From contig NZ_BMKL01000001.1 in NCBI RefSeq assembly GCF_014644315.1, positions 507,001 through 571,000 on the forward strand: 64,000 bases of DNA. The letters are read 5' to 3'. This document shows, in pieces, positions 1 through 64,000 of the stretch (its first letter is position 1; every line of letters starts with the position of its first letter). The notes beneath the pieces were generated by a model. It ran no database searches and was not told where the DNA came from. It worked only from the letters and a program-made list of their open reading frames with translations. The DNA comes from Tsuneonella deserti. GTDB lineage: Bacteria; Pseudomonadota; Alphaproteobacteria; Sphingomonadales; Sphingomonadaceae. Position numbers and translations under genes: made by a program.

Positions 1-169
1 GATGTCGACCACGGCCGAAGGCGTCGAGAGTGCCGAGGAAGCCGACATGATCCGCCGTCTCGGCTGCACCAAGATCCAGGGATATTACTTCGGCCGTCCG
101 ATGCCCGCCGAGGATGCGCTGCGGTTGTTCCGGCGCAGGCCCGCGGTTCCGGAGCGGCTGCGCGCCTGA
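1..169 (+). CDS. EAL-domain protein, C-terminal fragment (partial at window start)
   Basis: This is the last 55 or so residues of a protein whose start lies outside the window, read in the frame beginning at base 2. The residues TTAEGVES followed by LGCTKIQGYYFGRPMP match the end of the EAL cyclic-di-GMP phosphodiesterase fold, where TAEGVE and the QGY-(F)-x-RP motifs are conserved. Family members hydrolyse c-di-GMP to pGpG or act as degenerate c-di-GMP sensors. The catalytic ExL motif and any GGDEF, PAS or membrane domains would lie upstream, so activity cannot be judged. It converges on purQ with only 4 bp between the stop codons. Confidence 0.8.
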   Translation, partial: MSTTAEGVESAEEADMIRRLGCTKIQGYYFGRPMPAEDALRLFRRRPAVPERLRA

Positions 170-173
170 TCGT

Positions 174-851
174 TCAGGCGGCGACCAGCGCGTTCACCGC
201 GCTTTCGAACAATGCGCGCCCGTCGGTGCCGCCGAGCTCAGGCTCGATCGCGCGCTCCGGGTGCGGCATCATGCCCAGCACCGTGCCGCTGTCGTTGAGA
301 ATGCCGGCGATATCGTGCTGCGATCCGTTGCAGGCGTCGAGGTAGCGGAAGGCCACGCGTCCTTCGCCTTCAAGCCTGGCGAGCGTCTCGGCATCGGCGA
401 AATAGTTGCCGTCGTGGTGCGCGACCGGAAGGCTGATCGTCTGCCCTGCCTCGTAGCCGGCAGTAAAAAGCGACTGGCTGGTTTCGACCCTCAGTGGCGC
501 CGCGCGGCAGGTGAAGGTGAGCTGCGCGTTGCGCATCAACGCACCGGGAAGCAGGCCGGCTTCGGTGAGGACCTGGAACCCGTTGCACACGCCGAGCACC
601 GGCACCCCGCGATTGGCCGCGGCGACGACTGCGCGCATGATCGGGCTGCGGCTCGCGATCGCTCCGCAGCGCAAGTAGTCGCCATAGGAGAATCCACCCG
701 GAACGGCGATGAAGTCGAGGCCCGAGGGCAGGTCGCTGTCGCCGTGCCACACGCGCAGCGCGGCGGAACCCGAGACCTTTTCCAGCGCCACTGCCATGTC
801 CCGGTCGCAATTGGAGCCGGGGAAGGTGATCACGGCCGCGCGGAACGCCAT
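174..851 (-). CDS. purQ: Phosphoribosylformylglycinamidine synthase subunit PurQ (glutaminase)
   Basis: PurQ is the glutamine amidotransferase subunit of FGAM synthase in de novo purine synthesis; it releases ammonia from glutamine for conversion of FGAR to FGAM by PurL. The 225-residue protein opens with [13 protein letters not shown], carries the nucleophile elbow [11 protein letters not shown] (Cys89) and ends with the His/Glu motif MPHPERA, as expected for a class I amidotransferase. The start at 851 is chosen because an upstream in-frame Met would read into purS, and because this ATG overlaps the purS stop as ATGA. Cytoplasmic; partner of PurS and of a PurL encoded elsewhere. Confidence 0.96.
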
Positions 852-1090
852 CACGCGGCCTCCAGCTTCTCGATGCGGTAGTTCTCGATCACCATGTTGG
901 CGAGCAGCTTGCGGCACATCTCGTCGAGCGCCGCGTCGGTCGTCTCGTCCGCAACCTCGAGATCGATCTCGCGGCCGATCCGGACGTCCTCGATCCCGGC
1001 GAAGCCCAGGCCTTCGAGCGCATGATGGACGGCGCGCCCTTGGGGATCGAGCACCCCAGGCTTGAGGCTGACGTGAACGCGGACTTTCAT
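851..1090 (-). CDS. purS: Phosphoribosylformylglycinamidine synthase subunit PurS
   Basis: A 79-residue small subunit of the three-part FGAM synthase. PurS dimers bridge PurL and PurQ and help channel ammonia. The sequence [18 protein letters not shown] is the classic PurS opening, and [19 protein letters not shown] follows the family pattern. The Met at 1090 is chosen over a Met 20 codons upstream because the intervening residues are Arg/Pro-rich and unlike the family. It is directly upstream of purQ with a 4-nt ATGA overlap, which implies coupled translation and equal subunit supply. Confidence 0.96.
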
Positions 1091-1168
1091 CGGACGGGCC
1101 CTTGGTTTGGCGGCGGGGAACCCGCGCAGCCTATGGCGAATACGGCGCAAAGGAACAAGGGGCGCGCG

Positions 1169-3985
1169 TCATTGTCTCGGGGCGGGTAGGGCCAGCACCT
1201 CGACGGCAGCGCCGAGACCGAGGTAGCGCGCTGCGGTCGCCTGCAATTCGATCGGGTCGATGGAGCGGATGACATCCTTTGCCGCAAGGAAGCGGCCGAT
1301 CCGGAAACCTTCGCTCTGAGCCCGCGCGGCAAGCTGGAGCCAGCCCGCGTTGCTCTTGAGGGCGTTGTCGTAGGATTCCAGCAGCGGGTGGCGCGCGCGT
1401 TCCAGCGTGTCGTCGCTCACCGGCTCACTCGCAAGGCGCGCGACGACCGAGGCGATCGCGGCTCGTGTCGCATCGAGGTCGGCCACGTCGACCGAGGCGG
1501 TCAGCGCGAACGTGCCGTAGCCCCGCCAAGCCCGCGAGGGTGCGCTGCGGACACCGGGCGAATAGGCCTTGCCCAGCTTTTCGCGGATCTCTTCCGTCAG
1601 TTCGATCTGGGCCACGCGCTCGAGCAGTTCGAGCCGCTGGACCTCCGCCGCGTCGCTGTCGTCCGTCGTGGGCCAGGTCAGGCGCACCAGCGCCTGGTCG
1701 GGCTCCCCGGTATGGAGGACGCTGCGCGGGGCCCGGTCGGCGGTGAAGGGCCGGTCGCGGGCATCCTCGCGCGGGAGGAAATCCGGTTCGCGGGCGGGGA
1801 GGGCGCCAAGCGTCTTGCCCACCAGGGCGATGGCTTCCTCTTCGTCGAGGTCGCCGACCAGCGCGAGTTCGATCGCTCCCCGCTCAAACCGGTCTGCGAG
1901 CGTATCGCGCAGATCGGCATAGCGCAGTTTCTGGTAGGCGATGCTCGGCTGGACCGTGAAGCGCGGGTCGTCGTCCGACAGGATCCCGCCGATCGCGGCA
2001 TCCAGCGCACTCGCCGGCGTCGCGTCCTTGCGCAGGAACCAGTTCGCCATCTCCCGCCGGTAACGGACCTCTCCTTCGCGGCGGAAACCGGGATCGGTGA
2101 GGGCGGCGGCCAGCAGGTCGAGCTGCAGCTCCAGATCGCGCGGAGTGGTGATTCCGCCGCTGACGAAAGTGTCGGCCCCGGACGCCAGGTTCAGGGAAAC
2201 CGAATGGCCGGCGAGCAGCGAGGTCAGCTCGTCCTGCGAATGCTTGCCCAACCCGCCCGATGGCAGGCTGCCGACCATCGCGGTGGCCAGCGGGCGCTCG
2301 GCAGTGGCGAGCAGGTCTCCGCCATCGAGATTGAGCTGGAAACGAATGCGGTCGGCTTCCAGGCTGGTGCGTTTGAGGTTGAGCCGCACACCGTTTGCGA
2401 AGCGCACCTCGCGGATGCCCGTGCGCGGCTCGACCGTGTCTGCGACGACCGTGCCGGGGGTGCCGAATTCGGTATAGGCGAAGGAGCCGGTGGGGGCGGC
2501 AGTGGGAGCGGATATCTTTTCGGCCATCAGCTCGTCCCACGCGGCGCGCAGGGCCTTTGCGCCCCCCTCGGGCGCGACCCGGCCCTGGAAGCGGATCAGC
2601 GGATCGTCCAGCGGCGCGGCGTCGGCCCTGAGCGCAGCCAGAACTGCCTCGGGGGTGATCGCCGGGGCGAATTCCTCAAACCGTTCAAGCGCGCTCCTGG
2701 GGGTGGCCGGCACCAGGTCGTTATCGAGCAGCTGCTCGACAGCGTTTACCAGGACGGCGTTGCTGCGCGTGTCTGCCGACCGCGCGGCGTTCTCCTGCGC
2801 TTGCCGGTTTCGCGCGACCTGCTCGGCCATTTCGGCCGGCGAGAACCCGTAGGCGAGCGCGCGCCGCCACTCGCGCACCGCTGCGACCAGGCCCTGCCGC
2901 CACTTGCCATCGAGCGCGTCGACGATGAAATTGGTCGCGCGCCCTTCCTTGAAGATGTGGCCCGTCCCGAAACCCGCACCGCGGTAGGGCGCATCCTCGC
3001 TGCGGGCGATCGTCTCAAGCCTCCGGTTGATCGCCGCATAGCCGATCCCTTCGAGCAGGTTCTGGCGCCGCTGTGCCACCGTGTCGGGTTCATCGGTCCA
3101 CGGCGAGAGACTTGTCACGGTCACTCGCTCTGACAGCGCCGGGTCGAGGTATATGTCGGTTTCGCCGCGGCGGCCCAGGTTCACTGGACCAGCATCGGGC
3201 TCCGCTGGCGCGGGCGGGCCGGACCAGTCGCCGAAACGGGCCCGGATGGCGGCTTCCACCTGCGGCACGTCGATCGCGCCCACCACCACCAGCACCGCGT
3301 TCGACGGCACGTAGGCGCGGCGGTAGAAGCCGCGCAAGCGGGCCGCGTCGGCCGCCTGCAGCGTCTCCTCCGTGCCGATGGGCAGGCGCTGCGGGTAGCG
3401 CGCACCGGGCGCCACGAACGCCCACTCGTCCTCGGTCTCCTTGAGCGCGTAGTTCGTCCGGTCGCGCTTTTCGGCCAGCACGACGCCGCGTTCGCGCGCG
3501 ATGGCCGCGTCGGACAAGGTCAGCTCGCTCGCAGTTTCGCGCATCAGCATCAGTGCCGTGTCGAGAAGCTTCGGATCGGCACGCGGCAGGTCTAGCTTGT
3601 AAGTGGTGCTCTCGAACCCGGTCGAAGCGTTGGTGTCTGCGCCGAAAGCGAGTCCCTCGCGCTCGAGCAGCTTCACCATCTCGCCCTCGGGCACATGAGC
3701 CGAGCCATTGAAGGCCATGTGCTCGACGAAGTGCGCGAGCCCGCGTTCTTGGTCAGTTTCCTCGAGCGAGCCCGAGCCGATCCGCAGGCGGACCAGGACC
3801 GTCCCCTCCGGCGTATGGTTCTCTCGCAGGACGTAGCGCATCCCGTTGGGGAGCGTCCCGAAGGTGAAAGCCGGATCGACCGGAACGTCGCTCGTTTCGA
3901 AGGCCCAGGCGGGCGGGCCCGACTGTTCCGCGTGGGCCGGGTAGGCGAGAAAAGCCGCAAGTACGAACAGGATGGTGCGGTGCAT
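1169..3985 (-). CDS. M16 family zinc peptidase (pitrilysin/insulinase-like), secreted
   Basis: A 938-residue protein with a Sec signal peptide (MHRTILFVLAAFLAYPAHA) and the inverted zinc motif HFVEH (His85, Glu88, His89) of the M16 metallopeptidases. A downstream GVVLAEKR stretch supplies the expected third zinc ligand region. The length fits the duplicated active plus inactive M16 domain layout of periplasmic pitrilysin-like enzymes. The start at 3985 is chosen because it opens the signal peptide and is preceded by AAGGAGAG; translation from farther upstream would overlap the divergent lipid kinase gene. It lies between purC and purS but has no obvious link to purine synthesis. The substrate is unknown. 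A second M16 gene is at 43876. Confidence 0.9.
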   Translation of the reverse strand: MHRTILFVLAAFLAYPAHAEQSGPPAWAFETSDVPVDPAFTFGTLPNGMRYVLRENHTPEGTVLVRLRIGSGSLEETDQERGLAHFVEHMAFNGSAHVPEGEMVKLLEREGLAFGADTNASTGFESTTYKLDLPRADPKLLDTALMLMRETASELTLSDAAIARERGVVLAEKRDRTNYALKETEDEWAFVAPGARYPQRLPIGTEETLQAADAARLRGFYRRAYVPSNAVLVVVGAIDVPQVEAAIRARFGDWSGPPAPAEPDAGPVNLGRRGETDIYLDPALSERVTVTSLSPWTDEPDTVAQRRQNLLEGIGYAAINRRLETIARSEDAPYRGAGFGTGHIFKEGRATNFIVDALDGKWRQGLVAAVREWRRALAYGFSPAEMAEQVARNRQAQENAARSADTRSNAVLVNAVEQLLDNDLVPATPRSALERFEEFAPAITPEAVLAALRADAAPLDDPLIRFQGRVAPEGGAKALRAAWDELMAEKISAPTAAPTGSFAYTEFGTPGTVVADTVEPRTGIREVRFANGVRLNLKRTSLEADRIRFQLNLDGGDLLATAERPLATAMVGSLPSGGLGKHSQDELTSLLAGHSVSLNLASGADTFVSGGITTPRDLELQLDLLAAALTDPGFRREGEVRYRREMANWFLRKDATPASALDAAIGGILSDDDPRFTVQPSIAYQKLRYADLRDTLADRFERGAIELALVGDLDEEEAIALVGKTLGALPAREPDFLPREDARDRPFTADRAPRSVLHTGEPDQALVRLTWPTTDDSDAAEVQRLELLERVAQIELTEEIREKLGKAYSPGVRSAPSRAWRGYGTFALTASVDVADLDATRAAIASVVARLASEPVSDDTLERARHPLLESYDNALKSNAGWLQLAARAQSEGFRIGRFLAAKDVIRSIDPIELQATAARYLGLGAAVEVLALPAPRQ

Positions 3986-4031
3986 CCGCTCTCCTTGCCG
4001 CGACATGCTGAACCGGGCAACAACCGCCCTG

Positions 4032-4910
4032 ATGAACCTCGACCTCGTGTACAATCCGGCCGCTGGCAGCTTTCGTCCGGCAAGGCTGGCGGAGCTGGTC
4101 CGCGCGTTCGAGGGACGGGGAGCGACGGTCGCAGCCTTGCCGACCGCGGCCGAGGGCGTGCGCCTTTCGGGTTCGGCCGACCTCGTGTGCGTCCACGGCG
4201 GCGACGGGACGCTGCGCGACACCGTGCAGGCGCTGGGTGCGCGCGCGGGGGAGGTGCCGCTGTGCATCGCGCCGGCGGGCACGATCAATCTCGTCGCGCG
4301 CGAACTCGGCTATGGCCGCGATCCGGAAGCGCTGGCGGAACAGGTCATGGCGGCATGGCGGCGGGGCCCTGAAACCTGGGTCAGGGCACCGCTTTATGCC
4401 CTGGGCGACCTGCCGGTCGTCTCATGCCTGTCCATCGGGCCGGACAGCCACGCCGTCGCGCGCGTTTCGTCCGCGCTCAAGCGGCGGATCGGGCGCTTCG
4501 CCTACGTGGTGGCGATGCTGCAGGTCCTGCGCCAATGGCCGCGCCAGGCGATGGCGCTGTCGGGCGAGCTGGCCGATGGCACCCCCTTCACCTGCGAGGG
4601 GGCGGCTGTGATCGTCAGTCACGGCGCGCTGTTCGCCGGACCTTTCCGATTGTCGCCCAACGCGGCTCTCGCAGCGGATTCGGTGGAACTGATCGTCCTC
4701 AACCGGCCTTCGCGACGCGGGGTCGCGCTGTTCACCGCGGCGGCGTTCGCGGGCTGGCCCCTCGACCGCCTGGGCCTTGCAACCTTCCGCAGCGTGCGCC
4801 GGGTGGCGTTCGACCGCTGCGTTAGCCCGGTACAGGTCGACGGCGATCACATGCCCGATTGCGCCTATGCCATCGGGCCGACCGGGATGACGCTGCGCTA
4901 CGTGATCTGA
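4032..4910 (+). CDS. Diacylglycerol kinase-like lipid kinase (DAGK catalytic domain)
   Basis: A 292-residue protein of the DAGK/YegS/sphingosine kinase family, which phosphorylates a lipid hydroxyl using ATP. It opens with LVYNPAAGS, the usual first strand and nucleotide loop, and carries the hallmark VCVHGGDGTLRD; the region around IAPAGTINLVARELG matches the family's PxGTxNxxAR motif. The C-terminal half has the expected beta-sandwich with QVDGDHMP. The start at 4032 places the family's first beta strand at the N-terminus; ATG 4005 is an alternative, and neither has a strong ribosome-binding site. The gene is divergent from the M16 peptidase with only about 46 bp between starts. In a sphingolipid-containing sphingomonad a sphingoid-base substrate is possible, but this is inference. 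Confidence 0.85.
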   Translation: MNLDLVYNPAAGSFRPARLAELVRAFEGRGATVAALPTAAEGVRLSGSADLVCVHGGDGTLRDTVQALGARAGEVPLCIAPAGTINLVARELGYGRDPEALAEQVMAAWRRGPETWVRAPLYALGDLPVVSCLSIGPDSHAVARVSSALKRRIGRFAYVVAMLQVLRQWPRQAMALSGELADGTPFTCEGAAVIVSHGALFAGPFRLSPNAALAADSVELIVLNRPSRRGVALFTAAAFAGWPLDRLGLATFRSVRRVAFDRCVSPVQVDGDHMPDCAYAIGPTGMTLRYVI

Positions 4911-4914
4911 GCGG

Positions 4915-5718
4915 TCACTTTTTCGGCTTGGGAGACGTCCGCAGGCGCGAGCGGTGGGCGCTCATGTCGAATACCTCGCCCGGCGTGTTGTCGTCCTGCA
5001 GCAGGCCGAGCCGGCGGGCGACTTCCTGGTAAGCCTGCTCCTCGCCGCCGAGATCGCGGCGGAATCGGTCCTTGTCGAGCTTTTCGCCGGTGGCGATGTC
5101 CCACAGGCGGCACCCATCGGGGCTGATCTCGTCGGCCAGGATCGTGCGGCTGAAATCGCCGTCCCAGATGCGCCCGAATTCGATCTTGAAGTCGATCAGG
5201 CGGATGCCGATCGCGGCAAACATGCCGCACATGAAATCGTTGATGCGGATCGCCATCGACGAGATGTCCTGCATCTCTTCGTGGCTCGCCCAGTTGAAGC
5301 AGGCGATTTCCTCCTCGGAGACAAACGGATCGCCCAGCGCGTCGTCCTTGTAGCAGTATTCGATCAGCGTGTGCGGCAGCGGCTCGCCTTCCTCGATGCC
5401 GAGGCGCTTGGTCAGCGACCCGGCGGCGACGTTGCGCACGATCACCTCGATCGGGATGATCTCGACCTGCCGCACCAGCTGCTCGCGCATGTTGAGCCGG
5501 CGGATGAAGTGCGTCGGGATGCCGATGTGCGCGAGCCGGGTGAAGACGTGCTCGCTGATCCGGTTGTTTATCACGCCCTTGCCGTTGATCGTGCCCTTCT
5601 TCTGGGCGTTGAAGGCGGTGGCATCGTCCTTGAAGTACTGGATCAGCGTGCCCGGCTCGGGACCTTCGTAAAGGATCTTGGCCTTGCCTTCGTAAACCTG
5701 GCGGCGGCGGGATGACAT
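4915..5718 (-). CDS. purC: Phosphoribosylaminoimidazole-succinocarboxamide synthase (SAICAR synthetase)
   Basis: PurC condenses CAIR with aspartate, using ATP, to give SAICAR in purine synthesis. The 267-residue protein begins [19 protein letters not shown], contains [16 protein letters not shown] and the diagnostic IDFKIEFGR motif followed by [12 protein letters not shown], all standard for bacterial PurC. The start at 5718 is preceded by GAAGGAAG at suitable spacing and removes 38 upstream codons unlike the family. Its stop lies 4 bp from that of the convergent lipid kinase gene. With purS and purQ nearby on the same strand it forms a loose purine cluster interrupted by the M16 gene. Confidence 0.97.
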
Positions 5719-5863
5719 GGTGCGCTTCCTTCGGGAGCCGTGAAATAGACGCGCGCCGGCGGGCGGGTCGCGGTGACGCGCGCGGCCGGGGCCGGTGGCG
5801 GGGGCCATAGGCAAAAGCCGGTGCGAAAGCAATTGCGCGGGGCGGGCGCTTCCGGCGGGAGCG

Positions 5864-6553
5864 TCAGACCGGTTCGAGCGCGTAGCCTGCCGATCGCAGG
5901 GTGCGCACCGGGTCCTCTGCGCCAGGCACCGCGATGGCCACGCGAAGGCGCCGGATGTGAACGTCCACGGTCCGCTCGCTGACGTCGCTTTCGCGGCCCC
6001 ATACGGCGTCGAGCAACTGGCTGCGCGAGAACACGCGCGAAGGATGCTCCATCAGATGCTTGAGCAGCCGGAACTCTGTCGGTCCGAGGCGGAGCTGGCT
6101 GCTGCGCCGTTCCACCCGGTGCGCGACCGGATCGAGGCTCAGGTCCCCGACGACCAGCGTCTCGCCGGCCAGCGCGGGCCGCACGCGGCGCAGGACGGCG
6201 GCAACCCGGGCGAGCAGCTCGCGCGGGGAAAACGGCTTGGTCAGGTAGTCGTCCGCGCCCGTCTCGAGGCCGCGCACCCGGTCTTCCTCTGCCTCGCGCG
6301 CGGTGAGCATGATTATCGGCACCCGCGCGGTTGCCGGGTCGCGGCGCAGCCGGCGGCAGACCTCGATCCCGCTGGTGCCTTCGATCATCCAGTCGAGGAT
6401 GACGAGATCCGGAGTCTCCTCGGCAGCGAGCATGAGCGCCTCATCGCCATCGGCGGTCGCGCTGACCTCGTAGCCTTCCTGCTCGAACCGAAATTCGAGC
6501 AGTTCGGCGAGCGAGGCGTCGTCCTCGACCAGCAGGAGCCTGGGCGCGGGCAT
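5864..6553 (-). CDS. phoB: Phosphate regulon response regulator PhoB
   Basis: A 229-residue OmpR/PhoB-type transcription factor. The receiver domain (about 1-120) shows the acidic pair Glu10-Asp11-Asp12, phospho-acceptor Asp54 in LVILDWM, and the Lys of the KPF motif. The C-terminal winged helix includes [16 protein letters not shown] and [10 protein letters not shown]. Phosphorylated by PhoR, PhoB binds Pho boxes such as the one found before pstS at 11726-11743. It is the last gene of the pst operon, 3 bp after phoU. The gene order phoR first and phoB last differs from the adjacent phoBR pair of Escherichia coli. Confidence 0.95.
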
Positions 6554-6556
6554 GGC

Positions 6557-7219
6557 TCAGGGATCGGGCGGGTAGGTGCCGAGAGCGGCGAAGTGGACCA
6601 TTTCGGCGACGTTGGTCGCATGATCGCCGATGCGCTCGAGATTGCGGGCGATGAACAACAACTGGGCAGCGGTGCTGATGGTCGCCGGGTTCTCGACCAT
6701 GAAGCTGACGAGGTTGCGGAAGATGCTGTCGTAGAAGGCGTCCACCTTGTCGTCGCGCTCGATCACCTCGAGCGCGAGGACCGGATCGCGCGCGGCGAAG
6801 GCGGTGAGGACGTCATGCACCATCGATGCGGCGATGTCGGCCATCGCGGGAAGCAGAGTCATCGGTTCGAACGGCCCGCGCCGGTCGATGCCGCCGACGC
6901 GCTTGGCGATGTTCTTGGCGTAGTCCCCGATCCGTTCGACCACGCCGCCGATCTTGAGCGCGGCGATGATCTCGCGCAGGTCATCCGCCATCGGGGCGCG
7001 CAGGGCGATTGTGCGGATCGCCAGCGCATCGACCTGCGCCTCCAGCGCGTCGAGTTGCTTGTCGCGCGCGACCACCCCTTTGGCAAGCTCCTCGTCGCCC
7101 TTGATGAGCGCCTGCATCGCCTCGCTGATCGAAAGCTCCGCCAGACCGCCCATCTCCGCGATCAGGCCGCGCAGGCGGGTAATGTCCTCGTCGAACGCCT
7201 TGACGGTGTGCTCAGCCAT
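6557..7219 (-). CDS. phoU: Phosphate signalling complex protein PhoU
   Basis: A 220-residue all-helical protein with the two three-helix PhoU repeats. The first half contains EAMQALIKGDEELAKGVV and IALRAPMADDLREIIAALK; the second contains ERDDKVDAFYDSIFRNLVSFM and ARNLERIGDHATNVAEM. The E/D-x-x-D metal-binding signatures of the family are seen in both halves (RIGDYAKNIAKR, RIGDHATNVAE). PhoU damps PhoR signalling when phosphate is plentiful, through contact with PstB and PhoR. It sits 2 bp after pstB and 3 bp before phoB, so it is co-translated with both. Confidence 0.95.
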   Translation of the reverse strand: MAEHTVKAFDEDITRLRGLIAEMGGLAELSISEAMQALIKGDEELAKGVVARDKQLDALEAQVDALAIRTIALRAPMADDLREIIAALKIGGVVERIGDYAKNIAKRVGGIDRRGPFEPMTLLPAMADIAASMVHDVLTAFAARDPVLALEVIERDDKVDAFYDSIFRNLVSFMVENPATISTAAQLLFIARNLERIGDHATNVAEMVHFAALGTYPPDP

Positions 7220-7221
7220 GA

Positions 7222-8004
7222 TCAGCCGTACCTTCCGGTGATGTAGTCCTTGGTCCGCTCCTCGCGGGGATTGGTGAAGATGTCAGAGGTGTGGCCGTAT
7301 TCGACCATCTTGCCCAGGTGGAAGAACGCGGTCCGCTGCGACACGCGCGCGGCCTGCTGCATCGAGTGGGTGACGATGACAATCGCGTAGCGGCCGCGCA
7401 GCTCGTCGATCAGCTCCTCGATCCGGGCGGTCGCGATCGGATCGAGCGCCGAGCATGGCTCGTCCATCAGGATCACCTCGGGCTGCACGGCGATGGCGCG
7501 GGCGATGCACAGGCGCTGCTGCTGGCCGCCGGAAAGCGCGGTGCCGGAATCGGACAGCCGGTCCTTCACTTCGTCCCACAGGCCGGCGCGGCGAAGCGAT
7601 TTCTCGACGATGGCGTCCAGTTCGCTCTTGCCTTCGGCGAGGCCGTGGATGCGCGGGCCGTAGGCGATGTTCTCGTAGATCGACTTGGGGAACGGGTTGG
7701 GCTTCTGGAAAACCATCCCTACTCGCGCGCGCAGCTGCACGACATCCATCTTCGACCGGTAGATATCCTCTCCGTCGAGCTCGATGCAGCCTTCCACCCG
7801 CGCGCCCGGGATGGTGTCGTTCATCCGGTTCAATGCGCGCAGGAAAGTGGACTTGCCGCAGCCCGAGGGGCCGATGAAAGCGATCACGTATTCGCTGTGG
7901 ATGTCGATCGAAACCGAATCCACCGCCTGCTTCGCGCCATAGAACACCGACACGTCGCGCGTGCGCATCTTGGCTTCGGGGGAGGGATTCGTCTCGGTCA
8001 CCAT
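7222..8004 (-). CDS. pstB: Phosphate ABC transporter ATP-binding protein PstB
   Basis: A 260-residue cytoplasmic ATPase of the high-affinity phosphate importer. Walker A is GPSGCGKST, the Q-loop region is [17 protein letters not shown] (a PstB hallmark), the signature is LSGGQQQRL and Walker B is VILMDEP. The start at 8004 gives [12 protein letters not shown] and overlaps the end of pstA by 7 nt; upstream Mets would lie deep inside pstA. The C-terminus [23 protein letters not shown] is the typical PstB ending. Confidence 0.97.
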
Positions 8005-9245
8005 TTCTTCTCGAACTTGTTGCGCAGGTAGATCGCCACCCCGTTCATCAGCAGCAGGAACAGCAATAGCACGATGATCGCCGCGCTGGTGCGCTCGACG
8101 AAGCCGCGGTCGATTTCGTCCGACCACAGGAAGATCTGCACCGGCAGCACGGTAGCCGGATCGGTGAAACCGCCCGGCGGCGTGGCGACGAAGGCGCGCA
8201 TGCCGATCATCAGCAGCGGCGCCGTTTCGCCCAGCGCGCGGGCCATGCCGATGATCGTGCCGGTGAGGATGCCGGGAAGCGCCAGCGGCAGGACATGGTG
8301 GAACACCACCTGCACCGGCGAGGCGCCCAGCGCCATAGCGCCGTCGCGGATCGAGGGCGGCACCGCCTTGATCGCGTTACGGCCCGCGATCACAATCACC
8401 GGCATCGTCATCAGCGCGAGCGTCATGCCGCCGATCAGCGGTGCAGAGCGCATGTGGGGGAACAGGCCGAGAAACAGCGCGAGACCGAGCAGGCCGAAGA
8501 TGATCGAAGGGACCGCTGCAAGGTTATTGATCGACACCTCGATCAGGTCGGTCCAGCGATTCCGCGGCGCATATTCCTCAAGGTAGAGCGCTGCCAGCAC
8601 GCCGATCGGGAAGGCGAGGGCAAGGGTGACGATCATCGTCAGGATCGACCCCTTGAGCGCGCCCCAGATGCCCACCTGCTGCGGGTCGGTCGCGTCCGAG
8701 CGCGCGAGGAAACCGCTGTCGAAGCCGGTAGCGAGCTGGCCCTTGGCCTCGAGCGAGCGGGCAAGAGGTTGCAACTCGCGGTGTCCGTCGCCGCGCAGGG
8801 CTGCGGCGAGGCTCTCTGTCACAGGCAGTTCGAAAACGTGGCGGCCCTGTAGCAGCGAGGGGTCGGCGGCGATCTTCTCCGCGACGATCCGCCACCCCTG
8901 CGGATTGATCTCGCCAGCCGCCGCCTTGCCCAGCGCACGTTCGGCGCTGAACGAGACGACATCCGCCAGGCCTTGGCCCTCGAGCGCGCGGACGATGGCG
9001 TCCGTGTCGGAAACGCCAGCAGGCACATTGAGCGCCACCGAGGCAAAATCGACCGGCACCTGCAAGGTGGCGCGCTGGAAGCCGCCGATGCCGTTGAAGG
9101 TCATCGTCGCGAGCAGGAACACCAGCACCGCCACCGAGAACAGGATCGCTCCCAGTCCCGCCAGCCTGAACCGTCGCTCGGCCGCATAGCGCTTCTTCAG
9201 CCGCGCTTCGAAGGCGGGCGAGCGGGTGGTGCCGGTGCTATTCAT
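7998..9245 (-). CDS. pstA: Phosphate ABC transporter permease PstA (long form)
   Basis: A 415-residue inner-membrane permease. After one N-terminal membrane segment (about residues 27-50) comes a periplasmic insert of roughly 130 residues before the five-helix permease core, as in alphaproteobacterial PstA proteins carrying the DUF3333 region. The core includes the EAA-type cytoplasmic loop [20 protein letters not shown], which docks PstB. The gene overlaps pstC by 8 nt and pstB by 7 nt, consistent with coupled synthesis of the complex. Confidence 0.94.
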
Positions 9246-10623
9246 ATGCTTCCCGGAAGCGCTTCACGACACGCAGGGCGATGAAGTTGAGCGTCAGCGT
9301 CACGAGGAAGAGCACGAACCCGAGCGCGAAGGCGCTGAGCGTCGCGGGGTGGTCGAAGCTGCCTTCGCCGGTCAGCATGGCGACGATCTGGAAGGTGACG
9401 GTCGTCATCGATTCGAGCGGGTTGGCCGACAGGTTCGCCGCCGCACCCGCGGCCATCACCACGATCATGGTCTCGCCGATCGCGCGGCTGACCGCGAGCA
9501 TCACGCCCGCGACGATGCCGGGAAGCGCCGCAGGGACCAGCACGCGGCGGATCGTCTCGTTGGTGGTCGCTCCCATCGCCAGGCTGCCGTCGCGCATCGA
9601 CTGGGGCACGGCGGCGATGGAATCGTCGGCCATCGAGGAGACGAAGGGGATGATCATGATGCCCATGACGAGGCCGGCTGCGAGCGCGCTTTCGCTGGAG
9701 GCGTTCGCCACGCCCAGCGATCGCGCGACATCGCGCACTAGCGGGGCGACCGTCAGCGCCGCGAAATAGCCGTAGACCACGGTCGGCACGCCGGCGAGAA
9801 TCTCCAGCGCGGGCTTGAGCCACTTGCGCCAGCGCGGGCTTGCATACTGGGTCAGGTAGATCGCGCTCATCAGGCCGAGCGGAATGGCGACGATCATGGC
9901 AATTATCGCGCCGATGTAGATCGTCCCCCAGAAAAGCGGCAATGCGCCATAGCGGCTGGGATCGACCGCTTCGGCGCGGGCCATCGGATCGGGCGCCCAG
10001 TGCGTGCCGAACAGGAAGTCGATCGGGCTCACCATGCCGAAGAAGCGGACGGTCTCGAAGACCAGGCTGATGAAGATGCCGAGGGTGGTCAGGATCGCCA
10101 CCAGCGAGGCAAGCACCAGCGCGACCATAACCGCGCGCTCGACCCGGGTGCGGGCAGCGAAGTCCGGCTTGAGGCGGAGGAACGCCCATGCGCCGCCCGC
10201 AAAGGCCGCGACCAGCAGGGCGGCGAGGCCGATCGCCTCGAACCGGCCGATCGCCGCGCGGAAGGGCTCTATCAGCGCACGCGCGGCGGGGTTGAACACT
10301 CCTGGAGCAGCACCGGTCGCCGCCGCCCGCGCTTCGGCGAGCATGGAATCGCGCAGCATCCCGAACGGCGGCAGCGACGCGGCCGCCGGGTCCGCCAGAA
10401 CCGACTGCAGGACGAGTTGCGGCATGACCGCGTTCCATACCAGCGCGACCAGCAGCGCGGGCACCAGCACCCAAAGGGCCACGTACCAGCCGTGATACCC
10501 CGGCAGCGCTGCGAGCCGCACTCCCGGATCGGCGCGGCGGAAACTCCATGCGCGCGCGCGTGCCGCCAACCATGCGGTCAGCCCCAGCCCGAGGGCCAGC
10601 AAAAGCAGCAGGCTCGGCGACAT
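9238..10623 (-). CDS. pstC: Phosphate ABC transporter permease PstC (long form)
   Basis: A 461-residue inner-membrane permease, longer than the roughly 320 residues of E. coli PstC. The extra N-terminal part has two membrane segments (about 2-20 and 48-70) and a periplasmic domain before the helices of the permease core. The docking loop reads AMGATTNETIRRVLVPAALP, and FGTHWAPDP is a typical PstC periplasmic motif. It begins 16 bp after pstS and overlaps pstA, so it belongs to the operon driven from the Pho box at 11726. Confidence 0.94.
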   Translation of the reverse strand: MSPSLLLLLALGLGLTAWLAARARAWSFRRADPGVRLAALPGYHGWYVALWVLVPALLVALVWNAVMPQLVLQSVLADPAAASLPPFGMLRDSMLAEARAAATGAAPGVFNPAARALIEPFRAAIGRFEAIGLAALLVAAFAGGAWAFLRLKPDFAARTRVERAVMVALVLASLVAILTTLGIFISLVFETVRFFGMVSPIDFLFGTHWAPDPMARAEAVDPSRYGALPLFWGTIYIGAIIAMIVAIPLGLMSAIYLTQYASPRWRKWLKPALEILAGVPTVVYGYFAALTVAPLVRDVARSLGVANASSESALAAGLVMGIMIIPFVSSMADDSIAAVPQSMRDGSLAMGATTNETIRRVLVPAALPGIVAGVMLAVSRAIGETMIVVMAAGAAANLSANPLESMTTVTFQIVAMLTGEGSFDHPATLSAFALGFVLFLVTLTLNFIALRVVKRFREAYE

Positions 10624-10639
10624 CGCGAGTGGACTTAGC

Positions 10640-11686
10640 TTACTTCAGCCCGGTTGGCGAAAGCGGAGTGAAGCTCTTTGCCGCTTCGGCGCTCTTCGCT
10701 TCGACTTCGGGAGTAGCGGCGACGAGGCCGATCTTCGCCAGCGGCCCGTCCTTGGCCCACGACTTCGCCCATTCGCCCACGAATTCGCGCAAGCCGCGGA
10801 TCGCGTCGAGGTGCGCGTTCTTGACGTAGATGAACAGCGGCCGCGCGCCCGGGTACTTGAAGCTGGCGATGTTGTCGTAGGTCGGTTCGACCCCGTTCAT
10901 CGTCAGGCCGTTGAGCTGGTCGAGATTCTCCTCGAGATAAGAATAGCCGAACACGCCCATCGCATCGGGATTGCTCTCGATCTTCTGGACGATGAGGTTG
11001 TCCTGCTCGCCCTGGTCGACATAGGCGCCGTCGTCGCGCACTTCGGTGCAGACCTGCTCGTGCTTGTCCTTGTCGCTGTCCTTCAGCGCCTTCATTCCGG
11101 CATCGGCGTCGCAGCCCTTGCTCAGGATCAGTTCCTTAAGCGCGTCGCGCGTGCCCGAAGTGGAAGGCGGGCCGTAGACGAGGATCGGCTTGGCCGGCAG
11201 CGAGGGATCGACGTCTTTCCAGGTCTTGGCGGTCTGCGGCTTGCCATACGGGTTGGCCGCGAGGGCCTTGTATACGATCTCGGGGGTCAGGTTCATGTCA
11301 ATCCCGCCCTTCTTCGAGGCGAACGCGATCCCGTCGAGGCCGACCTGGATTTCGGTGATGTCCTTGACCCCGTTCTTCTGGCACTTCTCGAACTCGCTGG
11401 CCTTCATCCGGCGCGAGGCGTTGGCGATGTCGGGCGTGTTGGCGCCCACGCCCTGGCAGAACAGCTCGATGCCGCCGCCGGTGCCGGTCGACTCGATGAT
11501 CGGCGAGGCGAAGCCGCTGTTCGAGCGGACGAAGTTTTCCGCCACCACCTTGGCGAACGGATAGACGGTGGAGGAACCGACCGCGCGCACCGAATCGCGG
11601 GTGCCTTCGCTCGTGCCTCCGCCGCCACACGCCGCCAGTGCCACGGTGCCGAGCAGTGCAAACAGGATGTTACGGTTGCGTGTCAT
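10640..11686 (-). CDS. pstS: Phosphate ABC transporter substrate-binding protein PstS (lipoprotein)
   Basis: A 348-residue periplasmic phosphate-binding protein. The N-terminus MTRNRNILFALLGTVALAAC ends in a lipobox (LAAC, Cys20), so it is probably anchored as a lipoprotein. The phosphate-binding motifs VGSSTVYPF and GTGGG, and later GPPSTSGTRDA, match the PstS/PBP-like fold. The start at 11686 is preceded by an AAGGGG ribosome-binding site; a Met 19 codons upstream would fall in the Pho box region and is rejected. It is the first gene after the internal Pho box and is expected to be strongly induced when phosphate is scarce. Confidence 0.96.
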   Translation of the reverse strand: MTRNRNILFALLGTVALAACGGGGTSEGTRDSVRAVGSSTVYPFAKVVAENFVRSNSGFASPIIESTGTGGGIELFCQGVGANTPDIANASRRMKASEFEKCQKNGVKDITEIQVGLDGIAFASKKGGIDMNLTPEIVYKALAANPYGKPQTAKTWKDVDPSLPAKPILVYGPPSTSGTRDALKELILSKGCDADAGMKALKDSDKDKHEQVCTEVRDDGAYVDQGEQDNLIVQKIESNPDAMGVFGYSYLEENLDQLNGLTMNGVEPTYDNIASFKYPGARPLFIYVKNAHLDAIRGLREFVGEWAKSWAKDGPLAKIGLVAATPEVEAKSAEAAKSFTPLSPTGLK

Positions 11687-11706
11687 GAGAAACCCCTTTG
11701 GTTTCG

Positions 11707-11718
11707 CGCTAGCTAGCG
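11707..11718. repeat. Perfect 12-bp palindrome in the pstS leader
   Basis: CGCTAGCTAGCG reads identically on both strands. It lies about 20 bp upstream of the pstS start codon and 7 bp downstream of the Pho box, near where transcription should begin. It could be chance, a small hairpin in the leader or a secondary operator; nothing in the sequence decides among these. Confidence 0.4.
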
Positions 11719-11725
11719 GCCCTGT

Positions 11726-11743
11726 GTTACAGTTTGACGACAC
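11726..11743 (-). promoter_or_regulatory. Pho box (PhoB binding site) upstream of pstS
   Basis: On the minus strand the 18 bases read GTGTCGTCAAACTGTAAC. Against the enterobacterial Pho box consensus CTGTCATAWAWCTGTMAY this matches at 15 of 18 positions, with two TGT half-sites 11 bp apart. It lies 40 bp before the pstS ATG, in the 95-bp gap after phoR. PhoB should bind here as a dimer and replace a -35 element. This marks an internal, phosphate-controlled promoter for pstSCAB-phoU-phoB. Confidence 0.75.
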
Positions 11744-11781
11744 GATCGTGACGGCGGCATCCGAAAAAGGGCGGATGTGCG

Positions 11782-12963
11782 TCAGGAGGCGATGGGGAGC
11801 CTTACGGTCACCGTCGTCCCTTCGCCAACACGGCTGGCTATATCGAGTCGCCCGCGGTGCCGTTCGACGATGTGCTTGACGATTGCGAGCCCCAGACCCG
11901 TGCCCCCCGCCGCGCGGCTGCGGCCGGGATCCACGCGATAGAAGCGACGCGTAAGGTGCGGGATGTGCTGCGAGGGGATCCCGTCGCCCCGGTCGCGCAC
12001 TTTCAGCACCGCCATCCCGCGCCCGTCGTTCTCCACCTCGACCGTCACCTCGCTGTCCGCCGCGCCATACTTGAGCGCATTGTCGACGAGGTTGCGGACC
12101 AGCTGCTCGAGCTGCTTCGGGTCGCCCAGCACCGCAAGCGGGGCGGCTTGTCCGCCCAGGCGCAGGCGGTCGTGCCGCGCGGCCCCTGCGCTGTCGCGGG
12201 CAGCACGGCCCGCGAGTGCGACGAGATCGACATGCTCGCGCGGCTGGTCGTGCTTTTCCGCTTCAATCTGCGAGAGCGACATGAGGTCCGCGACCAGCTC
12301 CTGCAGGCGCCGGGCCTCGCGCAGGACGATGCCGAGGAAGCGTTCGCGCTGCTCGGGCTCGATCGTCGCGCTCTTGTCGATCAGCGTCTCGACATAGCCG
12401 ATGATCGAGGCGAGCGGGGTGCGCAACTCGTGGCTGGCGTTGGCGACGAAATCGGTGTGCGCGCGGCTGATGTCGATCTCGGCGGTGCGGTTGATCAGTT
12501 CGACCAGAGCGAAGCGGTCGCCGAACGGCTGGCGCGACATCTGCCAGCTGCTCTGCGGCCCGGTGAGGCCCTGGATCGTCGCGCTGCCTCCGCTTGTCCT
12601 GTTCAAAAGGTCGACCGCTGCCGGATGGCGCAAGGCGACCCGGGCGTCCTGGCCTATGATGTGCGGCCCCAGCGTCTCGCGTGCGCCGGCATTGGCGACG
12701 ATCACGCGGTTGCCGTCGAGAATCACCGTTGGCAGGCCGGAGTGTTCAACTAGATCACGCATCCCTTCGGGTGTGAGCGCGATGCCGACGTCCGTCCGGG
12801 CGGCCGTTGGCGCGGGCGGCGGTTGCACCAGCCACAGCGTCGCCAGCCAGACGAGGACCGTCGCGGCAGCCACAAGCAAGCTCGTGCCGGCCAGCGCGAG
12901 GCCGATTCCCGCCACCACTGCGATGAGGACGCCCGCGAGAGGCAGGGTGCGGCCTTGCTCCAT
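11782..12963 (-). CDS. phoR: Phosphate regulon sensor histidine kinase PhoR
   Basis: A 393-residue membrane sensor kinase. Two adjacent hydrophobic segments (about residues 8-26 and 28-46) form an N-terminal hairpin with almost no periplasmic loop, as in PhoR proteins that sense phosphate through PstB/PhoU. A PAS-like region follows (about 65-160), then the H-box ASHELRTPLASIIG with His178, and a HATPase domain with N-box VRNLVDNALKYG, GDGIP and GGTGLGLAIVKH. The start at 12963 precedes the membrane hairpin; a Met 47 codons upstream would overlap the preceding gene with unrelated Arg/Ser/Pro-rich sequence. It phosphorylates PhoB. Confidence 0.93.
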   Translation of the reverse strand: MEQGRTLPLAGVLIAVVAGIGLALAGTSLLVAAATVLVWLATLWLVQPPPAPTAARTDVGIALTPEGMRDLVEHSGLPTVILDGNRVIVANAGARETLGPHIIGQDARVALRHPAAVDLLNRTSGGSATIQGLTGPQSSWQMSRQPFGDRFALVELINRTAEIDISRAHTDFVANASHELRTPLASIIGYVETLIDKSATIEPEQRERFLGIVLREARRLQELVADLMSLSQIEAEKHDQPREHVDLVALAGRAARDSAGAARHDRLRLGGQAAPLAVLGDPKQLEQLVRNLVDNALKYGAADSEVTVEVENDGRGMAVLKVRDRGDGIPSQHIPHLTRRFYRVDPGRSRAAGGTGLGLAIVKHIVERHRGRLDIASRVGEGTTVTVRLPIAS

Positions 12964-13003
12964 GAAGGGCTGCCCTAGCCGCGCCGGAACCGGCGGGCCA
13001 GCG

Positions 13004-14866
13004 CTATCCGGCTTCGCGCTCGAGCTGCTCGCTAGCTTCCAGCCAGCGCGCCTCGGCGTCCTCGAGCTCTTTGGAGACGGTCGCCTTGCGCCGCGCCAGC
13101 TCACCCATGGTCAGGGGGGCTAGCTCGCCGTGGTCCGCCTGCGGCTCCCACATCGCCCGGTCGATCGCGCTGGCCTGTTGCTGCAGGCGGGCTACCGTCT
13201 TTTCGGCTTCCAGCACCGCGGCCCGTGCGCGCTTGGCGGCTTCGCGGTCGCGGCCCTTGCCTTTGACCTTCTTCGCCGGACGTCCGTCTGGATCCGCCTT
13301 CGGCTGGTTACGGCCCAGCACGAAGTCGATGTAGTCCTCCATGCTGCCGGGGTATTCGGCGGCCGTGCCGTTATCGACGAGGATCAGCCGGTCCGCCACG
13401 AGCTCGACCATGTGCCGGTCGTGGCTGATGAGCAGGACCGCTCCCTCGTAGTCGTTGAGCGCCTGCACCAGCGCCTCGCGCGCATCGACGTCGAGGTGGT
13501 TGGTCGGTTCGTCGAGTACCAGCATGTGGGGCGCGTCGCGGGTGATCAGCGCCAGCGCAAGCCGCGCCCGCTCGCCGCCCGAAAGCTTGGCGACTTCGGT
13601 CGTGGCGCGGTGCCCCGAGAAGCCGAAACGGCCGAGCTGCGCGCGGACGGCGGCGGGCGTGCGCCCCTCCATCACGCGGTTCATATGCTCCAGCGGGGTG
13701 GCGTCGGAGGCCAGCTCCTCGACCTGGTACTGGGTGAAGTAGCCGACCTTGAGCTTGCCCGAGACCTGCATCTTCCCCTCCATCGGAGAAAGCTGCGAGG
13801 CGAGCAGACGGGCGAGCGTGGTCTTGCCGTTGCCGTTGCGGCCCAGCAGCGCGAGCCGGTCGTCGGGGTCGATCCTCAGGTTGAGACGCCGCAGCACGGG
13901 CGTGTCGCCATATCCGACCGCAGCGTGATCGAGCGTGATCAGCGGCGGGCGCAGCTCGTCCGGGTTGGGGAAGTCGAAGCTTAGGCTCGGGTCTTCCATC
14001 AGCGCGGCGATCGGCTGCATCTTGGCCAGCATCTTGGCACGCGACTGCGCCTGCTTGGCGGTGGAGGCGCGGGCGCTGTTGCGGGCGACATAATCCTGCA
14101 GGCGTGCCCGCTGCGCATCCTGGGACGCCTTGGCGGCGGCAAGCTGGGCGGCGCGCTCGGCCCGCTGCCGCTCGAAGGCGTCGTAGCCGCCCGAATAGAC
14201 CGTGAGCTTGCCGCCTTGGAGGTGGAGGATCGTGTCGACCACGTTGTTCAGCAGGTCGCGCTCGTGGCTGATGACGATCAGCGTTCCGTCGTAAGCCTTC
14301 AGGAAGCTTTCGAGCCAGAGCGTCGCCTCGAGATCGAGATGGTTCGAAGGCTCGTCGAGCAGAAGGATGTCGGGCGCGGAGAACAGCAGCGCGGCGAGGG
14401 CGACGCGCATCTTCCAACCACCGGAGAAGCTGTCGAGCGGCTGCGCCTGCATCGCCTCGTCGAAGCCGAGCCCGCCGAGGATGCGCGCCGCCCGCGCCGG
14501 GGCGGTGTAGGCGTCGATCGCCATCAGGCGCTCATGCACATCGCCCAGGCGGTCCGGGTCCTCGCAGATCTCGGCTTCCGCCAGCAGGGCGGTGCGCTCG
14601 ACATCCGCCTCCAGTACCGCTTCGAACGGTGTCCGAGAGCCGCTGGGGGCTTCCTGCGCGATGTAGCCGAGCCGGCTCCGGCGCGGCATCTCGATGCTAC
14701 CGTCGTCGGGTTCGATCTGGCCGATCAGCGCCTTCATCAGGGTCGACTTGCCCGCGCCGTTGCGGCCGATCAGGCCCACGCGCGCATTCGTAGGGATTCC
14801 CGCGCTGGCATCGGCGAGGATGGTATTGCCGCCGAGGCGCACCGTCAGGTTCTTGATCGTGATCAT
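13004..14866 (-). CDS. ABC-F family ATP-binding protein (Uup/EttA-like)
   Basis: A 620-residue soluble protein with two ABC domains and no membrane segments. The first has GRNGAGKST, signature FSGGWKMRV and DEPSNHLD; the second has GRNGNGKTT, signature LSGGERARLAL and DEPTNHLD. They are joined by a charged linker (roughly residues 235-305) and followed by a basic coiled-coil tail. ABC-F proteins act on the ribosome, in translation control, stalled-ribosome rescue or antibiotic protection, or in DNA-branch handling in the case of Uup. The subfamily cannot be fixed by eye. It lies 40 bp upstream of phoR on the same strand, without sign of coupling. Confidence 0.9.
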   Translation of the reverse strand: MITIKNLTVRLGGNTILADASAGIPTNARVGLIGRNGAGKSTLMKALIGQIEPDDGSIEMPRRSRLGYIAQEAPSGSRTPFEAVLEADVERTALLAEAEICEDPDRLGDVHERLMAIDAYTAPARAARILGGLGFDEAMQAQPLDSFSGGWKMRVALAALLFSAPDILLLDEPSNHLDLEATLWLESFLKAYDGTLIVISHERDLLNNVVDTILHLQGGKLTVYSGGYDAFERQRAERAAQLAAAKASQDAQRARLQDYVARNSARASTAKQAQSRAKMLAKMQPIAALMEDPSLSFDFPNPDELRPPLITLDHAAVGYGDTPVLRRLNLRIDPDDRLALLGRNGNGKTTLARLLASQLSPMEGKMQVSGKLKVGYFTQYQVEELASDATPLEHMNRVMEGRTPAAVRAQLGRFGFSGHRATTEVAKLSGGERARLALALITRDAPHMLVLDEPTNHLDVDAREALVQALNDYEGAVLLISHDRHMVELVADRLILVDNGTAAEYPGSMEDYIDFVLGRNQPKADPDGRPAKKVKGKGRDREAAKRARAAVLEAEKTVARLQQQASAIDRAMWEPQADHGELAPLTMGELARRKATVSKELEDAEARWLEASEQLEREAG

Positions 14867-14924
14867 GGCGACGCGCCCCTAGCAGCCCGTGCCCTTTCAC
14901 CCAACCGGCGAATAGGACATGCGC

Positions 14925-17465
14925 TCAGACGGTTAAGCTGGCGCGGAAACGCGGCTTGAGGAGGGCGATGGCGGCGGCGAGTAGCGCGGCGAGCAGCGCC
15001 ACCGCGAACACGCTGCGGTAGCCAAGCGCGGCGAGACCGAAGACCTGTGCGACCTGAGGAATGGCCAGCACCGCCGCATTCACGCCCATTGTCACGCCGA
15101 GGATCACCGGCAGAGCACGGTTGCGCGCCTTGACGTGGCGGCCGAAGGAGCGGTCGGCGAGCACGAGGATCAGCACCGCTACGACGAGGCCCGCGAAGCA
15201 GGTCGCGCGCAGGAGCGGTTCAGCCATGCGGGACGCGGTCGCCCAGGCTCCCAGGGCCAGCACCAGCGCCAGCGCAGCGCTGCCCTGCGCCGCCGCCCAG
15301 ATCGCCATGCCACGGGTTACGAGCGGGCTGTCCTGTGCCCGCGGGGGCCGTGCCAGGACGTCGTCATCCGCCGGCTCCGCTTCGAAGCCGAGCGAGCAGA
15401 CCGGATCGATCACCATCTCGAGCAGCGCGATCAGAACGGGCCCGAGGATGATCGGCCAGCCGAGCAGCAGGGGCGCGATCGCCAGGCCCGCGATCGGCAG
15501 GTGCACCGCGAAGATGAAAACCGCTGCCTTGCGGATGTTGTCGTAAATCCGCCGGCCGAGCGCCACCGCGCTGACGATCGCGCCGAAATCGTCGTCGAGC
15601 AGGACGATGGCCGATGCCGCGCGGGCGACGTCGGTACCGCGCCGCCCCATCGCGATGCCGATGTGGGCAGCCTTGAGCGAAGGGGCGTCGTTCACCCCGT
15701 CGCCGGTCATGGCGACGACTTCGCCGGCGGCCTTGAGCGCGCGGACGATCCGCAATTTCTGTTCGGGCATGACGCGTGCGAACACCCCCACTTGGCCGAT
15801 GCGCCGGGAGAGCTCGATGTCGTCGAGCGCCGTGATCTCGTCGCCCGACATGGTTTCGCCAGCGCGAATGCCGGCCTGGTCGGCGATCGCCCGGGCGGTT
15901 GCCGGGTAGTCTCCGGTGATCATCACCACCCGTATGCCGGCGTCCTGCAACTGCGCCACCGCGGCGGGGACCGCCCCGCGGATCGGGTCCGCCAGCCCCA
16001 CGAGCCCGCGGTAGGCGAAGGCGAAGCCGTGCTGCGAGTCCGGCAGGGTGCCGGGAGGCGCGCTCCCCTCGGCCAGGGCTAGCACGCGCAGGCCCCGCGC
16101 GGCCATGTCGCTTGCCATGCGCTCCATCTCCCGCCGCGCTGCGGGTTCGAGGTGGCACAGGTCCGCGATCGCCTCGGGAGCGCCCTTGGCGGCGACTACC
16201 ATGTCGGGCTTGGCCTCGTTCGACCAGACCTGCGACATCGCCAGGAGTCCGGGCGCCAGCGGATAGAGCCGTTCGGCCGACCAGCCCGCGCCCCGGTGAT
16301 CATCGAGGGACGCGCCCGGGTGCTTGCCTGCCAGGTCGTGCAGCGCCTTTTCCATCGGGTCGAACGGCTCTGCCTGACTCGCCAGCATGCCGAGGGTCGC
16401 AAGCCGCACGTGGGCATCGGAGGGAAGGTGCGTGGCGGGCGTGGGGCGATGGCGCTCCCCGCCCGGCAACCAGAGCTCCTCCACCTCCATCAGGTTCTGG
16501 GTCAGGGTGCCTGTCTTGTCGGTGCACAGGACTGTCGCCGCGCCGAGCGTCTCAATGGCCGAACCGCGCCGGGCGAGCACCCGTGCGCGCGACATGCGCA
16601 AGGCGCCGATCGTCATGAACAGCGCGAGGACGACCGGGAGTTCCTCCGGCAGGAGCGACATGGCAAGCGCGATTCCTGACAGGATGGCAGCCAGCCAGTC
16701 GCCGCGCAGGAAACCGAACAGGAGCACTGCGGTCACGCTCAAGACGATGCCCGCAACGGCGAACCAGCGCACCATCCCGCGGGTCTGGGCGATCAGGCGC
16801 GGAGTTTCACTCTCAAGGGTGGCGAGCGACTTGCCGATCGCGCCGATGCGGCTGCGGGACCCGGTCGCCGCGACTTGCATCAGCCCGGTTCCGCGCACCG
16901 CGAGCGTGCCGGAGAAGGCATAGGGCAGATTGTCGCCGCCGGGGACGGGAGGCGGTGCGATGGTCGACGGCTGCTCTGCCGCGACCTTGGTCACCGGGAC
17001 GGACTCGCCAGTGAGGAGCGCTTCATCGACTTGCAGGGCGTTTGCCTCGACAAGGAATCCGTCGGCGGCGATCCGGCTCCCTTCCGCGATCTCCAGCAAG
17101 TCGCCGCGCACGATCTCGCGTGATTCGATAACCACTCGCCGTCCGTCGCGGATCACGGTGGCGCGCGGCATGGCCAGGTCGCGCAGCGCCTCGACCGCCC
17201 GCTGTGTGCGCACTTCCTGGACCAGCGAGATAGAGATCGTCAGGAGGACGAAGACGAGCAGGATGATCGCCTCGCCCGGATCGCCGAGCAGCAGGTAGAT
17301 CGCGCCGCCCGCCAGCAGCAGCAGAAGCATCGGCTCGCGCAGAACGCCCGCGAAGATCGCGAGGGCCGAGCGGTGCGAAGCGTCGGGAAACTCGTTGGCC
17401 CCATCTTGCGCAAGACGCGCAGCAGCCTCCGCTGCGGTCAGGCCGGGATGTCCAGGCTCGCTCAT
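14925..17465 (-). CDS. Cation-translocating P-type ATPase (P2-like)
   Basis: An 846-residue membrane ATPase. An N-terminal cation-ATPase domain (LTAAEAAARLAQDGANEFP) is followed by actuator motif LTGESVPVTK, the membrane motif PEELP (residues 273-277) in helix 4, the phosphorylation site CTDKTGTLTQN with Asp316, and the hinge MTGDGVNDAPSLKAAHIGIAM. There is no heavy-metal CxxC domain, so it is a P2-type pump for Ca2+ or another hard cation rather than Cu or Zn. The PEELP motif lacks the Gly of the classical PEGLP calcium-pump motif. The start at 17465 overlaps the stop of the CoA-transferase gene as ATGA, so the two are translationally coupled. Confidence 0.9.
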   Translation of the reverse strand: MSEPGHPGLTAAEAAARLAQDGANEFPDASHRSALAIFAGVLREPMLLLLLAGGAIYLLLGDPGEAIILLVFVLLTISISLVQEVRTQRAVEALRDLAMPRATVIRDGRRVVIESREIVRGDLLEIAEGSRIAADGFLVEANALQVDEALLTGESVPVTKVAAEQPSTIAPPPVPGGDNLPYAFSGTLAVRGTGLMQVAATGSRSRIGAIGKSLATLESETPRLIAQTRGMVRWFAVAGIVLSVTAVLLFGFLRGDWLAAILSGIALAMSLLPEELPVVLALFMTIGALRMSRARVLARRGSAIETLGAATVLCTDKTGTLTQNLMEVEELWLPGGERHRPTPATHLPSDAHVRLATLGMLASQAEPFDPMEKALHDLAGKHPGASLDDHRGAGWSAERLYPLAPGLLAMSQVWSNEAKPDMVVAAKGAPEAIADLCHLEPAARREMERMASDMAARGLRVLALAEGSAPPGTLPDSQHGFAFAYRGLVGLADPIRGAVPAAVAQLQDAGIRVVMITGDYPATARAIADQAGIRAGETMSGDEITALDDIELSRRIGQVGVFARVMPEQKLRIVRALKAAGEVVAMTGDGVNDAPSLKAAHIGIAMGRRGTDVARAASAIVLLDDDFGAIVSAVALGRRIYDNIRKAAVFIFAVHLPIAGLAIAPLLLGWPIILGPVLIALLEMVIDPVCSLGFEAEPADDDVLARPPRAQDSPLVTRGMAIWAAAQGSAALALVLALGAWATASRMAEPLLRATCFAGLVVAVLILVLADRSFGRHVKARNRALPVILGVTMGVNAAVLAIPQVAQVFGLAALGYRSVFAVALLAALLAAAIALLKPRFRASLTV

Positions 17466-18760
17466 CCCAGCGTGCGCGCCAGGTCCTGCCGGAACGAAGG
17501 GTGCGCGATCTCGATCAGCGCCTCGGCGCGCTCGCGCAGGGATTTGCCCTTCAGGTCGGTCCAGCCGAATTCGGTGACGACGATTTGCGTGTCGTTGCGC
17601 GGCGTCGTAACCGGCCCGGTCAGCTGCGGGACGATGCGCGAAACCGTGCCGTCCTTCGCGGTCGAGGGGCAGCAGATGATCGACTTCCCGCCTGCCGATG
17701 CCGCGGCGCCCCGCACGAAGTCGAGCTGCCCGCCCGATCCGCTGTACTGCCGGCCGGTTACGTGTTCGGAATTGCACGCGCCGCTGAGATCGACCTGCAA
17801 CGTCGCGTTGACCGAGACGACTCCCGGATTCTTGGCGATGTGGCGCGGGTCGTTGACGATGTTGACCGGCGCGGCGTGGAAGGACGGATTATCGTCGAGC
17901 AACTCGTAAAGCGCCGCGTCTCCCATCGCGAAAGTGAACACGCTGCGTCCCGGATAAGTGACCTTTCGCCAGTTTGTGACCGCTCCCGAACGGACCAGCG
18001 CCGCAAGGCCGGGCGCCAGCAATTCGGTATGGATGCCGAGATCGCGCCTGTCCTGCAGCAGGGCGCAGACCGCGTCGGGGATGCCGCCGATGCCCATCTG
18101 CAGGCACGCGCCATCCCCGATCATCCCGGCAACGGTCTGTGCGATGGCGCTTTCTTCCGGGGAGGGCTGGCGCGCTTCGATTTCGGCTAGCGGAATCGAA
18201 TGCTCCACGATCGCATCGACTTCGGAGATGTGCAGCATCGCGTCGCCGAACACGCGCGGCATGTGGGGGTTGACCTCGACGATCAGCCGCTTCGCGCTGC
18301 GGGCGGCGGTAGAGCCGTAATCGTTGCCGACCCCGAAGGTGAACCAGCCGTGCCGGTCCATTGGCGATACGGTGACGATGAACGTATCGAGCGGCACCCG
18401 CTCGCTGAGCAGACGGGGCGCTTCGCTGAAGGCGACCGGGACGAATTCGATCGGAGGGGCTTCTCCGCGTGCCTCCGCCTCGCGCATGATTGCCCGCTCC
18501 ACGCGCGAGAGGAACATGCAATGCGGGCTGATCCGGTCGAGCAGGTCGTAACGCAGCACCGTCCGCGCCGCATGGTCGAGCGAATGGAAATACCATAGCT
18601 TGAGATCAGCGACTGCCCCGGCTTCGACCCGGTTGGCGAGCGCCTGAAGAAGCGCAGGTGGCTCGGCCACCGCCATGCCCATCGCGATGTGCGCGCCCGA
18701 GGGGATCGCGGTGACGGCCTCCTCGGCGGTGACGAGCTTCAGGCGGTATTCCTCGTTCAT
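17462..18760 (-). CDS. Acetyl-CoA hydrolase/CoA-transferase family protein
   Basis: A 432-residue protein of the acetyl-CoA hydrolase/4-hydroxybutyrate CoA-transferase family, which moves CoA between acyl groups through a glutamyl thioester. The family motifs LQMGIGGIPDAVCALL, LGIHTELL (holding the probable catalytic Glu) and the C-terminal block VVTEFGWTDLKGKSLRERAE with IAHPSFR are present. The start at 18760 gives MNEEYRLKLVTAEEAV; a Met 12 codons upstream is possible but less family-like. It is coupled to the downstream P-type ATPase by ATGA. The substrate (acetate, succinate or a hydroxyacid) cannot be told from sequence. Confidence 0.88.
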   Translation of the reverse strand: MNEEYRLKLVTAEEAVTAIPSGAHIAMGMAVAEPPALLQALANRVEAGAVADLKLWYFHSLDHAARTVLRYDLLDRISPHCMFLSRVERAIMREAEARGEAPPIEFVPVAFSEAPRLLSERVPLDTFIVTVSPMDRHGWFTFGVGNDYGSTAARSAKRLIVEVNPHMPRVFGDAMLHISEVDAIVEHSIPLAEIEARQPSPEESAIAQTVAGMIGDGACLQMGIGGIPDAVCALLQDRRDLGIHTELLAPGLAALVRSGAVTNWRKVTYPGRSVFTFAMGDAALYELLDDNPSFHAAPVNIVNDPRHIAKNPGVVSVNATLQVDLSGACNSEHVTGRQYSGSGGQLDFVRGAAASAGGKSIICCPSTAKDGTVSRIVPQLTGPVTTPRNDTQIVVTEFGWTDLKGKSLRERAEALIEIAHPSFRQDLARTLG

Positions 18761-18915
18761 GAGCAGTCCGGTGGGCCCTCCCGCATCGCCGCGCACTGGG
18801 GAACTCTACTTAAGGCAGACGCGGCAGGACAGGGGCGTCCGTATCATTCCCGATGGGGGGAGGCTGCGGCCCGTTCTATCGGCGGACGATGGATACGGAT
18901 TTCGGGAGCCATTCG

Positions 18916-19680
18916 ATGAACGTGCAGTCATGCGGGCAATTGCGTATCGTCATCACAGGCGGAGCCCGCGGCATCGGGGCGGCCACGGTTCGCCTGCTGG
19001 CCGAGGGCGGAGCGAAAGTTCTGGTCTGCGACGTGCTCGACGGCGAGGGCGAACAGCTTGCAGCCGACCTGGGAGACAATGTCCTTTACCGCCATCTTGA
19101 CGTCACCAGCGAGAGCGAGTGGGCGCCGGCCGTGGCGTTCGCGCAGGAGCGGTTCGGATCGCTGAATGCGCTGTTCAACAATGCCGGCGTGCTCGGGCTG
19201 GGCAGCGTGGCCGAGTGCAGCGCGGCAGATTTCCGCCGCATCGTTGAAATCAACCTCGTCGGCGCATTCCTCGGCATCCGCGCCTGCGCCCCCGCGCTGA
19301 AGGAGGCAGGCGGCGGAGTGATCGTGAACACCTCGTCGATCGCGGGACTGCAGGGCTATGCCAACCTTGCGCCCTACGTGACGAGCAAATGGGGTCTGCG
19401 CGGGCTCACCAAGGCTGCTGCGCTCGATCTCGCAGCCGATGGGATCCGCGTGCTGTCGCTGCACCCGGGGCCGATCCATACGCCGATGACTGCGAACATG
19501 CCCGAGGAAGTCGCCGCCGCGCAGCCTATTCCCCGCTTTGGCGAGCCCGAGGAGGTCGCCCGGATGGTGCGCTTCATGTTGACCGAGGCCACGTATTCGA
19601 CCGGCAGCGAGTTCGTAGTCGACGGCGGGGCGGTAAGCGGTCAGGTGCTCGCGCTCGAGCGAAACGGCGGCGGTCGGTAG
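18916..19680 (+). CDS. Short-chain dehydrogenase/reductase (classical SDR)
   Basis: A 254-residue NAD(P)-dependent oxidoreductase. The cofactor motif TGGARGIG is at 14-21, the structural NNAG motif at 88-91, catalytic Ser140/141 in NTSS, and Tyr154-x3-Lys158 in YVTSK. HPGPIHTPM and the terminal DGGAVSGQ complete the classical SDR pattern, close to 3-alpha(20-beta)-hydroxysteroid dehydrogenase-like enzymes. Asp39 after strand 2 (VCDV) favours NAD over NADP. The start at 18916 has GGGAG at good spacing; ATG 18889 is an alternative. It is divergent from the CoA-transferase across 155 bp and followed after 21 bp by the beta-CASP gene, possibly in one transcript. Confidence 0.9.
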   Translation: MNVQSCGQLRIVITGGARGIGAATVRLLAEGGAKVLVCDVLDGEGEQLAADLGDNVLYRHLDVTSESEWAPAVAFAQERFGSLNALFNNAGVLGLGSVAECSAADFRRIVEINLVGAFLGIRACAPALKEAGGGVIVNTSSIAGLQGYANLAPYVTSKWGLRGLTKAAALDLAADGIRVLSLHPGPIHTPMTANMPEEVAAAQPIPRFGEPEEVARMVRFMLTEATYSTGSEFVVDGGAVSGQVLALERNGGGR

Positions 19681-19701
19681 CTTTCACCAGGACCATAGAG
19701 G

Positions 19702-21293
19702 ATGACCCTTTCCCTTGCCGTTCACGGCGCCGCCCGGACCGTAACCGGCTCCTGCATCGAACTCATCGCAGGAAAGTCACGCATCTTGCTGGAATGCGGC
19801 CTGTTCCAGGGCTCGCGCTCGCTGGAAGCGCTCAACCATGAACCGTTCGATTTCGATCTGAAAGGCATCGACGCCGTGGTGCTGAGCCACGCCCATATCG
19901 ATCATAGCGGCCTCCTGCCGCGGCTGGTGGCGGAAGGCTTCACCGGTGCGATCTGGTGCACCGTGCAGACCGCCGACCTGCTCGAATTCATGCTCGCCGA
20001 TGCCGGGCGCATCCAGGAGTACGAAGCCGAGCGGCGCAACCGCCGCCGCGACCGGGCCGGGGAGACTCCGTTCGAGCCGATCTATACCGAGGAAGACGCG
20101 CTGGCTGCCTGGCGCGCCGCGCGCCCCGTGGCGCTGGAGGAATGGTTCGAACCCGCCCCCGGTTTCCGCGTGCGCCTGTGGAACGCGGGCCATATTCTCG
20201 GCTCCGCATCGGTCGAGGTGGAAGCGGAAGGCGTGCGCCTGCTCTATTCGGGCGATCTGGGGCCGGAGAACAAGGCGTTCCATGCGCATCCTGCATCCCC
20301 GGCCGGATTCGATTTCGTCATCTGCGAAGCCACTTACGGCGACCGGATGCGCGAGCGCGTATCCATTGAGGATCGGCGGCGGCTGCTCGAAGGCGAAATC
20401 CTCGCCGCCCGCGCACGTGGCGGCAACCTGGTGATCCCCAGCTTCGCGCTGGAGCGCACCCAGGAACTCCTGCTCGACATCGCCACCCTGTCGAGCAGCC
20501 AGCGGATCGGGCAAGCGATGGTGTTCGTCGATTCCCCGCTCGCCAACCGGGCCACCGACGTGTTCCGCAAGTACGCCAGTGAGCTGGAGGACACGGGCGG
20601 GCGCGACATCTTCGGCCATCCATCGATCCGTTACGTGAATGACGTCGCCGAATCGATGCGGCTCAACACCCTCTCGGGCGCGATCATCCTCGCCGCCTCT
20701 GGCATGTGCGAGGCGGGGCGCATCCGCCATCATCTGTTCTACAATCTGCCGCGGCCGGATTCGACGATCCTGTTCGTGGGCTTCCAGGCCGAAGGTTCGC
20801 TCGGCCGGGTGATCCTCGAGGGAGCAAAGCGCGTGCGCATCTCGGGCCGCGACGTGCGCGTGCGGGCACAGGTGCGCCAGATCGACAGTTACTCGGCCCA
20901 CGCCGACCAGGCAGGGCTGCTCGATTGGCTGCAACAGCGCATCCCGATCGCGGGCAGCCTGTTCCTCGACCACGGCGAAAGCGCTTCTCTCGAAGCCTTG
21001 CGGCGCGAGGCGCAGAGCCGCGGTGTCGCACAGTCCATCATCATCCCGGAGAGTTGGGCGAGCGGTACGAGCTCCGACCCGGGGAACCCGCGCGGCGCAC
21101 GAAGACGGGCCTGCCCGAGCGCCAGCAGGCGGTCGGGCGCGATTGGCAGAACAGCTATGCCGATCTCGCCGCGAACCTGAAGTCGCGGCTGGCGTCGATC
21201 CGCGATGCCAAGGCGCGCCAGAAGGCGATCGCAGAGATGCAGAAGGTGCTCGACAGCTACACCGAGTTCAGAAACGGCAGGAAGAAGGCTTGA
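19702..21293 (+). CDS. MBL-fold beta-CASP RNase family protein, with apparent frameshift near the C-terminus
   Basis: A metallo-beta-lactamase fold hydrolase of the beta-CASP RNA-processing group. It has HAHIDH (His63, His65, Asp67, His68), the beta-CASP block SFALERTQELL, ASGMCEAGRIRHHL and the late SYSAHAD motif, so the active site is intact. As read, the frame runs to a stop at 21180 (492 residues) with a low-complexity tail after residue 450. From about 21051 the other frame (stop at 21293) encodes LGERYELRPGEPARRTKT and then GRDWQNSYADLAANLKSRL, which looks like the genuine family C-terminus. Skipping two bases (AG) or stepping back one base in the GGAGAGTTG stretch at 21048-21056 restores a product of about 529 residues. 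This could be a sequencing error, a real mutation or recoding. The end given is that of the restored gene. Confidence 0.85.
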
Positions 21294-21299
21294 GACCCG

Positions 21300-22208
21300 T
21301 CAATCGCCTGCGCCGGATATCGGACCGAGCGCCCGCGCGATACCTTCGGCGAGTGCGGACGAGACGTCTATCGCATTGCTAGGGTGCGCGATCGTATTGG
21401 TGCTGACGACCCGCCCAGCGCCTGCGGCCCGGAGTTCCTCGTAGCTCTCGCCGGCAAAAATAGGGTGCACCACGGCACAGACCGGGTCGTTGAAGCCTCT
21501 TTCGCGCAGCAGCCGCACCGCCTCGATCAGGGTCTTTCCACTCGAGGCAATGTCATCGACGATTACCGGTGTTCCAGTCGCAAGTTCGTTCAATCCCGCT
21601 GGGTCGATCGTGACCGAGTACGGTCCGCTGCGAACTTTGCGCAGGATGGTCGCGCGGCCTCCGGCGGCCTGTGCGATGCGCCCGGCCCACTGCGCGCTTT
21701 CCTCGTCGGGGCCGACGATCACCGGATTTTCCACCTCACGCGCGACCCAGCCCGCAATTGCCTCGCTCGCGCTCACCGCGACGGCAGGTATCGAATAGAC
21801 CCCCGCAAGATCGGGCAGGCGGTGGAGGTGCGGGTCGGTCGTCACCAACCAGTCGAACCGCGCGGACAAGACCTCGCCGAAGATCGCCGCGCTCACCGCT
21901 TCGCCCGCCCTGAAGGCAATATCCTGCCGCATGTAGGCTAGATAGGGCGCGACCAGCCCGACCGAGCGGGCGCCCTGCTGCCGCGCGGCGCCGGCGGCCA
22001 GCAGCAGCGGCACGAGCTTGGCGTCAGGGCGGTCGAGGCTGCACAACAGCGCGACGTCCCGGCCCTCCACCGGGGATAGCAGCCGGACATGAGACTCCCC
22101 GTCCGGGAAATGCGACAGCGCCAGTTCGCCCAGCGCGTCAGCGGTGTGCCCCACCAAAGCCGTAGCAAGGCCGGGCGCGGCGGACAGCTCGAACAGCAGC
22201 ATCGTCAT
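21300..22208 (-). CDS. Ribose-phosphate pyrophosphokinase-like protein (PRPP synthetase family)
   Basis: A 302-residue protein of the PRPP synthetase family, which transfers pyrophosphate from ATP to ribose 5-phosphate. Motifs are HFPDGESHVRL near residue 33, PYLAYMRQDIAFRAGEAVSA, TTDPHLHR in place of the usual DLHxxQ, and the PRPP-binding loop VIVDDIASSGKTL. The divergence of the DLH motif and the PYLAYxRQD form recall archaeal Prs rather than the housekeeping bacterial enzyme, so this is probably a specialised paralogue. Its ATG overlaps the phosphorylase stop as ATGA. It is the last gene of a five-gene coupled operon and converges on the beta-CASP RNase. Confidence 0.88.
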   Translation of the reverse strand: MTMLLFELSAAPGLATALVGHTADALGELALSHFPDGESHVRLLSPVEGRDVALLCSLDRPDAKLVPLLLAAGAARQQGARSVGLVAPYLAYMRQDIAFRAGEAVSAAIFGEVLSARFDWLVTTDPHLHRLPDLAGVYSIPAVAVSASEAIAGWVAREVENPVIVGPDEESAQWAGRIAQAAGGRATILRKVRSGPYSVTIDPAGLNELATGTPVIVDDIASSGKTLIEAVRLLRERGFNDPVCAVVHPIFAGESYEELRAAGAGRVVSTNTIAHPSNAIDVSSALAEGIARALGPISGAGD

Positions 22209-23722
22209 GCTTCTGTAAGTTGCAGGATGCGCGCGTTCGCGGCGGCGAATTCGAGCGCGTAGGCCAGTTCGCCCGGTGTTTCCGCGTGAACCGTGAGCAG
22301 CGGCTGGCCCCTGGAGATTTCGTCACCCAGCTTGACGTGGATGCGCACGCCCGCCGAAGCGGCGGCAGGCGCTCCTGCGAGCTTGGCCAGCTTGGCCAGA
22401 AGGCGGTTGTCGATCGACGCGAGCCGGCCCGCCTCCGGGGCGACAAGATCGTGGCGGAGCGGGGCGACCGGCGGCTCGCGGAAGCCCCCTTGCGCGGCGC
22501 AGATGGCAAGGAATTTGCGCAGCGCGCGTCCATCGTCGAGGATGGACGCGGCAAGCGTCTGCCCGGCTCCCTGTTCTGCCGCGCCGCCCAGCTCCAGCAA
22601 TTCGCCTGCCAGAAGGAGCGCACGCGTGCGCAGGTCGGCCGGAGCGGAGTTCTCGCAGCGCAGTACCGCCAACACGTCGTGCGCCTCCAGCGCAGGGCCA
22701 ATCCCGTTGCCGACCGGCTGCGAACCGTCTGTGACGATCGGCCGCACATCGAGCCCCACTTCCTTGCCGACCAGCGTGAGGAATTCGCTCAGCTGGCTCG
22801 CGTCTTGTGGGCTGCGGACCTTTGCGGTGGGGCCGACGGGAAGGTCGATCAGCACGTGGGTGGATCCCGCCGCCAGCTTCTTCGACAGCACCGAGGCGAC
22901 GAGCTGGGCCGAACTGTCGAGCCCGACAGCGCGTTCGACGCGGATGATGATGTCGTCCGCCGGGCTGAGGCCGACATTGCTGCCCCAGACGACGCATCCT
23001 CCCTCGCGCTCGACGACCTTGCGCATTGCGGCAATGTCGAGATTGACCGGCGCCATCGTCTCCATCGTGTCGGCCGTGCCGGCCGGCGAGGTGATCGCGC
23101 GGGAGGAGGTCTTGGGTATGGTCAGGCCTGCCGCGGCGGCTATGGCCACGAGCAACGGGCTGGTCCGGTTGGCGGGCAGTCCCCCCACGCAGTGCTTGTC
23201 GACGATCTGGCGGCCGGGCCAGGTCAGGCCCTCGCCCACTTCCACCATTGCCCGGGTCAGCGTGACCATCTCCCCGAAATCGGCCTGGTGGCTGGAGAAG
23301 GCGGTGATGAAGGTCGCCAGCTCGACATCGGAATAGCGTTCGGTGGCGACGTCGCGGATGATCGACCGGATCTGGTCATCGTCCAGCCGGTGACCGTACA
23401 CTTTGGCCCGCACCGCGCTCATCGAGGCCACCGGAAGCGGATGGCGCAGATTTACCGGCGTGCCGTCCGGAACGTCCAGGTGTGACCATACATCTTCCGA
23501 CAGCCCGACCTCGTGCTCCCCGATAAGGCCGTCCGACACCTGGTACATCGTCGCAAGCGCGCTGCGTCCGCCGGCCACCAGTTCCACTTGCGCCCGTGCG
23601 GTGAAGCCCACTGATCGCGCGATGGGACAGTCGGCATGGAGCAGCACGATGGGCTCCTGCTGTGTTTCGAGCCGCAGACGGCGCGTGCGCAGCACCACCG
23701 AGGATTGAACCGCGTCATGCAT
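22205..23722 (-). CDS. Thymidine/AMP phosphorylase family protein (archaeal-type, long form)
   Basis: A 505-residue member of the pyrimidine nucleoside phosphorylase superfamily. It is longer than bacterial DeoA (about 440) because of an N-terminal domain of about 85 residues, as in the archaeal AMP phosphorylase group, which converts NMP plus phosphate to base plus ribose 1,5-bisphosphate. The signature KTSSRAITSPAGTADTME, the loop KHCVGGLPANRTSPLLVAIA and DDIIIRVER fit that subgroup. The C-terminal part (HVKLGDEISRGQPLLTVHA) is the usual phosphorylase domain. The start at 23722 has GGAAGGA 8 bp upstream. It overlaps the ATPase gene by 8 nt and the Prs gene by 4 nt. Whether the substrate is NMP or nucleoside needs assay. 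Confidence 0.88.
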   Translation of the reverse strand: MHDAVQSSVVLRTRRLRLETQQEPIVLLHADCPIARSVGFTARAQVELVAGGRSALATMYQVSDGLIGEHEVGLSEDVWSHLDVPDGTPVNLRHPLPVASMSAVRAKVYGHRLDDDQIRSIIRDVATERYSDVELATFITAFSSHQADFGEMVTLTRAMVEVGEGLTWPGRQIVDKHCVGGLPANRTSPLLVAIAAAAGLTIPKTSSRAITSPAGTADTMETMAPVNLDIAAMRKVVEREGGCVVWGSNVGLSPADDIIIRVERAVGLDSSAQLVASVLSKKLAAGSTHVLIDLPVGPTAKVRSPQDASQLSEFLTLVGKEVGLDVRPIVTDGSQPVGNGIGPALEAHDVLAVLRCENSAPADLRTRALLLAGELLELGGAAEQGAGQTLAASILDDGRALRKFLAICAAQGGFREPPVAPLRHDLVAPEAGRLASIDNRLLAKLAKLAGAPAAASAGVRIHVKLGDEISRGQPLLTVHAETPGELAYALEFAAANARILQLTEA

Positions 23723-24401
23723 GGACGATCCTTCCATCGAGCAACTCGATCCGCCGCGGGCACTGCGCGGCGATGTGCGCGTCGTGCGTCGAGATAAGGA
23801 AGCTGCTGGAAAGGCTGTCGTTTATCGAACGGATGAGGGCCATGACCTCGTCGGCGGTCTGGCGGTCGAGATTTCCCGTCGGTTCATCCGCCAGCACCAG
23901 CACCGGGTCGTTGATCAGCGCGCGCGCGACCGCGACGCGCTGGCGCTGTCCCCCTGACATGGCCGCAGGCCGGAAATCGCGCCTTTCGGCCAGACCCATC
24001 GCGTCGAGCAGCTCGCCAGCCTTCGATCGCATCGGCGCGGTCTCGCGCCCGGCGGCGGCCGCGGCGGGCATCATCACGTTCTCGATTGCGGAGAGGTCGG
24101 GCAGGAGGTGATGGAACTGGAACACGAAGCCCAGGTACTTGCTGCGAAATTCGGTCCGCTCCGCTTCGCTGGCCTGCATTAGGTCGGTCCCGAGCATTTC
24201 GTGGCTTCCCCCTGAAGCGCGCATCAGGGTGCCGAGGATCGACAGCAGCGTGCTTTTGCCTGAGCCGGAGGGACCGAGAAGCGCGGCCATCTCCCCTTCC
24301 GCGAGCTGCAGGTCGATGCCCTTGAGCACCAGCGTCTCGGCTTCGCCATCGCCGAAGCTCTTGGTGAGCCCGCTCACGGTGAGGATGGTCCCGGCGCTCA
24401 C
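23715..24401 (-). CDS. ABC transporter ATP-binding protein (MacB/LolD type)
   Basis: A 228-residue ATPase with Walker [11 protein letters not shown]-loop FVFQFHHLLPDLSAIENVMMP, signature [15 protein letters not shown] and Walker B VLVLADEPTGNLD. The Q-loop text is typical of the MacB/LolD/FtsE group that works with FtsX-type permeases in mechanotransmission or lipoprotein release. Translation starts with GTG at 24401, which overlaps the permease stop as GTGA. Its partner is the permease at 24398. Confidence 0.92.
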   Translation of the reverse strand: MSAGTILTVSGLTKSFGDGEAETLVLKGIDLQLAEGEMAALLGPSGSGKSTLLSILGTLMRASGGSHEMLGTDLMQASEAERTEFRSKYLGFVFQFHHLLPDLSAIENVMMPAAAAAGRETAPMRSKAGELLDAMGLAERRDFRPAAMSGGQRQRVAVARALINDPVLVLADEPTGNLDRQTADEVMALIRSINDSLSSSFLISTHDAHIAAQCPRRIELLDGRIVHA

Positions 24402-25603
24402 GTGCCGATCGCCTGCACCGGATCGATCCGAGCGGCGTTGCGCGCGGGGAGGATCGAGGCGAGGACCGCTGCCAAGGTGGTCAGGCCGATGGCGAGCAGA
24501 AAATCGCCTTGGCCGCGATCGATCGGCAGCCCGCCGCTGGCGACTTCGGTGACAGGCGGAAGCGGGAGCAGCGCAAGCCAGGCCGCCAGCGCCCCGAACA
24601 GCGCTCCGACCAGGCCGATCAGCGTTCCCTCGAAAACGAAAATCGAGACGACCAGGCTCCGGCTGGCGCCCATTGCCCGCATGATGCCGATTTCCGCCTG
24701 CCGCCTGACGATCGACAGCAGCATCGCGCTGGCGATGCCGACCACGATGGTGACCAGCGAAAACGCCTTGATGATCGTCCCGGTGCGCGCTTGCGCATCG
24801 AGACCTTCGAACAGCTGGCTGTTGTCCTCTGTCCAGGCCGTAGCCTTGAGCCCGGTCGAACGGCGCAGGCGTTCGGCGACGGCAGGCGCGGCGGTCGCCG
24901 GCGCGACCTTGATTTCGATGCGGGAGATGCCGGTCGAAAGGTCGAACAACGCTCGCGCGGCGGTGAAGTTCATGTACACCGCCTGCCGGTCCGCGCTGGC
25001 GATGCCGAGGGCGAAGATCCCGCCGATGCGGAAGCTTCGCGCGCGGCCACGGTCGGAATTCAGCCGCACCACCTGCCCGACGCGCAACCCCAGATCGCTG
25101 GCAAGGCGGCTGCCGATAAGGATGCCGTCCGCCGGGAGATTGCCACTGCCCTCGACTATCGCGTCCCCGATGTCGGCAATGACGGAAAGCTTGCCCGGCA
25201 TCACCCCGATCACCCCGACGGGGGCAACTGCCTGTCCGCGCTCGACAAAAGCCGATCCGCGTATCTGCGGGGAAACCGCGGTCACCCCGGCGGTCTGCTC
25301 GATGATCGGCACGGCTGGCTGCCAGATGGCAATCTGCTCGCGCCGGCCGAGGTCCTTCTGCACCGCTACGTGGCTCTGCGCCCCCGCAACGAGCGCTACC
25401 GGATCCCGGTCCGGCATCTCCAGCACGATGTGCGGGATGCTGCCCACCGTTCGCAAGGTGAGCAGCGTCGCCAGGCCGCCGATAAGCGCGCTCATGAAAA
25501 TGAACACGCTGACGCCCAGCGCGACACCAGCCATGAGCAGCGCAGTCTGGCCGGGATGGGACAGCAGGTGGCGCACGGCCAGCTTGGCGGCGTAGCGGTT
25601 CAC
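24398..25603 (-). CDS. ABC transporter permease (MacB/LolC-like, FtsX domain)
   Basis: A 401-residue inner-membrane protein with the four-helix type VII ABC layout: one helix near the N-terminus (HPGQTALLMAGVALGVSVFIF), a large periplasmic MacB-PCD-like domain (about 50-260), and three C-terminal helices in the FtsX domain that include VGIASAMLLSIVRRQAEIGIMRAMGASRSLV. The GTG at 25603 is chosen because it follows the membrane-fusion protein stop by one base and opens a short basic N-terminus; an ATG at 25657 would overlap that gene by 53 nt. The final residues DPVQAIGT are the usual ending of this family. Confidence 0.9.
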   Translation of the reverse strand: MNRYAAKLAVRHLLSHPGQTALLMAGVALGVSVFIFMSALIGGLATLLTLRTVGSIPHIVLEMPDRDPVALVAGAQSHVAVQKDLGRREQIAIWQPAVPIIEQTAGVTAVSPQIRGSAFVERGQAVAPVGVIGVMPGKLSVIADIGDAIVEGSGNLPADGILIGSRLASDLGLRVGQVVRLNSDRGRARSFRIGGIFALGIASADRQAVYMNFTAARALFDLSTGISRIEIKVAPATAAPAVAERLRRSTGLKATAWTEDNSQLFEGLDAQARTGTIIKAFSLVTIVVGIASAMLLSIVRRQAEIGIMRAMGASRSLVVSIFVFEGTLIGLVGALFGALAAWLALLPLPPVTEVASGGLPIDRGQGDFLLAIGLTTLAAVLASILPARNAARIDPVQAIGT

Positions 25604-25604
25604 C

Positions 25605-26660
25605 TCAATCGGCGATCCGCACCCGTTCGCCCGGGCTGGCGGCTTCAGGATCGGCAAGAACGCGCTCGCCCGCCTTGAGCCCGCGTGTCACGACCACTTC
25701 CTCGGCCGGCCAGTCGATGAAGGCGATGGGACGCGTGGTCACGACCCCGTCCTCGTCAACGACCCTTACCGCAGGCGCGCTCCCGGCCTGGACGATGGCG
25801 CTGCGCGGGATTGTAATCGCGTCCTTGCGCCGCTCGATCACGAGATTGACTGTCACGGTGAGGCCCGATGGAGCCTGCAGCGGGTTGTCGGTCAGCGCGA
25901 TCCGCACTTCGCGCGCGCCGGTCGCCGGATCGACTCGCGGCGCGATGGTCAGCACTTGCCCGCGAAATTGGCCGGGTTGTCCGGTAACGTCGATCACTGC
26001 TTCCATGCCGGGGCGGATGTCGGCGGCGTAGATCTCGTCCACTTCGGCGGACACTTCGGGGCTCGCGAGGTCGGCGAGATGGTAGATGACGCTCTCTGGC
26101 CCGACGGTCTGGCCGGGATCCACTGGACGGTCGAGGATCACGCCGGAGAACGGCGCCCGCAGCACCCGCCGGTCGCGCAGTTCGCGGGCCTGGACCACCG
26201 CCGCGCGCCTTCGCTTCAGCTCGCGCTCGCCTTCTACTACCGCGAGCCGCCTGGCCTCGACCTCCCGCTTCGCCGCGAACTGGCCCAGCGCCTCGAAGCG
26301 TGCAAGATCACGCCGGGCCTGTGCCACCGTAGCCTGCTGCGTCTGCACCGAAGCCTCCGCTTCGGCGATCGCAGCCGTCTCCGGGGCGTCGTCGATCCGC
26401 GCCAGGACCTGGCCTTCCGCAACGCGATCGCCCACGTCGAAAGGCAGCAGGACTAGCTCTCCGCCGAGGGAGGGGCGCACGTCGATCTCCAGCCGGGGGC
26501 GAACCCGCCCGTTGACGGCGAGCACCCGCTCGGCTGGACCCCGCTTCACCAGGAGCGCGCGGACCTCCTTGTCCCGCGGGATCAACAGCCAAAATGCCCC
26601 CGCAGCCACGGCCACGGCGACAATCACGACCAGCAATTTGCGCAATACCGCGGTGTTCAT
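25605..26660 (-). CDS. Periplasmic adaptor / membrane-fusion protein (HlyD/MacA-like)
   Basis: A 351-residue protein with a single N-terminal membrane anchor (LLVVIVAVAVAAGAFWLLI), a biotinyl-lipoyl-like half motif (VGDRVAEGQVLARID), a coiled-coil hairpin (about residues 90-165, rich in Ala/Arg/Glu), the second lipoyl half (LRAPFSGVILDRPVDPGQTV) and beta-barrel and membrane-proximal domains. This is the standard adaptor layout for tripartite efflux and MacB-type exporters. It is the first gene of the minus-strand operon and its stop is one base from the permease GTG. The 190-bp gap to the divergent ATPase gene must hold the promoters of both operons. Confidence 0.9.
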   Translation of the reverse strand: MNTAVLRKLLVVIVAVAVAAGAFWLLIPRDKEVRALLVKRGPAERVLAVNGRVRPRLEIDVRPSLGGELVLLPFDVGDRVAEGQVLARIDDAPETAAIAEAEASVQTQQATVAQARRDLARFEALGQFAAKREVEARRLAVVEGERELKRRRAAVVQARELRDRRVLRAPFSGVILDRPVDPGQTVGPESVIYHLADLASPEVSAEVDEIYAADIRPGMEAVIDVTGQPGQFRGQVLTIAPRVDPATGAREVRIALTDNPLQAPSGLTVTVNLVIERRKDAITIPRSAIVQAGSAPAVRVVDEDGVVTTRPIAFIDWPAEEVVVTRGLKAGERVLADPEAASPGERVRIAD

Positions 26661-26850
26661 CCGGCGGCACCTTATCAGGTGGCGGCCATCTCAATAGCGC
26701 AAATTCGCAAACCTCTTCGACCGGGCAGGACCGATTTACGCGGCGGCGGTTGTTTCAGGCTGCCGCCCGCGATGAGACTGGGGGATTCTACTGATTTCCT
26801 CGCGCCCTGCGGAGCTTGAACGTGACCTTCTCGCGAAGGGCAGCCTCTCG

Positions 26851-27591
26851 ATGCACGATACCGAATTCCAACCCGAAGCATCCGAAGGGGCGCTGGCCTT
26901 CACGGGGCAGGATCTCACCAAGATCTACCGCACCGGCGAAACGGAAGTGGCAGCGCTGCGTGGGGTGGACATGTCGATCGTGGCGGGGGAGATGCTGGTG
27001 CTGCTGGGCCCGTCCGGCAGCGGCAAGTCCACTTTCCTCAACATCACCGGGGGGCTGGATCGCCCGACCTCGGGCAAGCTGTTCTACCGCGATCTGGAAC
27101 TGACGGCGCTTTCGGAGCGGGAGCTGACGCGTTTCCGGCGCAGGCACGTCGGCTTCATTTTCCAGTTCTATAACCTCATTCCCAGCCTCACCGCCGAGGA
27201 GAACGTGCGGCTGGTCACCGACATCGCCGAAGCGTCGATGAGCCCGGCCGAGGCGCTGGCGCTGGTCGGGCTGGAGGACAGGGCGGCCCACTTTCCCGCC
27301 CAGCTATCGGGAGGAGAGCAGCAGCGGGTCGCCGTCGCGCGCGCCATCGCGAAACAGCCTGCCGTGCTGCTGTGCGACGAGCCGACCGGCGCGCTCGACA
27401 GCGCCACCGGCGTGCGGGTGCTCGAGGCGATCGAGCAGGTTCATCGCGCGCTTGGGACGACGGTGGTCATCATCACTCACAATGCGGGTATCGCGGCAAT
27501 GGCTCACCGGGTGTTCCATTTCCGCGATGGCGACATCGTACGCATCGAGGTCAATCAAAGCCCGGTCGAACCGGGCGGGATCCAGTGGTGA
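26851..27591 (+). CDS. ABC transporter ATP-binding protein (DevA/MacB type)
   Basis: A 246-residue ATPase with Walker [11 protein letters not shown]-loop [18 protein letters not shown], signature [15 protein letters not shown] and Walker [13 protein letters not shown]. Its domain is closest to the DevA/LolD/MacB exporters, like the ATPase of the opposite operon at 23715. The stop overlaps the GTG start of the following permease (GTGA). It is the first gene of the plus-strand exporter operon. Confidence 0.92.
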
Positions 27592-29951
27592 GCGCGCTCC
27601 ATCTCAAACTCTTGCGGGATCTGTGGAACCTGCGGGGACAATCGTTCGCCATCGCAGTTGTCCTCGCTGCCGCGAGCGCGACTTTCATATTGTCGCTGGG
27701 CGTTCACAGGTCGCTCGTCGAAACCCGCGACGCCTACTATTCGGCGAACCGGTTTGCCGAAGTCTTCGCCGACCTGACCCGCGCCCCGCGCTCTGTCGTC
27801 GAACGGGTCGCCCAAATCCCGGGTGTCCAGAGAGTGGACGGCCGTATCCGGCAGTATGCGACGCTGGATTTCCCCGGCCGGGTCACGCCCGCGCGGGCAT
27901 TGATCAACTCGATCGACGAAACCGGTCGCGACCGCCTCAACCTGCTGACGCTCAAGGAGGGGCGCCTGCCACGGCCCGGGGCCAGCAGCGAAGTGGTGGT
28001 CGACCAGACTTTTGCAGAGGCAAACGGACTGCGGCCCGGCAGCGTGCTCGGCGCGCAAATCTATGGCCGTCGCGAACAATTGCGCATCGTCGGCATCGGC
28101 ACGGCGCCCGATTACATCTGGGCGCTGGCGCCCGGCGATCTCACCCCGGACGAGAGCCGCTTTGGCATCTTCTGGATGGGCTCGCGCGCTCTCGAGGGGC
28201 TGACCAACCGGACCGGTGCTATCAATTCGCTGGCGCTGACGGTCCAGCGCGGAGCCTCGATCGACGACGTGATCCGCGCGGTGGACCACCTGCTCGCGCC
28301 CTACGGAGGGACCGGCGCCTACACTCGCAAGGATCACATATCGCATGCCTTCCTCGAGAACGAGCTGACCCAGCTGAAGGTGATGACGACGGTGATCCCG
28401 CCGGTGTTCCTCCTGGTTGGAACCTTCCTGGTCTACATCGTGCTCAGCCGGCTGATAGCCACGCAGCGGACCCAGATCGGCCTTCTCAAGGCGCTCGGGT
28501 ACACCGACCTGGCGATCGCCGATCACTATCTCGGCTTCGCGCTGGCGATCTCGCTCCTCGGAGCCGTTCTGGGCGGGCTGAGCGGCATCTGGCTGGGACG
28601 CCAGATGACCGAGCTTTACGGCCAGTATTATCGCTTCCCCTTTCTGACCTACCACATCGCGCCGGAGGTGATCGTTGGCGCTTCGGCGCTCTGCGTCCTG
28701 TCGGCAGGCCTCGGATCGCTCGGCGGATTGCGAACCGCCTCCCGTCTTACGCCTGCGGTCGCCATGTCGCCCCCGCCGCCCCCGACTTACCGGGCGGGCC
28801 TGGTCGAACGTCTCGGAAGGGCCGGCGAATTCAGTCCGATCGGGAACATGATCGCGCGTCACATCGCTCGGTGGCCGGGCCGTTCGGCAGTCACCGTGTT
28901 CGGCGTGGCGCTCGCGGCAGGATTGCTGTTCGCGACCATGCAGTTCCTCGATTCGAGCCGCGCCATGCTCGACGGATTCTTCTTCCGTGCCCAGCGGCAG
29001 GACATCACGGTCGGCTTCACCGAGCCGCTCAACGAGGCGGCCCTGCACGAACTTAGGCAGGTTCCCGGCGTCCTGCGAGTGGAGCCGGGCCGCGGGATCC
29101 CGGTGCGGATGGCCTCGGGCAATCACACCATGCGCACCGTGATCGAGAGCAGTCCCGGGGATGGCGTGCTGTCAGCCCGGATCGATGCCGGCGGATCGGA
29201 AATCCGGGTCCCTCCGGCAGGCCTGATGCTGAGCCGCCGGCTCGCCGAAAAGCTGGGCGTAAGCGCGGGCGATCATGTCAACGTCGAGCTTCTCGGCGGA
29301 CGCCGGACTGCCCGTCCCCTCCCCGTCGCCAGCGTATTCGACGAATTCGTCGGGGAGCGCGCGTACAGTTCCACGGCTACCGCGATGTCGTTGGCGCGCG
29401 ATGCGTCGCCGGTCGGCATGGCCCTGCTGCGGATCGACCCAGCGATGAGGGATAGCGTGATCGAGGCGCTCAAGGAGATGCCTCGGGTCCTCGGCGTGAC
29501 CGAGCGGGCGGCGGCGCTGGAAAAGTTCGAGCAGGTCATCGACGAAAACATCTTCACGATGCTGTTCTATTACATCACCTTCGCCTCGGCGATCGCGGTG
29601 GGTGTCGTCCATAACAGCGCGCGCATCCTGTTTTCCGAACGGGCTCACGAACTCGCCACGCTTCGTGTGCTCGGTTACCAGAGCAGCGAGGTGGGGCTGG
29701 TTCTGATGGGCGAGATCGCGTTCCTTATCGTGGCTTCGGTGCCGCTTGGCTGCCTGCTCGGCTATGGACTGGCGCAACTGATGACCGCGATGTTCAGCTC
29801 GGACCTCTTCCGCCTTCCGTTCGCTCCCCTGCGTTCGACCTATGGCTGGTCGGTCGTCATCGTCCTCATCGCAGGCGTGCTGACCGCGCTGGTGGTACTG
29901 CGGCGGGTGTTCGGCCTCGACATGGTCCGTGTCCTGAAGGCGAGGGACTGA
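27588..29951 (+). CDS. ABC transporter permease with two FtsX domains
   Basis: A 787-residue inner-membrane protein, about twice the length of the single-FtsX permease in the opposite operon. An N-terminal helix ([18 protein letters not shown]) is followed by a periplasmic domain, a first FtsX core (about 265-380, with [22 protein letters not shown]), a second N-terminal-type helix ([19 protein letters not shown]), another periplasmic domain and a last FtsX core (about 660-785, with [21 protein letters not shown]). It therefore probably works as a monomeric eight-helix permease. GTG start at 27588, coupled to the ATPase gene; the stop overlaps the next ATG as TGATG. Confidence 0.9.
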
Positions 29952-31105
29952 TGGCTGGCTGGCTCAAGCGCTGGCGCTGGGCGGCGCTGGTCGCGGCGCT
30001 CCTCGTGGCAGGCTTTGCATACGCGTTCTGGCCGCAGGCGCAGACGGTGGACGTCGCTACGGTCACACGGGGCCCCCTGGCGGTCGGCGTTACGGACGAC
30101 GGCGTGACCAGGGCGGAGGATGTCTACATCGTTTCGGCTCCGGTGACCGGGTATATTTCGCGGGTCGAGGTGGAGGAGGGTGACCTGGTCGCCAAAGGGC
30201 AGGTCATCGCCCGCATGGCGGCGGCGCCAACGCCCCCTCTCGATCCCCGCAGCGTGCGCGAACTCACGGCCTCGATAGCGTCGGCGGAAGCGGCAAGGGC
30301 TGGAGCGGAGACCGCGCTCGGCCAGGCGCGGCGCGACCTTGCCCGCGCGCAGGAGCTCTCCAACCGCGGGTTTCTGCCCCGCGCGCAGCTCGAGGCGGCG
30401 CAGACCCGGGTGGCCAGCGGCCAGGCACTTCTGGCGCAGAGCCGTGCCGAGATCGCGCGCCTGAAGGCGCTGCGCGACACTGGAGGCGGCGTTGCTTCCG
30501 GCGCGGCGGTCGCGGTGCGCGCTCCGGCGAGCGGCGCAGTGCTGTCCCTTCTTTCCGAAAGCGAAGGGGTGGTCCTCGAAGGAACCCCGATAGTCACCAT
30601 CGGCGATCCGCGCCGGATAGAGGCAGTGATCGACCTGCTTTCACGTGAGGCGGTGCGGGTCAGTCCGGGAGACAGGGTGGAGTTCACCCAATGGGGCGGT
30701 GACCGGCCGCTCACGGGCCGCGTCGACCGGGTGGAGCCCGCGGGCAAGCTCAAGGTATCGGCCCTCGGCATCGAGGAGCAGCGGGTTAACGTGATCATCC
30801 ATTTCGATCCGGACTCCGCGGTCAGGGCCGCGCGGCTGGGCCACGGCTACCAGCTCGACGCCACGATCATTCTGTGGAGCAGCGCAGATGCCTTGCGAGT
30901 GCCCATCGGCGCGCTGTTCCGCAATGACTCGGGCCGCTGGAGCGCATTCGTGCTGGACGGCGGACGTGCCCGGCAACGGGAAGTCCGGATCGGCCATATC
31001 AACGAGGATTTCGCCGAGGTGCTCGGCGGATTGAAGCAAGGCGACAGAGTGGTGCTCAATCCGGGCAGTTCGATCGAGGACGGCAGCCGGGTGACCGCGC
31101 GCTGA
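29951..31105 (+). CDS. Periplasmic adaptor / membrane-fusion protein (HlyD family)
   Basis: A 384-residue adaptor with one N-terminal membrane anchor (WAALVAALLVAGFAYAFW), lipoyl halves (VEEGDLVAKGQVIARM and VRAPASGAVLSLLSESEGVV), and a coiled-coil hairpin between them (about residues 95-175). It completes the plus-strand exporter with the two preceding genes. No outer-membrane TolC-type gene is in the window, so export across the outer membrane would need a partner encoded elsewhere. Its stop is 31 bp from that of the convergent DUF1622 gene. Confidence 0.9.
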   Translation: MAGWLKRWRWAALVAALLVAGFAYAFWPQAQTVDVATVTRGPLAVGVTDDGVTRAEDVYIVSAPVTGYISRVEVEEGDLVAKGQVIARMAAAPTPPLDPRSVRELTASIASAEAARAGAETALGQARRDLARAQELSNRGFLPRAQLEAAQTRVASGQALLAQSRAEIARLKALRDTGGGVASGAAVAVRAPASGAVLSLLSESEGVVLEGTPIVTIGDPRRIEAVIDLLSREAVRVSPGDRVEFTQWGGDRPLTGRVDRVEPAGKLKVSALGIEEQRVNVIIHFDPDSAVRAARLGHGYQLDATIILWSSADALRVPIGALFRNDSGRWSAFVLDGGRARQREVRIGHINEDFAEVLGGLKQGDRVVLNPGSSIEDGSRVTAR

Positions 31106-31120
31106 TCCCGGCGCGCGGCG

Positions 31121-31135
31121 GAAACCCCGGGTTTC
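31121..31135. terminator. Short inverted repeat between convergent genes
   Basis: GAAACC and GGTTTC flank a three-base loop in the 31-bp gap between the adaptor gene and the DUF1622 gene. It could act as a weak terminator in either direction, but there is no T-run after it on either strand. Confidence 0.3.
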
Positions 31136-31136
31136 G

Positions 31137-31526
31137 CTATCTCTGTATCGTCGCGTCCCCGGCAGCCGCCCGGGCCGAACCGCGCGAGTTTCTTTGCCAC
31201 GGCCAGCATCCCTCGATTTCCGTTTCGAGCGAGAAGCTCAGGAAAGTCCGGATGACGATCACTATCGCCAGAAGGCCGACGCTCTCGAAGGTCAGAGGGG
31301 CGGTGATAGTGCCGATGATGTCCGCCCCGACGAGGAGTTCGAGGCCAAGCAGGATGCCGCGTCCAAGGTTCGCGCGGTAGCGCTCGTACGCGCTGCGCCA
31401 GTCGGAATTCCGGCCGTCGCGGACGAACCACGCACTCGCGAGGGCCACGCCGGCGAGAATGATGAGAACGCCGCCGATCTCGAGGCCCCGCGCCAGCCAC
31501 TCGATATATGAATGGACCTGCTCCAT
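31137..31526 (-). CDS. DUF1622 family membrane protein
   Basis: A 129-residue protein with three hydrophobic segments (about residues 14-34, 60-75 and 80-98) and the conserved stretch RANLGRGILLGLELLVGADII, which identifies the DUF1622 family of small inner-membrane proteins. The role of the family is not established. It is transcribed alone on the minus strand, divergent from the antiporter gene across 162 bp. Confidence 0.8.
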   Translation of the reverse strand: MEQVHSYIEWLARGLEIGGVLIILAGVALASAWFVRDGRNSDWRSAYERYRANLGRGILLGLELLVGADIIGTITAPLTFESVGLLAIVIVIRTFLSFSLETEIEGCWPWQRNSRGSARAAAGDATIQR

Positions 31527-31688
31527 GCTTCATCAAGCGTGCGCTGGAGCGGAATGTTCCGCGCGGAATGACTGCCAACCCGGCAAGCGGGACTGCTCTC
31601 TGGCCGCCAATTCACGCCCTCTCGAAACTTTCCGGGGCCGCCGCGCATTGGTTTTTCAGGCGCGCCGGCAGGGCAGGCAAGGGGGTTC

Positions 31689-33539
31689 ATGGAGCAACAG
31701 GCACTCGTCATCGCCCTGGTGGGTGTGCTGGGCATCGGCGCGCAGTGGATCGCCTGGCGCACCGGCTGGCCGGCGATCGTGTTGATGCTGGCCGCCGGTT
31801 TTCTCGCCGGCCCGGTGTTGCACGTCTTCGACCCTCGCGCCGCGTTCGGCGAGATGCTCACCCCGATGATCTCGCTCGGCGTGGCCCTGATCCTGTTCGA
31901 GGGCGGCCTCAGCCTCGACTTCCGCGATCTGCGGGAGGCGGGCGATGGGGTCTGGCGGCTGTTCCTGTTCGGAATCCCGCTTGGCTGGCTGCTGGGTTCG
32001 GTCGGGCTGCATATCGCCGGGTTGGTGTGGCCCGTGGCGATCCTGTTCGCCGGAATCCTCGTGGTGACGGGTCCGACAGTGGTCATTCCGCTGCTTCGAC
32101 AGGCGAACATCCAGCCGCGCCCCCGCGCCATCCTGAAGTGGGAGGCGATCGTCAACGACCCCTTCGGCGCACTGTGCGCCGTGATTGCCTACGAATATTT
32201 TCGCCTCTCGGGAAATGGCCAGACCCTGTTCGAGGTGGTGCCGCCGATGATCGTCGCGGCGGTGCTGGCAGGAGCGCTCGGCTACCTCGCCGCGGCGGCC
32301 ATCGCCTACCTGTTCCCCCGGGGGCTGGTGCCTGAGTTCCTGAAGGTGCCGGTGCTGCTCGTGGCCGTTATCACCGTTTTCGTCGCCGCCAACCTGATCG
32401 AGCATGAGGCCGGTCTTATCTCGGTGACGATCATGGGCGTTTCGCTCGCCAACATGAACGTGCAGTCGCTGCGTTCCATTCATCCGTTCAAGCAGAACGT
32501 CGCGCTGATCCTGGTTTCCGGGATTTTCATACTGCTCGCCGCGGGATTGAAGTTCGAAGAGCTTCGCTATCTCGAATGGCGGTTCGGGCTCTTCGTCCTG
32601 GCGCTGCTTTTCGTCATCCGCCCCGCCACCGTCCTCCTGAGCCTGCTCGGCAGTTCCGTGCCATGGAACGAGCGGCTGTTCCTGGCCTGGATCGCCCCGC
32701 GCGGCATTGTGCTGGTGGCGATAACAGGCCTGTTTGCCCTGCGCCTGACCGAGCTGGGGTACTCCGATGGCAACATCCTGGTCGGACTGAGCTTCGCGGT
32801 CGCGGTGACGACCATCGTCGCCCACGGCTTCACCATCAATCCGGTCGCGCGTTTGCTAGGGCTGAAGGGTACTGCCCGGCCCGGCCTGCTGATCGTGGGG
32901 GCAACCGACTGGACGGTGGCCCTCGCCAGGCAGATGTGCGAGCTGGACACGCCGGTCATGGTGGTGGACTCGAGCTGGGAGCGGCTTGCTCCGGCTCGGC
33001 AACAGGGTCTCCCGTTTCACCACGGTGAAATCCTGAACGAATCCACCGGCCACGATCTGGACCTGTCGGGCTTTCAGATGCTTGTCGCGGCCACCGATAA
33101 CGAGGCTTACAACACCCTCGTCTGCAACGAGTTCGCCCACGTCCTGGGGCGCGATGCCGTGTACCAACTGGGCGATGAAGGCGACGAAGGCGATCCCCGC
33201 AGCCTGCCCCAGTCGCTGCGCGGACGGGCGCTTTTCCGGTCCGGGCTGGGGGTGGAGGAAGTGGACGAGCGCCAGCGCCAAGGTTGGGCATTCCGCAAGA
33301 CCCGCCTCAGCGACCAGTTCGGCTTCGAGGACGCCAAGGAAGCGCTTCCCGAAGCGAACCAGATGCTTCTGCTGGTCAAGCCCAACGGCAACCTGCGCGT
33401 CTTCTCTCACGCTTCCCAGCCGACGCCGCAGGCCGGGGACACGATCGTGTCGTTTTCGCCGCCGCAACCGCGATCTTCTCCAGTCGCGAAGCAAGACCCT
33501 GACAATGGGAAGACCAGAAAGCAGGTGCAGACGATATGA
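31689..33539 (+). CDS. Cation:proton antiporter (NhaP/CPA1-like) with C-terminal TrkA-N domain
   Basis: A 616-residue membrane transporter. The first 400 or so residues contain about 12 hydrophobic helices, including LILFEGGLSLDF, VTGPTVVIPLL and the buried-acid motif EAIVNDPFGAL (the ND pair of CPA1 antiporters). The C-terminal cytoplasmic part (about 400-520) reads LLIVGATDWTVALARQMCE, a TrkA-N/Rossmann nucleotide-binding domain that may gate activity by NAD(H). The ion (Na+ or K+) is uncertain. The stop overlaps the next start as ATGA, so it is coupled with an OmpA-like lipoprotein. Confidence 0.9.
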   Translation: MEQQALVIALVGVLGIGAQWIAWRTGWPAIVLMLAAGFLAGPVLHVFDPRAAFGEMLTPMISLGVALILFEGGLSLDFRDLREAGDGVWRLFLFGIPLGWLLGSVGLHIAGLVWPVAILFAGILVVTGPTVVIPLLRQANIQPRPRAILKWEAIVNDPFGALCAVIAYEYFRLSGNGQTLFEVVPPMIVAAVLAGALGYLAAAAIAYLFPRGLVPEFLKVPVLLVAVITVFVAANLIEHEAGLISVTIMGVSLANMNVQSLRSIHPFKQNVALILVSGIFILLAAGLKFEELRYLEWRFGLFVLALLFVIRPATVLLSLLGSSVPWNERLFLAWIAPRGIVLVAITGLFALRLTELGYSDGNILVGLSFAVAVTTIVAHGFTINPVARLLGLKGTARPGLLIVGATDWTVALARQMCELDTPVMVVDSSWERLAPARQQGLPFHHGEILNESTGHDLDLSGFQMLVAATDNEAYNTLVCNEFAHVLGRDAVYQLGDEGDEGDPRSLPQSLRGRALFRSGLGVEEVDERQRQGWAFRKTRLSDQFGFEDAKEALPEANQMLLLVKPNGNLRVFSHASQPTPQAGDTIVSFSPPQPRSSPVAKQDPDNGKTRKQVQTI

Positions 33540-34141
33540 ATCCGCAAGCCTTGATCCGCATGCTCGCTTGCGCGTTGATGGCAGGCGCTATGGCCGGGTG
33601 CGATCGCGCACCCGATCCTTCGCCCTCAGAGCCCGCCCGAAGCGACGCCACCCCGGCGCAAGAAGCCAAAGCCTCGATCATCCGGCCCGATGTGGAGCCC
33701 CGGGCCGAGCCTGCTCCGGCGCTGACCCCGCTGAAACTGAGCATCGGATTCGGCGATGGGGGTTCGGAATTGTCCGAGGCTGCGATCGCCTCCCTCGAGG
33801 AGGCGCTCGCTTCCCGGCAGATGAAAGCGGGCGGGCGGATCACTGTCGGCGGGCATAGCGACTCCGCCGGCAGCGACGCCGCGAATCTCGACGCTTCCCG
33901 CAAGCGCGCCGAGGCGGTCCGCGGTTGGCTCGTCGCGCATGGCATAGCCGAAGATCGGATCGCGATCGTCGCCTTCGGAGAGCAGAACCCGGCCGCGCCC
34001 AATGCACTCCCGGACGGCCAACCAAACCCGGCCGGGCGGGCGATGAACCGGCGGGTGGAGATCGAGGTCGCGGTGGCCGGCGAACAGGCGCCGCCGACAC
34101 CGGCAGAAACCGGAACGCTGATCGACGAGCTTGCAGAGTGA
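33536..34141 (+). CDS. OmpA-like lipoprotein (peptidoglycan-binding domain)
   Basis: A 201-residue lipoprotein with lipobox MAGC (Cys22), a Pro/Ala-rich linker (about 25-65) and an OmpA C-terminal-like domain (about 70-182). The domain shows ITVGGHSDSAGSDAANLDAS and the later NRRVEIEV, the residues that bind diaminopimelate of peptidoglycan in this family. It would tie the outer membrane to the cell wall. The 4-nt overlap with the antiporter gene is unusual company for an OmpA-like protein. Confidence 0.88.
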   Translation: MNPQALIRMLACALMAGAMAGCDRAPDPSPSEPARSDATPAQEAKASIIRPDVEPRAEPAPALTPLKLSIGFGDGGSELSEAAIASLEEALASRQMKAGGRITVGGHSDSAGSDAANLDASRKRAEAVRGWLVAHGIAEDRIAIVAFGEQNPAAPNALPDGQPNPAGRAMNRRVEIEVAVAGEQAPPTPAETGTLIDELAE

Positions 34142-34176
34142 GGGCAGGCCGTCGCCATGCAGAGCTGGATGAATAG

Positions 34177-34252
34177 TGGTGCCTCGGGGCGGATTCGAAC
34201 CACCGACACTGCGATTTTCAGTCGCATGCTCTACCAACTGAGCTACCGAGGC
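34177..34252 (-). tRNA. tRNA-Phe (GAA)
   Basis: The minus strand folds as a standard 76-nt tRNA. The acceptor stem is GCCTCGG with CCGAGGC, the D-arm contains AGCTCAGTTGGTAGAGC, the anticodon stem TGCGA/TCGCA encloses loop CTGAAAA with anticodon GAA, and the T-arm contains GGTTCGAATCC. The 3' CCA is encoded (34177-34179). It lies downstream of yacG on the same strand. No att-like duplication of its 3' end was seen in the window. Confidence 0.97.
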
Positions 34253-34347
34253 AGGCACTGCGCGCCGGACCATCGGGGGCCGGGCGGTTGGCGAGGCGGC
34301 GCTATGGCCAAGGGCGCGCGCCTTGGCAAGTGGTCAATGCGCTTGCT

Positions 34348-34536
34348 TCAATCGCGCGGCGCGATGTCCAGCGTGCGGTCGATCTCCTGGGGGTCGGCCG
34401 GCGGGCCGGGCACGGCGTAGCTGTCGGAGAACCAGCGGACGAGATCACGGTCCTTGCAGCGGGTGGAGCAGAACGGTGCATGGGCTTCACTGCGCGGCTT
34501 GCGGCAGATCGGGCAGGGGCGTTGGCTGGCGGTCAT
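34348..34536 (-). CDS. yacG: DNA gyrase inhibitor YacG (zinc-binding)
   Basis: A 62-residue protein with a Cys4 zinc knuckle: Cys8 and Cys11 in CPIC, Cys23 and Cys27 in FCSTRC, followed by the conserved KDRDLVRWFSDSY. YacG binds GyrB and inhibits DNA gyrase in E. coli. It overlaps the RNase E/G stop by ATGA, so it is translated from the same message. An overlapping frame at 34302-34490 lacks these motifs and is not a gene. Confidence 0.93.
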   Translation of the reverse strand: MTASQRPCPICRKPRSEAHAPFCSTRCKDRDLVRWFSDSYAVPGPPADPQEIDRTLDIAPRD

Positions 34537-35507
34537 CGCGCGACGATCTGGGCATGGCCCGCCGCCAGCGCAAGCGACGGATCGGCCGAAGTGCGCACTT
34601 CACGGCCCGTGCGCCGCTCCAGTTCAACGAGCCAGGGCTCGGCGAGCGTGGCGATCACGGATGGATTCGCGTTGAGTTCTAGCGCGCCGGCCCCTTCGAG
34701 CGCCTCGGCACGGCGCAGCAGCATCCTGGCCGCGGCCCCTGCCGGCTCGAATCGAAGGCGATGGAGCAGCGAGGGGCCTGCCTGCCGAGCGACGACCTGC
34801 ACGAAGCCGAAGCCGTTCATCGCGGTGCGCTCGTGGTCCCATTCCCCCAGTGCCGTGCTAAACACCGCATCCACCGCCTTGCGGTCATCGCGCGCCGCGA
34901 GAGTCGGGAAATCGATGCCGATCGAGCCGGAGAGGTCGAACCGGCGGATCGCCCCGGCCAGCGGCGGGATCGCCGCCAGCGCGAGTGCGCGCGGAGGAAG
35001 CAGGCCGTCGATATCGACCAGCGTCATGGCGGGAGTGGGCGCGAACGTGAGAGTACCCCCCGTGAAGGGAACGATGCCGTCCCACGCTTCGCTCCAGATC
35101 TCATCCCATGCCCCATCCGGAAACCGGCGCACCACTGTTGCTCCAGGCAGGCTATTCGCGAGCATGGGGGCGGGGCGGGGCTCGGTTGCCGAGGGACGCG
35201 CTTGTGCCGGCTTGCCGCGACCGCGTTCGCGCAGCGCGGCGCGCGTCACTTTCAATCGAAGGGTAGCGCCTTCGCTGGCGCTGCTGGGCAGGCGATCGAC
35301 TACGGCTTCCTCGCCGCATTTAAAGCGGGCACGGCCACGCGGCGCGCCGGCTACCCGCTCGACGAGCACGGCATCGGCCACCATCCCCGCCTCTAGGGCA
35401 CCGGGCCAGCGCATCCGTGCGGCGATCGCGCGCCCTGCGGCATAAAGAACCGCGCGCTCCTCGCCGATGCCCTGCTCGACGAGCCAGCCAGCCGCGCTCT
35501 CCTTCAC
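34533..35507 (-). CDS. Ribonuclease E/G family protein (short form)
   Basis: A 324-residue protein related to RNase G/E. The two catalytic Asp regions are visible as MTLVDIDG and LSGSIGIDFPTL, and the N-terminal S1-like region as GWLVEQGIGEERAVLY with AVLVERV. It is much shorter than RNase G (about 490) and lacks the CPxCxGxG zinc-link and the small domain that tetramerises RNase E, so oligomeric state and activity may differ. The GTG at 35507 is chosen because it overlaps the maf stop (GTGA) and opens the conserved domain; longer frames run through maf. It is part of the infA-maf-rng-yacG block. Confidence 0.85.
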   Translation of the reverse strand: MKESAAGWLVEQGIGEERAVLYAAGRAIAARMRWPGALEAGMVADAVLVERVAGAPRGRARFKCGEEAVVDRLPSSASEGATLRLKVTRAALRERGRGKPAQARPSATEPRPAPMLANSLPGATVVRRFPDGAWDEIWSEAWDGIVPFTGGTLTFAPTPAMTLVDIDGLLPPRALALAAIPPLAGAIRRFDLSGSIGIDFPTLAARDDRKAVDAVFSTALGEWDHERTAMNGFGFVQVVARQAGPSLLHRLRFEPAGAAARMLLRRAEALEGAGALELNANPSVIATLAEPWLVELERRTGREVRTSADPSLALAAGHAQIVAR

Positions 35508-36073
35508 GGGATGGCGAATCCTGCGGCCCTGAGCAGCGCGCGGGTTTCGAACAGCGGCAGCCCGACGACCCCCGAATGGCTGCCGCCGATCCACGCGATC
35601 AGCCCTTCGGCGGCACCCTGAATGGCATAGCCGCCCGCTTTGCCGTGCCACTCGCCGCCGGCAAGGTAGGCCGCGATCTCTTCGGGCGAGAGGCGCTTGA
35701 AGCGAACCTGTGTCTCGCTGAGCCGCTCGCGCATGGTGCCGTCGGGCGCGCGCAGGGCAATGGCCGAAAGCACGCGGTGGCGGCGGCCGGAGAGCAACTC
35801 GAGGCACTGGCGCGCAGTCGCCTCGTCCTCCGCCTTGGGCAGGATGCGGCGACCGGCCGCGACAACCGTGTCACCCGCCAGCACGAACGCGTCCGGACTG
35901 GCCGCGGCCAGCGCCTTTTCGCGCGCCATTCGCACCGCGTAGTCGCGCGGCAGCTCAGCCTTGCGCGGCGTCTCGTCTATGTCCGCCGGAGCGACCGTCG
36001 CTTCGCGCAGCCCCAGGCGGGCGAGCAGCTCGCGGCGCCGCGGGCTGGCGGATGCGAGGATGAGATCGGGCAT
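35504..36073 (-). CDS. maf: Maf/YhdE-type nucleoside triphosphate pyrophosphatase
   Basis: A 189-residue Maf protein. The N-terminal LASASPRRRELL, the DETP motif and the block VLAGDTVVAAGRRILPKAED are diagnostic. Maf proteins hydrolyse non-canonical or methylated NTPs (YhdE: dTTP and UTP) to the monophosphate. The later GYAIQGAAEGLIAWIGGSHSGVVGLPL is the standard C-terminal motif of the dTTP/UTP group. It lies 12 bp after infA and is coupled by GTGA overlap to the RNase gene. Confidence 0.95.
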   Translation of the reverse strand: MPDLILASASPRRRELLARLGLREATVAPADIDETPRKAELPRDYAVRMAREKALAAASPDAFVLAGDTVVAAGRRILPKAEDEATARQCLELLSGRRHRVLSAIALRAPDGTMRERLSETQVRFKRLSPEEIAAYLAGGEWHGKAGGYAIQGAAEGLIAWIGGSHSGVVGLPLFETRALLRAAGFAIP

Positions 36074-36085
36074 TGCGCCCGCTTC

Positions 36086-36331
36086 TTACTGCGGGCCCGG
36101 CCCGCCGCGCCCCGGCATGAAGCGGTAGGTGATCCGCCCCTTGGTAAGGTCGTAAGGCGTCAGTTCGACCAGCACTTCATCGCCCGTCAGCACGCGGATG
36201 CGGTTCTTGCGCATCTTGCCGGCGGTATGACCCAGGATTTCGTGACCGTTTTCAAGCTCCACCCGGAACATCGCGTTGGGCAGCAGCTCAACCACTTTCC
36301 CACGCATTTCGAGGAGTTCTTCTTTGGCCAT
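36086..36331 (-). CDS. infA: Translation initiation factor IF-1
   Basis: An 81-residue S1/OB-fold protein. [20 protein letters not shown] and [20 protein letters not shown] are near universal in IF-1. The Met at 36331 is the family start; a Met 22 codons upstream is spurious. The extra glycine- and proline-rich tail (GRGGPGPQ) extends it beyond the 72 residues of E. coli IF-1, as is common in alphaproteobacteria. It is the promoter-proximal gene of the block running through maf, RNase E/G and yacG. Confidence 0.97.
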
Positions 36332-36537
36332 GCGGTTTGTCGATATCCCGGTCGCTGATCTTGAATTGGTGGCGCCCCATAGACGCCGCCGCGGCAAAAG
36401 GGAAGCGTGACGCCGGTCAGCTGCGGGAAAGCTTTGCGCGACAAAAAGTTACCCGAGCGCGACTTGCCCCCGACGCTTGCTTCGGCAAGGCAAAAGGCCG
36501 GGGAGGGAAAGTTGAAGATCGTTTGAAAAGGAAGAAC

Positions 36538-39534
36538 TTGTCCGTGCGTCGCCTCCATCCCGTTTCGCTCGCCGCGCTCGCGCTGACTGCCCCCGCCTGG
36601 ACCGGCACCGCGCTGGCGCAGGATGCGCCCGCGATTGCGCAGGCCGATGCTCCCCCGGTCGACCAGTCTCCCGGCGAGGGCGAGATCGTGGTGACCGCCA
36701 CCCGCTTGCCCGGGCAGGTACAGACCGACAGCCCGCCGATTCTCGAACTGGATGAGCAGCAGGTCGCGGCCTACGGCGCGGCTTCGATTGCCGACCTTGT
36801 CGCGCAGCTCGCGCCGCAGACAGGCTCGGGCCGCGGGCGCGGCGGTCGGCCGGTTTTCCTCGTCAACGGCCAGCGGGTATCGGGCTTCCGCGAATTCAGC
36901 CGCTTTCCGCCCGAAGCGATCCGCAAGGTCGAAGTGCTGCCCGAGGAAGTCGCGCTCCAGTTCGGCTATCCGCCCGATGCGCGGGTTATCAACTTCATTC
37001 TCAAGGACAACTTTGCCTCACGCACGATCGAAGCGGAATACGGGATGCCCACGCGTGGCGGCACCAGCACCGCGCAGGGCGAGGCATCGCTGCTCACCAT
37101 CAACGGCCCGCGCCGGATCAATGGCAGCGTCGAGTACACCCGGACCAGCCCGCTGACCGAGGCGGAGCGGGGTGTCATCCAGACGCCGGGCACCGATCCG
37201 ACCGTTCCCGGTGACGCAGACCCGGCGGACTACCGCACTCTCGTCGCGCGCGACGAGAAGGTGGAGGCCAACGCGACTTTCACCACCGGCCTGGGCGAGA
37301 TGGGCTCGGGCAAGCAGTTCACCCTCAACGGAAACGTCACCCGTGACGTCCGAACCTCGCTCTCGGGCCTCGACACGGTGCTGCTGACATCGCCGTCGGG
37401 GGACCAGGCGCTGCGCACGCTCGACGCCGATCCGATCAGCCGGCGCACTACCACCGATACCTATTCGCTTGGCAGCACGTTCAACGCGCCGCTGGGCGAC
37501 TGGCGCTATTCAGGCACGCTCGACGCCAGCCGGACCGACAGCGACAGCCGGCGCGACCGGCGCCGCGATACGGCGGCGCTGGCCGCAGCGGCCGCAGCGG
37601 GCACGCTGGCGATCGACGCTCCGCTGCCGTCGGTCGCGGACGCCGGGTTCGACCGGACGCTCAGCCGCGTCTGGTCGGCTTCGCAGAAGAATACTCTCGC
37701 CGGGTCGCCGCTGATCCTGCCGGGCGGGGAGGTGAACGTCACCCTCGATGCCGGGTACGACTGGACCCGGATCGAAAGCCGCGACAGCCGCGCGGCGCTG
37801 GGCGAGACGCAGCTCACTCGCGGCGATCTCAACGCCGGGGTCAACCTCAACCTGCCGATCGCCAGCATGCGCGAAGGGTTTCTCGATGCCATCGGCGACC
37901 TTTCGCTGAACCTGGGGGCGGGGATCGACCACCTGTCGGACTTCGGTACGCTGACGGACTGGAACGTGGGCACGACCTGGAAGCCTGCCGAGCGGCTCGC
38001 GCTCAAGGCCAGCTACATCCAGCGCGAAGTGGCACCAGGCCTGAGCCAGCTGGGCGGGCCGGTGATCCTCGACGTCAACGTTCCAGTGTACGATTTCACG
38101 ACCGGCCGGACCGTGCTGGCCAATGTCACCTCGGGCGGCAATCCCGATCTGCTGGCGGAGACCCAGCGCGACTTCAAGCTGTCCGCGAACTACGATCTCG
38201 ACTGGTTCGACCGGACCAACCTCGTCGTCGAGTACTTCAGCAACAGGTCGAGCAACACGACCGAGGCTTTCCCGCTGCTCACCCCGGCGATCGAGGCGGC
38301 GTTCCCCGACCGCGTAACCCGCGCATCGGACGGGACCCTGCTGGCGATCGACCGGCGGCCGGTGACGTTCGCCGAGCGCAGCTCTTCGCGCATCCGCTAC
38401 GGCATCAACATGTCGGGCAAGCTGGGCAAACCGTCGCCCGAAGGCGAAGGCCAGGGACGCGGCGGCCGATTCGGCGCCATGATGGGCATCGCGGCGCCTT
38501 CGCAGCCGGCGCCCGCCAGCGGCACCGGCGGCGGGTTCGACCCGGCGCGCTTCGGTGAGATGCGGACCAGGTTCTGCGCCGCGCCCGAGGGTCAGGCGCC
38601 CGATCTGTCGGGGCTGCCCGAGAGGATGCTCGAACGGCTGAAGGGAGAGGACGGACAGATCGATCCCGCCAAGGTAGCCGCGCTCAAGGCCCGCTTCTGC
38701 GCGGCCGACGGGGGCGGAATGCGGACGTTCGATCCGGCTCGCTTCGCCGCGCTGCGCACCGCGCTTGCCTGCGGCGTCGAGGGCAGCAATGCCGATCCGG
38801 CGACCTTGCCGGCGGAAATCGCCGACCGGCTCAAGGGGCCGGACGGAACGATCGACCCGGCACGCCTCGCCGAATTCCGTAGCCGCATCTGCGCGCTGCC
38901 CGCGGACGGCAGCGGCGGGACCGGTGGGCGCGGGGGCTGGCGCGGCCGGGGCGGGCAAGGCTCGCCTTCAGGGGAGCAGGCCGCGGGCGGCGGACGACAG
39001 TCTGGCGGCGGAGGCGGCTTTGGCGGGCGCCGGGGCGGCGACGGACAGGGCCGCTGGAACCTCTCGCTCTACCACACGATCGAGCTGCGCAACCGGGCGC
39101 TCATTGCCGATGGCGGACCCGAGCTCGATCTCCTCGCCGGCGACGGGCTGAGCGATGGCGGCGTGTCGCGCCACAAGGTCGAGCTGGAAGGCGGCGTGTT
39201 CCGCAAGGGCCTGGGCGCACGCTTGAGCGGCAATTACCTGTCGGGCACCACCGTGCGCGGAAGCGGGTTGCCGGGATCTAGCGACCTGAAGTTCGGCGAT
39301 CTCGCGACGTTCGACCTGCGGCTGTTCGCCAACCTCGAGCAGCAGAAGTGGCTCACTGGCGGGGGCGAACCAGGCTTCTGGAAGGGCGCGCGGCTGAGCT
39401 TCCGCATCGACAACCTGTTCGACGCGCACCAGCGCGTGACGGACGTGAACGGGCTGGTTCCCCTGCGTTACCAGCCCGGGCTGATCGATCCCGTGGGACG
39501 CCGGTTCGAGATCGAGTTCCGCAAGATGTTCTGA
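36538..39534 (+). CDS. TonB-dependent receptor with a repeat-bearing, Gly/Arg-rich insert
   Basis: An outer-membrane receptor of about 998 residues. A signal peptide (MSVRRLHPVSLAALALTAP to ALAQ) is followed by the TonB-box-like EIVVTATRL, a plug domain with RPVFLVNGQRVSGFREFSRF and a beta-barrel ending in the aromatic IEFRKMF. No ATG fits the signal peptide; TTG at 36538, with AAAAGGA upstream, is proposed, and GTG 36544 is an alternative. The unusual part is residues about 630-840: between two barrel strands (RIRYGINMSGK and RWNLSLYHTIEL) lies a large insert with a tandem 64-residue repeat (see 38536) and a roughly 48-residue Gly/Arg-rich stretch. The insert probably faces outside as a loop. 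The ligand is unknown. Confidence 0.88.
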   Translation: MSVRRLHPVSLAALALTAPAWTGTALAQDAPAIAQADAPPVDQSPGEGEIVVTATRLPGQVQTDSPPILELDEQQVAAYGAASIADLVAQLAPQTGSGRGRGGRPVFLVNGQRVSGFREFSRFPPEAIRKVEVLPEEVALQFGYPPDARVINFILKDNFASRTIEAEYGMPTRGGTSTAQGEASLLTINGPRRINGSVEYTRTSPLTEAERGVIQTPGTDPTVPGDADPADYRTLVARDEKVEANATFTTGLGEMGSGKQFTLNGNVTRDVRTSLSGLDTVLLTSPSGDQALRTLDADPISRRTTTDTYSLGSTFNAPLGDWRYSGTLDASRTDSDSRRDRRRDTAALAAAAAAGTLAIDAPLPSVADAGFDRTLSRVWSASQKNTLAGSPLILPGGEVNVTLDAGYDWTRIESRDSRAALGETQLTRGDLNAGVNLNLPIASMREGFLDAIGDLSLNLGAGIDHLSDFGTLTDWNVGTTWKPAERLALKASYIQREVAPGLSQLGGPVILDVNVPVYDFTTGRTVLANVTSGGNPDLLAETQRDFKLSANYDLDWFDRTNLVVEYFSNRSSNTTEAFPLLTPAIEAAFPDRVTRASDGTLLAIDRRPVTFAERSSSRIRYGINMSGKLGKPSPEGEGQGRGGRFGAMMGIAAPSQPAPASGTGGGFDPARFGEMRTRFCAAPEGQAPDLSGLPERMLERLKGEDGQIDPAKVAALKARFCAADGGGMRTFDPARFAALRTALACGVEGSNADPATLPAEIADRLKGPDGTIDPARLAEFRSRICALPADGSGGTGGRGGWRGRGGQGSPSGEQAAGGGRQSGGGGGFGGRRGGDGQGRWNLSLYHTIELRNRALIADGGPELDLLAGDGLSDGGVSRHKVELEGGVFRKGLGARLSGNYLSGTTVRGSGLPGSSDLKFGDLATFDLRLFANLEQQKWLTGGGEPGFWKGARLSFRIDNLFDAHQRVTDVNGLVPLRYQPGLIDPVGRRFEIEFRKMF
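38536..38907 (+). repeat. Tandem 192-bp repeat inside the TBDR gene
   Basis: Two diverged copies start at 38536 and 38728, exactly 192 bp (64 codons) apart; the second is shorter by a few codons. Each holds two related motifs: FDPARFGEMRTRFC (38536) and IDPAKVAALKARFC (38659), then FDPARFAALRTALAC (38728) and IDPARLAEFRSRIC (38851). Each second motif follows LKGxDGxIDPA. The single Cys at the end of each motif is kept in all four. Confidence 0.85.
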
Positions 39535-39587
39535 TTTTTCAATCCTGTCGCATCCTTACAGCGATTCTCCGCGCGGCGGCTTTACAT

Positions 39588-39601
39588 CCTCCGCGCGGAG
39601 G
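39588..39601. repeat. 14-bp palindrome covering a ribosome-binding site
   Basis: CCTCCGCGCGGAGG is a perfect palindrome. Its right arm contains the GGAGG that serves as Shine-Dalgarno for the ATG at 39611. In RNA the arms would pair and hide that site. Confidence 0.5.
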
Positions 39602-39610
39602 GGGAATCGC

Positions 39611-40066
39611 ATGGATCCGATAGCATTGGGGTTGATCGCGGCGGCGGCCGCCATCGTGGCGCTGGGGTGGTGGCTATATCGCCGCAAGGTTGTCGCCGCC
39701 GAATTGGCCGCGGGAACCTGGAGCAGCGTGCCGGGCACCATTCACGAAGCCTCGGTCAGGGAAGATGTGACTTGGGACGCGCAGAACGAGCGGGTCTCCG
39801 AACTCATTCCGGTCGTGCGCTATGCCTACAGCGCGAACGGGCGCGAATACGAAGGCGACCGCGCGTTCCTGTCCCGTGCCAAGTTCGACAGCGACGCTGC
39901 CGCCAAGGCCTGGCAGGGAACGTGCAAGCCAGGTCCCGCGACAGTATGGTTCGATCCGGCCGATCCCGCAAAGAGCGTGTTGCAGATCGACCGTCCGTCC
40001 AAAGGCGGATTGTTCGTGGCCGGCGTGTTCGCAGTTATTCTGGTAGGGGTGGCGCTGGCGCTTTAG
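39611..40066 (+). CDS. DUF3592 domain membrane protein
   Basis: A 151-residue protein with an N-terminal membrane helix (ALGLIAAAAAIVALGWWLY), a central beta-rich domain and a C-terminal helix (GGLFVAGVFAVILVGVALAL). The middle part, with VVRYAYSANGREYEGDRAF and ATVWFDPADPAKSVL, follows the DUF3592 pattern, a small beta domain usually flanked by membrane helices. Function is unknown. It begins 76 bp after the TBDR stop and converges on the flavoprotein gene, with 6 bp between stops. Confidence 0.75.
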   Translation: MDPIALGLIAAAAAIVALGWWLYRRKVVAAELAAGTWSSVPGTIHEASVREDVTWDAQNERVSELIPVVRYAYSANGREYEGDRAFLSRAKFDSDAAAKAWQGTCKPGPATVWFDPADPAKSVLQIDRPSKGGLFVAGVFAVILVGVALAL

Positions 40067-40072
40067 CTGCGG

Positions 40073-41230
40073 CTAAAGCGCGTCGCCTGCCGCGACGCCG
40101 CTCGCCCAGGCCCACTGGAAGTTATAGCCGCCGAGCCAGCCGGTCACGTCGACTGCCTCGCCGATCGCGTAGAGCCCGGGCACGCGGTGCGACGCCATTG
40201 TCCTGGATGACAGTTCGGCGGTGGAAATGCCGCCCACCGTGACTTCGGCCTTGGCGAAGCCCTCGGTGCCGGTTGGATGGAAGCGCCATCCGGCAAGCTG
40301 CGCCTCGGCGGCATTCAGCGCCTTGTCGGTTGCGCCGCCCAGTTCCGCGAGCGGCGGGAGCCGGTCCGCCAGCGTCGCCGCGAGGCGCTCCGGCAGGGCA
40401 TCGCGCAGTACGCTGCGCAGCATCGTGCGCGGAGCGGCGCGCTTCGCCTCGGTGAGCCATCCCGGCGCGCGGCCGGGCAGGAAATCGATGGCCACTGCCT
40501 CGCCCGGTCGCCAGTAGGAGGAGACCTGCAATATCGCCGGTCCCGACAGGCCGCGATGGGTGAACAGCGCCGCCTCGCGAAATCTCGCCTTGCCCACGCT
40601 GGCGACCACATCGGCCGAAACGCCCGACAGTTCGCGGAACAGCACGTCGCCGCCGCCCAGCGTCAGCGGCACCAGCGCCGGGCGCGGCTCGACCACCTTG
40701 AGGCCGAAGCGGCGCGCCAGGTCATAAGCGAACCCGGTCGCGCCCATCTTCGGGATCGACGGGCCGCCGGTGGATATGACGAGCGCGGGCGCGGTGTACT
40801 CGCCGATGCGGAAGCGGCCGTCGCCATGCTCCACTTCGCCGACGTCCACGCCGCAGCGCACCTCGACGCCGCCTTTCTCGCACTCGGCAAGCAGCATGGC
40901 GACGATCTGCCGCGCCGAGCCATCGCAGAACAGCTGGCCGAGGGTTTTTTCGTGCCATGCGATGCCGTGGTTCTCGACGAGCTGGAGGAAATCGCCGGCC
41001 GTGTAGCGGGCGAGGGCAGACTTCGCGAAATGCGGGTTGGCGGAAAGATATCGGTCAGGCGCAGTGTGCAGGTTAGTGAAGTTGCACCGTCCGCCGCCGG
41101 AAATGAGGATCTTTTTCCCCACCGCCTCCGCGCGTTCAAGCACAACCACTCGCTTGCCGCGCTGGCCGGCGCGCGCGGCGCACATCAGGCCGGCGGCGCC
41201 TCCGCCCAGAATGATCGCATCGTATTGCAC
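40073..41230 (-). CDS. NAD(P)/FAD-dependent oxidoreductase, HI0933/YhiN family
   Basis: A 385-residue flavoprotein. The Rossmann FAD motif IILGGGAAGLMCAARA is at the N-terminus, followed by GKKILISGGGRCNFTN, the hallmark of the HI0933-like group, and ISTGGPSIPKMGATG. The C-terminal GLYAIGEAVDVTGWLGGYNFQWAWASG is the second FAD-binding motif. The substrate is not known for the family. It is divergent from uvrC with only 29 bp between starts. Confidence 0.92.
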   Translation of the reverse strand: MQYDAIILGGGAAGLMCAARAGQRGKRVVVLERAEAVGKKILISGGGRCNFTNLHTAPDRYLSANPHFAKSALARYTAGDFLQLVENHGIAWHEKTLGQLFCDGSARQIVAMLLAECEKGGVEVRCGVDVGEVEHGDGRFRIGEYTAPALVISTGGPSIPKMGATGFAYDLARRFGLKVVEPRPALVPLTLGGGDVLFRELSGVSADVVASVGKARFREAALFTHRGLSGPAILQVSSYWRPGEAVAIDFLPGRAPGWLTEAKRAAPRTMLRSVLRDALPERLAATLADRLPPLAELGGATDKALNAAEAQLAGWRFHPTGTEGFAKAEVTVGGISTAELSSRTMASHRVPGLYAIGEAVDVTGWLGGYNFQWAWASGVAAGDAL

Positions 41231-41259
41231 GCGCGGTCCCCTACCCCTAGCTGCGGGAT

Positions 41260-43206
41260 ATGTCGCGCGCTGAAGCCGGAACCCCCCACGATCCCCGCGG
41301 CAAGGAACGCTTCAACGAGGATCGTGCGACCTACACCGTCAAGGGCGCCGGCGCGCAGCCCGATCTGGAGGCAGGCGTCGCCGCGATCCGCGAGACGGTC
41401 CGCACGCTGAAGCCCAAGCCCGGCGTGTACCGGATGCTCGATGCGCGCGGTGAGGTGCTCTATGTCGGCAAGGCGCGCAGCCTGAAGGCCCGGGTGGCGA
41501 ACTACACTCAGGTCAAGGCGCTCTCCAATCGCCTTCGCCGGATGGTCAGCCAGACGAGGGCGATGGAAATCGTCGTGACCAATTCGGAGGCCGAGGCGCT
41601 GCTGCTGGAAGCGCAGCTTATCAAGCGCTTCCGTCCGCCCTACAACGTGCTGCTGCGGGACGACAAAAGCTTCCCCTTCATCCTCCTGCGCGCCGATCAC
41701 GCATTTCCGCGCATCCAGAAGCACCGCGGCGCGCGGCGGTCCAAGGGTAACTACTACGGCCCCTTCGCCAGCGCCGGCAGCGTCAACACCACCATCAACG
41801 CGCTGCAGAAGTTGTTCCTCCTGAGGAGCTGCACCGACAGCTTCTTCGCGCGCCGCGACCGGCCGTGCCTGCTCTACCAGATCCGCCGCTGTTCTGCCCC
41901 TTGCGTCGGGCGGGTGGACGAGGCCGGCTATGCCGAGCTTGTCCAGCAGGCCAAGGACTTCCTCTCGGGCAAGTCGGCGGCGGTGCAGAAGAAGATCGAG
42001 ACGCAGATGGCCGAAGCCGCCGCCAACCTCGATTTCGAGAGCGCCGCAATGCTGCGCGACCGGCTGCGCGCCGCGACTGCGATCCAGGGCAGCCAGGCGA
42101 TCAACGCGCAAGGGGTGGGCGATGCCGACGTATTCGCGCTCGCCTCCAAGGGCGGGCAAATGGGCATCCAGGCGTTCTTCGTGCGCGGCGGGCAGAACTG
42201 GGGCCACCGCGCGTTCTTCCCCAGCCATATCGAGGGCGAGAGTGAGGAGGACGTGCTGGCCGACGTACTCGCGCAGTTCTACGAGGAAGTGCCGCCCCCG
42301 CGCACCATCCTGCTCGACCGCGCGCTGCCCGAGCAGGACCTGCTGGCCGAGGCGCTGTGCGAGGCGACCGGCCACCGGGTGGACATCAGCGTCCCCCAGC
42401 GCGGCGACCGGCGGCGGCTGCTCGCCCAGGCCCAGCGCAACGCGGTCGAGGCGCTGGAGCGGCGCCTCGCGGAAAGCGGCACCAAGGCGAAGATCATGCG
42501 CGAGCTCGCCGAGTTTCTCGAGCTGCCCGAGCCGCCCGACCGGATCGAGGTGTACGACAACAGCCACATCCAGGGCGACAAGGCGGTCGGTGCGATGATC
42601 GTCGCCGGGCCCGAAGGATACCGCAAGGGCCAGTACCGCAAGTTCAACATCCGCGCCGCGCAGACGAACGACGACTTCGCGATGATGCGGGAGGTGATGA
42701 CCCGCCGCTTCGCCCGCGCGCTGGAGGAAGACCCGGACCGCGACAGCGGCAACTGGCCGGACCTGGTGCTGATCGACGGCGGCAAGGGACAGATGTCGAG
42801 CGTGAAGGACGCGCTCGAGGAGCTCGGCATCGAGGACGTGAACCTCATCGCCATCGCCAAGGGCCCGCACCACGGGCGCGAGGGGCGCGAGGTGTTCCAC
42901 TTCCCCGACGGGCGCGAGAAGACCCTGCCGACCAACTCGCCGCTGTTGTTCTACCTCCAGACCCTGCGCGACGAGGTCCACCGCTTCGCCATCGGCGCCC
43001 ACCGGGCCAAGCGCAGCCGGGCCATCACCGCCTCACCGCTCGACGAAATCCCCGGCATCGGTCCTGGCCGCAAGCGCGCGCTGCTGCTCGCATTCGGCAC
43101 AGCGGGTAAGGTGCGGGCGGCAGCGCTGGAAGACCTGAAACGCACCCCCGGCATCAGCGAGGGCGTGGCGCAGAAGATTTATGATTTTTATCATCCGGCG
43201 GGGTGA
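41260..43206 (+). CDS. uvrC: Excinuclease ABC subunit C
   Basis: UvrC makes both incisions in nucleotide excision repair after damage recognition by UvrAB. The 648-residue protein has the GIY-YIG nuclease domain (GVYRMLDARGEVLYVGKARSL), the Cys-rich segment CLLYQIRRCSAPC, a UvrB-binding UVR motif (about 240-275), the RNase H-like second nuclease with VYDNSHIQGDKAVGAMIV and DLVLIDGGKGQ, and C-terminal helix-hairpin-helix repeats (IPGIGPGRKRALLLAFG). The ATG at 41260 gives a roughly 45-residue N-terminal extension before the GIY domain, which is common in this group. Confidence 0.97.
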   Translation: MSRAEAGTPHDPRGKERFNEDRATYTVKGAGAQPDLEAGVAAIRETVRTLKPKPGVYRMLDARGEVLYVGKARSLKARVANYTQVKALSNRLRRMVSQTRAMEIVVTNSEAEALLLEAQLIKRFRPPYNVLLRDDKSFPFILLRADHAFPRIQKHRGARRSKGNYYGPFASAGSVNTTINALQKLFLLRSCTDSFFARRDRPCLLYQIRRCSAPCVGRVDEAGYAELVQQAKDFLSGKSAAVQKKIETQMAEAAANLDFESAAMLRDRLRAATAIQGSQAINAQGVGDADVFALASKGGQMGIQAFFVRGGQNWGHRAFFPSHIEGESEEDVLADVLAQFYEEVPPPRTILLDRALPEQDLLAEALCEATGHRVDISVPQRGDRRRLLAQAQRNAVEALERRLAESGTKAKIMRELAEFLELPEPPDRIEVYDNSHIQGDKAVGAMIVAGPEGYRKGQYRKFNIRAAQTNDDFAMMREVMTRRFARALEEDPDRDSGNWPDLVLIDGGKGQMSSVKDALEELGIEDVNLIAIAKGPHHGREGREVFHFPDGREKTLPTNSPLLFYLQTLRDEVHRFAIGAHRAKRSRAITASPLDEIPGIGPGRKRALLLAFGTAGKVRAAALEDLKRTPGISEGVAQKIYDFYHPAG

Positions 43207-43208
43207 GG

Positions 43209-43226
43209 GTAGGCCTTCGGGCCTAC
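43209..43226 (+). terminator. UUCG-tetraloop hairpin after uvrC
   Basis: GTAGGCC and GGCCTAC pair around a TTCG loop, 3 bp after the uvrC stop. This extra-stable loop type is common in 3' ends of mRNAs. There is no T-run, so it may protect or end the message with help from the next hairpin or Rho. Confidence 0.5.
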
Positions 43227-43230
43227 AGGC

Positions 43231-43260
43231 CTTGGCGAAGAGCGTCAGCGTTCTGCCAAG
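43231..43260 (+). terminator. Second hairpin after uvrC
   Basis: CTTGGC pairs with GCCAAG, and inside it AGAGCG pairs with CGTTCT (one G-U pair) around a TCAG loop, with a two-base bulge. The G-U pair works only in plus-strand RNA, which points to the uvrC transcript. It is followed a few bases later by ATTTTCC. Confidence 0.45.
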
Positions 43261-43470
43261 CGAATGATTTTCCTACAGGTCCGCGCCCCGCTAGGCTCGC
43301 ATCGGCTCCTTCATACCGTCGATCGTCCCGCCCCCCGCGCCGCGCAATGGAGGGTGCGTTCTTCCGCATGATGCGCGTGCCCGGGAGGGCTGTTGGCGCG
43401 TCGCCGAGTTTCAATACAGGACAGTGGTCCATGTGGTCCGCGGTTCAGGCCCGCGCTTGCGAAACTGAAC

Positions 43471-43498
43471 AAAAGGGCGCCGGATCGCTCCGGCGCCC
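43471..43498 (-). terminator. Rho-independent terminator of the small gene at 43529
   Basis: On the minus strand a perfect 10-bp GC-rich stem (GGGCGCCGGA at 43475 with its complement at 43489) and a 4-base loop are followed by TTTTGTT. It begins about 30 bp after the stop codon of the minus-strand gene. Confidence 0.8.
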
Positions 43499-43528
43499 TC
43501 CCTTGGTGATATCCCCGGACCGGGAAAA

Positions 43529-43831
43529 TCAGGCCTGGCGCGTGCCCGACATCGGCATCGATCCGAAGGCGCCGGCGTTGACCGAGCCGGTCAGCGTATC
43601 ACCGTCGACGGTGGCGCTGCCTTCCAGCTTCATCGGCATCGGCACGGTCATGTTCATCGTCCAGGTCAGCTTGTTGCCGTCGATCTTGCCGTTCTCGACG
43701 TCCATGCTGCCCATCGCCCCGGCGTTCTTGCCGGTGAAGGTGCCGTCTCCGTTGTCGGTGACGGTGAACACGCTCTTCTGGTCGCCCATCGGGGTCTTGG
43801 TCACGCAATCGTAGCTGCCGGCAACTGACAT
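43529..43831 (-). CDS. Small beta-rich conserved hypothetical protein
   Basis: A 100-residue protein without signal peptide or membrane segment. It alternates short beta-type stretches with Gly/Asp turns: SYDCVTKTPMGDQKSVFTV, DNGDGTFTGKNAGAMGSMDV and GDTLTGSVNAGAFGSMPMSG. The two copies of GxxxAGAxGSM suggest an internal repeat in a small beta-barrel or sandwich. It is unusually rich in Met. I do not recognise a characterised family. It has GGAG-type upstream sequence (GAGAGAGGATC) before the ATG and its own terminator, so it is probably expressed alone or as the last gene after the M16 gene. Confidence 0.7.
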   Translation of the reverse strand: MSVAGSYDCVTKTPMGDQKSVFTVTDNGDGTFTGKNAGAMGSMDVENGKIDGNKLTWTMNMTVPMPMKLEGSATVDGDTLTGSVNAGAFGSMPMSGTRQA

Positions 43832-43875
43832 GGGAGATCCTCTCTCTGTGAAACGGTTTATTCGACTGTCGCGGT

Positions 43876-46761
43876 TTATTCCCCGCTACTGACACCGGTG
43901 TCAACGGGCAGGTACGTGATCGGCAGGCCCAGCTTCGCGAGCTGGCCGTCGATCACCTTGCGGTCGCCCACCACCACGATCGTCAGGTCGTCCCCGCCGA
44001 GATACGTCCTGGCCGCGGTATCGATCGCGCCCGTCTTCACCGCGCGGTAGGTCTCCGGCAGCTTGGTGTAGTAGTCGTCCGGCCGCCCGCGCGCCTGCAG
44101 GTCGAGCAATGCCCGCAGGACCTGTGCGTTCGTCTGGAAGCGGTTGGGCAAGCCGCGGATATTGCCATCGGTCACGCGGTTGAACTCGGTCGCGTCGACG
44201 CCTTTGCCGCCGCCAGCGAACTGGCTCATCGCGTCGAGGATCAGGGCGATGGAATCACCCGTGCGGTCGGACTGGACCGGCGCGCTCAGGGTGAACAGTC
44301 GCTGCCCTTGCGGAGCGGTGACCCCGGTGCGCACCCCGTAGCTCCAGCCTTTCTCCTCGCGGATCAGCAGGTTGAGCCGCGAGAGGAAGCCATCGCCGAG
44401 CACCTCGTTGGCCAGGTCGAGCGATTCCAGGCCGGCGGTCCGGCCCGTCACGGGCAGCAAATGCCCGGCGTAGATGACCGACTGCGGCGAGTTCGGCCGG
44501 TCGATCACGACCAGCCGCTTCTGCCCCGAAGGGGTCGGAGCGGTCAGATTCTTGGCAGGCGCTGCGCCCTCCGGCGCCGTCCACTTGCCGAAGGCGCGCT
44601 CGAGCTGCGGGAGGAGCTCGGCCATCGCGACGTCGCCCACCACCGTGATCCGCGCGGTATCGGGACGGAGCCAGCGGCGGGCCTCGGTCGCGAGGCCCTC
44701 AGCGGTCACTTGCGAAACCGCCGCGGTCGTTCCGAGCGCGCCGACCGTGCCGTAGGGGTGGTCCGGCCCGTAAACGAGCGGAGCCAGCGCCCGCGCGGCA
44801 AGACCCTGCGGCGAAGCCAGCTGCTGCGAGATGTCGGCCAGCCGCTGGTTCTTCAACCGCGCCACGTCGTCCGGGCGGAATGCCGGGTTCAGGACGATGT
44901 CCGCCATCAGATCGAGCGAAGGCGCCAGGTTGGCGGAAAGCGCGGACAGGATCACGTCATCATAGTCGAGCGAAGTGCCGGTCGAAATATCCGCGCCCAG
45001 CCGTTCCTGGTCCTCGGCGATGCGGGTGGCGTCGCGGGTCGTGGTGCCTTCTTCCAGCGCCTTGACCATCAGCGAATGGACCCCGGCGCGCGCCGCGCCA
45101 TCGGCCGCGTAGCCCGCATCGAAACGCAGATCGACGATGACCTTGGGGATCGCGGTGCGCCGGGCGAGCTGGACGGGAATGCCGTTGGAAAGGGTCGCGC
45201 GTTCGATAGCGGGGAAAGTCAGCTCTCCGACGTCCGCGACGGGCGGAATTGCGATCGGCGGCGATTTCGCGATTGGCGGCGCGGGTTTGCGGGCATCGGG
45301 CGCGGGGGCGGGAAGGGTATCCTCATCGCCCCAGCCGCCCATCTTGGCGCCATCTTCGGTCCGCGTGCCGGGGACGACGGCCAGCTTGAGCGGCGGGCGC
45401 GTCAACCAGCGCTGCATGGCGTCGCGCACCTGGGCCGGAGTCAGCGCGGCAATGGCCTCGAGCTGTTTCTTGTAGTTTGCCGGATCGTCCGAATAGAGCA
45501 GTCCCTCGGCAAGGGTCGCGCCTTTCCCTCCGAAACCGCCGACTTCCTCGAGCGCGCCGATCTGGCCGGAAACGATCTGGGTAGCTGCGCGAACCACTTC
45601 ATCGGCGGTGGGGCCGGTGGCCACGAAGTCGCCAATGACCTTCTCGAAGGCTGCTTCCGCCGCGGCACGATCGATCCCCGGCTTCACGTCCAGATCCGCC
45701 TGGAGGAAGCTGAGCTTTTCATGTTGCTGGTTTCCGGCCGAGACGCGAACCGCCAGCTCGTCACCGCGCACCAGTTGGTTGTCGAGACGCGAACTCGCCA
45801 GACCACCGAGAATGTAGAGGCCAACCGCCAATGCAGGCGCATCGGCATCATTGATGCCAGGGCCGGTCCAGACGCGGCTGATCCGGGTCACGGGAACCTG
45901 GTCGGTCATTTCGCGCGTGACCGGCGCGGATAGTGAGACGACCGGCGCTTCGACTTGCTGGACTTCGGGGCCGCGGGGAATGTCGCCGAACCACTTTTCA
46001 ACCTTTGCGCGCGCGGTCGCGGTATCGATGTCGCCGGCAAGCGCCAGAACCACGTTGTTCGGGGCATAGTTGTCCCGGAACCAGGCGCGCACGTCGCTCA
46101 GGCTGGCGGCGTCGAGATCGGCCATCGAGCCGATCGTCGAGTGACGGTACGGATGGCCCACCGGCAGCAGCCCGTCGCCAATCGCATATTCGACCAGCCC
46201 GTACGGCTGGTTATCGCCCTGGCGCTTTTCGTTCTGCACCACGCCGCGCTGCTTATCGAGCTTGTCCTGCGTCACCGCGCCCAAGAGGTGACCCATCCGG
46301 TCCGCCTCCATCATCAAGGCCCGGTCTAGCGCGCCGGTAGGCACCGTCTCGACGTAGTTGGTGCGATCGTACCACGTCGAACCGTTGGTCGAGGTCGATC
46401 CCGCAGCTTCGAGCGGAATGTCGAAGTTCTCGACGTTTTCGCTCCCGCCGAACATCAGGTGTTCGAAAAGGTGAGCAAACCCGGTCCGCCCACGTGGCTC
46501 GTTCTTCGAGCCGACGCGGTAATAGAGGGTGACGCCGACGACCGGACTCTTGCGGTCGGTATGGACCAGGGTGGTCAGGCCATTGGCGAGAGTGAAACTT
46601 TCGTACGGTATCGAAACCTGGTCGACGAGTTGCGCAAGTGGCGCCGCGCCCGGCGCCGCGACCGGAGCAGGCGCGGTTGCGGCCAGCTCGGGCGCCGGTG
46701 CGGTGGCGCAGGCAGCGAGCGCAAGCGCGAGCAGGCTGGTCGAAGCGAAACGAGCGATCAT
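43876..46761 (-). CDS. M16 family zinc peptidase, lipoprotein
   Basis: A 961-residue M16 metallopeptidase. The N-terminus MIARFASTSLLALALAAC is a lipoprotein signal (Cys18), then comes an Ala/Pro linker. The first M16 domain has HLFEH (His97, Glu100, His101) in GFAHLFEHLMFGG and the downstream GVVQNEKRQ ligand region. A second M16 domain follows (from about 510), introduced by a Pro/Ala linker, without an intact zinc motif. It differs clearly from the first M16 protein at 1169. Attached to a membrane on the periplasmic side, it may degrade peptides. It starts 50 bp after the acylase gene stop. Confidence 0.92.
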   Translation of the reverse strand: MIARFASTSLLALALAACATAPAPELAATAPAPVAAPGAAPLAQLVDQVSIPYESFTLANGLTTLVHTDRKSPVVGVTLYYRVGSKNEPRGRTGFAHLFEHLMFGGSENVENFDIPLEAAGSTSTNGSTWYDRTNYVETVPTGALDRALMMEADRMGHLLGAVTQDKLDKQRGVVQNEKRQGDNQPYGLVEYAIGDGLLPVGHPYRHSTIGSMADLDAASLSDVRAWFRDNYAPNNVVLALAGDIDTATARAKVEKWFGDIPRGPEVQQVEAPVVSLSAPVTREMTDQVPVTRISRVWTGPGINDADAPALAVGLYILGGLASSRLDNQLVRGDELAVRVSAGNQQHEKLSFLQADLDVKPGIDRAAAEAAFEKVIGDFVATGPTADEVVRAATQIVSGQIGALEEVGGFGGKGATLAEGLLYSDDPANYKKQLEAIAALTPAQVRDAMQRWLTRPPLKLAVVPGTRTEDGAKMGGWGDEDTLPAPAPDARKPAPPIAKSPPIAIPPVADVGELTFPAIERATLSNGIPVQLARRTAIPKVIVDLRFDAGYAADGAARAGVHSLMVKALEEGTTTRDATRIAEDQERLGADISTGTSLDYDDVILSALSANLAPSLDLMADIVLNPAFRPDDVARLKNQRLADISQQLASPQGLAARALAPLVYGPDHPYGTVGALGTTAAVSQVTAEGLATEARRWLRPDTARITVVGDVAMAELLPQLERAFGKWTAPEGAAPAKNLTAPTPSGQKRLVVIDRPNSPQSVIYAGHLLPVTGRTAGLESLDLANEVLGDGFLSRLNLLIREEKGWSYGVRTGVTAPQGQRLFTLSAPVQSDRTGDSIALILDAMSQFAGGGKGVDATEFNRVTDGNIRGLPNRFQTNAQVLRALLDLQARGRPDDYYTKLPETYRAVKTGAIDTAARTYLGGDDLTIVVVGDRKVIDGQLAKLGLPITYLPVDTGVSSGE

Positions 46762-46811
46762 GTTGGTCCCCAGACAAAAATTCGGCAGAGCGATCGGTTG
46801 TCCGACTAATT

Positions 46812-48971
46812 TCAATCGGCGCGGTGAGTCACGAGCTTTCGACTAACGGCATTCGCCATCGTATCAGCGCGGGTGAAATGGACCGGCTTGAGCTTGTGCT
46901 GGATGAACAGGCCCGCCTGATCGGTGAAGTGTACGCTGCCGGGCCGGGTCGTGGCGGCCCCGAAGGGCTGGATCGACCGGCTCGCGACCGGCTTGCCGGG
47001 TGCCCACTCGATGAACATGACGAAGCTGTCCCCATGCTTGACCTTGAGCCGTCCATCCTCGTCGACGTCCCACAAAGTCGATGCGCGCAAGGTATCGCTG
47101 CCGCCGTCGAGCGGAAGGTCAACCGCAAATCGCCCCGGACCGCGGCGGAGGCGGAGGATGTCCTGCAGTGGGGGATCGAGGCGGCCAAAGTGCTCCATCA
47201 GGTGCGCACTTGCCGTGTCGAGCAATTCAAGCGGAGGAGTCGGCGGCTTGCCCGAGTAGTCATCGCCCATCGGCTTGCGCATGACCAGCACGGCCAGGGC
47301 ATCGGCGGCGCCGGCGCCATCCGCGTTGAGGTCCCAACTGGCCATCAATCGCTGTGCCGCCACGAGGCGGGGATTTCCGCGAACGTCCAGCGCTGCGATC
47401 CCGTCGAGCACCTTGCCTACGTAACCTGACCGCTCGTAGCCGGTATCGTACTTGATCCGCTGGAGTTCCGCCCGCCCGATGGGGTTCGTGCCATCGAGCA
47501 GCTTCTCGGCGCGGTAGGCGCGGTTAGTCATGCGCTGCTCCACGCCCATTTCGGGTGAGGCGCTGGCAGGCGGCAGGTTGCTACTCTTGCCCGCGGCGAC
47601 GAACGGGGTGTTGTTCGAATTGAACACGAAGCCGGATGCCGGGTTCACATAGTGCGGAAGGCGATCGAACGGCACCAGTCCGCGCCAGATAAGATCGCTG
47701 CGGTCGCCCGGCAGGATGCCGCGCCAGTCGGGGCCTTTTTGCCGCTGCGGGATGGCCGCATTGTACCAATAGGCGATCGTGCCGCTTCGGTCGGCATAGA
47801 TGAAGTTGGTCGATGGAACCGCCTGGCGGGCAAGGATACCCTCCCATTCGTCGTAAGTTCTCGCGCGATTGAGCGCGTAATAGGCGTCGAGAGTATCCAG
47901 CCGCCCCATCCCGCCATAGCGGAAAGCGAATGCGCCGCGGTCGTTGATGATGACGGGGCCGTGGACGCTGCGATAAACTTCGCGGCTGACCGGCAGCACC
48001 AGGGGGCCGATGCGAACCGGCAGCAGCACGGCCTTCTTCTGGAGCGGCAGCCACTTGCCGTCGAGGCGATAGCGGGTGCCGCTTGTGTCGAGCGACAGCT
48101 TGTACACGTCGACCATGTCGGGCTCGTTGACCGTGTTGGTCCAGCCAAGGTCTTCGTTGTGGCCGAGGAAGGGGAAGGGGCTGCCCGGGAAGGTTGCGCC
48201 CGCAAAATGCCAGCCTTCGTCGCTTTGAACCACCAGTTCGTACCACGCCACGCCTCCTTCCCATGGCTGGTGGCTGTTCGAAACGAGACGGGTTACTCCA
48301 TCATCGGAGCGGCCGGGGGCGATGGCGAAGGCGTTGGAACCGAGATTTGCTGCGCTCTCGCGGCCGGGCAGCGGACTGGCGTTCAGGCGCGGGCCGGGAT
48401 CGGGCAGCAGTGTCTCGCCCTTCACCAGCGGACCGATGACATTGTTAAGTCCGAAGAAGAAGGGCTGGCGCAACGCAAAGCCGGTTGCGATGTCTTCTCC
48501 ATTAAGCGGGAAAAGGCCGCCGAGCCGCACTTCGCCAGGATGCGCCGCGGCATAATCGTTGAGACCCGTGGCGTAGGCATCAAGCAACGCGCGGGTGCGC
48601 GGTTCGAGTTTCGCATACTGGCGGTTCACGGTTCCCCGCGCATCGAGCAGGGCAAGGACGTAATCGAACTGTGCCCCGTCCTGTCCGGCAAGCGCGCCAT
48701 AACGCCCGCGCGTCATCGCCGCGACATCCTGCAGGGTGCGGAAATCGTCCTCGGCGTGAGCCTGCGCCACGCCGTACGCCACGTCGGCGTCGGTCTTGCC
48801 ATAGATGTGCGGCACACCCCATTCGTCGCGCACGATCTCTGCTGTATAAGCGTGCGCGGGGGGAGCCTTGCCGGCCCGAGCGAGCAGCGGTTCCCACACC
48901 ATCAGGCCGACCAGCGCTGCCAGCGCCAGCAGCAGCACGCCGACCGCAGCGCGGATTGCCCATGTGCGCAT
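46812..48971 (-). CDS. Penicillin acylase family (Ntn-hydrolase) protein
   Basis: A 719-residue periplasmic amidase precursor. After an N-terminal membrane segment (about 8-26) comes VRDEWGVPHIYGKTDADVAYG, the opening of the family's alpha chain. Autocatalytic cleavage is expected before Ser212 in NLGSNAFAIAPG, the N-terminal nucleophile of the beta chain; the following SNSHQPWEGGVAWYELVVQ and GHNEDLGWTNTVNEPD match the active-site surroundings. Family members cleave beta-lactam side chains or N-acyl-homoserine lactones, so quorum quenching is possible. The start at 48971 has GGGAG upstream; ATG 49001 would add ten residues. Confidence 0.9.
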   Translation of the reverse strand: MRTWAIRAAVGVLLLALAALVGLMVWEPLLARAGKAPPAHAYTAEIVRDEWGVPHIYGKTDADVAYGVAQAHAEDDFRTLQDVAAMTRGRYGALAGQDGAQFDYVLALLDARGTVNRQYAKLEPRTRALLDAYATGLNDYAAAHPGEVRLGGLFPLNGEDIATGFALRQPFFFGLNNVIGPLVKGETLLPDPGPRLNASPLPGRESAANLGSNAFAIAPGRSDDGVTRLVSNSHQPWEGGVAWYELVVQSDEGWHFAGATFPGSPFPFLGHNEDLGWTNTVNEPDMVDVYKLSLDTSGTRYRLDGKWLPLQKKAVLLPVRIGPLVLPVSREVYRSVHGPVIINDRGAFAFRYGGMGRLDTLDAYYALNRARTYDEWEGILARQAVPSTNFIYADRSGTIAYWYNAAIPQRQKGPDWRGILPGDRSDLIWRGLVPFDRLPHYVNPASGFVFNSNNTPFVAAGKSSNLPPASASPEMGVEQRMTNRAYRAEKLLDGTNPIGRAELQRIKYDTGYERSGYVGKVLDGIAALDVRGNPRLVAAQRLMASWDLNADGAGAADALAVLVMRKPMGDDYSGKPPTPPLELLDTASAHLMEHFGRLDPPLQDILRLRRGPGRFAVDLPLDGGSDTLRASTLWDVDEDGRLKVKHGDSFVMFIEWAPGKPVASRSIQPFGAATTRPGSVHFTDQAGLFIQHKLKPVHFTRADTMANAVSRKLVTHRAD

Positions 48972-49060
48972 TGCGTATTTCTCCCGTCCCACAACCGCCA
49001 TAGCGGGCGGGAAAATCGTTGCAACCGGGCCTTGCCGGGGGGTGGGCTGCGACCCACCTA

Positions 49061-49127
49061 CTTGAACAATACACCGGCAAACCGGGAAAAAATTGCCAGC
49101 GAGGGTTGTGTTGCATTTGCGCAACAC
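49061..49127 (+). promoter_or_regulatory. Possible heat-shock promoter region and inverted repeat before clpB
   Basis: CTTGAA at 49061-49066 matches the -35 core of RpoH promoters, but a CCCCAT-type -10 at the right distance is not clear. Farther on, GTGTTGC (49108) and GCAACAC (49121) form an inverted repeat with a 6-bp spacer ending 31 bp before the clpB ATG. It does not match CIRCE. It could be an operator or a leader hairpin. Confidence 0.35.
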
Positions 49128-49158
49128 CATCTCGGACGGGAAGAGTGAGGGAGCAGTC

Positions 49159-51738
<2,580 letters not shown>

Positions 51739-51741
51739 GCC

Positions 51742-51773
51742 AAAAAAAAGGGCGGCCCCGGGGCCGCCCTTTT
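51742..51773. terminator. Bidirectional terminator between clpB and a TBDR gene
   Basis: AAAAGGGCGGCCCC and GGGGCCGCCCTTTT form a perfect 28-bp palindrome (51746-51773) with A- and T-runs at the ends. It lies 7 bp after the clpB stop and 20 bp after the stop of the convergent TBDR gene, so it can end transcripts from both sides. Confidence 0.9.
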
Positions 51774-51793
51774 CATTTCAGGTTCGCGATGGA

Positions 51794-54700
51794 TCAGAAG
51801 GTCTTGTTGACCGACACCGCGAAACGGCGACCGAAGGCATCGTTGATCGAGCCCGGGATGAGGTAGCCATAATAAGCCTGGCCGATGCGATCGAACAGGT
51901 TGCTCACCGAGAACGTGAACCGGAAGTCGTCCTGGACGTCGAAGTACACGCTCGCATTCACGGTCGCGTAGCCCTTGTACGCCTGGATCTCGCGGACAGC
52001 CTCGGTGCGCGAAGCGATCTGCTTGCCCACGATGTTGGTCGAGATCGAGGTGCCCCAGTCGTCGTTCCAATAGCGGAAGTTCACCTGGCCGGCGAACTTC
52101 GGATCGCCGAACACGCCATCGCTCCGCGTCGGCGCCACACCGGTGGTGTCGATCAGGCGGCGGCGAACGTAGAGGCCCGTGCCGCCGATCTCGAACTTCG
52201 AGTCACTCGACAGGAACGGCGCGTCGAGGATCCAGTCGAATCCACCCTGGATGCCGGAGAAGAAGATCCGGTTTCCATTGATGAACTGGCTGGTGACCGC
52301 CGGGTTGGCCGCGTCATACGGAACCTGCCCCGTCGCGTCGCGACGGATCAGAGAGCAGAACGCGTTGCCGTTTGCCGGATCGCTTGCATCGAAGTTCTCG
52401 TTGTCGAAGCAGGCGGAGGCGATCTGCGCCACAGACAGCTGCGTGATCGGCTTCGTGATGTTGATCCGCACGTAATCGACGCTCGCCACGAAGTTCCTGA
52501 GGAACCGCGGACGCAGCACGGCCCCGAAGGTATAGCTGTTGGCCACTTCGTTATCGAGGTTCGGGTTGCCGCCCGACAGGCCGGGAACGGTGGCCTGCGA
52601 AGCCTGCAACGGCGTCGCGGTCGGGTACTTGGCCAGGAACGCCTCGCAGTTCCGGTTCCGCGTTTCCGGGGCCGGTCCGGCGTTGCGGTTGCCGGCCGAG
52701 CAGAGATCCGGGACGTTCGTGAACGTCGGCGAGATCGGCAGGAACAGCTCGGTGATCGCCGGCGCGCGGAACGACTTGGTGTAGTTGCCGCGGAAGGTGA
52801 TGTCCGGGATCGGCGAGAACAGGCCGCCAGCGGCCCACGAGAAGAAGCCGCCGTTGACGGTGTTGTCGACGTAGCGGCCACGCCCAAACGCCTCGAGGCG
52901 GTTGATGAAGCCAATCCCGTTGCTGGGGGTAATCAGCGGCACGTTCACTTCGCCGAATACTTCGTCGACGTTGTACGAGCCGGACACCGGACCGATGGCC
53001 ACCGAACGGCCAAGACCCTGCTGCTGGAACTCGCTCGGCGTGAAGCTGGCCGCCTCGCGGCGGTGCTCATAGCCGGCGCTCAGACCGACGCTGTTGCCGA
53101 AGATGTCGAACGGGCTGCCCGAAACCGTCGCCAGGAAGTCATCCTGCTCGAGCTTGGAAACCGTCCGGCTCTCCTGGATGACGTAGGCCCGTGCGGCGGG
53201 ATCGGACAGGCCTTCACCCAGCAGGTTGAGCGGAACGCAGTTGGCATCCGCCACGGGAGTGCCGCCGGGCGCGGCATAGCCACCGCCGGTGGTCTTCGCC
53301 GTGGTGCAGACGATCTGTCCGCCCACCGACGCCACGTTCACAGCGTTGATGAAGTTCTGGCGGTTGATGTCCTGGCCGACGTCGGTGATGCGGTTGCGAC
53401 CGAAGTTCGCGCTGACCTCGTAGTTGAACTCGCGTCCGTTGAAGAGGTTGAAGTCGCCGCGAACACCGGCGACCCCGCGATAAAGCCGGGTCTTGGAGTA
53501 GCCGGTCAGGTCGGCGAGATCGGCCGAGGCCCGGCTGACCTGGAACAGCGAAACGCCGCGCGAAACCAACAGGTCGCGCGCCTGGGTGGTCAGGAACGGC
53601 GAATTCACCGAGAAGGTGAGCGGGCCGTTCGCTCCGCCGAACAGGTTCGAGTTGAAGGAGGGCTGCTGCACCAGCTCGTCGCCGCGCGAGGTGTAGTAGG
53701 TTCCTTCCAGAAAGAAGGTCAGCGCCGGGGCGAGTTCCCAGGTCACGAAGCCGTTCGCGATGTCGCGCTTCAGGTCCGACGTGATCTGGCCGTAATCCGA
53801 AAAACGGAACGCGTTCGGGTCGCCGCCGCTGCCGTAGATGCCCGGGAACGCGATGCCGCGGTCGAAGGGGACCAGGTTGCCATTGCTGTCGAACTGGAAG
53901 TTGTATGCGGTGCCCGCGCCCCCGGCAGTGGCCGTGATGAGGCCGCCGCCCGTGAGGTATGGAATGGTGATGTCGCGGGCCAGGATGGTGCCCGGGATAT
54001 CGTCGGTCGCGGTGCCATCGAACGGAATGGTCGTGTTGATGCGGCCGTCGTTGATCGAGGTGATGCCCGTGCGTCCGATCAGCGCGGCAGCCTGGGCCTC
54101 CGTCGGATTGGTCACGTTGCCCAGGTTGTCGCGGTAGAAGTCGCGCGCGTTCTGGAGGATGCCCTCGCTGCGGTCGCGCGAGTACGAAAGGGTGACGTTC
54201 AGTGCATCGTCGAGGAAGTTCTTACCCACGACGGCAGTGCCGTTGTAGCGGAAGCCATCGCCGCGCTCGGTCACGCCGGCGGTTGCCTGGAGGTCCACGC
54301 CGTCGAACTTGGTGTTGAGCACCACGTTGACCACGCCGGAGATCGCGTCGGAACCATAGACGGGCGCGCCGCCGACCGAAACGATGTCGACCCGCTCGGT
54401 AAGGGCGGTCGGGATGACGTTGAGGTCGACTTGGGTACCGGCAGAGGCCTGGTTGAACAGGGTCGCCACGTTCGATGACACGAAACGCCGGCCGTTGACG
54501 AGGGTGAGCGTGCGGTTGGAGCCGAGGCCGTAGTTGTTGACGAAGTTAACACCCTGGCCGAACGAACCCTGCGCGCCGTTCGGGGTGACCGAACCGCGGA
54601 TCGCGGGGCCTTCGTTCAGTGCGTCGGCGACGTTGGTGATCGCGCGCTCGTTGATGTACTGGCTGCTGATGACCTGGGTCGGTTCGGCGCTATCGTAATC

Positions 54701-54928
54701 CGGGCGACGGATACGGCTGCCGGTGACGACGATCAGACCATCCGCGGAATCGCGCCCGTCAGCTTCGGTCTGTACGCCGTCGGGATTGTTCTCCAGCGGG
54801 CGGTCGGCCTCTTCGGTAGGCGCGGGGGCGTCCTGAGCGATGGCGGGCACCGCGATGATGCCAGCAGCCACGATCGTGGCGACCAGCGAAGTTGATCCGC
54901 GCAGGGCGGCCTTTGCAAAAACTTTCAC
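51794..54928 (-). CDS. TonB-dependent receptor
   Basis: A 1044-residue outer-membrane receptor. The signal peptide MKVFAKAALRGSTSLVATIV to IAVPAIA is followed by an acidic linker, a TonB-box-like region DGLIVVTGSRIRRP, the plug with NRTLTLVNGRRFV and GSDAISGVVNVVLN, and a barrel ending RRFAVSVNKTF with the C-terminal Phe insertion signal. The plug motif set matches the large sphingomonad receptors with peptide- or carbohydrate-like ligands rather than classical siderophore receptors. It lies 228 bp downstream of the TPR-sulfotransferase on the same strand and may have its own promoter in that gap, where no strong element was found. Confidence 0.93.
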   Translation of the reverse strand: MKVFAKAALRGSTSLVATIVAAGIIAVPAIAQDAPAPTEEADRPLENNPDGVQTEADGRDSADGLIVVTGSRIRRPDYDSAEPTQVISSQYINERAITNVADALNEGPAIRGSVTPNGAQGSFGQGVNFVNNYGLGSNRTLTLVNGRRFVSSNVATLFNQASAGTQVDLNVIPTALTERVDIVSVGGAPVYGSDAISGVVNVVLNTKFDGVDLQATAGVTERGDGFRYNGTAVVGKNFLDDALNVTLSYSRDRSEGILQNARDFYRDNLGNVTNPTEAQAAALIGRTGITSINDGRINTTIPFDGTATDDIPGTILARDITIPYLTGGGLITATAGGAGTAYNFQFDSNGNLVPFDRGIAFPGIYGSGGDPNAFRFSDYGQITSDLKRDIANGFVTWELAPALTFFLEGTYYTSRGDELVQQPSFNSNLFGGANGPLTFSVNSPFLTTQARDLLVSRGVSLFQVSRASADLADLTGYSKTRLYRGVAGVRGDFNLFNGREFNYEVSANFGRNRITDVGQDINRQNFINAVNVASVGGQIVCTTAKTTGGGYAAPGGTPVADANCVPLNLLGEGLSDPAARAYVIQESRTVSKLEQDDFLATVSGSPFDIFGNSVGLSAGYEHRREAASFTPSEFQQQGLGRSVAIGPVSGSYNVDEVFGEVNVPLITPSNGIGFINRLEAFGRGRYVDNTVNGGFFSWAAGGLFSPIPDITFRGNYTKSFRAPAITELFLPISPTFTNVPDLCSAGNRNAGPAPETRNRNCEAFLAKYPTATPLQASQATVPGLSGGNPNLDNEVANSYTFGAVLRPRFLRNFVASVDYVRINITKPITQLSVAQIASACFDNENFDASDPANGNAFCSLIRRDATGQVPYDAANPAVTSQFINGNRIFFSGIQGGFDWILDAPFLSSDSKFEIGGTGLYVRRRLIDTTGVAPTRSDGVFGDPKFAGQVNFRYWNDDWGTSISTNIVGKQIASRTEAVREIQAYKGYATVNASVYFDVQDDFRFTFSVSNLFDRIGQAYYGYLIPGSINDAFGRRFAVSVNKTF

Positions 54929-55156
54929 TGTGATTGTTCCTTGACCCTGGGGCTGTGGAATCAGCCGCTATCTTTTTCGGTTGAAGTTCATAGCGATGGA
55001 TGCGGTCCGGCCGGTGGGTGGACCGACATTCGTCCATGAACGGAACGGCTCGGTTTTCAACCGCAACCCCTACCGTGCGTTCTATTTGCCGGATACCGTG
55101 TTCAGATTGTCACACGCATTTATCAATATCGTGGGCCAAAAGGGCGATGCGCGCAC

Positions 55157-56746
55157 CTAGTCCCGCGCCAAAGGACCCAGAACGTCGCGCAACGGACCAA
55201 GCCATTCGGCATAGGGCCGCCATACGTCCACGCCGTCGCGGTTCAGCGGACGGCGGACCTGCTCGCTGCTCGGCGTTCGCACGATCCGGTCCAGCCGGTG
55301 AAATTCCAGAATGGAATCGTCCCAAGGCAGGCCCAGTTGCTCGAGGACGGGCGCAATCTGCGCTTTGGGATCGCCGATCAGCGCAGCGTAGTCGACGTGG
55401 GCGACCATCCCCGGCGCAACGGCATCGAAGTGGTTCATCAATCGCACGTTGTCACGGTAGTTGCGGCCTACGTCCTCCAGGGTGAAGGAGGCCGCGTGCG
55501 CGTTGGTGAACGACTGCGTAAAGTTGGAAAAGCAGCAGTCCATCGCGTCGCGCCGGATGTCGATGAACCGCGCCTGGGGAAGGATCCGGCGGATGAAGAG
55601 TATGTTGCTCCAGTTCTGAGGCAACTTGTCGATGAAGAAGGGGCGCGTCGTTTTGCGGTGGAGCCTTGCGCGCTCAAGGTAATCGCGCCCCATCATCTGC
55701 GCTTGCTGGTCCGGGATGGATGCGATCGCTTCCGTTACCGCGACCTTGCCGCGGCGGGTGGCCATCTCGATGAATGTGCGCAGGATGGCCGGGATATAGG
55801 GCAGCTCTCCCACTGGCTCGATCTGGGGATGGCTGCCCAGCATCTGCTCCAGCAGCGTCGAACCCGACCTCGGCAGCGACACGATGAATATGGGCCTTTC
55901 ATCGCCCACAGCATCGGTCGGCATCGCTTCGATGAACTGAGGCGTGACGATCCGTTCGACGTCGCCGATCTCGTCGCTCAACTGGCTCGCGTCGTACTGA
56001 AGGCTTTCAGCGCGCAGACGGTTGCCCTGCTCATAATGCGCGAATGCTTCGCGGTACTCGCCGCGGTCGTGATGCGCACGGGCGAGGGCGAACTCGAGCG
56101 GGGCGGAGTTGCGCACGTCGATCGCGATCGCGCGCTGTTGGCGCATGGTCTCGATGTCCTGTGCGTCGAGGACCGGCCGCTTGATGCTCGCAAGACCCCA
56201 CCACGCCTCTCCGAATTCGGGATCAACCTCGGTCGATCGGCGATAGGCGGCGATGGCTTCCTCCACCCGGCCCGCCGCGCGCAGGTAATGGCCGTACGAG
56301 ATCCACGCCGGCGGGAAATCGGGCTTGTCCCTCGTAAGGGCAGCCTGGAGCTCCAGCGCTTTGTCATTGTGGCCCAGCTTTTCATGCAGATTTGCCTGGA
56401 TGCCGCGCAGGATCGGATCGCCTTCCTCCTGCAGCATGGACTCCACCAGCTTCAGGGCCTGCGCTGGCCTCTCCTGCTGGGTCCACACCGATAGCAGGTC
56501 ACGCCTGACATCCCGGTCGGTTGTATCAGCTGCAAGCGCGCGGCGCAGGAAATGCTCGGCCTGGCCGAGGGCCCCCATCCGCAGGGCGACGTGGCCAAGC
56601 AAGGCTGTTCCACGCACTTCGCCGGGATAGCGGCGCAAATGCTCGATGAGCACCTGGGCCGCGGCGTCGTATTTGCCTTCCCGGGCAAGCAGTTGCGCCT
56701 GGGTGAGCAGGGGATAGCTGGTTATCGTGCCGGGAAACGTGGCCAT
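55157..56746 (-). CDS. TPR-repeat sulfotransferase family protein
   Basis: A 529-residue protein with no signal peptide. The N-terminal half (about 10-240) is made of TPR helices, such as AREGKYDAAAQVLIEHLRRY and RAAGRVEEAIAAYRRSTEVD. The C-terminal half is a PAPS-dependent sulfotransferase domain with the 5'-phosphosulfate loop PIFIVSLPRSGSTLLEQML (about 285-303) and a later RDAMDCCFSNFTQ that fits the 3'-phosphate-binding region. It would transfer sulfate from PAPS to an acceptor held by the TPR part. The start at 56746 lies 11 bp after the stop of the preceding sulfotransferase gene, so the two are probably co-transcribed. The acceptor is unknown. Confidence 0.88.
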   Translation of the reverse strand: MATFPGTITSYPLLTQAQLLAREGKYDAAAQVLIEHLRRYPGEVRGTALLGHVALRMGALGQAEHFLRRALAADTTDRDVRRDLLSVWTQQERPAQALKLVESMLQEEGDPILRGIQANLHEKLGHNDKALELQAALTRDKPDFPPAWISYGHYLRAAGRVEEAIAAYRRSTEVDPEFGEAWWGLASIKRPVLDAQDIETMRQQRAIAIDVRNSAPLEFALARAHHDRGEYREAFAHYEQGNRLRAESLQYDASQLSDEIGDVERIVTPQFIEAMPTDAVGDERPIFIVSLPRSGSTLLEQMLGSHPQIEPVGELPYIPAILRTFIEMATRRGKVAVTEAIASIPDQQAQMMGRDYLERARLHRKTTRPFFIDKLPQNWSNILFIRRILPQARFIDIRRDAMDCCFSNFTQSFTNAHAASFTLEDVGRNYRDNVRLMNHFDAVAPGMVAHVDYAALIGDPKAQIAPVLEQLGLPWDDSILEFHRLDRIVRTPSSEQVRRPLNRDGVDVWRPYAEWLGPLRDVLGPLARD

Positions 56747-56757
56747 GGCGGAAAAGC

Positions 56758-57543
56758 TCAGCTGTAGCCCAGGAGGGCGCGCAAACCGGGCGCCTGGTAG
56801 TCCACGAGCTCCCGGTGAACCTTCCCGAGCGTTTCGGGCAGCTCCAGCGCCACGCCGGTGAGGTTTTCGCGGGCCGTGGCGCTTTCCTTCCGGTCGGCGC
56901 CCACGCGAACGCGGTCGCGCCAGTCGCCGGGCAGGTCGATTCCGCAGGCGGCGAGCAGCTCGCCGAAAAAGGTTTCGGCGGCGCTGTTGTCCAGATCGCC
57001 GACGTGTTGCACCAGGTCTTCGAAGAGGACGACATGGCATCGCGCGCCGAGCCAGGCGGCCGCGTTGAGTTCATAGATCGCGTTCAGCGATGGCAGCTTC
57101 CCCGGCAATCCGAAGATCATCATCGTCAGCAGCTCGTCCGCCGACAGCGCTCCGGAGCGCAGGTGTTCGACGTTTCCGAAAAACTGTTCGGACAGCATGA
57201 ACCGCGCCCGGGCGATCACCCAGTCGTAAGGGTCGCGATAGAGCACCACCCGGCGCGCGGGTGCGGTTTCGATTGCGGATGCGTCTGCGAAGAGGAGGTG
57301 ACCCCAGCTTAGCCGCGGCTTGGCCGGATCGAATGCGGCGCGGTGCGACTTCAGGTTGGGCCATTGAATGAAGTCGGCGGTGTAGTGCTGTTCGACCGGG
57401 ACGAACATGCGCAGGATGTTGCGGAGCAGGTGACTGCCGCTCTTGGGCACCGAGTTGAGGAATACCGGCTCCCGCAGAGGCGCCTGGCGGAACCGGGCGT
57501 TTGCTTCGTCCAGATTGTCACGCAAGACCATCACCTGCGGCAT
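56758..57543 (-). CDS. Sulfotransferase family protein
   Basis: A 261-residue cytoplasmic protein. PVFLNSVPKSGSHLLRNIL (about residues 26-44) is a 5'-phosphosulfate-binding loop with the PKSGSH form seen in cytosolic-type sulfotransferases, and VVLYRDPYDWVIARARFML fits the 3'-phosphate region (RDPxDxxxS-like, with Ala at the usual Ser). ARCHVVLFEDLVQ is the family's later FEDL motif. The ATG at 57543 follows a strong GGAGGACG ribosome-binding site. It lies between a TBDR gene (after a hairpin) and the TPR-sulfotransferase on the same strand. The acceptor is unknown. Confidence 0.82.
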   Translation of the reverse strand: MPQVMVLRDNLDEANARFRQAPLREPVFLNSVPKSGSHLLRNILRMFVPVEQHYTADFIQWPNLKSHRAAFDPAKPRLSWGHLLFADASAIETAPARRVVLYRDPYDWVIARARFMLSEQFFGNVEHLRSGALSADELLTMMIFGLPGKLPSLNAIYELNAAAWLGARCHVVLFEDLVQHVGDLDNSAAETFFGELLAACGIDLPGDWRDRVRVGADRKESATARENLTGVALELPETLGKVHRELVDYQAPGLRALLGYS

Positions 57544-57577
57544 CGTCGGTCGTCCTCCCTTGCGGGCCGTAACAGAA

Positions 57578-57603
57578 GGGGCGGCATGTCGCCATGCCGC
57601 CCC
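57578..57603 (-). terminator. Hairpin between the TBDR and sulfotransferase genes
   Basis: A perfect 10-bp stem (GGGGCGGCAT with ATGCCGCCCC) with a 6-base loop, 40 bp after the TBDR stop. On the minus strand it is followed by TTCTGTT, a poor T-run. It could be a leaky terminator, letting a fraction of transcripts continue into the sulfotransferases, or a message-stabilising 3' end. Confidence 0.65.
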
Positions 57604-57643
57604 CTGGCTCGGACCGCTCGTGCGATCCGAAAGTGCGTTTGTG

Positions 57644-60600
57644 TCAGAACTTCGCGGATACGTTGATAAACGCCCGGCGCCCGACGAACGGATACTGCGA
57701 GGCGGCCACGACCGGCCCGAGCATGTTGATCTGTTCGCCGTTGAGCACCGACACCCGCGGCGGACGCGTGTTGAAGATGTTGTTGACGCCAGCGGTGATC
57801 TCGAACCGGCCATCCGCGATCTCCTGGGTCACCGACGCGTTGTGGTAGAACGTCGTCGGGGTCTTCAGGTCGGGGCAGTAGGTGCCGTAGATCGGCAGCG
57901 GCGGGGTTTCGGCGGTGTTGAACGAGTCCAGGCACGGGCCACCGTAGCGATCTTCGAAGTCCTCCTGGTCGGAGGTGCCACCGATCACGTTGAGGCCGTA
58001 GAAGATGCTGAAGCCGGAATCGAACGCCCAGGTCGCGCGGAAATCGCCAACCCACCGCGGAGAGCCCGCTTCGCCGTTGCTCGATGTGGGAACCGAGGTG
58101 GGGAGAAGCTGGAAGCTGTCCTTGGTCTGCCAGGTCATGTCGGCCGACAGGCTCAACCGGCCCAGCGAGCCGAAGTTGTGGCGCAGGTTGGCCGAGACAT
58201 CGACGCCGGTATTCCGCTGGCTGGCGATGTTCACGTACTGGTCGAAGATCTCGTTGATCTGGTAGATCGCCGTTGCGTTCTGACCGCGGGTGAACAGGTC
58301 ACACAGCGGTTCGTTCGCGAAGTCCTCCGAATCGTAGCAACCGAACAGGATCGTGCCCGGCCCGAGCTGCGAGATTTCGCCCTTCACCCGGATGTCGAAG
58401 TAATCGACCGCGAGGTTGAACTGCGTGTCGCCCAGGAAACCGAAGTCCGGCGTCAGCACCGCGCCGATGACCTTGGCCTTCGAGGTTTCCGACTTCAGCA
58501 AGCCGAGGCCGCCCTGCGAGTATGCCGTGGCGGTGATGCCGCCGCCGGCATAGTTGCCCGGGATGCCATCGGCGGCGCAGTTGTCGGCGATGCGCTGCGA
58601 TGTCGTGCCCTGCTGCAGGCCCGCGGCCCAGTTGATGCAGGGATCGATGCGCTGGCTGGGGAAGCTGGTCTGGTTGGCGAGGAACTGTTCGAACAGCGCC
58701 GGGGCACGGAAAGAAGTGCCATAGCTGCCGCGGAAGCGGATCCAGTCGGTAAGCGCCCAGTTGAAGCCCAGCTTGTAAGTGAAGTTGCCGTTATCCGAAT
58801 AGGATACCCCGTCCGAAGCGCGGGTGGACTTCACGTTGGTCAGGCGGCCGGCGGCGGAAAACGTCAGGTTCTCGAAGAACGGCCGGTCGGCCAATAGTGG
58901 GATGTTGAGCTCGCCGAAGACTTCGGTCGTCACGCTCTTGCCGGCAGTCACGCCGCCCGAGGACGAACCCCAGGCGTTGCCGGCGAGGGTGATCTCGCCG
59001 GGCGTGTCGTTGATCTTGTCCTCGCGCGCCGTGGCACCGACCGCCACGCCGAGCGGCCCGCCGGGCAGTTGGAACAGTTCGCCCGAGAGCGTGGCTTCGA
59101 CCGTCTTCTGGGTGTAGACGGTTTTGCCTTCTTCCCAGTCGAACAGATAATCGACCTGCTGCGGGGTCAACTCGCCGCGCAGGAAGTAGGGATCGGCCCA
59201 GGGCAGGTCCATACACTGCTTGCCGGAAACGGGCAGGGTGGTCCCGACGCACGATGCCGTCTGGAAATATCCGGCGTCGTAGGCGTCCTGCAGGATCCGC
59301 TCGTCACGGTAACGGCCGATGCTCTTGCTGTACTGGCCGTACAGTTCGTAGTGCCACTTGCTCGTGCCGCCGAAGTCGCCGCGAAGGCCGCCAACCGCGC
59401 GGTAATAGTCCACCTTCTGGCTGGAATCGGCATGATTGGTGATCGCGGTCGGGCTGATGTAGTTCGTGCCCTGGAAGCCGCCGCCCCAATAGTTCCAGTA
59501 GTTCCCGGCGCCGGTCGAATACAGATCGCCGGTATATCCGAAGTTCCAGAACTGGCGCCAGCCGTTCTGATAGGTCTCACGGCGATTGTACAGGAACTCA
59601 CCGAACAGTTCGACCGCGTCGGAAATCTCGTAAGACCCTTCCGCGTACGCGGTATAGAGGTCGGTCTCCGGGATGATCGTCTGCTCTTCAACGAACGGGT
59701 GATAGGCGTTCTGCACCGCCATCGACGCGGCATTATAGCCCGTCGGGAACCAGCCGGCCGGGGCGCCAAAGTCGCCGTAACCGTAAGTAAGCTGCTCGCC
59801 CGTCACCGGGTCAAACGTGGGTGCAACCCCGTAGGAGGGCGCTCCGTAGGCCGGAATGCCCAGGGCGCCGCCACCCGGGCCGTTGGGATACTGGTACTGG
59901 AGCAGGACCGTGCGGCCGTTGGGCGAGGTCTGGATGCCCGTGTCCGGTCCTCCCGGGCCGTCAAGCTGGAGGTTGTCGATCAGGTTGTAGGTCCAGATGT
60001 GACCCCAGCGCAGGTCTTCGCAGTGCGGCTGGCCGGTGCGCGGGTCGATCAGGTCGGAACGGTTGCCGCTCTCGTCGAAAATGTAAGCTTCCGGGCAAGC
60101 GAGATACGAGCGGTCGCCGCGGTTCAGCTCGTTCGTGTGCGAATAGTCCCCGGCGACCAGGAAGTGGCCGCGGCTGAAGGTTTTGCCCCATGAAGCGCTG
60201 ACGCGGTACTGCTCGCCCCCGGAATCGAACGGCACGGACACGTTCATGTCCAGCGACAGGCCGTCGGCACGGTCCTTGGTCAGGATGTTGACGACGCCCG
60301 CGACCGCGTCCGAACCGTAGATCGACGAAGCGCCGGTCTTGAGGATCTGGATATCCTTGATGATCGACAGCGGCAGGACGTTGAGATCGAACGACGACAC
60401 GCCGCCGCGAGTACCCGCCGGGCCGGCGCGGCGACCGTTGAGAAGCACCAGGGTGCGGTTTGCGCCAAGGCCGCGAAGGTCGATCGTCTGGGCGCCGGGG
60501 CCGCCATCGGTGACGAAGTTCGACGAGATGGCCGAGGTGATCTGGGTCGATCCGGCGGCTACCGGCGAACTCTGCAGCGCGGCGGCGAGATCGAGCTTGC

Positions 60601-60886
60601 CTTCCTTGCGCGCGATTTCGGGGCTCACGATCGAGATCGGATCGGGGCTGTTATAAGGGGTGACCGACTGGATGCGCGAGCCGGTGACGACAATCCCCTG
60701 ATCGTCGGACACCGGAGCAGCAGCATCGTCGCAAACGCCATCGGCGTCCGCGTCGACGCAATCAGACGCCGCGACCGCTGCATCCTGCGCGTAGGCGGGA
60801 GCTGCGAAGGCCACCAGCGAAAGGGCTGCAATGCCCGCGCCGGCCAGCAGGCCACTCTTTCCGCGCAGCGTCGATAGTCTGGTCAT
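57644..60886 (-). CDS. TonB-dependent receptor with N-terminal DxDxDG motif
   Basis: A 1080-residue outer-membrane receptor. The signal peptide runs MTRLSTLRGKSGLLAGAGIA to APAYA. Soon after, residues 43-54 read CVDADADGVCDD, a DxDxDG calcium-loop-like motif bracketed by two Cys, which is odd for a TBDR. A TonB-box-like GIVVTGSRI, plug motifs NRTLVLLNGRRAG and GSDAVAGVVNILT, and a barrel ending INVSAKF follow. It heads a likely unit with the two sulfotransferase genes downstream. Ligand unknown. Confidence 0.93.
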   Translation of the reverse strand: MTRLSTLRGKSGLLAGAGIAALSLVAFAAPAYAQDAAVAASDCVDADADGVCDDAAAPVSDDQGIVVTGSRIQSVTPYNSPDPISIVSPEIARKEGKLDLAAALQSSPVAAGSTQITSAISSNFVTDGGPGAQTIDLRGLGANRTLVLLNGRRAGPAGTRGGVSSFDLNVLPLSIIKDIQILKTGASSIYGSDAVAGVVNILTKDRADGLSLDMNVSVPFDSGGEQYRVSASWGKTFSRGHFLVAGDYSHTNELNRGDRSYLACPEAYIFDESGNRSDLIDPRTGQPHCEDLRWGHIWTYNLIDNLQLDGPGGPDTGIQTSPNGRTVLLQYQYPNGPGGGALGIPAYGAPSYGVAPTFDPVTGEQLTYGYGDFGAPAGWFPTGYNAASMAVQNAYHPFVEEQTIIPETDLYTAYAEGSYEISDAVELFGEFLYNRRETYQNGWRQFWNFGYTGDLYSTGAGNYWNYWGGGFQGTNYISPTAITNHADSSQKVDYYRAVGGLRGDFGGTSKWHYELYGQYSKSIGRYRDERILQDAYDAGYFQTASCVGTTLPVSGKQCMDLPWADPYFLRGELTPQQVDYLFDWEEGKTVYTQKTVEATLSGELFQLPGGPLGVAVGATAREDKINDTPGEITLAGNAWGSSSGGVTAGKSVTTEVFGELNIPLLADRPFFENLTFSAAGRLTNVKSTRASDGVSYSDNGNFTYKLGFNWALTDWIRFRGSYGTSFRAPALFEQFLANQTSFPSQRIDPCINWAAGLQQGTTSQRIADNCAADGIPGNYAGGGITATAYSQGGLGLLKSETSKAKVIGAVLTPDFGFLGDTQFNLAVDYFDIRVKGEISQLGPGTILFGCYDSEDFANEPLCDLFTRGQNATAIYQINEIFDQYVNIASQRNTGVDVSANLRHNFGSLGRLSLSADMTWQTKDSFQLLPTSVPTSSNGEAGSPRWVGDFRATWAFDSGFSIFYGLNVIGGTSDQEDFEDRYGGPCLDSFNTAETPPLPIYGTYCPDLKTPTTFYHNASVTQEIADGRFEITAGVNNIFNTRPPRVSVLNGEQINMLGPVVAASQYPFVGRRAFINVSAKF

Positions 60887-61108
60887 GTTTGAACTGTCCC
60901 CAACAACAAGAACGAGGTGCGCCAGAAGGTGGCCGCCTCAGTGAACTCGGGAGCAACTTTGGATAGGCCCGCGTCGAGACGCAAAATCAAATTGTGCTCG
61001 AAGGTCCATCCATTTTTCGGCTGTTGCTATATGACAACAATTCAGCAGGGCGAGGGATGGCCCGAGACCCAGTGGTCCTGTTCAGCGGCCGAGCGCATAG
61101 CGATGGGT

Positions 61109-61141
61109 CAAAAAAAGAGGCGGGTCTCGCGACCCGCCTCT
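61109..61141 (-). terminator. Rho-independent terminator of the last TBDR gene
   Basis: On the minus strand an 11-bp GC-rich stem (61116-61126 with 61131-61141, loop of 4) is followed by seven Ts (61110-61116). It starts 27 bp after the TBDR stop at 61169. The rest of the 282-bp gap up to 60887 should hold the promoter of the next TBDR; a weak inverted repeat TGTTG/CAACA at 61022-61039 is the only other structure seen. Confidence 0.9.
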
Positions 61142-61168
61142 CTCTTTGGTTCAATTCACATCCAGCGA

Positions 61169-64000
61169 TTAGAACGTGATGTCGACACCCAGGCGCACGT
61201 AGCGCGGAGCCTGGTAGCCGGTCGGCAGACCGAAGTCCGGATCGGCGATGTAACCATCGGGCAGGCCGCTGGTGTTGTTTGCGTTGTAGATGGCATCCAG
61301 ATCGCCGAACTCGTAGCGCGAGGTAATCGCCTTCGAGTTCAGCAGATTGAACACGTCCGCACGCAGGGTCATCACGTGATCGCCAAAGCGCAGGTTGTAA
61401 CGGCCGCTCAGATTGAGCGTCGACAGCCACTGCGTCTTCTGGGCGGTGCCACGCGGGCTCGGCTCGCCGCCGCAGAAGTGCGATGCCGCACCGTATCCGC
61501 CGGCAAACACGTCGGTCGGATGCCAGCCGAAGCAGCTCAGCGGACGCGGCGACTGGACCTGCAGGAACGTACCGACGGTGAAGTCCTCGTTCAGGTGCAC
61601 GCTTCCGTACAGCTTGAACTGGTGACGACGATCGTTCGGGAGCGGCCCGTAGGCATAGTCCACGAAGCCCGGCTGGTCGAAGTCCTGGGTGATGCCCGAG
61701 TCGTCCTGACCGAAGTCGGACTGCACGTAGCCTTCCGAGTTACCGCGGCTCTTCGACCAGGTGTAGCTGCCGCCGAACGAGTACACGCCGTTGTCAGCCC
61801 GATCGAAGCTGAACGTCACAGCGTCGTACTTGCGGGTCGCCTTGCCGTAACCGAGCTGGTCCGCAGTCAGCGTCACTTCCCGGCCGTCGATGTCGTAACC
61901 GGCGGCAAGCAGGTTGACGGTGACGTCCGAACCCGGGTTGTTGATCACGTACTGGTGATAACCGGTCCAGATCTGCTCGCACGAACGCGTGGCACCATCG
62001 CTGAGCCTGGTGGCGACGATGTTGTTCGCCGCGCAGTAGGCGTTGACCGCGGCGTCGATCGCCGAGTCCTCGGCCGTACGGTCGAGGTTGCGGTGGATGT
62101 AGGTCAGACCGAAGGTCCACAGGTCCATCTTGTGCTCGTACCCGAGGATGATCTCGCTCTCGCGGGTCGCCTTCAGGTTCGACGCGATGGCCTGCGAAGT
62201 ATCGATGTCCGCACCGTCGCCGGTCACGTTGCAGTTGGTGAGCGAACCACCCGGAAGCAGCGCGAACGGACAAGCGGTCTGGTAGGTCCCGTTGTTGGTG
62301 ACCTGGTCGCCCAGAACCGGAAGGCCGTTCACGACGCCGTCAAGGTAATAACGCTGACGGAAGTAGTACGACGGGGCGCCCTGGCGGAACGCCGTGTTGC
62401 TGGCGATCGGCAGGTAGTACCAGCCGTACGAACCGAAGAACTTGCCAGCGTCGCCGACTTCATAGGTGAAGCCCAGACGCGGAGCATAGTTCTCCTTGAG
62501 GTTGGCGATCGGCAGGCCACTCGGCTTGTTGACGCGGAAGTCGTCGCGGCGGACGCCCAGGTTAAGCGTCAGACGATCGGTGACGTCCCACTGGTCCTGG
62601 ATGTAGTACGCCTGGTTCTTCGCCTTGAACGCACCGCCCGTGTTGAAATAGTTCAACTCGATGATCGGCTGGCCGGTAGCATCCGGCGCGCGGACGATCA
62701 TCCGGTAACCCGCACCGCCAAGGATCGCATCGTAGGCTTGCTGGCTGAGCAGGCCTGCTCCCAGTAGCACGTCGCCACCGGTGGTGACGGACACGTGGTT
62801 GAGGGTGTTCTTTTCCTGATCGTAACCGAAGCGGACGTGGTGGTCGCCCAGCAGCGAGAAGCGAAGGTCGGCATCGGCGCGGAAGAACTTGCGCTCGGTG
62901 TCGTAAGGCGAGTCGATCAGCTGGATGCGCTGACCATTGAAGAACCCGCTATCCGGAACTCCGAAGACGGTGTCGGTCGACACGTTTACGAAGTATGGCG
63001 AGCTGCCTTCGCCCGCGGTCGTGGCGAAGTCGAAACGATCGCGAACCCGGCCGTAAGCGGCCGACAGCGTCAGCCAGTCGGTGAACTGACCGGTGTACTT
63101 GCCGACGAAGTTCAGGCCGCCGCTGTAGAAATCGGTAACGGCAGGGGCCGCACCGATGACCGGAGCACCATCAGCGCCGGTGGAGTACGTGCGGTCGAAA
63201 CGCGTAGTCGTGTTGCGCGTATCGAAGATCGTGAACTCAAGGTGCTGGCTGTCGATCGGATAGGCATCGACCTTCACGCCCCAGAACGGATCGTCGTTCT
63301 TGCGCTCATAAGCGGTGCCCGCAGCCGGCGCGTTGGTCAGGCTGGTGGTGCGCTGGAACTGGCCCATGCCATAGACGAACAGACGATCCTTGATGATCGG
63401 CAGGCCGGCTTCGAGCGTGACAAGCAGAGAATCGGCTTCGTCGTAGTGCCGGTTGGTGATCGGGATCGGAACGCCGTTGGGCTGGGTGAACAGGTTCTTC
63501 CCGTGCGAACGCAGGAAGTCCGGAGCCCAGTCGATGTGCGCGGCAGCGAAAAAGTCGTTGGTGCCCGACTTGCTGACCGCGTTGACGATGCCGCCGGTGG
63601 CACGGCCGTATTCGGCCTGGTAGCCGCCGTTCTTAACGTCGACGTTCTTGTAGAAGTAGAACGGGACGGTGGCGCCGCCGAGGTAGTTGTCGAAGTTGGT
63701 CAGGTTCATGCCGTTGAGGTAGTAGGCATTTTCCGCAACCGACGAACCGCCGATCGAGGGCAGGTAGCCGAAGCTCGCGTCGCCGATCGTGGTGTTCGGC
63801 GCCAGCAGGACGACGTCGGTCAGGGTGCGGCCGAGCGGCTTGTCCTTGATGAAGTCCTCGACGTCGACCGAAAGGCCAACGGTGGTGCCGGTGAAGGCCT
63901 GCTGAATCCGCGCGCCGGTAACGACGATGACGTCGCCGGCGGTCAGCGGGATGGTGAGCTGGGTCGTGGTCGACGGCTGGATGACCACGCCTTCCGCGCG
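61169..64000 (-). CDS. TonB-dependent receptor, Oar-like, N-terminus outside window (partial)
   Basis: At least 943 residues of an outer-membrane receptor; the gene continues beyond the window end, so signal peptide and first domain are missing. The visible start (VVIQPSTTTQLTIPLTAGDVIVVTGARI as separate pieces: a beta strand, then TonB-box-like DVIVVTGARI) suggests a carboxypeptidase-regulatory-like domain upstream, as in Oar-type receptors. The plug has AENAYYLNGMNLTNFDNYLGG and KSGTNDFFAAAH, and the barrel ends YVRLGVDITF with a C-terminal Phe. Oar-like receptors handle peptides or proteins in some species. It is a different subgroup from the other three receptors here. Confidence 0.9.
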   Translation of the reverse strand, partial: RAEGVVIQPSTTTQLTIPLTAGDVIVVTGARIQQAFTGTTVGLSVDVEDFIKDKPLGRTLTDVVLLAPNTTIGDASFGYLPSIGGSSVAENAYYLNGMNLTNFDNYLGGATVPFYFYKNVDVKNGGYQAEYGRATGGIVNAVSKSGTNDFFAAAHIDWAPDFLRSHGKNLFTQPNGVPIPITNRHYDEADSLLVTLEAGLPIIKDRLFVYGMGQFQRTTSLTNAPAAGTAYERKNDDPFWGVKVDAYPIDSQHLEFTIFDTRNTTTRFDRTYSTGADGAPVIGAAPAVTDFYSGGLNFVGKYTGQFTDWLTLSAAYGRVRDRFDFATTAGEGSSPYFVNVSTDTVFGVPDSGFFNGQRIQLIDSPYDTERKFFRADADLRFSLLGDHHVRFGYDQEKNTLNHVSVTTGGDVLLGAGLLSQQAYDAILGGAGYRMIVRAPDATGQPIIELNYFNTGGAFKAKNQAYYIQDQWDVTDRLTLNLGVRRDDFRVNKPSGLPIANLKENYAPRLGFTYEVGDAGKFFGSYGWYYLPIASNTAFRQGAPSYYFRQRYYLDGVVNGLPVLGDQVTNNGTYQTACPFALLPGGSLTNCNVTGDGADIDTSQAIASNLKATRESEIILGYEHKMDLWTFGLTYIHRNLDRTAEDSAIDAAVNAYCAANNIVATRLSDGATRSCEQIWTGYHQYVINNPGSDVTVNLLAAGYDIDGREVTLTADQLGYGKATRKYDAVTFSFDRADNGVYSFGGSYTWSKSRGNSEGYVQSDFGQDDSGITQDFDQPGFVDYAYGPLPNDRRHQFKLYGSVHLNEDFTVGTFLQVQSPRPLSCFGWHPTDVFAGGYGAASHFCGGEPSPRGTAQKTQWLSTLNLSGRYNLRFGDHVMTLRADVFNLLNSKAITSRYEFGDLDAIYNANNTSGLPDGYIADPDFGLPTGYQAPRYVRLGVDITF

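Follow-up and report, generated by a model that had tools for sequence, protein, structure and literature searches.

The window, the whole 64,000-nt stretch of Tsuneonella deserti DNA that was analysed, contains genes which we are slightly inclined to read as a mobile accessory ribose-salvage module, here located downstream of an unusual exporter partner and leading from RNA via NMPs and ribose-1,5-bisphosphate (R15P) to ribose-5-phosphate (R5P). The conserved unit consists of a phosphorylase, a Prs-like protein and an RNase, and the link between the three is strong across bacteria. Probably, the module recovers ribose from RNA at oxygen shortage.

The five minus-strand genes and the converging beta-CASP RNase lie where the sequence-only reading had placed them, and their families were recovered far above chance (Table 1). 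According to the ORF coordinates, the joints of the run are overlaps of 4-8 nt and one 1-nt gap. The adaptor scored 181 bits against RND_mfp in the profile search (cut-off 94.9). It is separated by the single nucleotide from the permease, which starts with GTG (a TTG at 25657 is a possible longer start overlapping the adaptor), while permease and ATPase overlap by 4 nt. The phosphorylase starts with an ATG preceded by GGAAGGA and overlaps the ATPase by 8 nt; an ATG at 23737 is an alternative, and the protein database contains a 505-aa form. The joint to the Prs-like gene is again a 4-nt overlap. It is therefore likely, judging from these joints, that the five genes form a single message. A consensus scan of positions 17000-27500 revealed no sigma-70-like promoter (shuffles average 1.0). 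On the far side of the RNase, the ORF of a P-type ATPase overlaps that of an acetyl-CoA hydrolase/transferase, so that its true start is probably near 17462; the latter protein has a relative in only one of ten congeners (E<=1e-60, 39% identity).

Table 1. Features of the module and its surroundings (positions in the window)
Feature	Position	Strand	Basis and remarks
PMCA-type P-type ATPase	14925..17777	-	Pfam E1-E2_ATPase; mechanical ORF
Acetyl-CoA hydrolase/transferase-family protein	17462..18796	-	Pfam AcetylCoA_hydro, AcetylCoA_hyd_C; in accessory region
Short-chain dehydrogenase	18853..19680	+	Pfam adh_short_C2; 21 nt upstream of RNase, same strand
Beta-CASP metallo-beta-lactamase RNase, TTHA0252-like	19702..21180	+	Pfam Beta-Casp, Lactamase_B, RMMBL; converges on five-gene run
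Prs-like protein (NF005537)	21300..22208	-	NF005537; best solved relative 1u9y; altered loop GPDEES (E170) and DPHLHR
NMP (AMP)-phosphorylase-like enzyme (NF003338 'thymidine phosphorylase' subfamily)	22205..23722	-	NF003338, AlphaFold fold, active-site motifs
LolD/MacB-type ABC ATPase	23715..24401	-	TIGR02211 247.9 bits (LolD cut-off 307.75); overlaps phosphorylase start
MacB/LolC-type FtsX permease	24398..25603	-	Pfam FtsX, MacB_PCD; TIGR02212 142.5 bits (LolCE cut-off 362.45)
HlyD/RND-type periplasmic adaptor	25605..26660	-	Pfam HlyD_D23, HlyD_3; RND_mfp; first of five-gene run
Second, divergent ABC exporter	26851..31105	+	Pfam; related clusters recur near module
Second exporter, ATPase	26851..27591	+	
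Second exporter, 859-aa FtsX permease	27372..29951	+	
Second exporter, HlyD	29951..31105	+	

Among 398 Pseudomonadota genomes, the phosphorylase was found in 45, NF005537 in 41 and both in 40, adjacent in 37 of these 40; the phosphorylase occurred alone in 5 of 45 genomes and NF005537 in 1 of 41. The Fisher p for this co-occurrence, 3e-48, ignores shared ancestry. Since the other loci were picked by the presence of the phosphorylase, only this survey is a free test of co-occurrence. In 78 of 93 such loci the Prs-like gene lies on the same strand within 100 nt, and in 61 of the 93 the RNase lies within 200 nt of either gene. The named set, the best 80 of 587, revealed a Prs-like gene within 300 nt in 63 and an RNase within 300 nt in 54 cases, together with homologues of the P-type ATPase (37/80), a phosphoketolase-like protein (29/80, 7 of them located within duplicates, or one related version, of a single island) and acetate kinase (14/80). 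The phosphorylase is also present on 105 plasmid records. Identical or nearly identical genomes account for some of the loci (L035/L179, L050/L168, L065/L068-L071/L204, L153-L156/L160/L161), and there are several short contigs. A search of largely open-access literature detected no functional study of, or activity for, NF003338 or NF005537 proteins. Thus, the gene set is widespread but, in the literature searched, unstudied.

The RNase was identified by Pfam (Beta-Casp, E 2e-32) and by its match to TTHA0252 (E 6.5e-75). It contains MBL, Beta-Casp and RMMBL domains, and the HxHxDH motif, which the excerpt of PMC10340364 describes for beta-CASP RNases, is present as SHAHIDHSG. For TTHA0252, 5'-3' exo-RNase activity is stated in the excerpt of PMC4229858. 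The conserved C-terminal tail of the window RNase sits in another frame, ending at 21293, so that the assembled gene loses its reading frame at the 3' end. The phosphorylase is accompanied by RNases of two lineages, and cross-overs between them were seen in the window and in L067; L183 and L189, too, were assigned RNase type a although they fall within the b clade, but with identities of 38-39% this typing is unsure.

Several lines of evidence place the phosphorylase nearer to archaeal AMP phosphorylase than to DeoA. It passed NF003338 with 640.8 bits (cut-off 434) and gave 570.0 bits with TIGR02645, while it failed the DeoA/PyNP cut-offs (PRK05820, 203.2<269; TIGR02644, 184.9<409.05; TIGR02643, 150.4<570.7). 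Its AlphaFold model, which yielded fold matches without ligand geometry like the other structure predictions, matched AMP phosphorylase 4ga5 best (TMq 0.90, compared to 0.68-0.73 for TP/PyNP), and the fold comparison revealed the N-terminal domain of AMP phosphorylase. Sequence comparison of 172 module, 120 archaeal-type and 14 DeoA-type phosphorylases, recovered from 20 regions, showed that the strand PKTSSRAITSxAGTAD and the PGNxT loop are those of AMP phosphorylase and distinct from the 14 DeoA-type sequences. The sequence stays below the TIGR03327 AMP_phos equivalog cut-off (463.9 vs 535 bits), and Cys183 replaces the Ser of 4ga5. According to the excerpt of PMC8376864, archaeal AMP phosphorylase converts NMPs to base and R15P and was formerly misannotated as thymidine phosphorylase. 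On these similarities of sequence and model, it is fairly probable that NMPs are the main substrate of the window enzyme. The annotated function, that of a genuine phosphorylase of nucleosides or deoxynucleosides which would supply salvage with ribose- or deoxyribose-1-phosphate, is unlikely in view of the failed cut-offs, the strand and loop, the additional domain and the lower fold scores, even though it is in line with the database name 'thymidine phosphorylase' and with the DeoA-type Lys181, which occurs in 172/172 module sequences (Val in 81% of the archaeal set). Also in favour of the annotated function, the only other family match in the T. deserti genome was weaker than those listed (E above 1.8e-8).

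The Prs-like protein passed NF005537 (365.6 bits, cut-off 322) and TIGR01251 (189.7 bits, cut-off 113), and its closest solved relative, by sequence and structure, is the class III PRPP synthetase of Methanocaldococcus jannaschii (1u9y), with which it shares the fold and the catalytic residues. The archaeal look attributed to both enzymes from the sequence was borne out: in fold and active-site motifs the phosphorylase comes closest to the AMP phosphorylase of archaea, and the nearest relatives of the Prs-like protein are archaeal Prs enzymes of class III. The canonical residues R94, Q95, D96, H127, D168, K191, R193, D218, D219 and T226 are all kept. By contrast, the PDxGA loop of the class III enzyme is changed to PDxES and accompanied by an invariant HLHR. 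The diphosphate-loop glycine (PDxG), found in 1u9y, 4twb and 6nfe and in 30/31 canonical sequences (a set including one apparent wrong-frame row, which was counted), is missing, since E170 is invariant in 155/155 module proteins, as are H129 and R130; 30/31 canonical sequences have Q at position 130.

One alternative is that the Prs-like protein is an ordinary but regulated PRPP synthetase, the module maintaining PRPP and nucleotide salvage at low oxygen; the phosphorylase would then free bases, from which phosphoribosyltransferases would rebuild nucleotides with PRPP. The retained catalytic residues mean that PRPP synthesis is still possible, and both models passed by the protein are named ribose-phosphate diphosphokinase. 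On the other hand, a separate canonical Prs was found in 40/40 genomes of one sample, the invariant E170, H129 and R130 depart from the canonical enzymes, and a futile loop would result from its strict association with an enzyme of the NMP phosphorylase type, all of which makes this explanation rather unlikely. The Prs-like enzyme may instead act on R15P, to which we assign a little less than an even chance. It is a more doubtful assumption that NF005537 proteins as a family are R15P phosphotransferases, not PRPP synthetases, and that together with exo-RNase and NMP phosphorylase they make up a mobile bacterial pathway by which RNA yields pentose phosphate as well as phosphoryl energy once oxygen is depleted. 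Such phosphotransferases would catalyze R15P + AMP -> R5P + ADP, or the corresponding step from ADP to ATP, separately from the archaeal isomerase/RuBisCO route.

The predicted steps and the direction of flux through them would be as follows. The beta-CASP 5'-3' exo-RNase would degrade RNA to 5'-NMPs, the phosphorylase would convert NMP and Pi to base and R15P, and the Prs-like enzyme would consume R15P and pass R5P to central metabolism. For the last step we prefer, tentatively and with some doubt as to its exact form, R15P + AMP -> R5P + ADP, which is the reverse of Prs chemistry minus one phosphate and would conserve some of the bond energy as ADP. This reaction may be uphill without a pull. 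The known bacterial consumer of R15P is the ribose 1,5-bisphosphate phosphokinase PhnN, whose family is unrelated to the Prs-like protein. In the T. deserti genome no PhnN exceeded the cut-off (a match of 50.5 bits below it is presumably guanylate kinase) and R15P isomerase (TIGR00511) gave 0 matches; both PhnN and the archaeal isomerase route were rejected for this genome, leaving the paired Prs-like protein as the natural consumer of R15P. Many relatives encode acetate kinase and a phosphoketolase-like protein next to the module, which would yield acetyl phosphate and ATP from the pentose phosphate. For T. deserti this fermentation was rejected and is retained for relatives only: neither acetate kinase nor phosphoketolase (E<=1e-10, a threshold that a divergent copy could escape) was detected in its genome, and the ribose would therefore enter the ordinary pentose phosphate pathway. 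The route first proposed from the sequence, in which RNase and NMP phosphorylase are followed by a Prs-like enzyme that handles phosphorylated ribose, is supported by motifs, fold and the three-enzyme link. The out-of-frame RNase 3' end, the score under the AMP_phos cut-off, Lys181 and Cys183, the intact catalytic Prs residues, the genomes in which phosphorylase or NF005537 occurs alone, the undetected phosphoketolase and acetate kinase and the lack of an FNR/FixK box here and in most relatives count against the salvage reading.

With the AMP phosphorylase of the archaeal pentose bisphosphate (AMP) pathway of Thermococcus kodakarensis, the window phosphorylase shares fold, N-terminal domain and active-site motifs, and R15P is its expected product, too, but a beta-CASP RNase and a Prs-like protein take the place of isomerase and RuBisCO as its partners. 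A closer counterpart is bll3117-bll3116-bll3115 of Bradyrhizobium diazoefficiens, where the same three annotated enzyme types form one predicted operon which, according to the excerpts of PMC6515984 and PMC9104804, is induced under microoxia in a FixK2-dependent manner. The B. diazoefficiens operon has a FixK2 box, which is absent from the window; moreover, the window RNase is encoded on the opposite strand and belongs to the swapped lineage, and the genes follow an exporter. Perfect FNR/FixK boxes (TTGAY-N4-RTCAA) were found upstream in 14/164 loci, compared to 0.14 expected from shuffles, which keep base composition only, and 0.87 from random windows, with starts taken as longest-ORF starts; 134/164 relatives have no box at up to one mismatch. 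Low oxygen is the conserved signal of the module, and relatives would express it under FNR/FixK control. Upstream of the window adaptor gene, no box with up to two mismatches was detected, and an FNR box in the T. deserti operon was therefore rejected. Judging from the gene joints, the window module probably shares the transcript of the exporter.

The proximity of a Pho locus had led to the suggestion of phosphate recycling. The locus as such is real (PhoB, PhoU, Pst and PhoR genes at 5.9-13.1 kb), and breakdown of RNA would release phosphate for recycling under phosphate starvation. However, homologues of PhoU, PstA, PstB, PstC or PstS with more than 35% identity were found in none of the flanks of 171 other loci, on which ground a Pho link of the module was rejected. 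PhoB-like regulators in 12 of these 171 flanks belong to a large family, the phosphorylase uses up Pi, and the control published in the excerpt of PMC9104804 is oxygen via FixK2. Recycling of RNA phosphate is hence very improbable.

The exporter genes of the window are of the MacAB/LolCDE/DevBCA type, with an HlyD adaptor, an FtsX permease and a MacB-class ATPase. ATPase and permease are fused in MacB and unfused here, and both proteins stay below the LolCDE equivalog cut-offs (Table 1). The trio adjoins the phosphorylase in 0/171 other loci, and a match to the permease (E<=1e-30) was found in 4/59 other relatives, but in none of the 10 congeners. The five-gene order assumed to couple exporter and enzymes hence fails the conservation check and was rejected as a conserved system; the trio is an unusual partner of the module. 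A weaker form of the coupling persists, as an HlyD, duplicated FtsX and ATPase exporter like that at 26851-31105 was found near the module in 13/171 loci (10/13 on the phosphorylase strand), although neighbours were labelled by best-scoring query and LolD/LolC/HlyD and second-exporter subunits are separable only roughly. Its nearest edge lies within 2.4 kb in 11/13 cases (4.8 expected; P about 0.0003), or in 9/11 without two near-duplicates (P about 0.001), assuming uniform placement on the available flank. This recurrence gives some weight to a functional link between exporter and module as a rival explanation.

Cooperation of a MacB-class exporter with the enzymes, which might consist in the export of a base or another low-oxygen product, is nevertheless quite unlikely. 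The substrates of MacB/Lol-type exporters are lipoproteins, peptides or macrolides, and these exporters are not known to transport bases. The overlapping joints of the five-gene run and the clustering of the related exporter at module edges argue for cooperation, as do its contiguity in L061 (16 nt downstream of the RNase, same strand) and L189 (4-nt overlap with the cluster's acetate kinase gene), the MacB that L109 carries 27 nt upstream of its phosphorylase and the HlyD-type adaptor gene bll4634 in the FixK2 table (excerpt of PMC9104804). By contrast, 158/171 loci have no such exporter in their flanks, exporter genes vary from locus to locus, and among 60 listed of 105 phosphorylase and 60 listed of 62 exporter-permease plasmid records only one is shared, with phosphorylase and permease about 30 kb apart.

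Context and residues put the names thymidine phosphorylase and PRPP synthetase in doubt for a gene pair present in about one tenth of the Pseudomonadota genomes sampled (40/398), whose phosphorylase is carried on 105 plasmid records and whose operon is under low-oxygen control where studied. If the proposed route is true, it would be a general means by which bacteria live off the RNA of the cell when oxygen is limiting, and a bacterial R15P branch now concealed by the annotation would come to light through its correction.

The AMP phosphorylase-like enzyme (NF003338), the Prs-like protein (NF005537) and the beta-CASP RNase form a recurrent, low-oxygen-linked module. The phosphorylase exceeded its cut-off in 48 of 296 genomes of the window's order, and a second sample, drawn from Pseudomonadota, gave 45 carriers among 398 genomes. 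For both samples up to about 20 kb around each gene was mapped, and 80 named loci (the best 80 of 587 relatives) were added. In 78 of 93 loci, counting the window and one locus without phosphorylase, the Prs-like gene lies on the same strand less than 100 nt from the phosphorylase gene, and in 61 of 93 the RNase gene is located less than 200 nt from this pair. Among the best 80 of 587 relatives, 63 possess the Prs-like gene and 54 the RNase gene within 300 nt. A free co-occurrence test on the 398 genomes detected NF003338 (E<=1e-120) in 45, NF005537 (E<=1e-60) in 41 and both in 40, the two genes being adjacent in 37 of these 40. In the remaining three, the matches used were on another contig or separated by 3.8-4.4 kb; genome G445, which is among these three, contains a second pair which is adjacent.

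Profile searches assigned each of the five minus-strand genes of the window and the converging RNase gene to a clear family. The sequence-only reading had described five tightly joined genes with an RNase converging on them, and this layout was borne out: a 1-nt gap separates adaptor and permease, while the permease and ATPase genes overlap by 4 nt, the ATPase and phosphorylase genes by 8 nt, with a good ribosome-binding site, and the phosphorylase and Prs-like genes by 4 nt. From approximately residue 450 onward the conserved C-terminal tail of the RNase is in a different frame, which stops 6 nt short of the Prs-like stop codon; the frame change is either a sequencing error or a real lesion.

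Coordinates of features in the window and in two related loci
Feature	Locus	Position	Strand
Conserved C-terminal tail of the RNase	window	21050-21293	
Divergent exporter (ATPase, duplicated-FtsX permease, HlyD)	window	26851-31105	+
Divergent phosphoketolase-like protein	L042	14278-16698	
Divergent phosphoketolase-like protein	L260	5169-7556	

The closest solved relatives of the phosphorylase are the archaeal AMP phosphorylases 4ga5/4ga4. Comparison of 172 sequences from the module with 120 of archaeal type and 14 of DeoA type revealed that the active-site strand around K209-D223, the loop P188-N190, W251, P300 and K306 agree with the archaeal enzymes, whereas Lys181 agrees with DeoA. The window's enzyme has Ala189 and Ser253 at two positions that are Gly in 97-98% of the module sequences. 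Archaeal AMP phosphorylase is described in an excerpt of PMC8376864 as converting NMPs to base and ribose-1,5-bisphosphate (R15P). Due to this chemistry and the kinship in fold and residues, NMPs are the favoured candidate substrates. In six loci (L052, L056, L119-L122) a gene family including nadC, identified in L121, occurs together with the phosphorylase gene; the phosphorylase of L119-L122 is divergent, and a Prs-like partner was not found in these four loci. The phosphorylase of the nadC-family loci possibly acts on another substrate.

The Prs-like protein retains the catalytic residues of canonical PRPP synthetase (Prs). According to excerpts of PMC9232217, Mg is held in E. coli Prs by D170, where it contacts the hydroxyls of the ribose, and by H131, where it lies at the phosphates of the nucleotide; D170 and H131 align with D168 and H127 of the window's protein. 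Two residues past D168, position 170 is Glu in 155 of 155 module sequences, whereas 30 of 31 canonical enzymes carry Gly there. H129 and R130 are also invariant in the module, while canonical enzymes are variable at 129 and 30 of 31 carry Gln at 130. The PDxGG loop of Prs binds diphosphate. Glu170 might weaken binding of the second phosphate, and reverse Prs chemistry would then convert R15P and AMP to ribose-5-phosphate and ADP. A new activity of the Prs-like enzyme is a credible possibility. The window's copy carries Pro196, a position occupied by Asp in 153 of 155 module sequences, which may mark drift of this copy.

Among the best 80 of 587 relatives, phosphoketolase-like genes occur in 29 loci, acetate kinase in 14, both in 12 and P-type ATPases in 37; polyphosphate kinase 2 (PPK2; 8) and type II GAPDH (10) stem mostly from copies of one island. 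A Pseudorhizobium flavum plasmid has the order Prs-like, 'xylulose 5-phosphate 3-epimerase', RNase, phosphorylase, and the second of these genes was taken as phosphoketolase-like by its position and length. A divergent phosphoketolase-like family of about 800 amino acids lies beside the module in loci L042 and L260; the family's scores against NCBIfam phosphoketolase are far below cut-off, and its relative on one plasmid carries the annotation 'xylulose 5-phosphate 3-epimerase'.

For Bradyrhizobium diazoefficiens, an excerpt of PMC6515984 annotates bll3115/3116/3117 as MBL hydrolase, ribose-phosphate pyrophosphokinase and thymidine phosphorylase and lists them as microoxia-induced (2.9/4.4/2.1 and 15.4/7.7/5.1); the table header is partly shown, and we read the former values as log2 protein change and the latter as transcript fold change. 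According to an excerpt of PMC9104804, deletion of fixK2 lowered bll3115 30.6-fold and bll3117 6.6-fold, a box is given at -74, and the phosphoketolase-acetate kinase operon bll2518-bll2517 is also in the FixK2 table. FNR/FixK boxes with at most one mismatch were detected upstream in 30 of 164 loci (4.0 expected from shuffles). Perfect boxes were present in 14 (0.14 expected from shuffles, 0.87 from random windows), nine of which belong to the set of 48 loci from the window's order. The box scan found none upstream in the window; its genome encodes an FNR-like regulator whose helix carries ETVSR, a motif which we take to be a mark of the FNR type. For Burkholderia cenocepacia, nucleoside ribose was suggested as a possible energy source under micro-oxia (excerpt of PMC3759415).

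The proposed coupling of exporter and enzymes held only in part. Among the mapped loci, only the window has the trio of adaptor, permease and ATPase next to the phosphorylase. Matches labelled LolC and HlyD occurred elsewhere in a single locus (L046), separated from the phosphorylase by 6.9-8.2 kb, and ATPases labelled LolD were at least 1.9 kb away from it. The exact five-gene order is particular to the window's lineage. On the other hand, clusters related to the divergent exporter were found in 13 of 171 other loci, the family being absent from the flanks in view in 158. In 11 of the 13 the nearest edge is at most 2.4 kb from the module, where uniform placement expects 4.8 (P ~0.0003); without two near-duplicates, this applies to 9 of 11 (P ~0.001). 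In locus L061 the exporter ATPase gene lies 16 nt downstream of the RNase gene on the same strand, in L189 the HlyD gene overlaps the cluster's acetate kinase gene by 4 nt, and a complete MacB gene stands 27 nt upstream of the phosphorylase gene in L109. MacB-class exporters have therefore joined the module repeatedly and in differing ways, and this occasional tie is real in gene position. Module and exporter family rarely share a plasmid record among those listed, with one in common between 60 listed of 105 for the phosphorylase and 60 listed of 62 for the exporter permease.

In 10 congeners the permease had no match at E<=1e-30 and the CoA transferase a single relative (39% identity), so this part of the window looks accessory. 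The phosphorylase occurs on 105 plasmid records, 46 of them predicted to be conjugative. Around the module, about 18-21 kb are 98.7-99.4% identical in loci L153-L156, L160 and L161, labelled Pseudomonas, Hydrogenophaga, Achromobacter, Pigmentiphaga and Burkholderiales; this island is mobile and has spread recently. Between the loci with the labels Pseudomonas, Achromobacter, Pigmentiphaga and Burkholderiales, the shared segment containing the module measures 21 kb at about 99% identity. The plasmid-borne modules of L258, L259 and L260 lie among heavy-metal P-type ATPases, with PPK2 nearby in L259, type II GAPDH and AarF/UbiB in L259 and L260, and FtsH in L260, surroundings that resemble a stress island. 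Two RNase lineages, a and b, exist, and the phosphorylase tree requires at least four changes of RNase type; in the window and in L067, a b-type phosphorylase is paired with an a-type RNase. Such repeated re-pairing argues that the three enzymes work together.

We place the trio with NMP degradation of the pentose-bisphosphate type, as a variant whose chemistry is putative. Since phosphoketolase (E<=1e-10) and acetate kinase were not detected in the window's genome, this genome would probably be limited to the core of the putative route.
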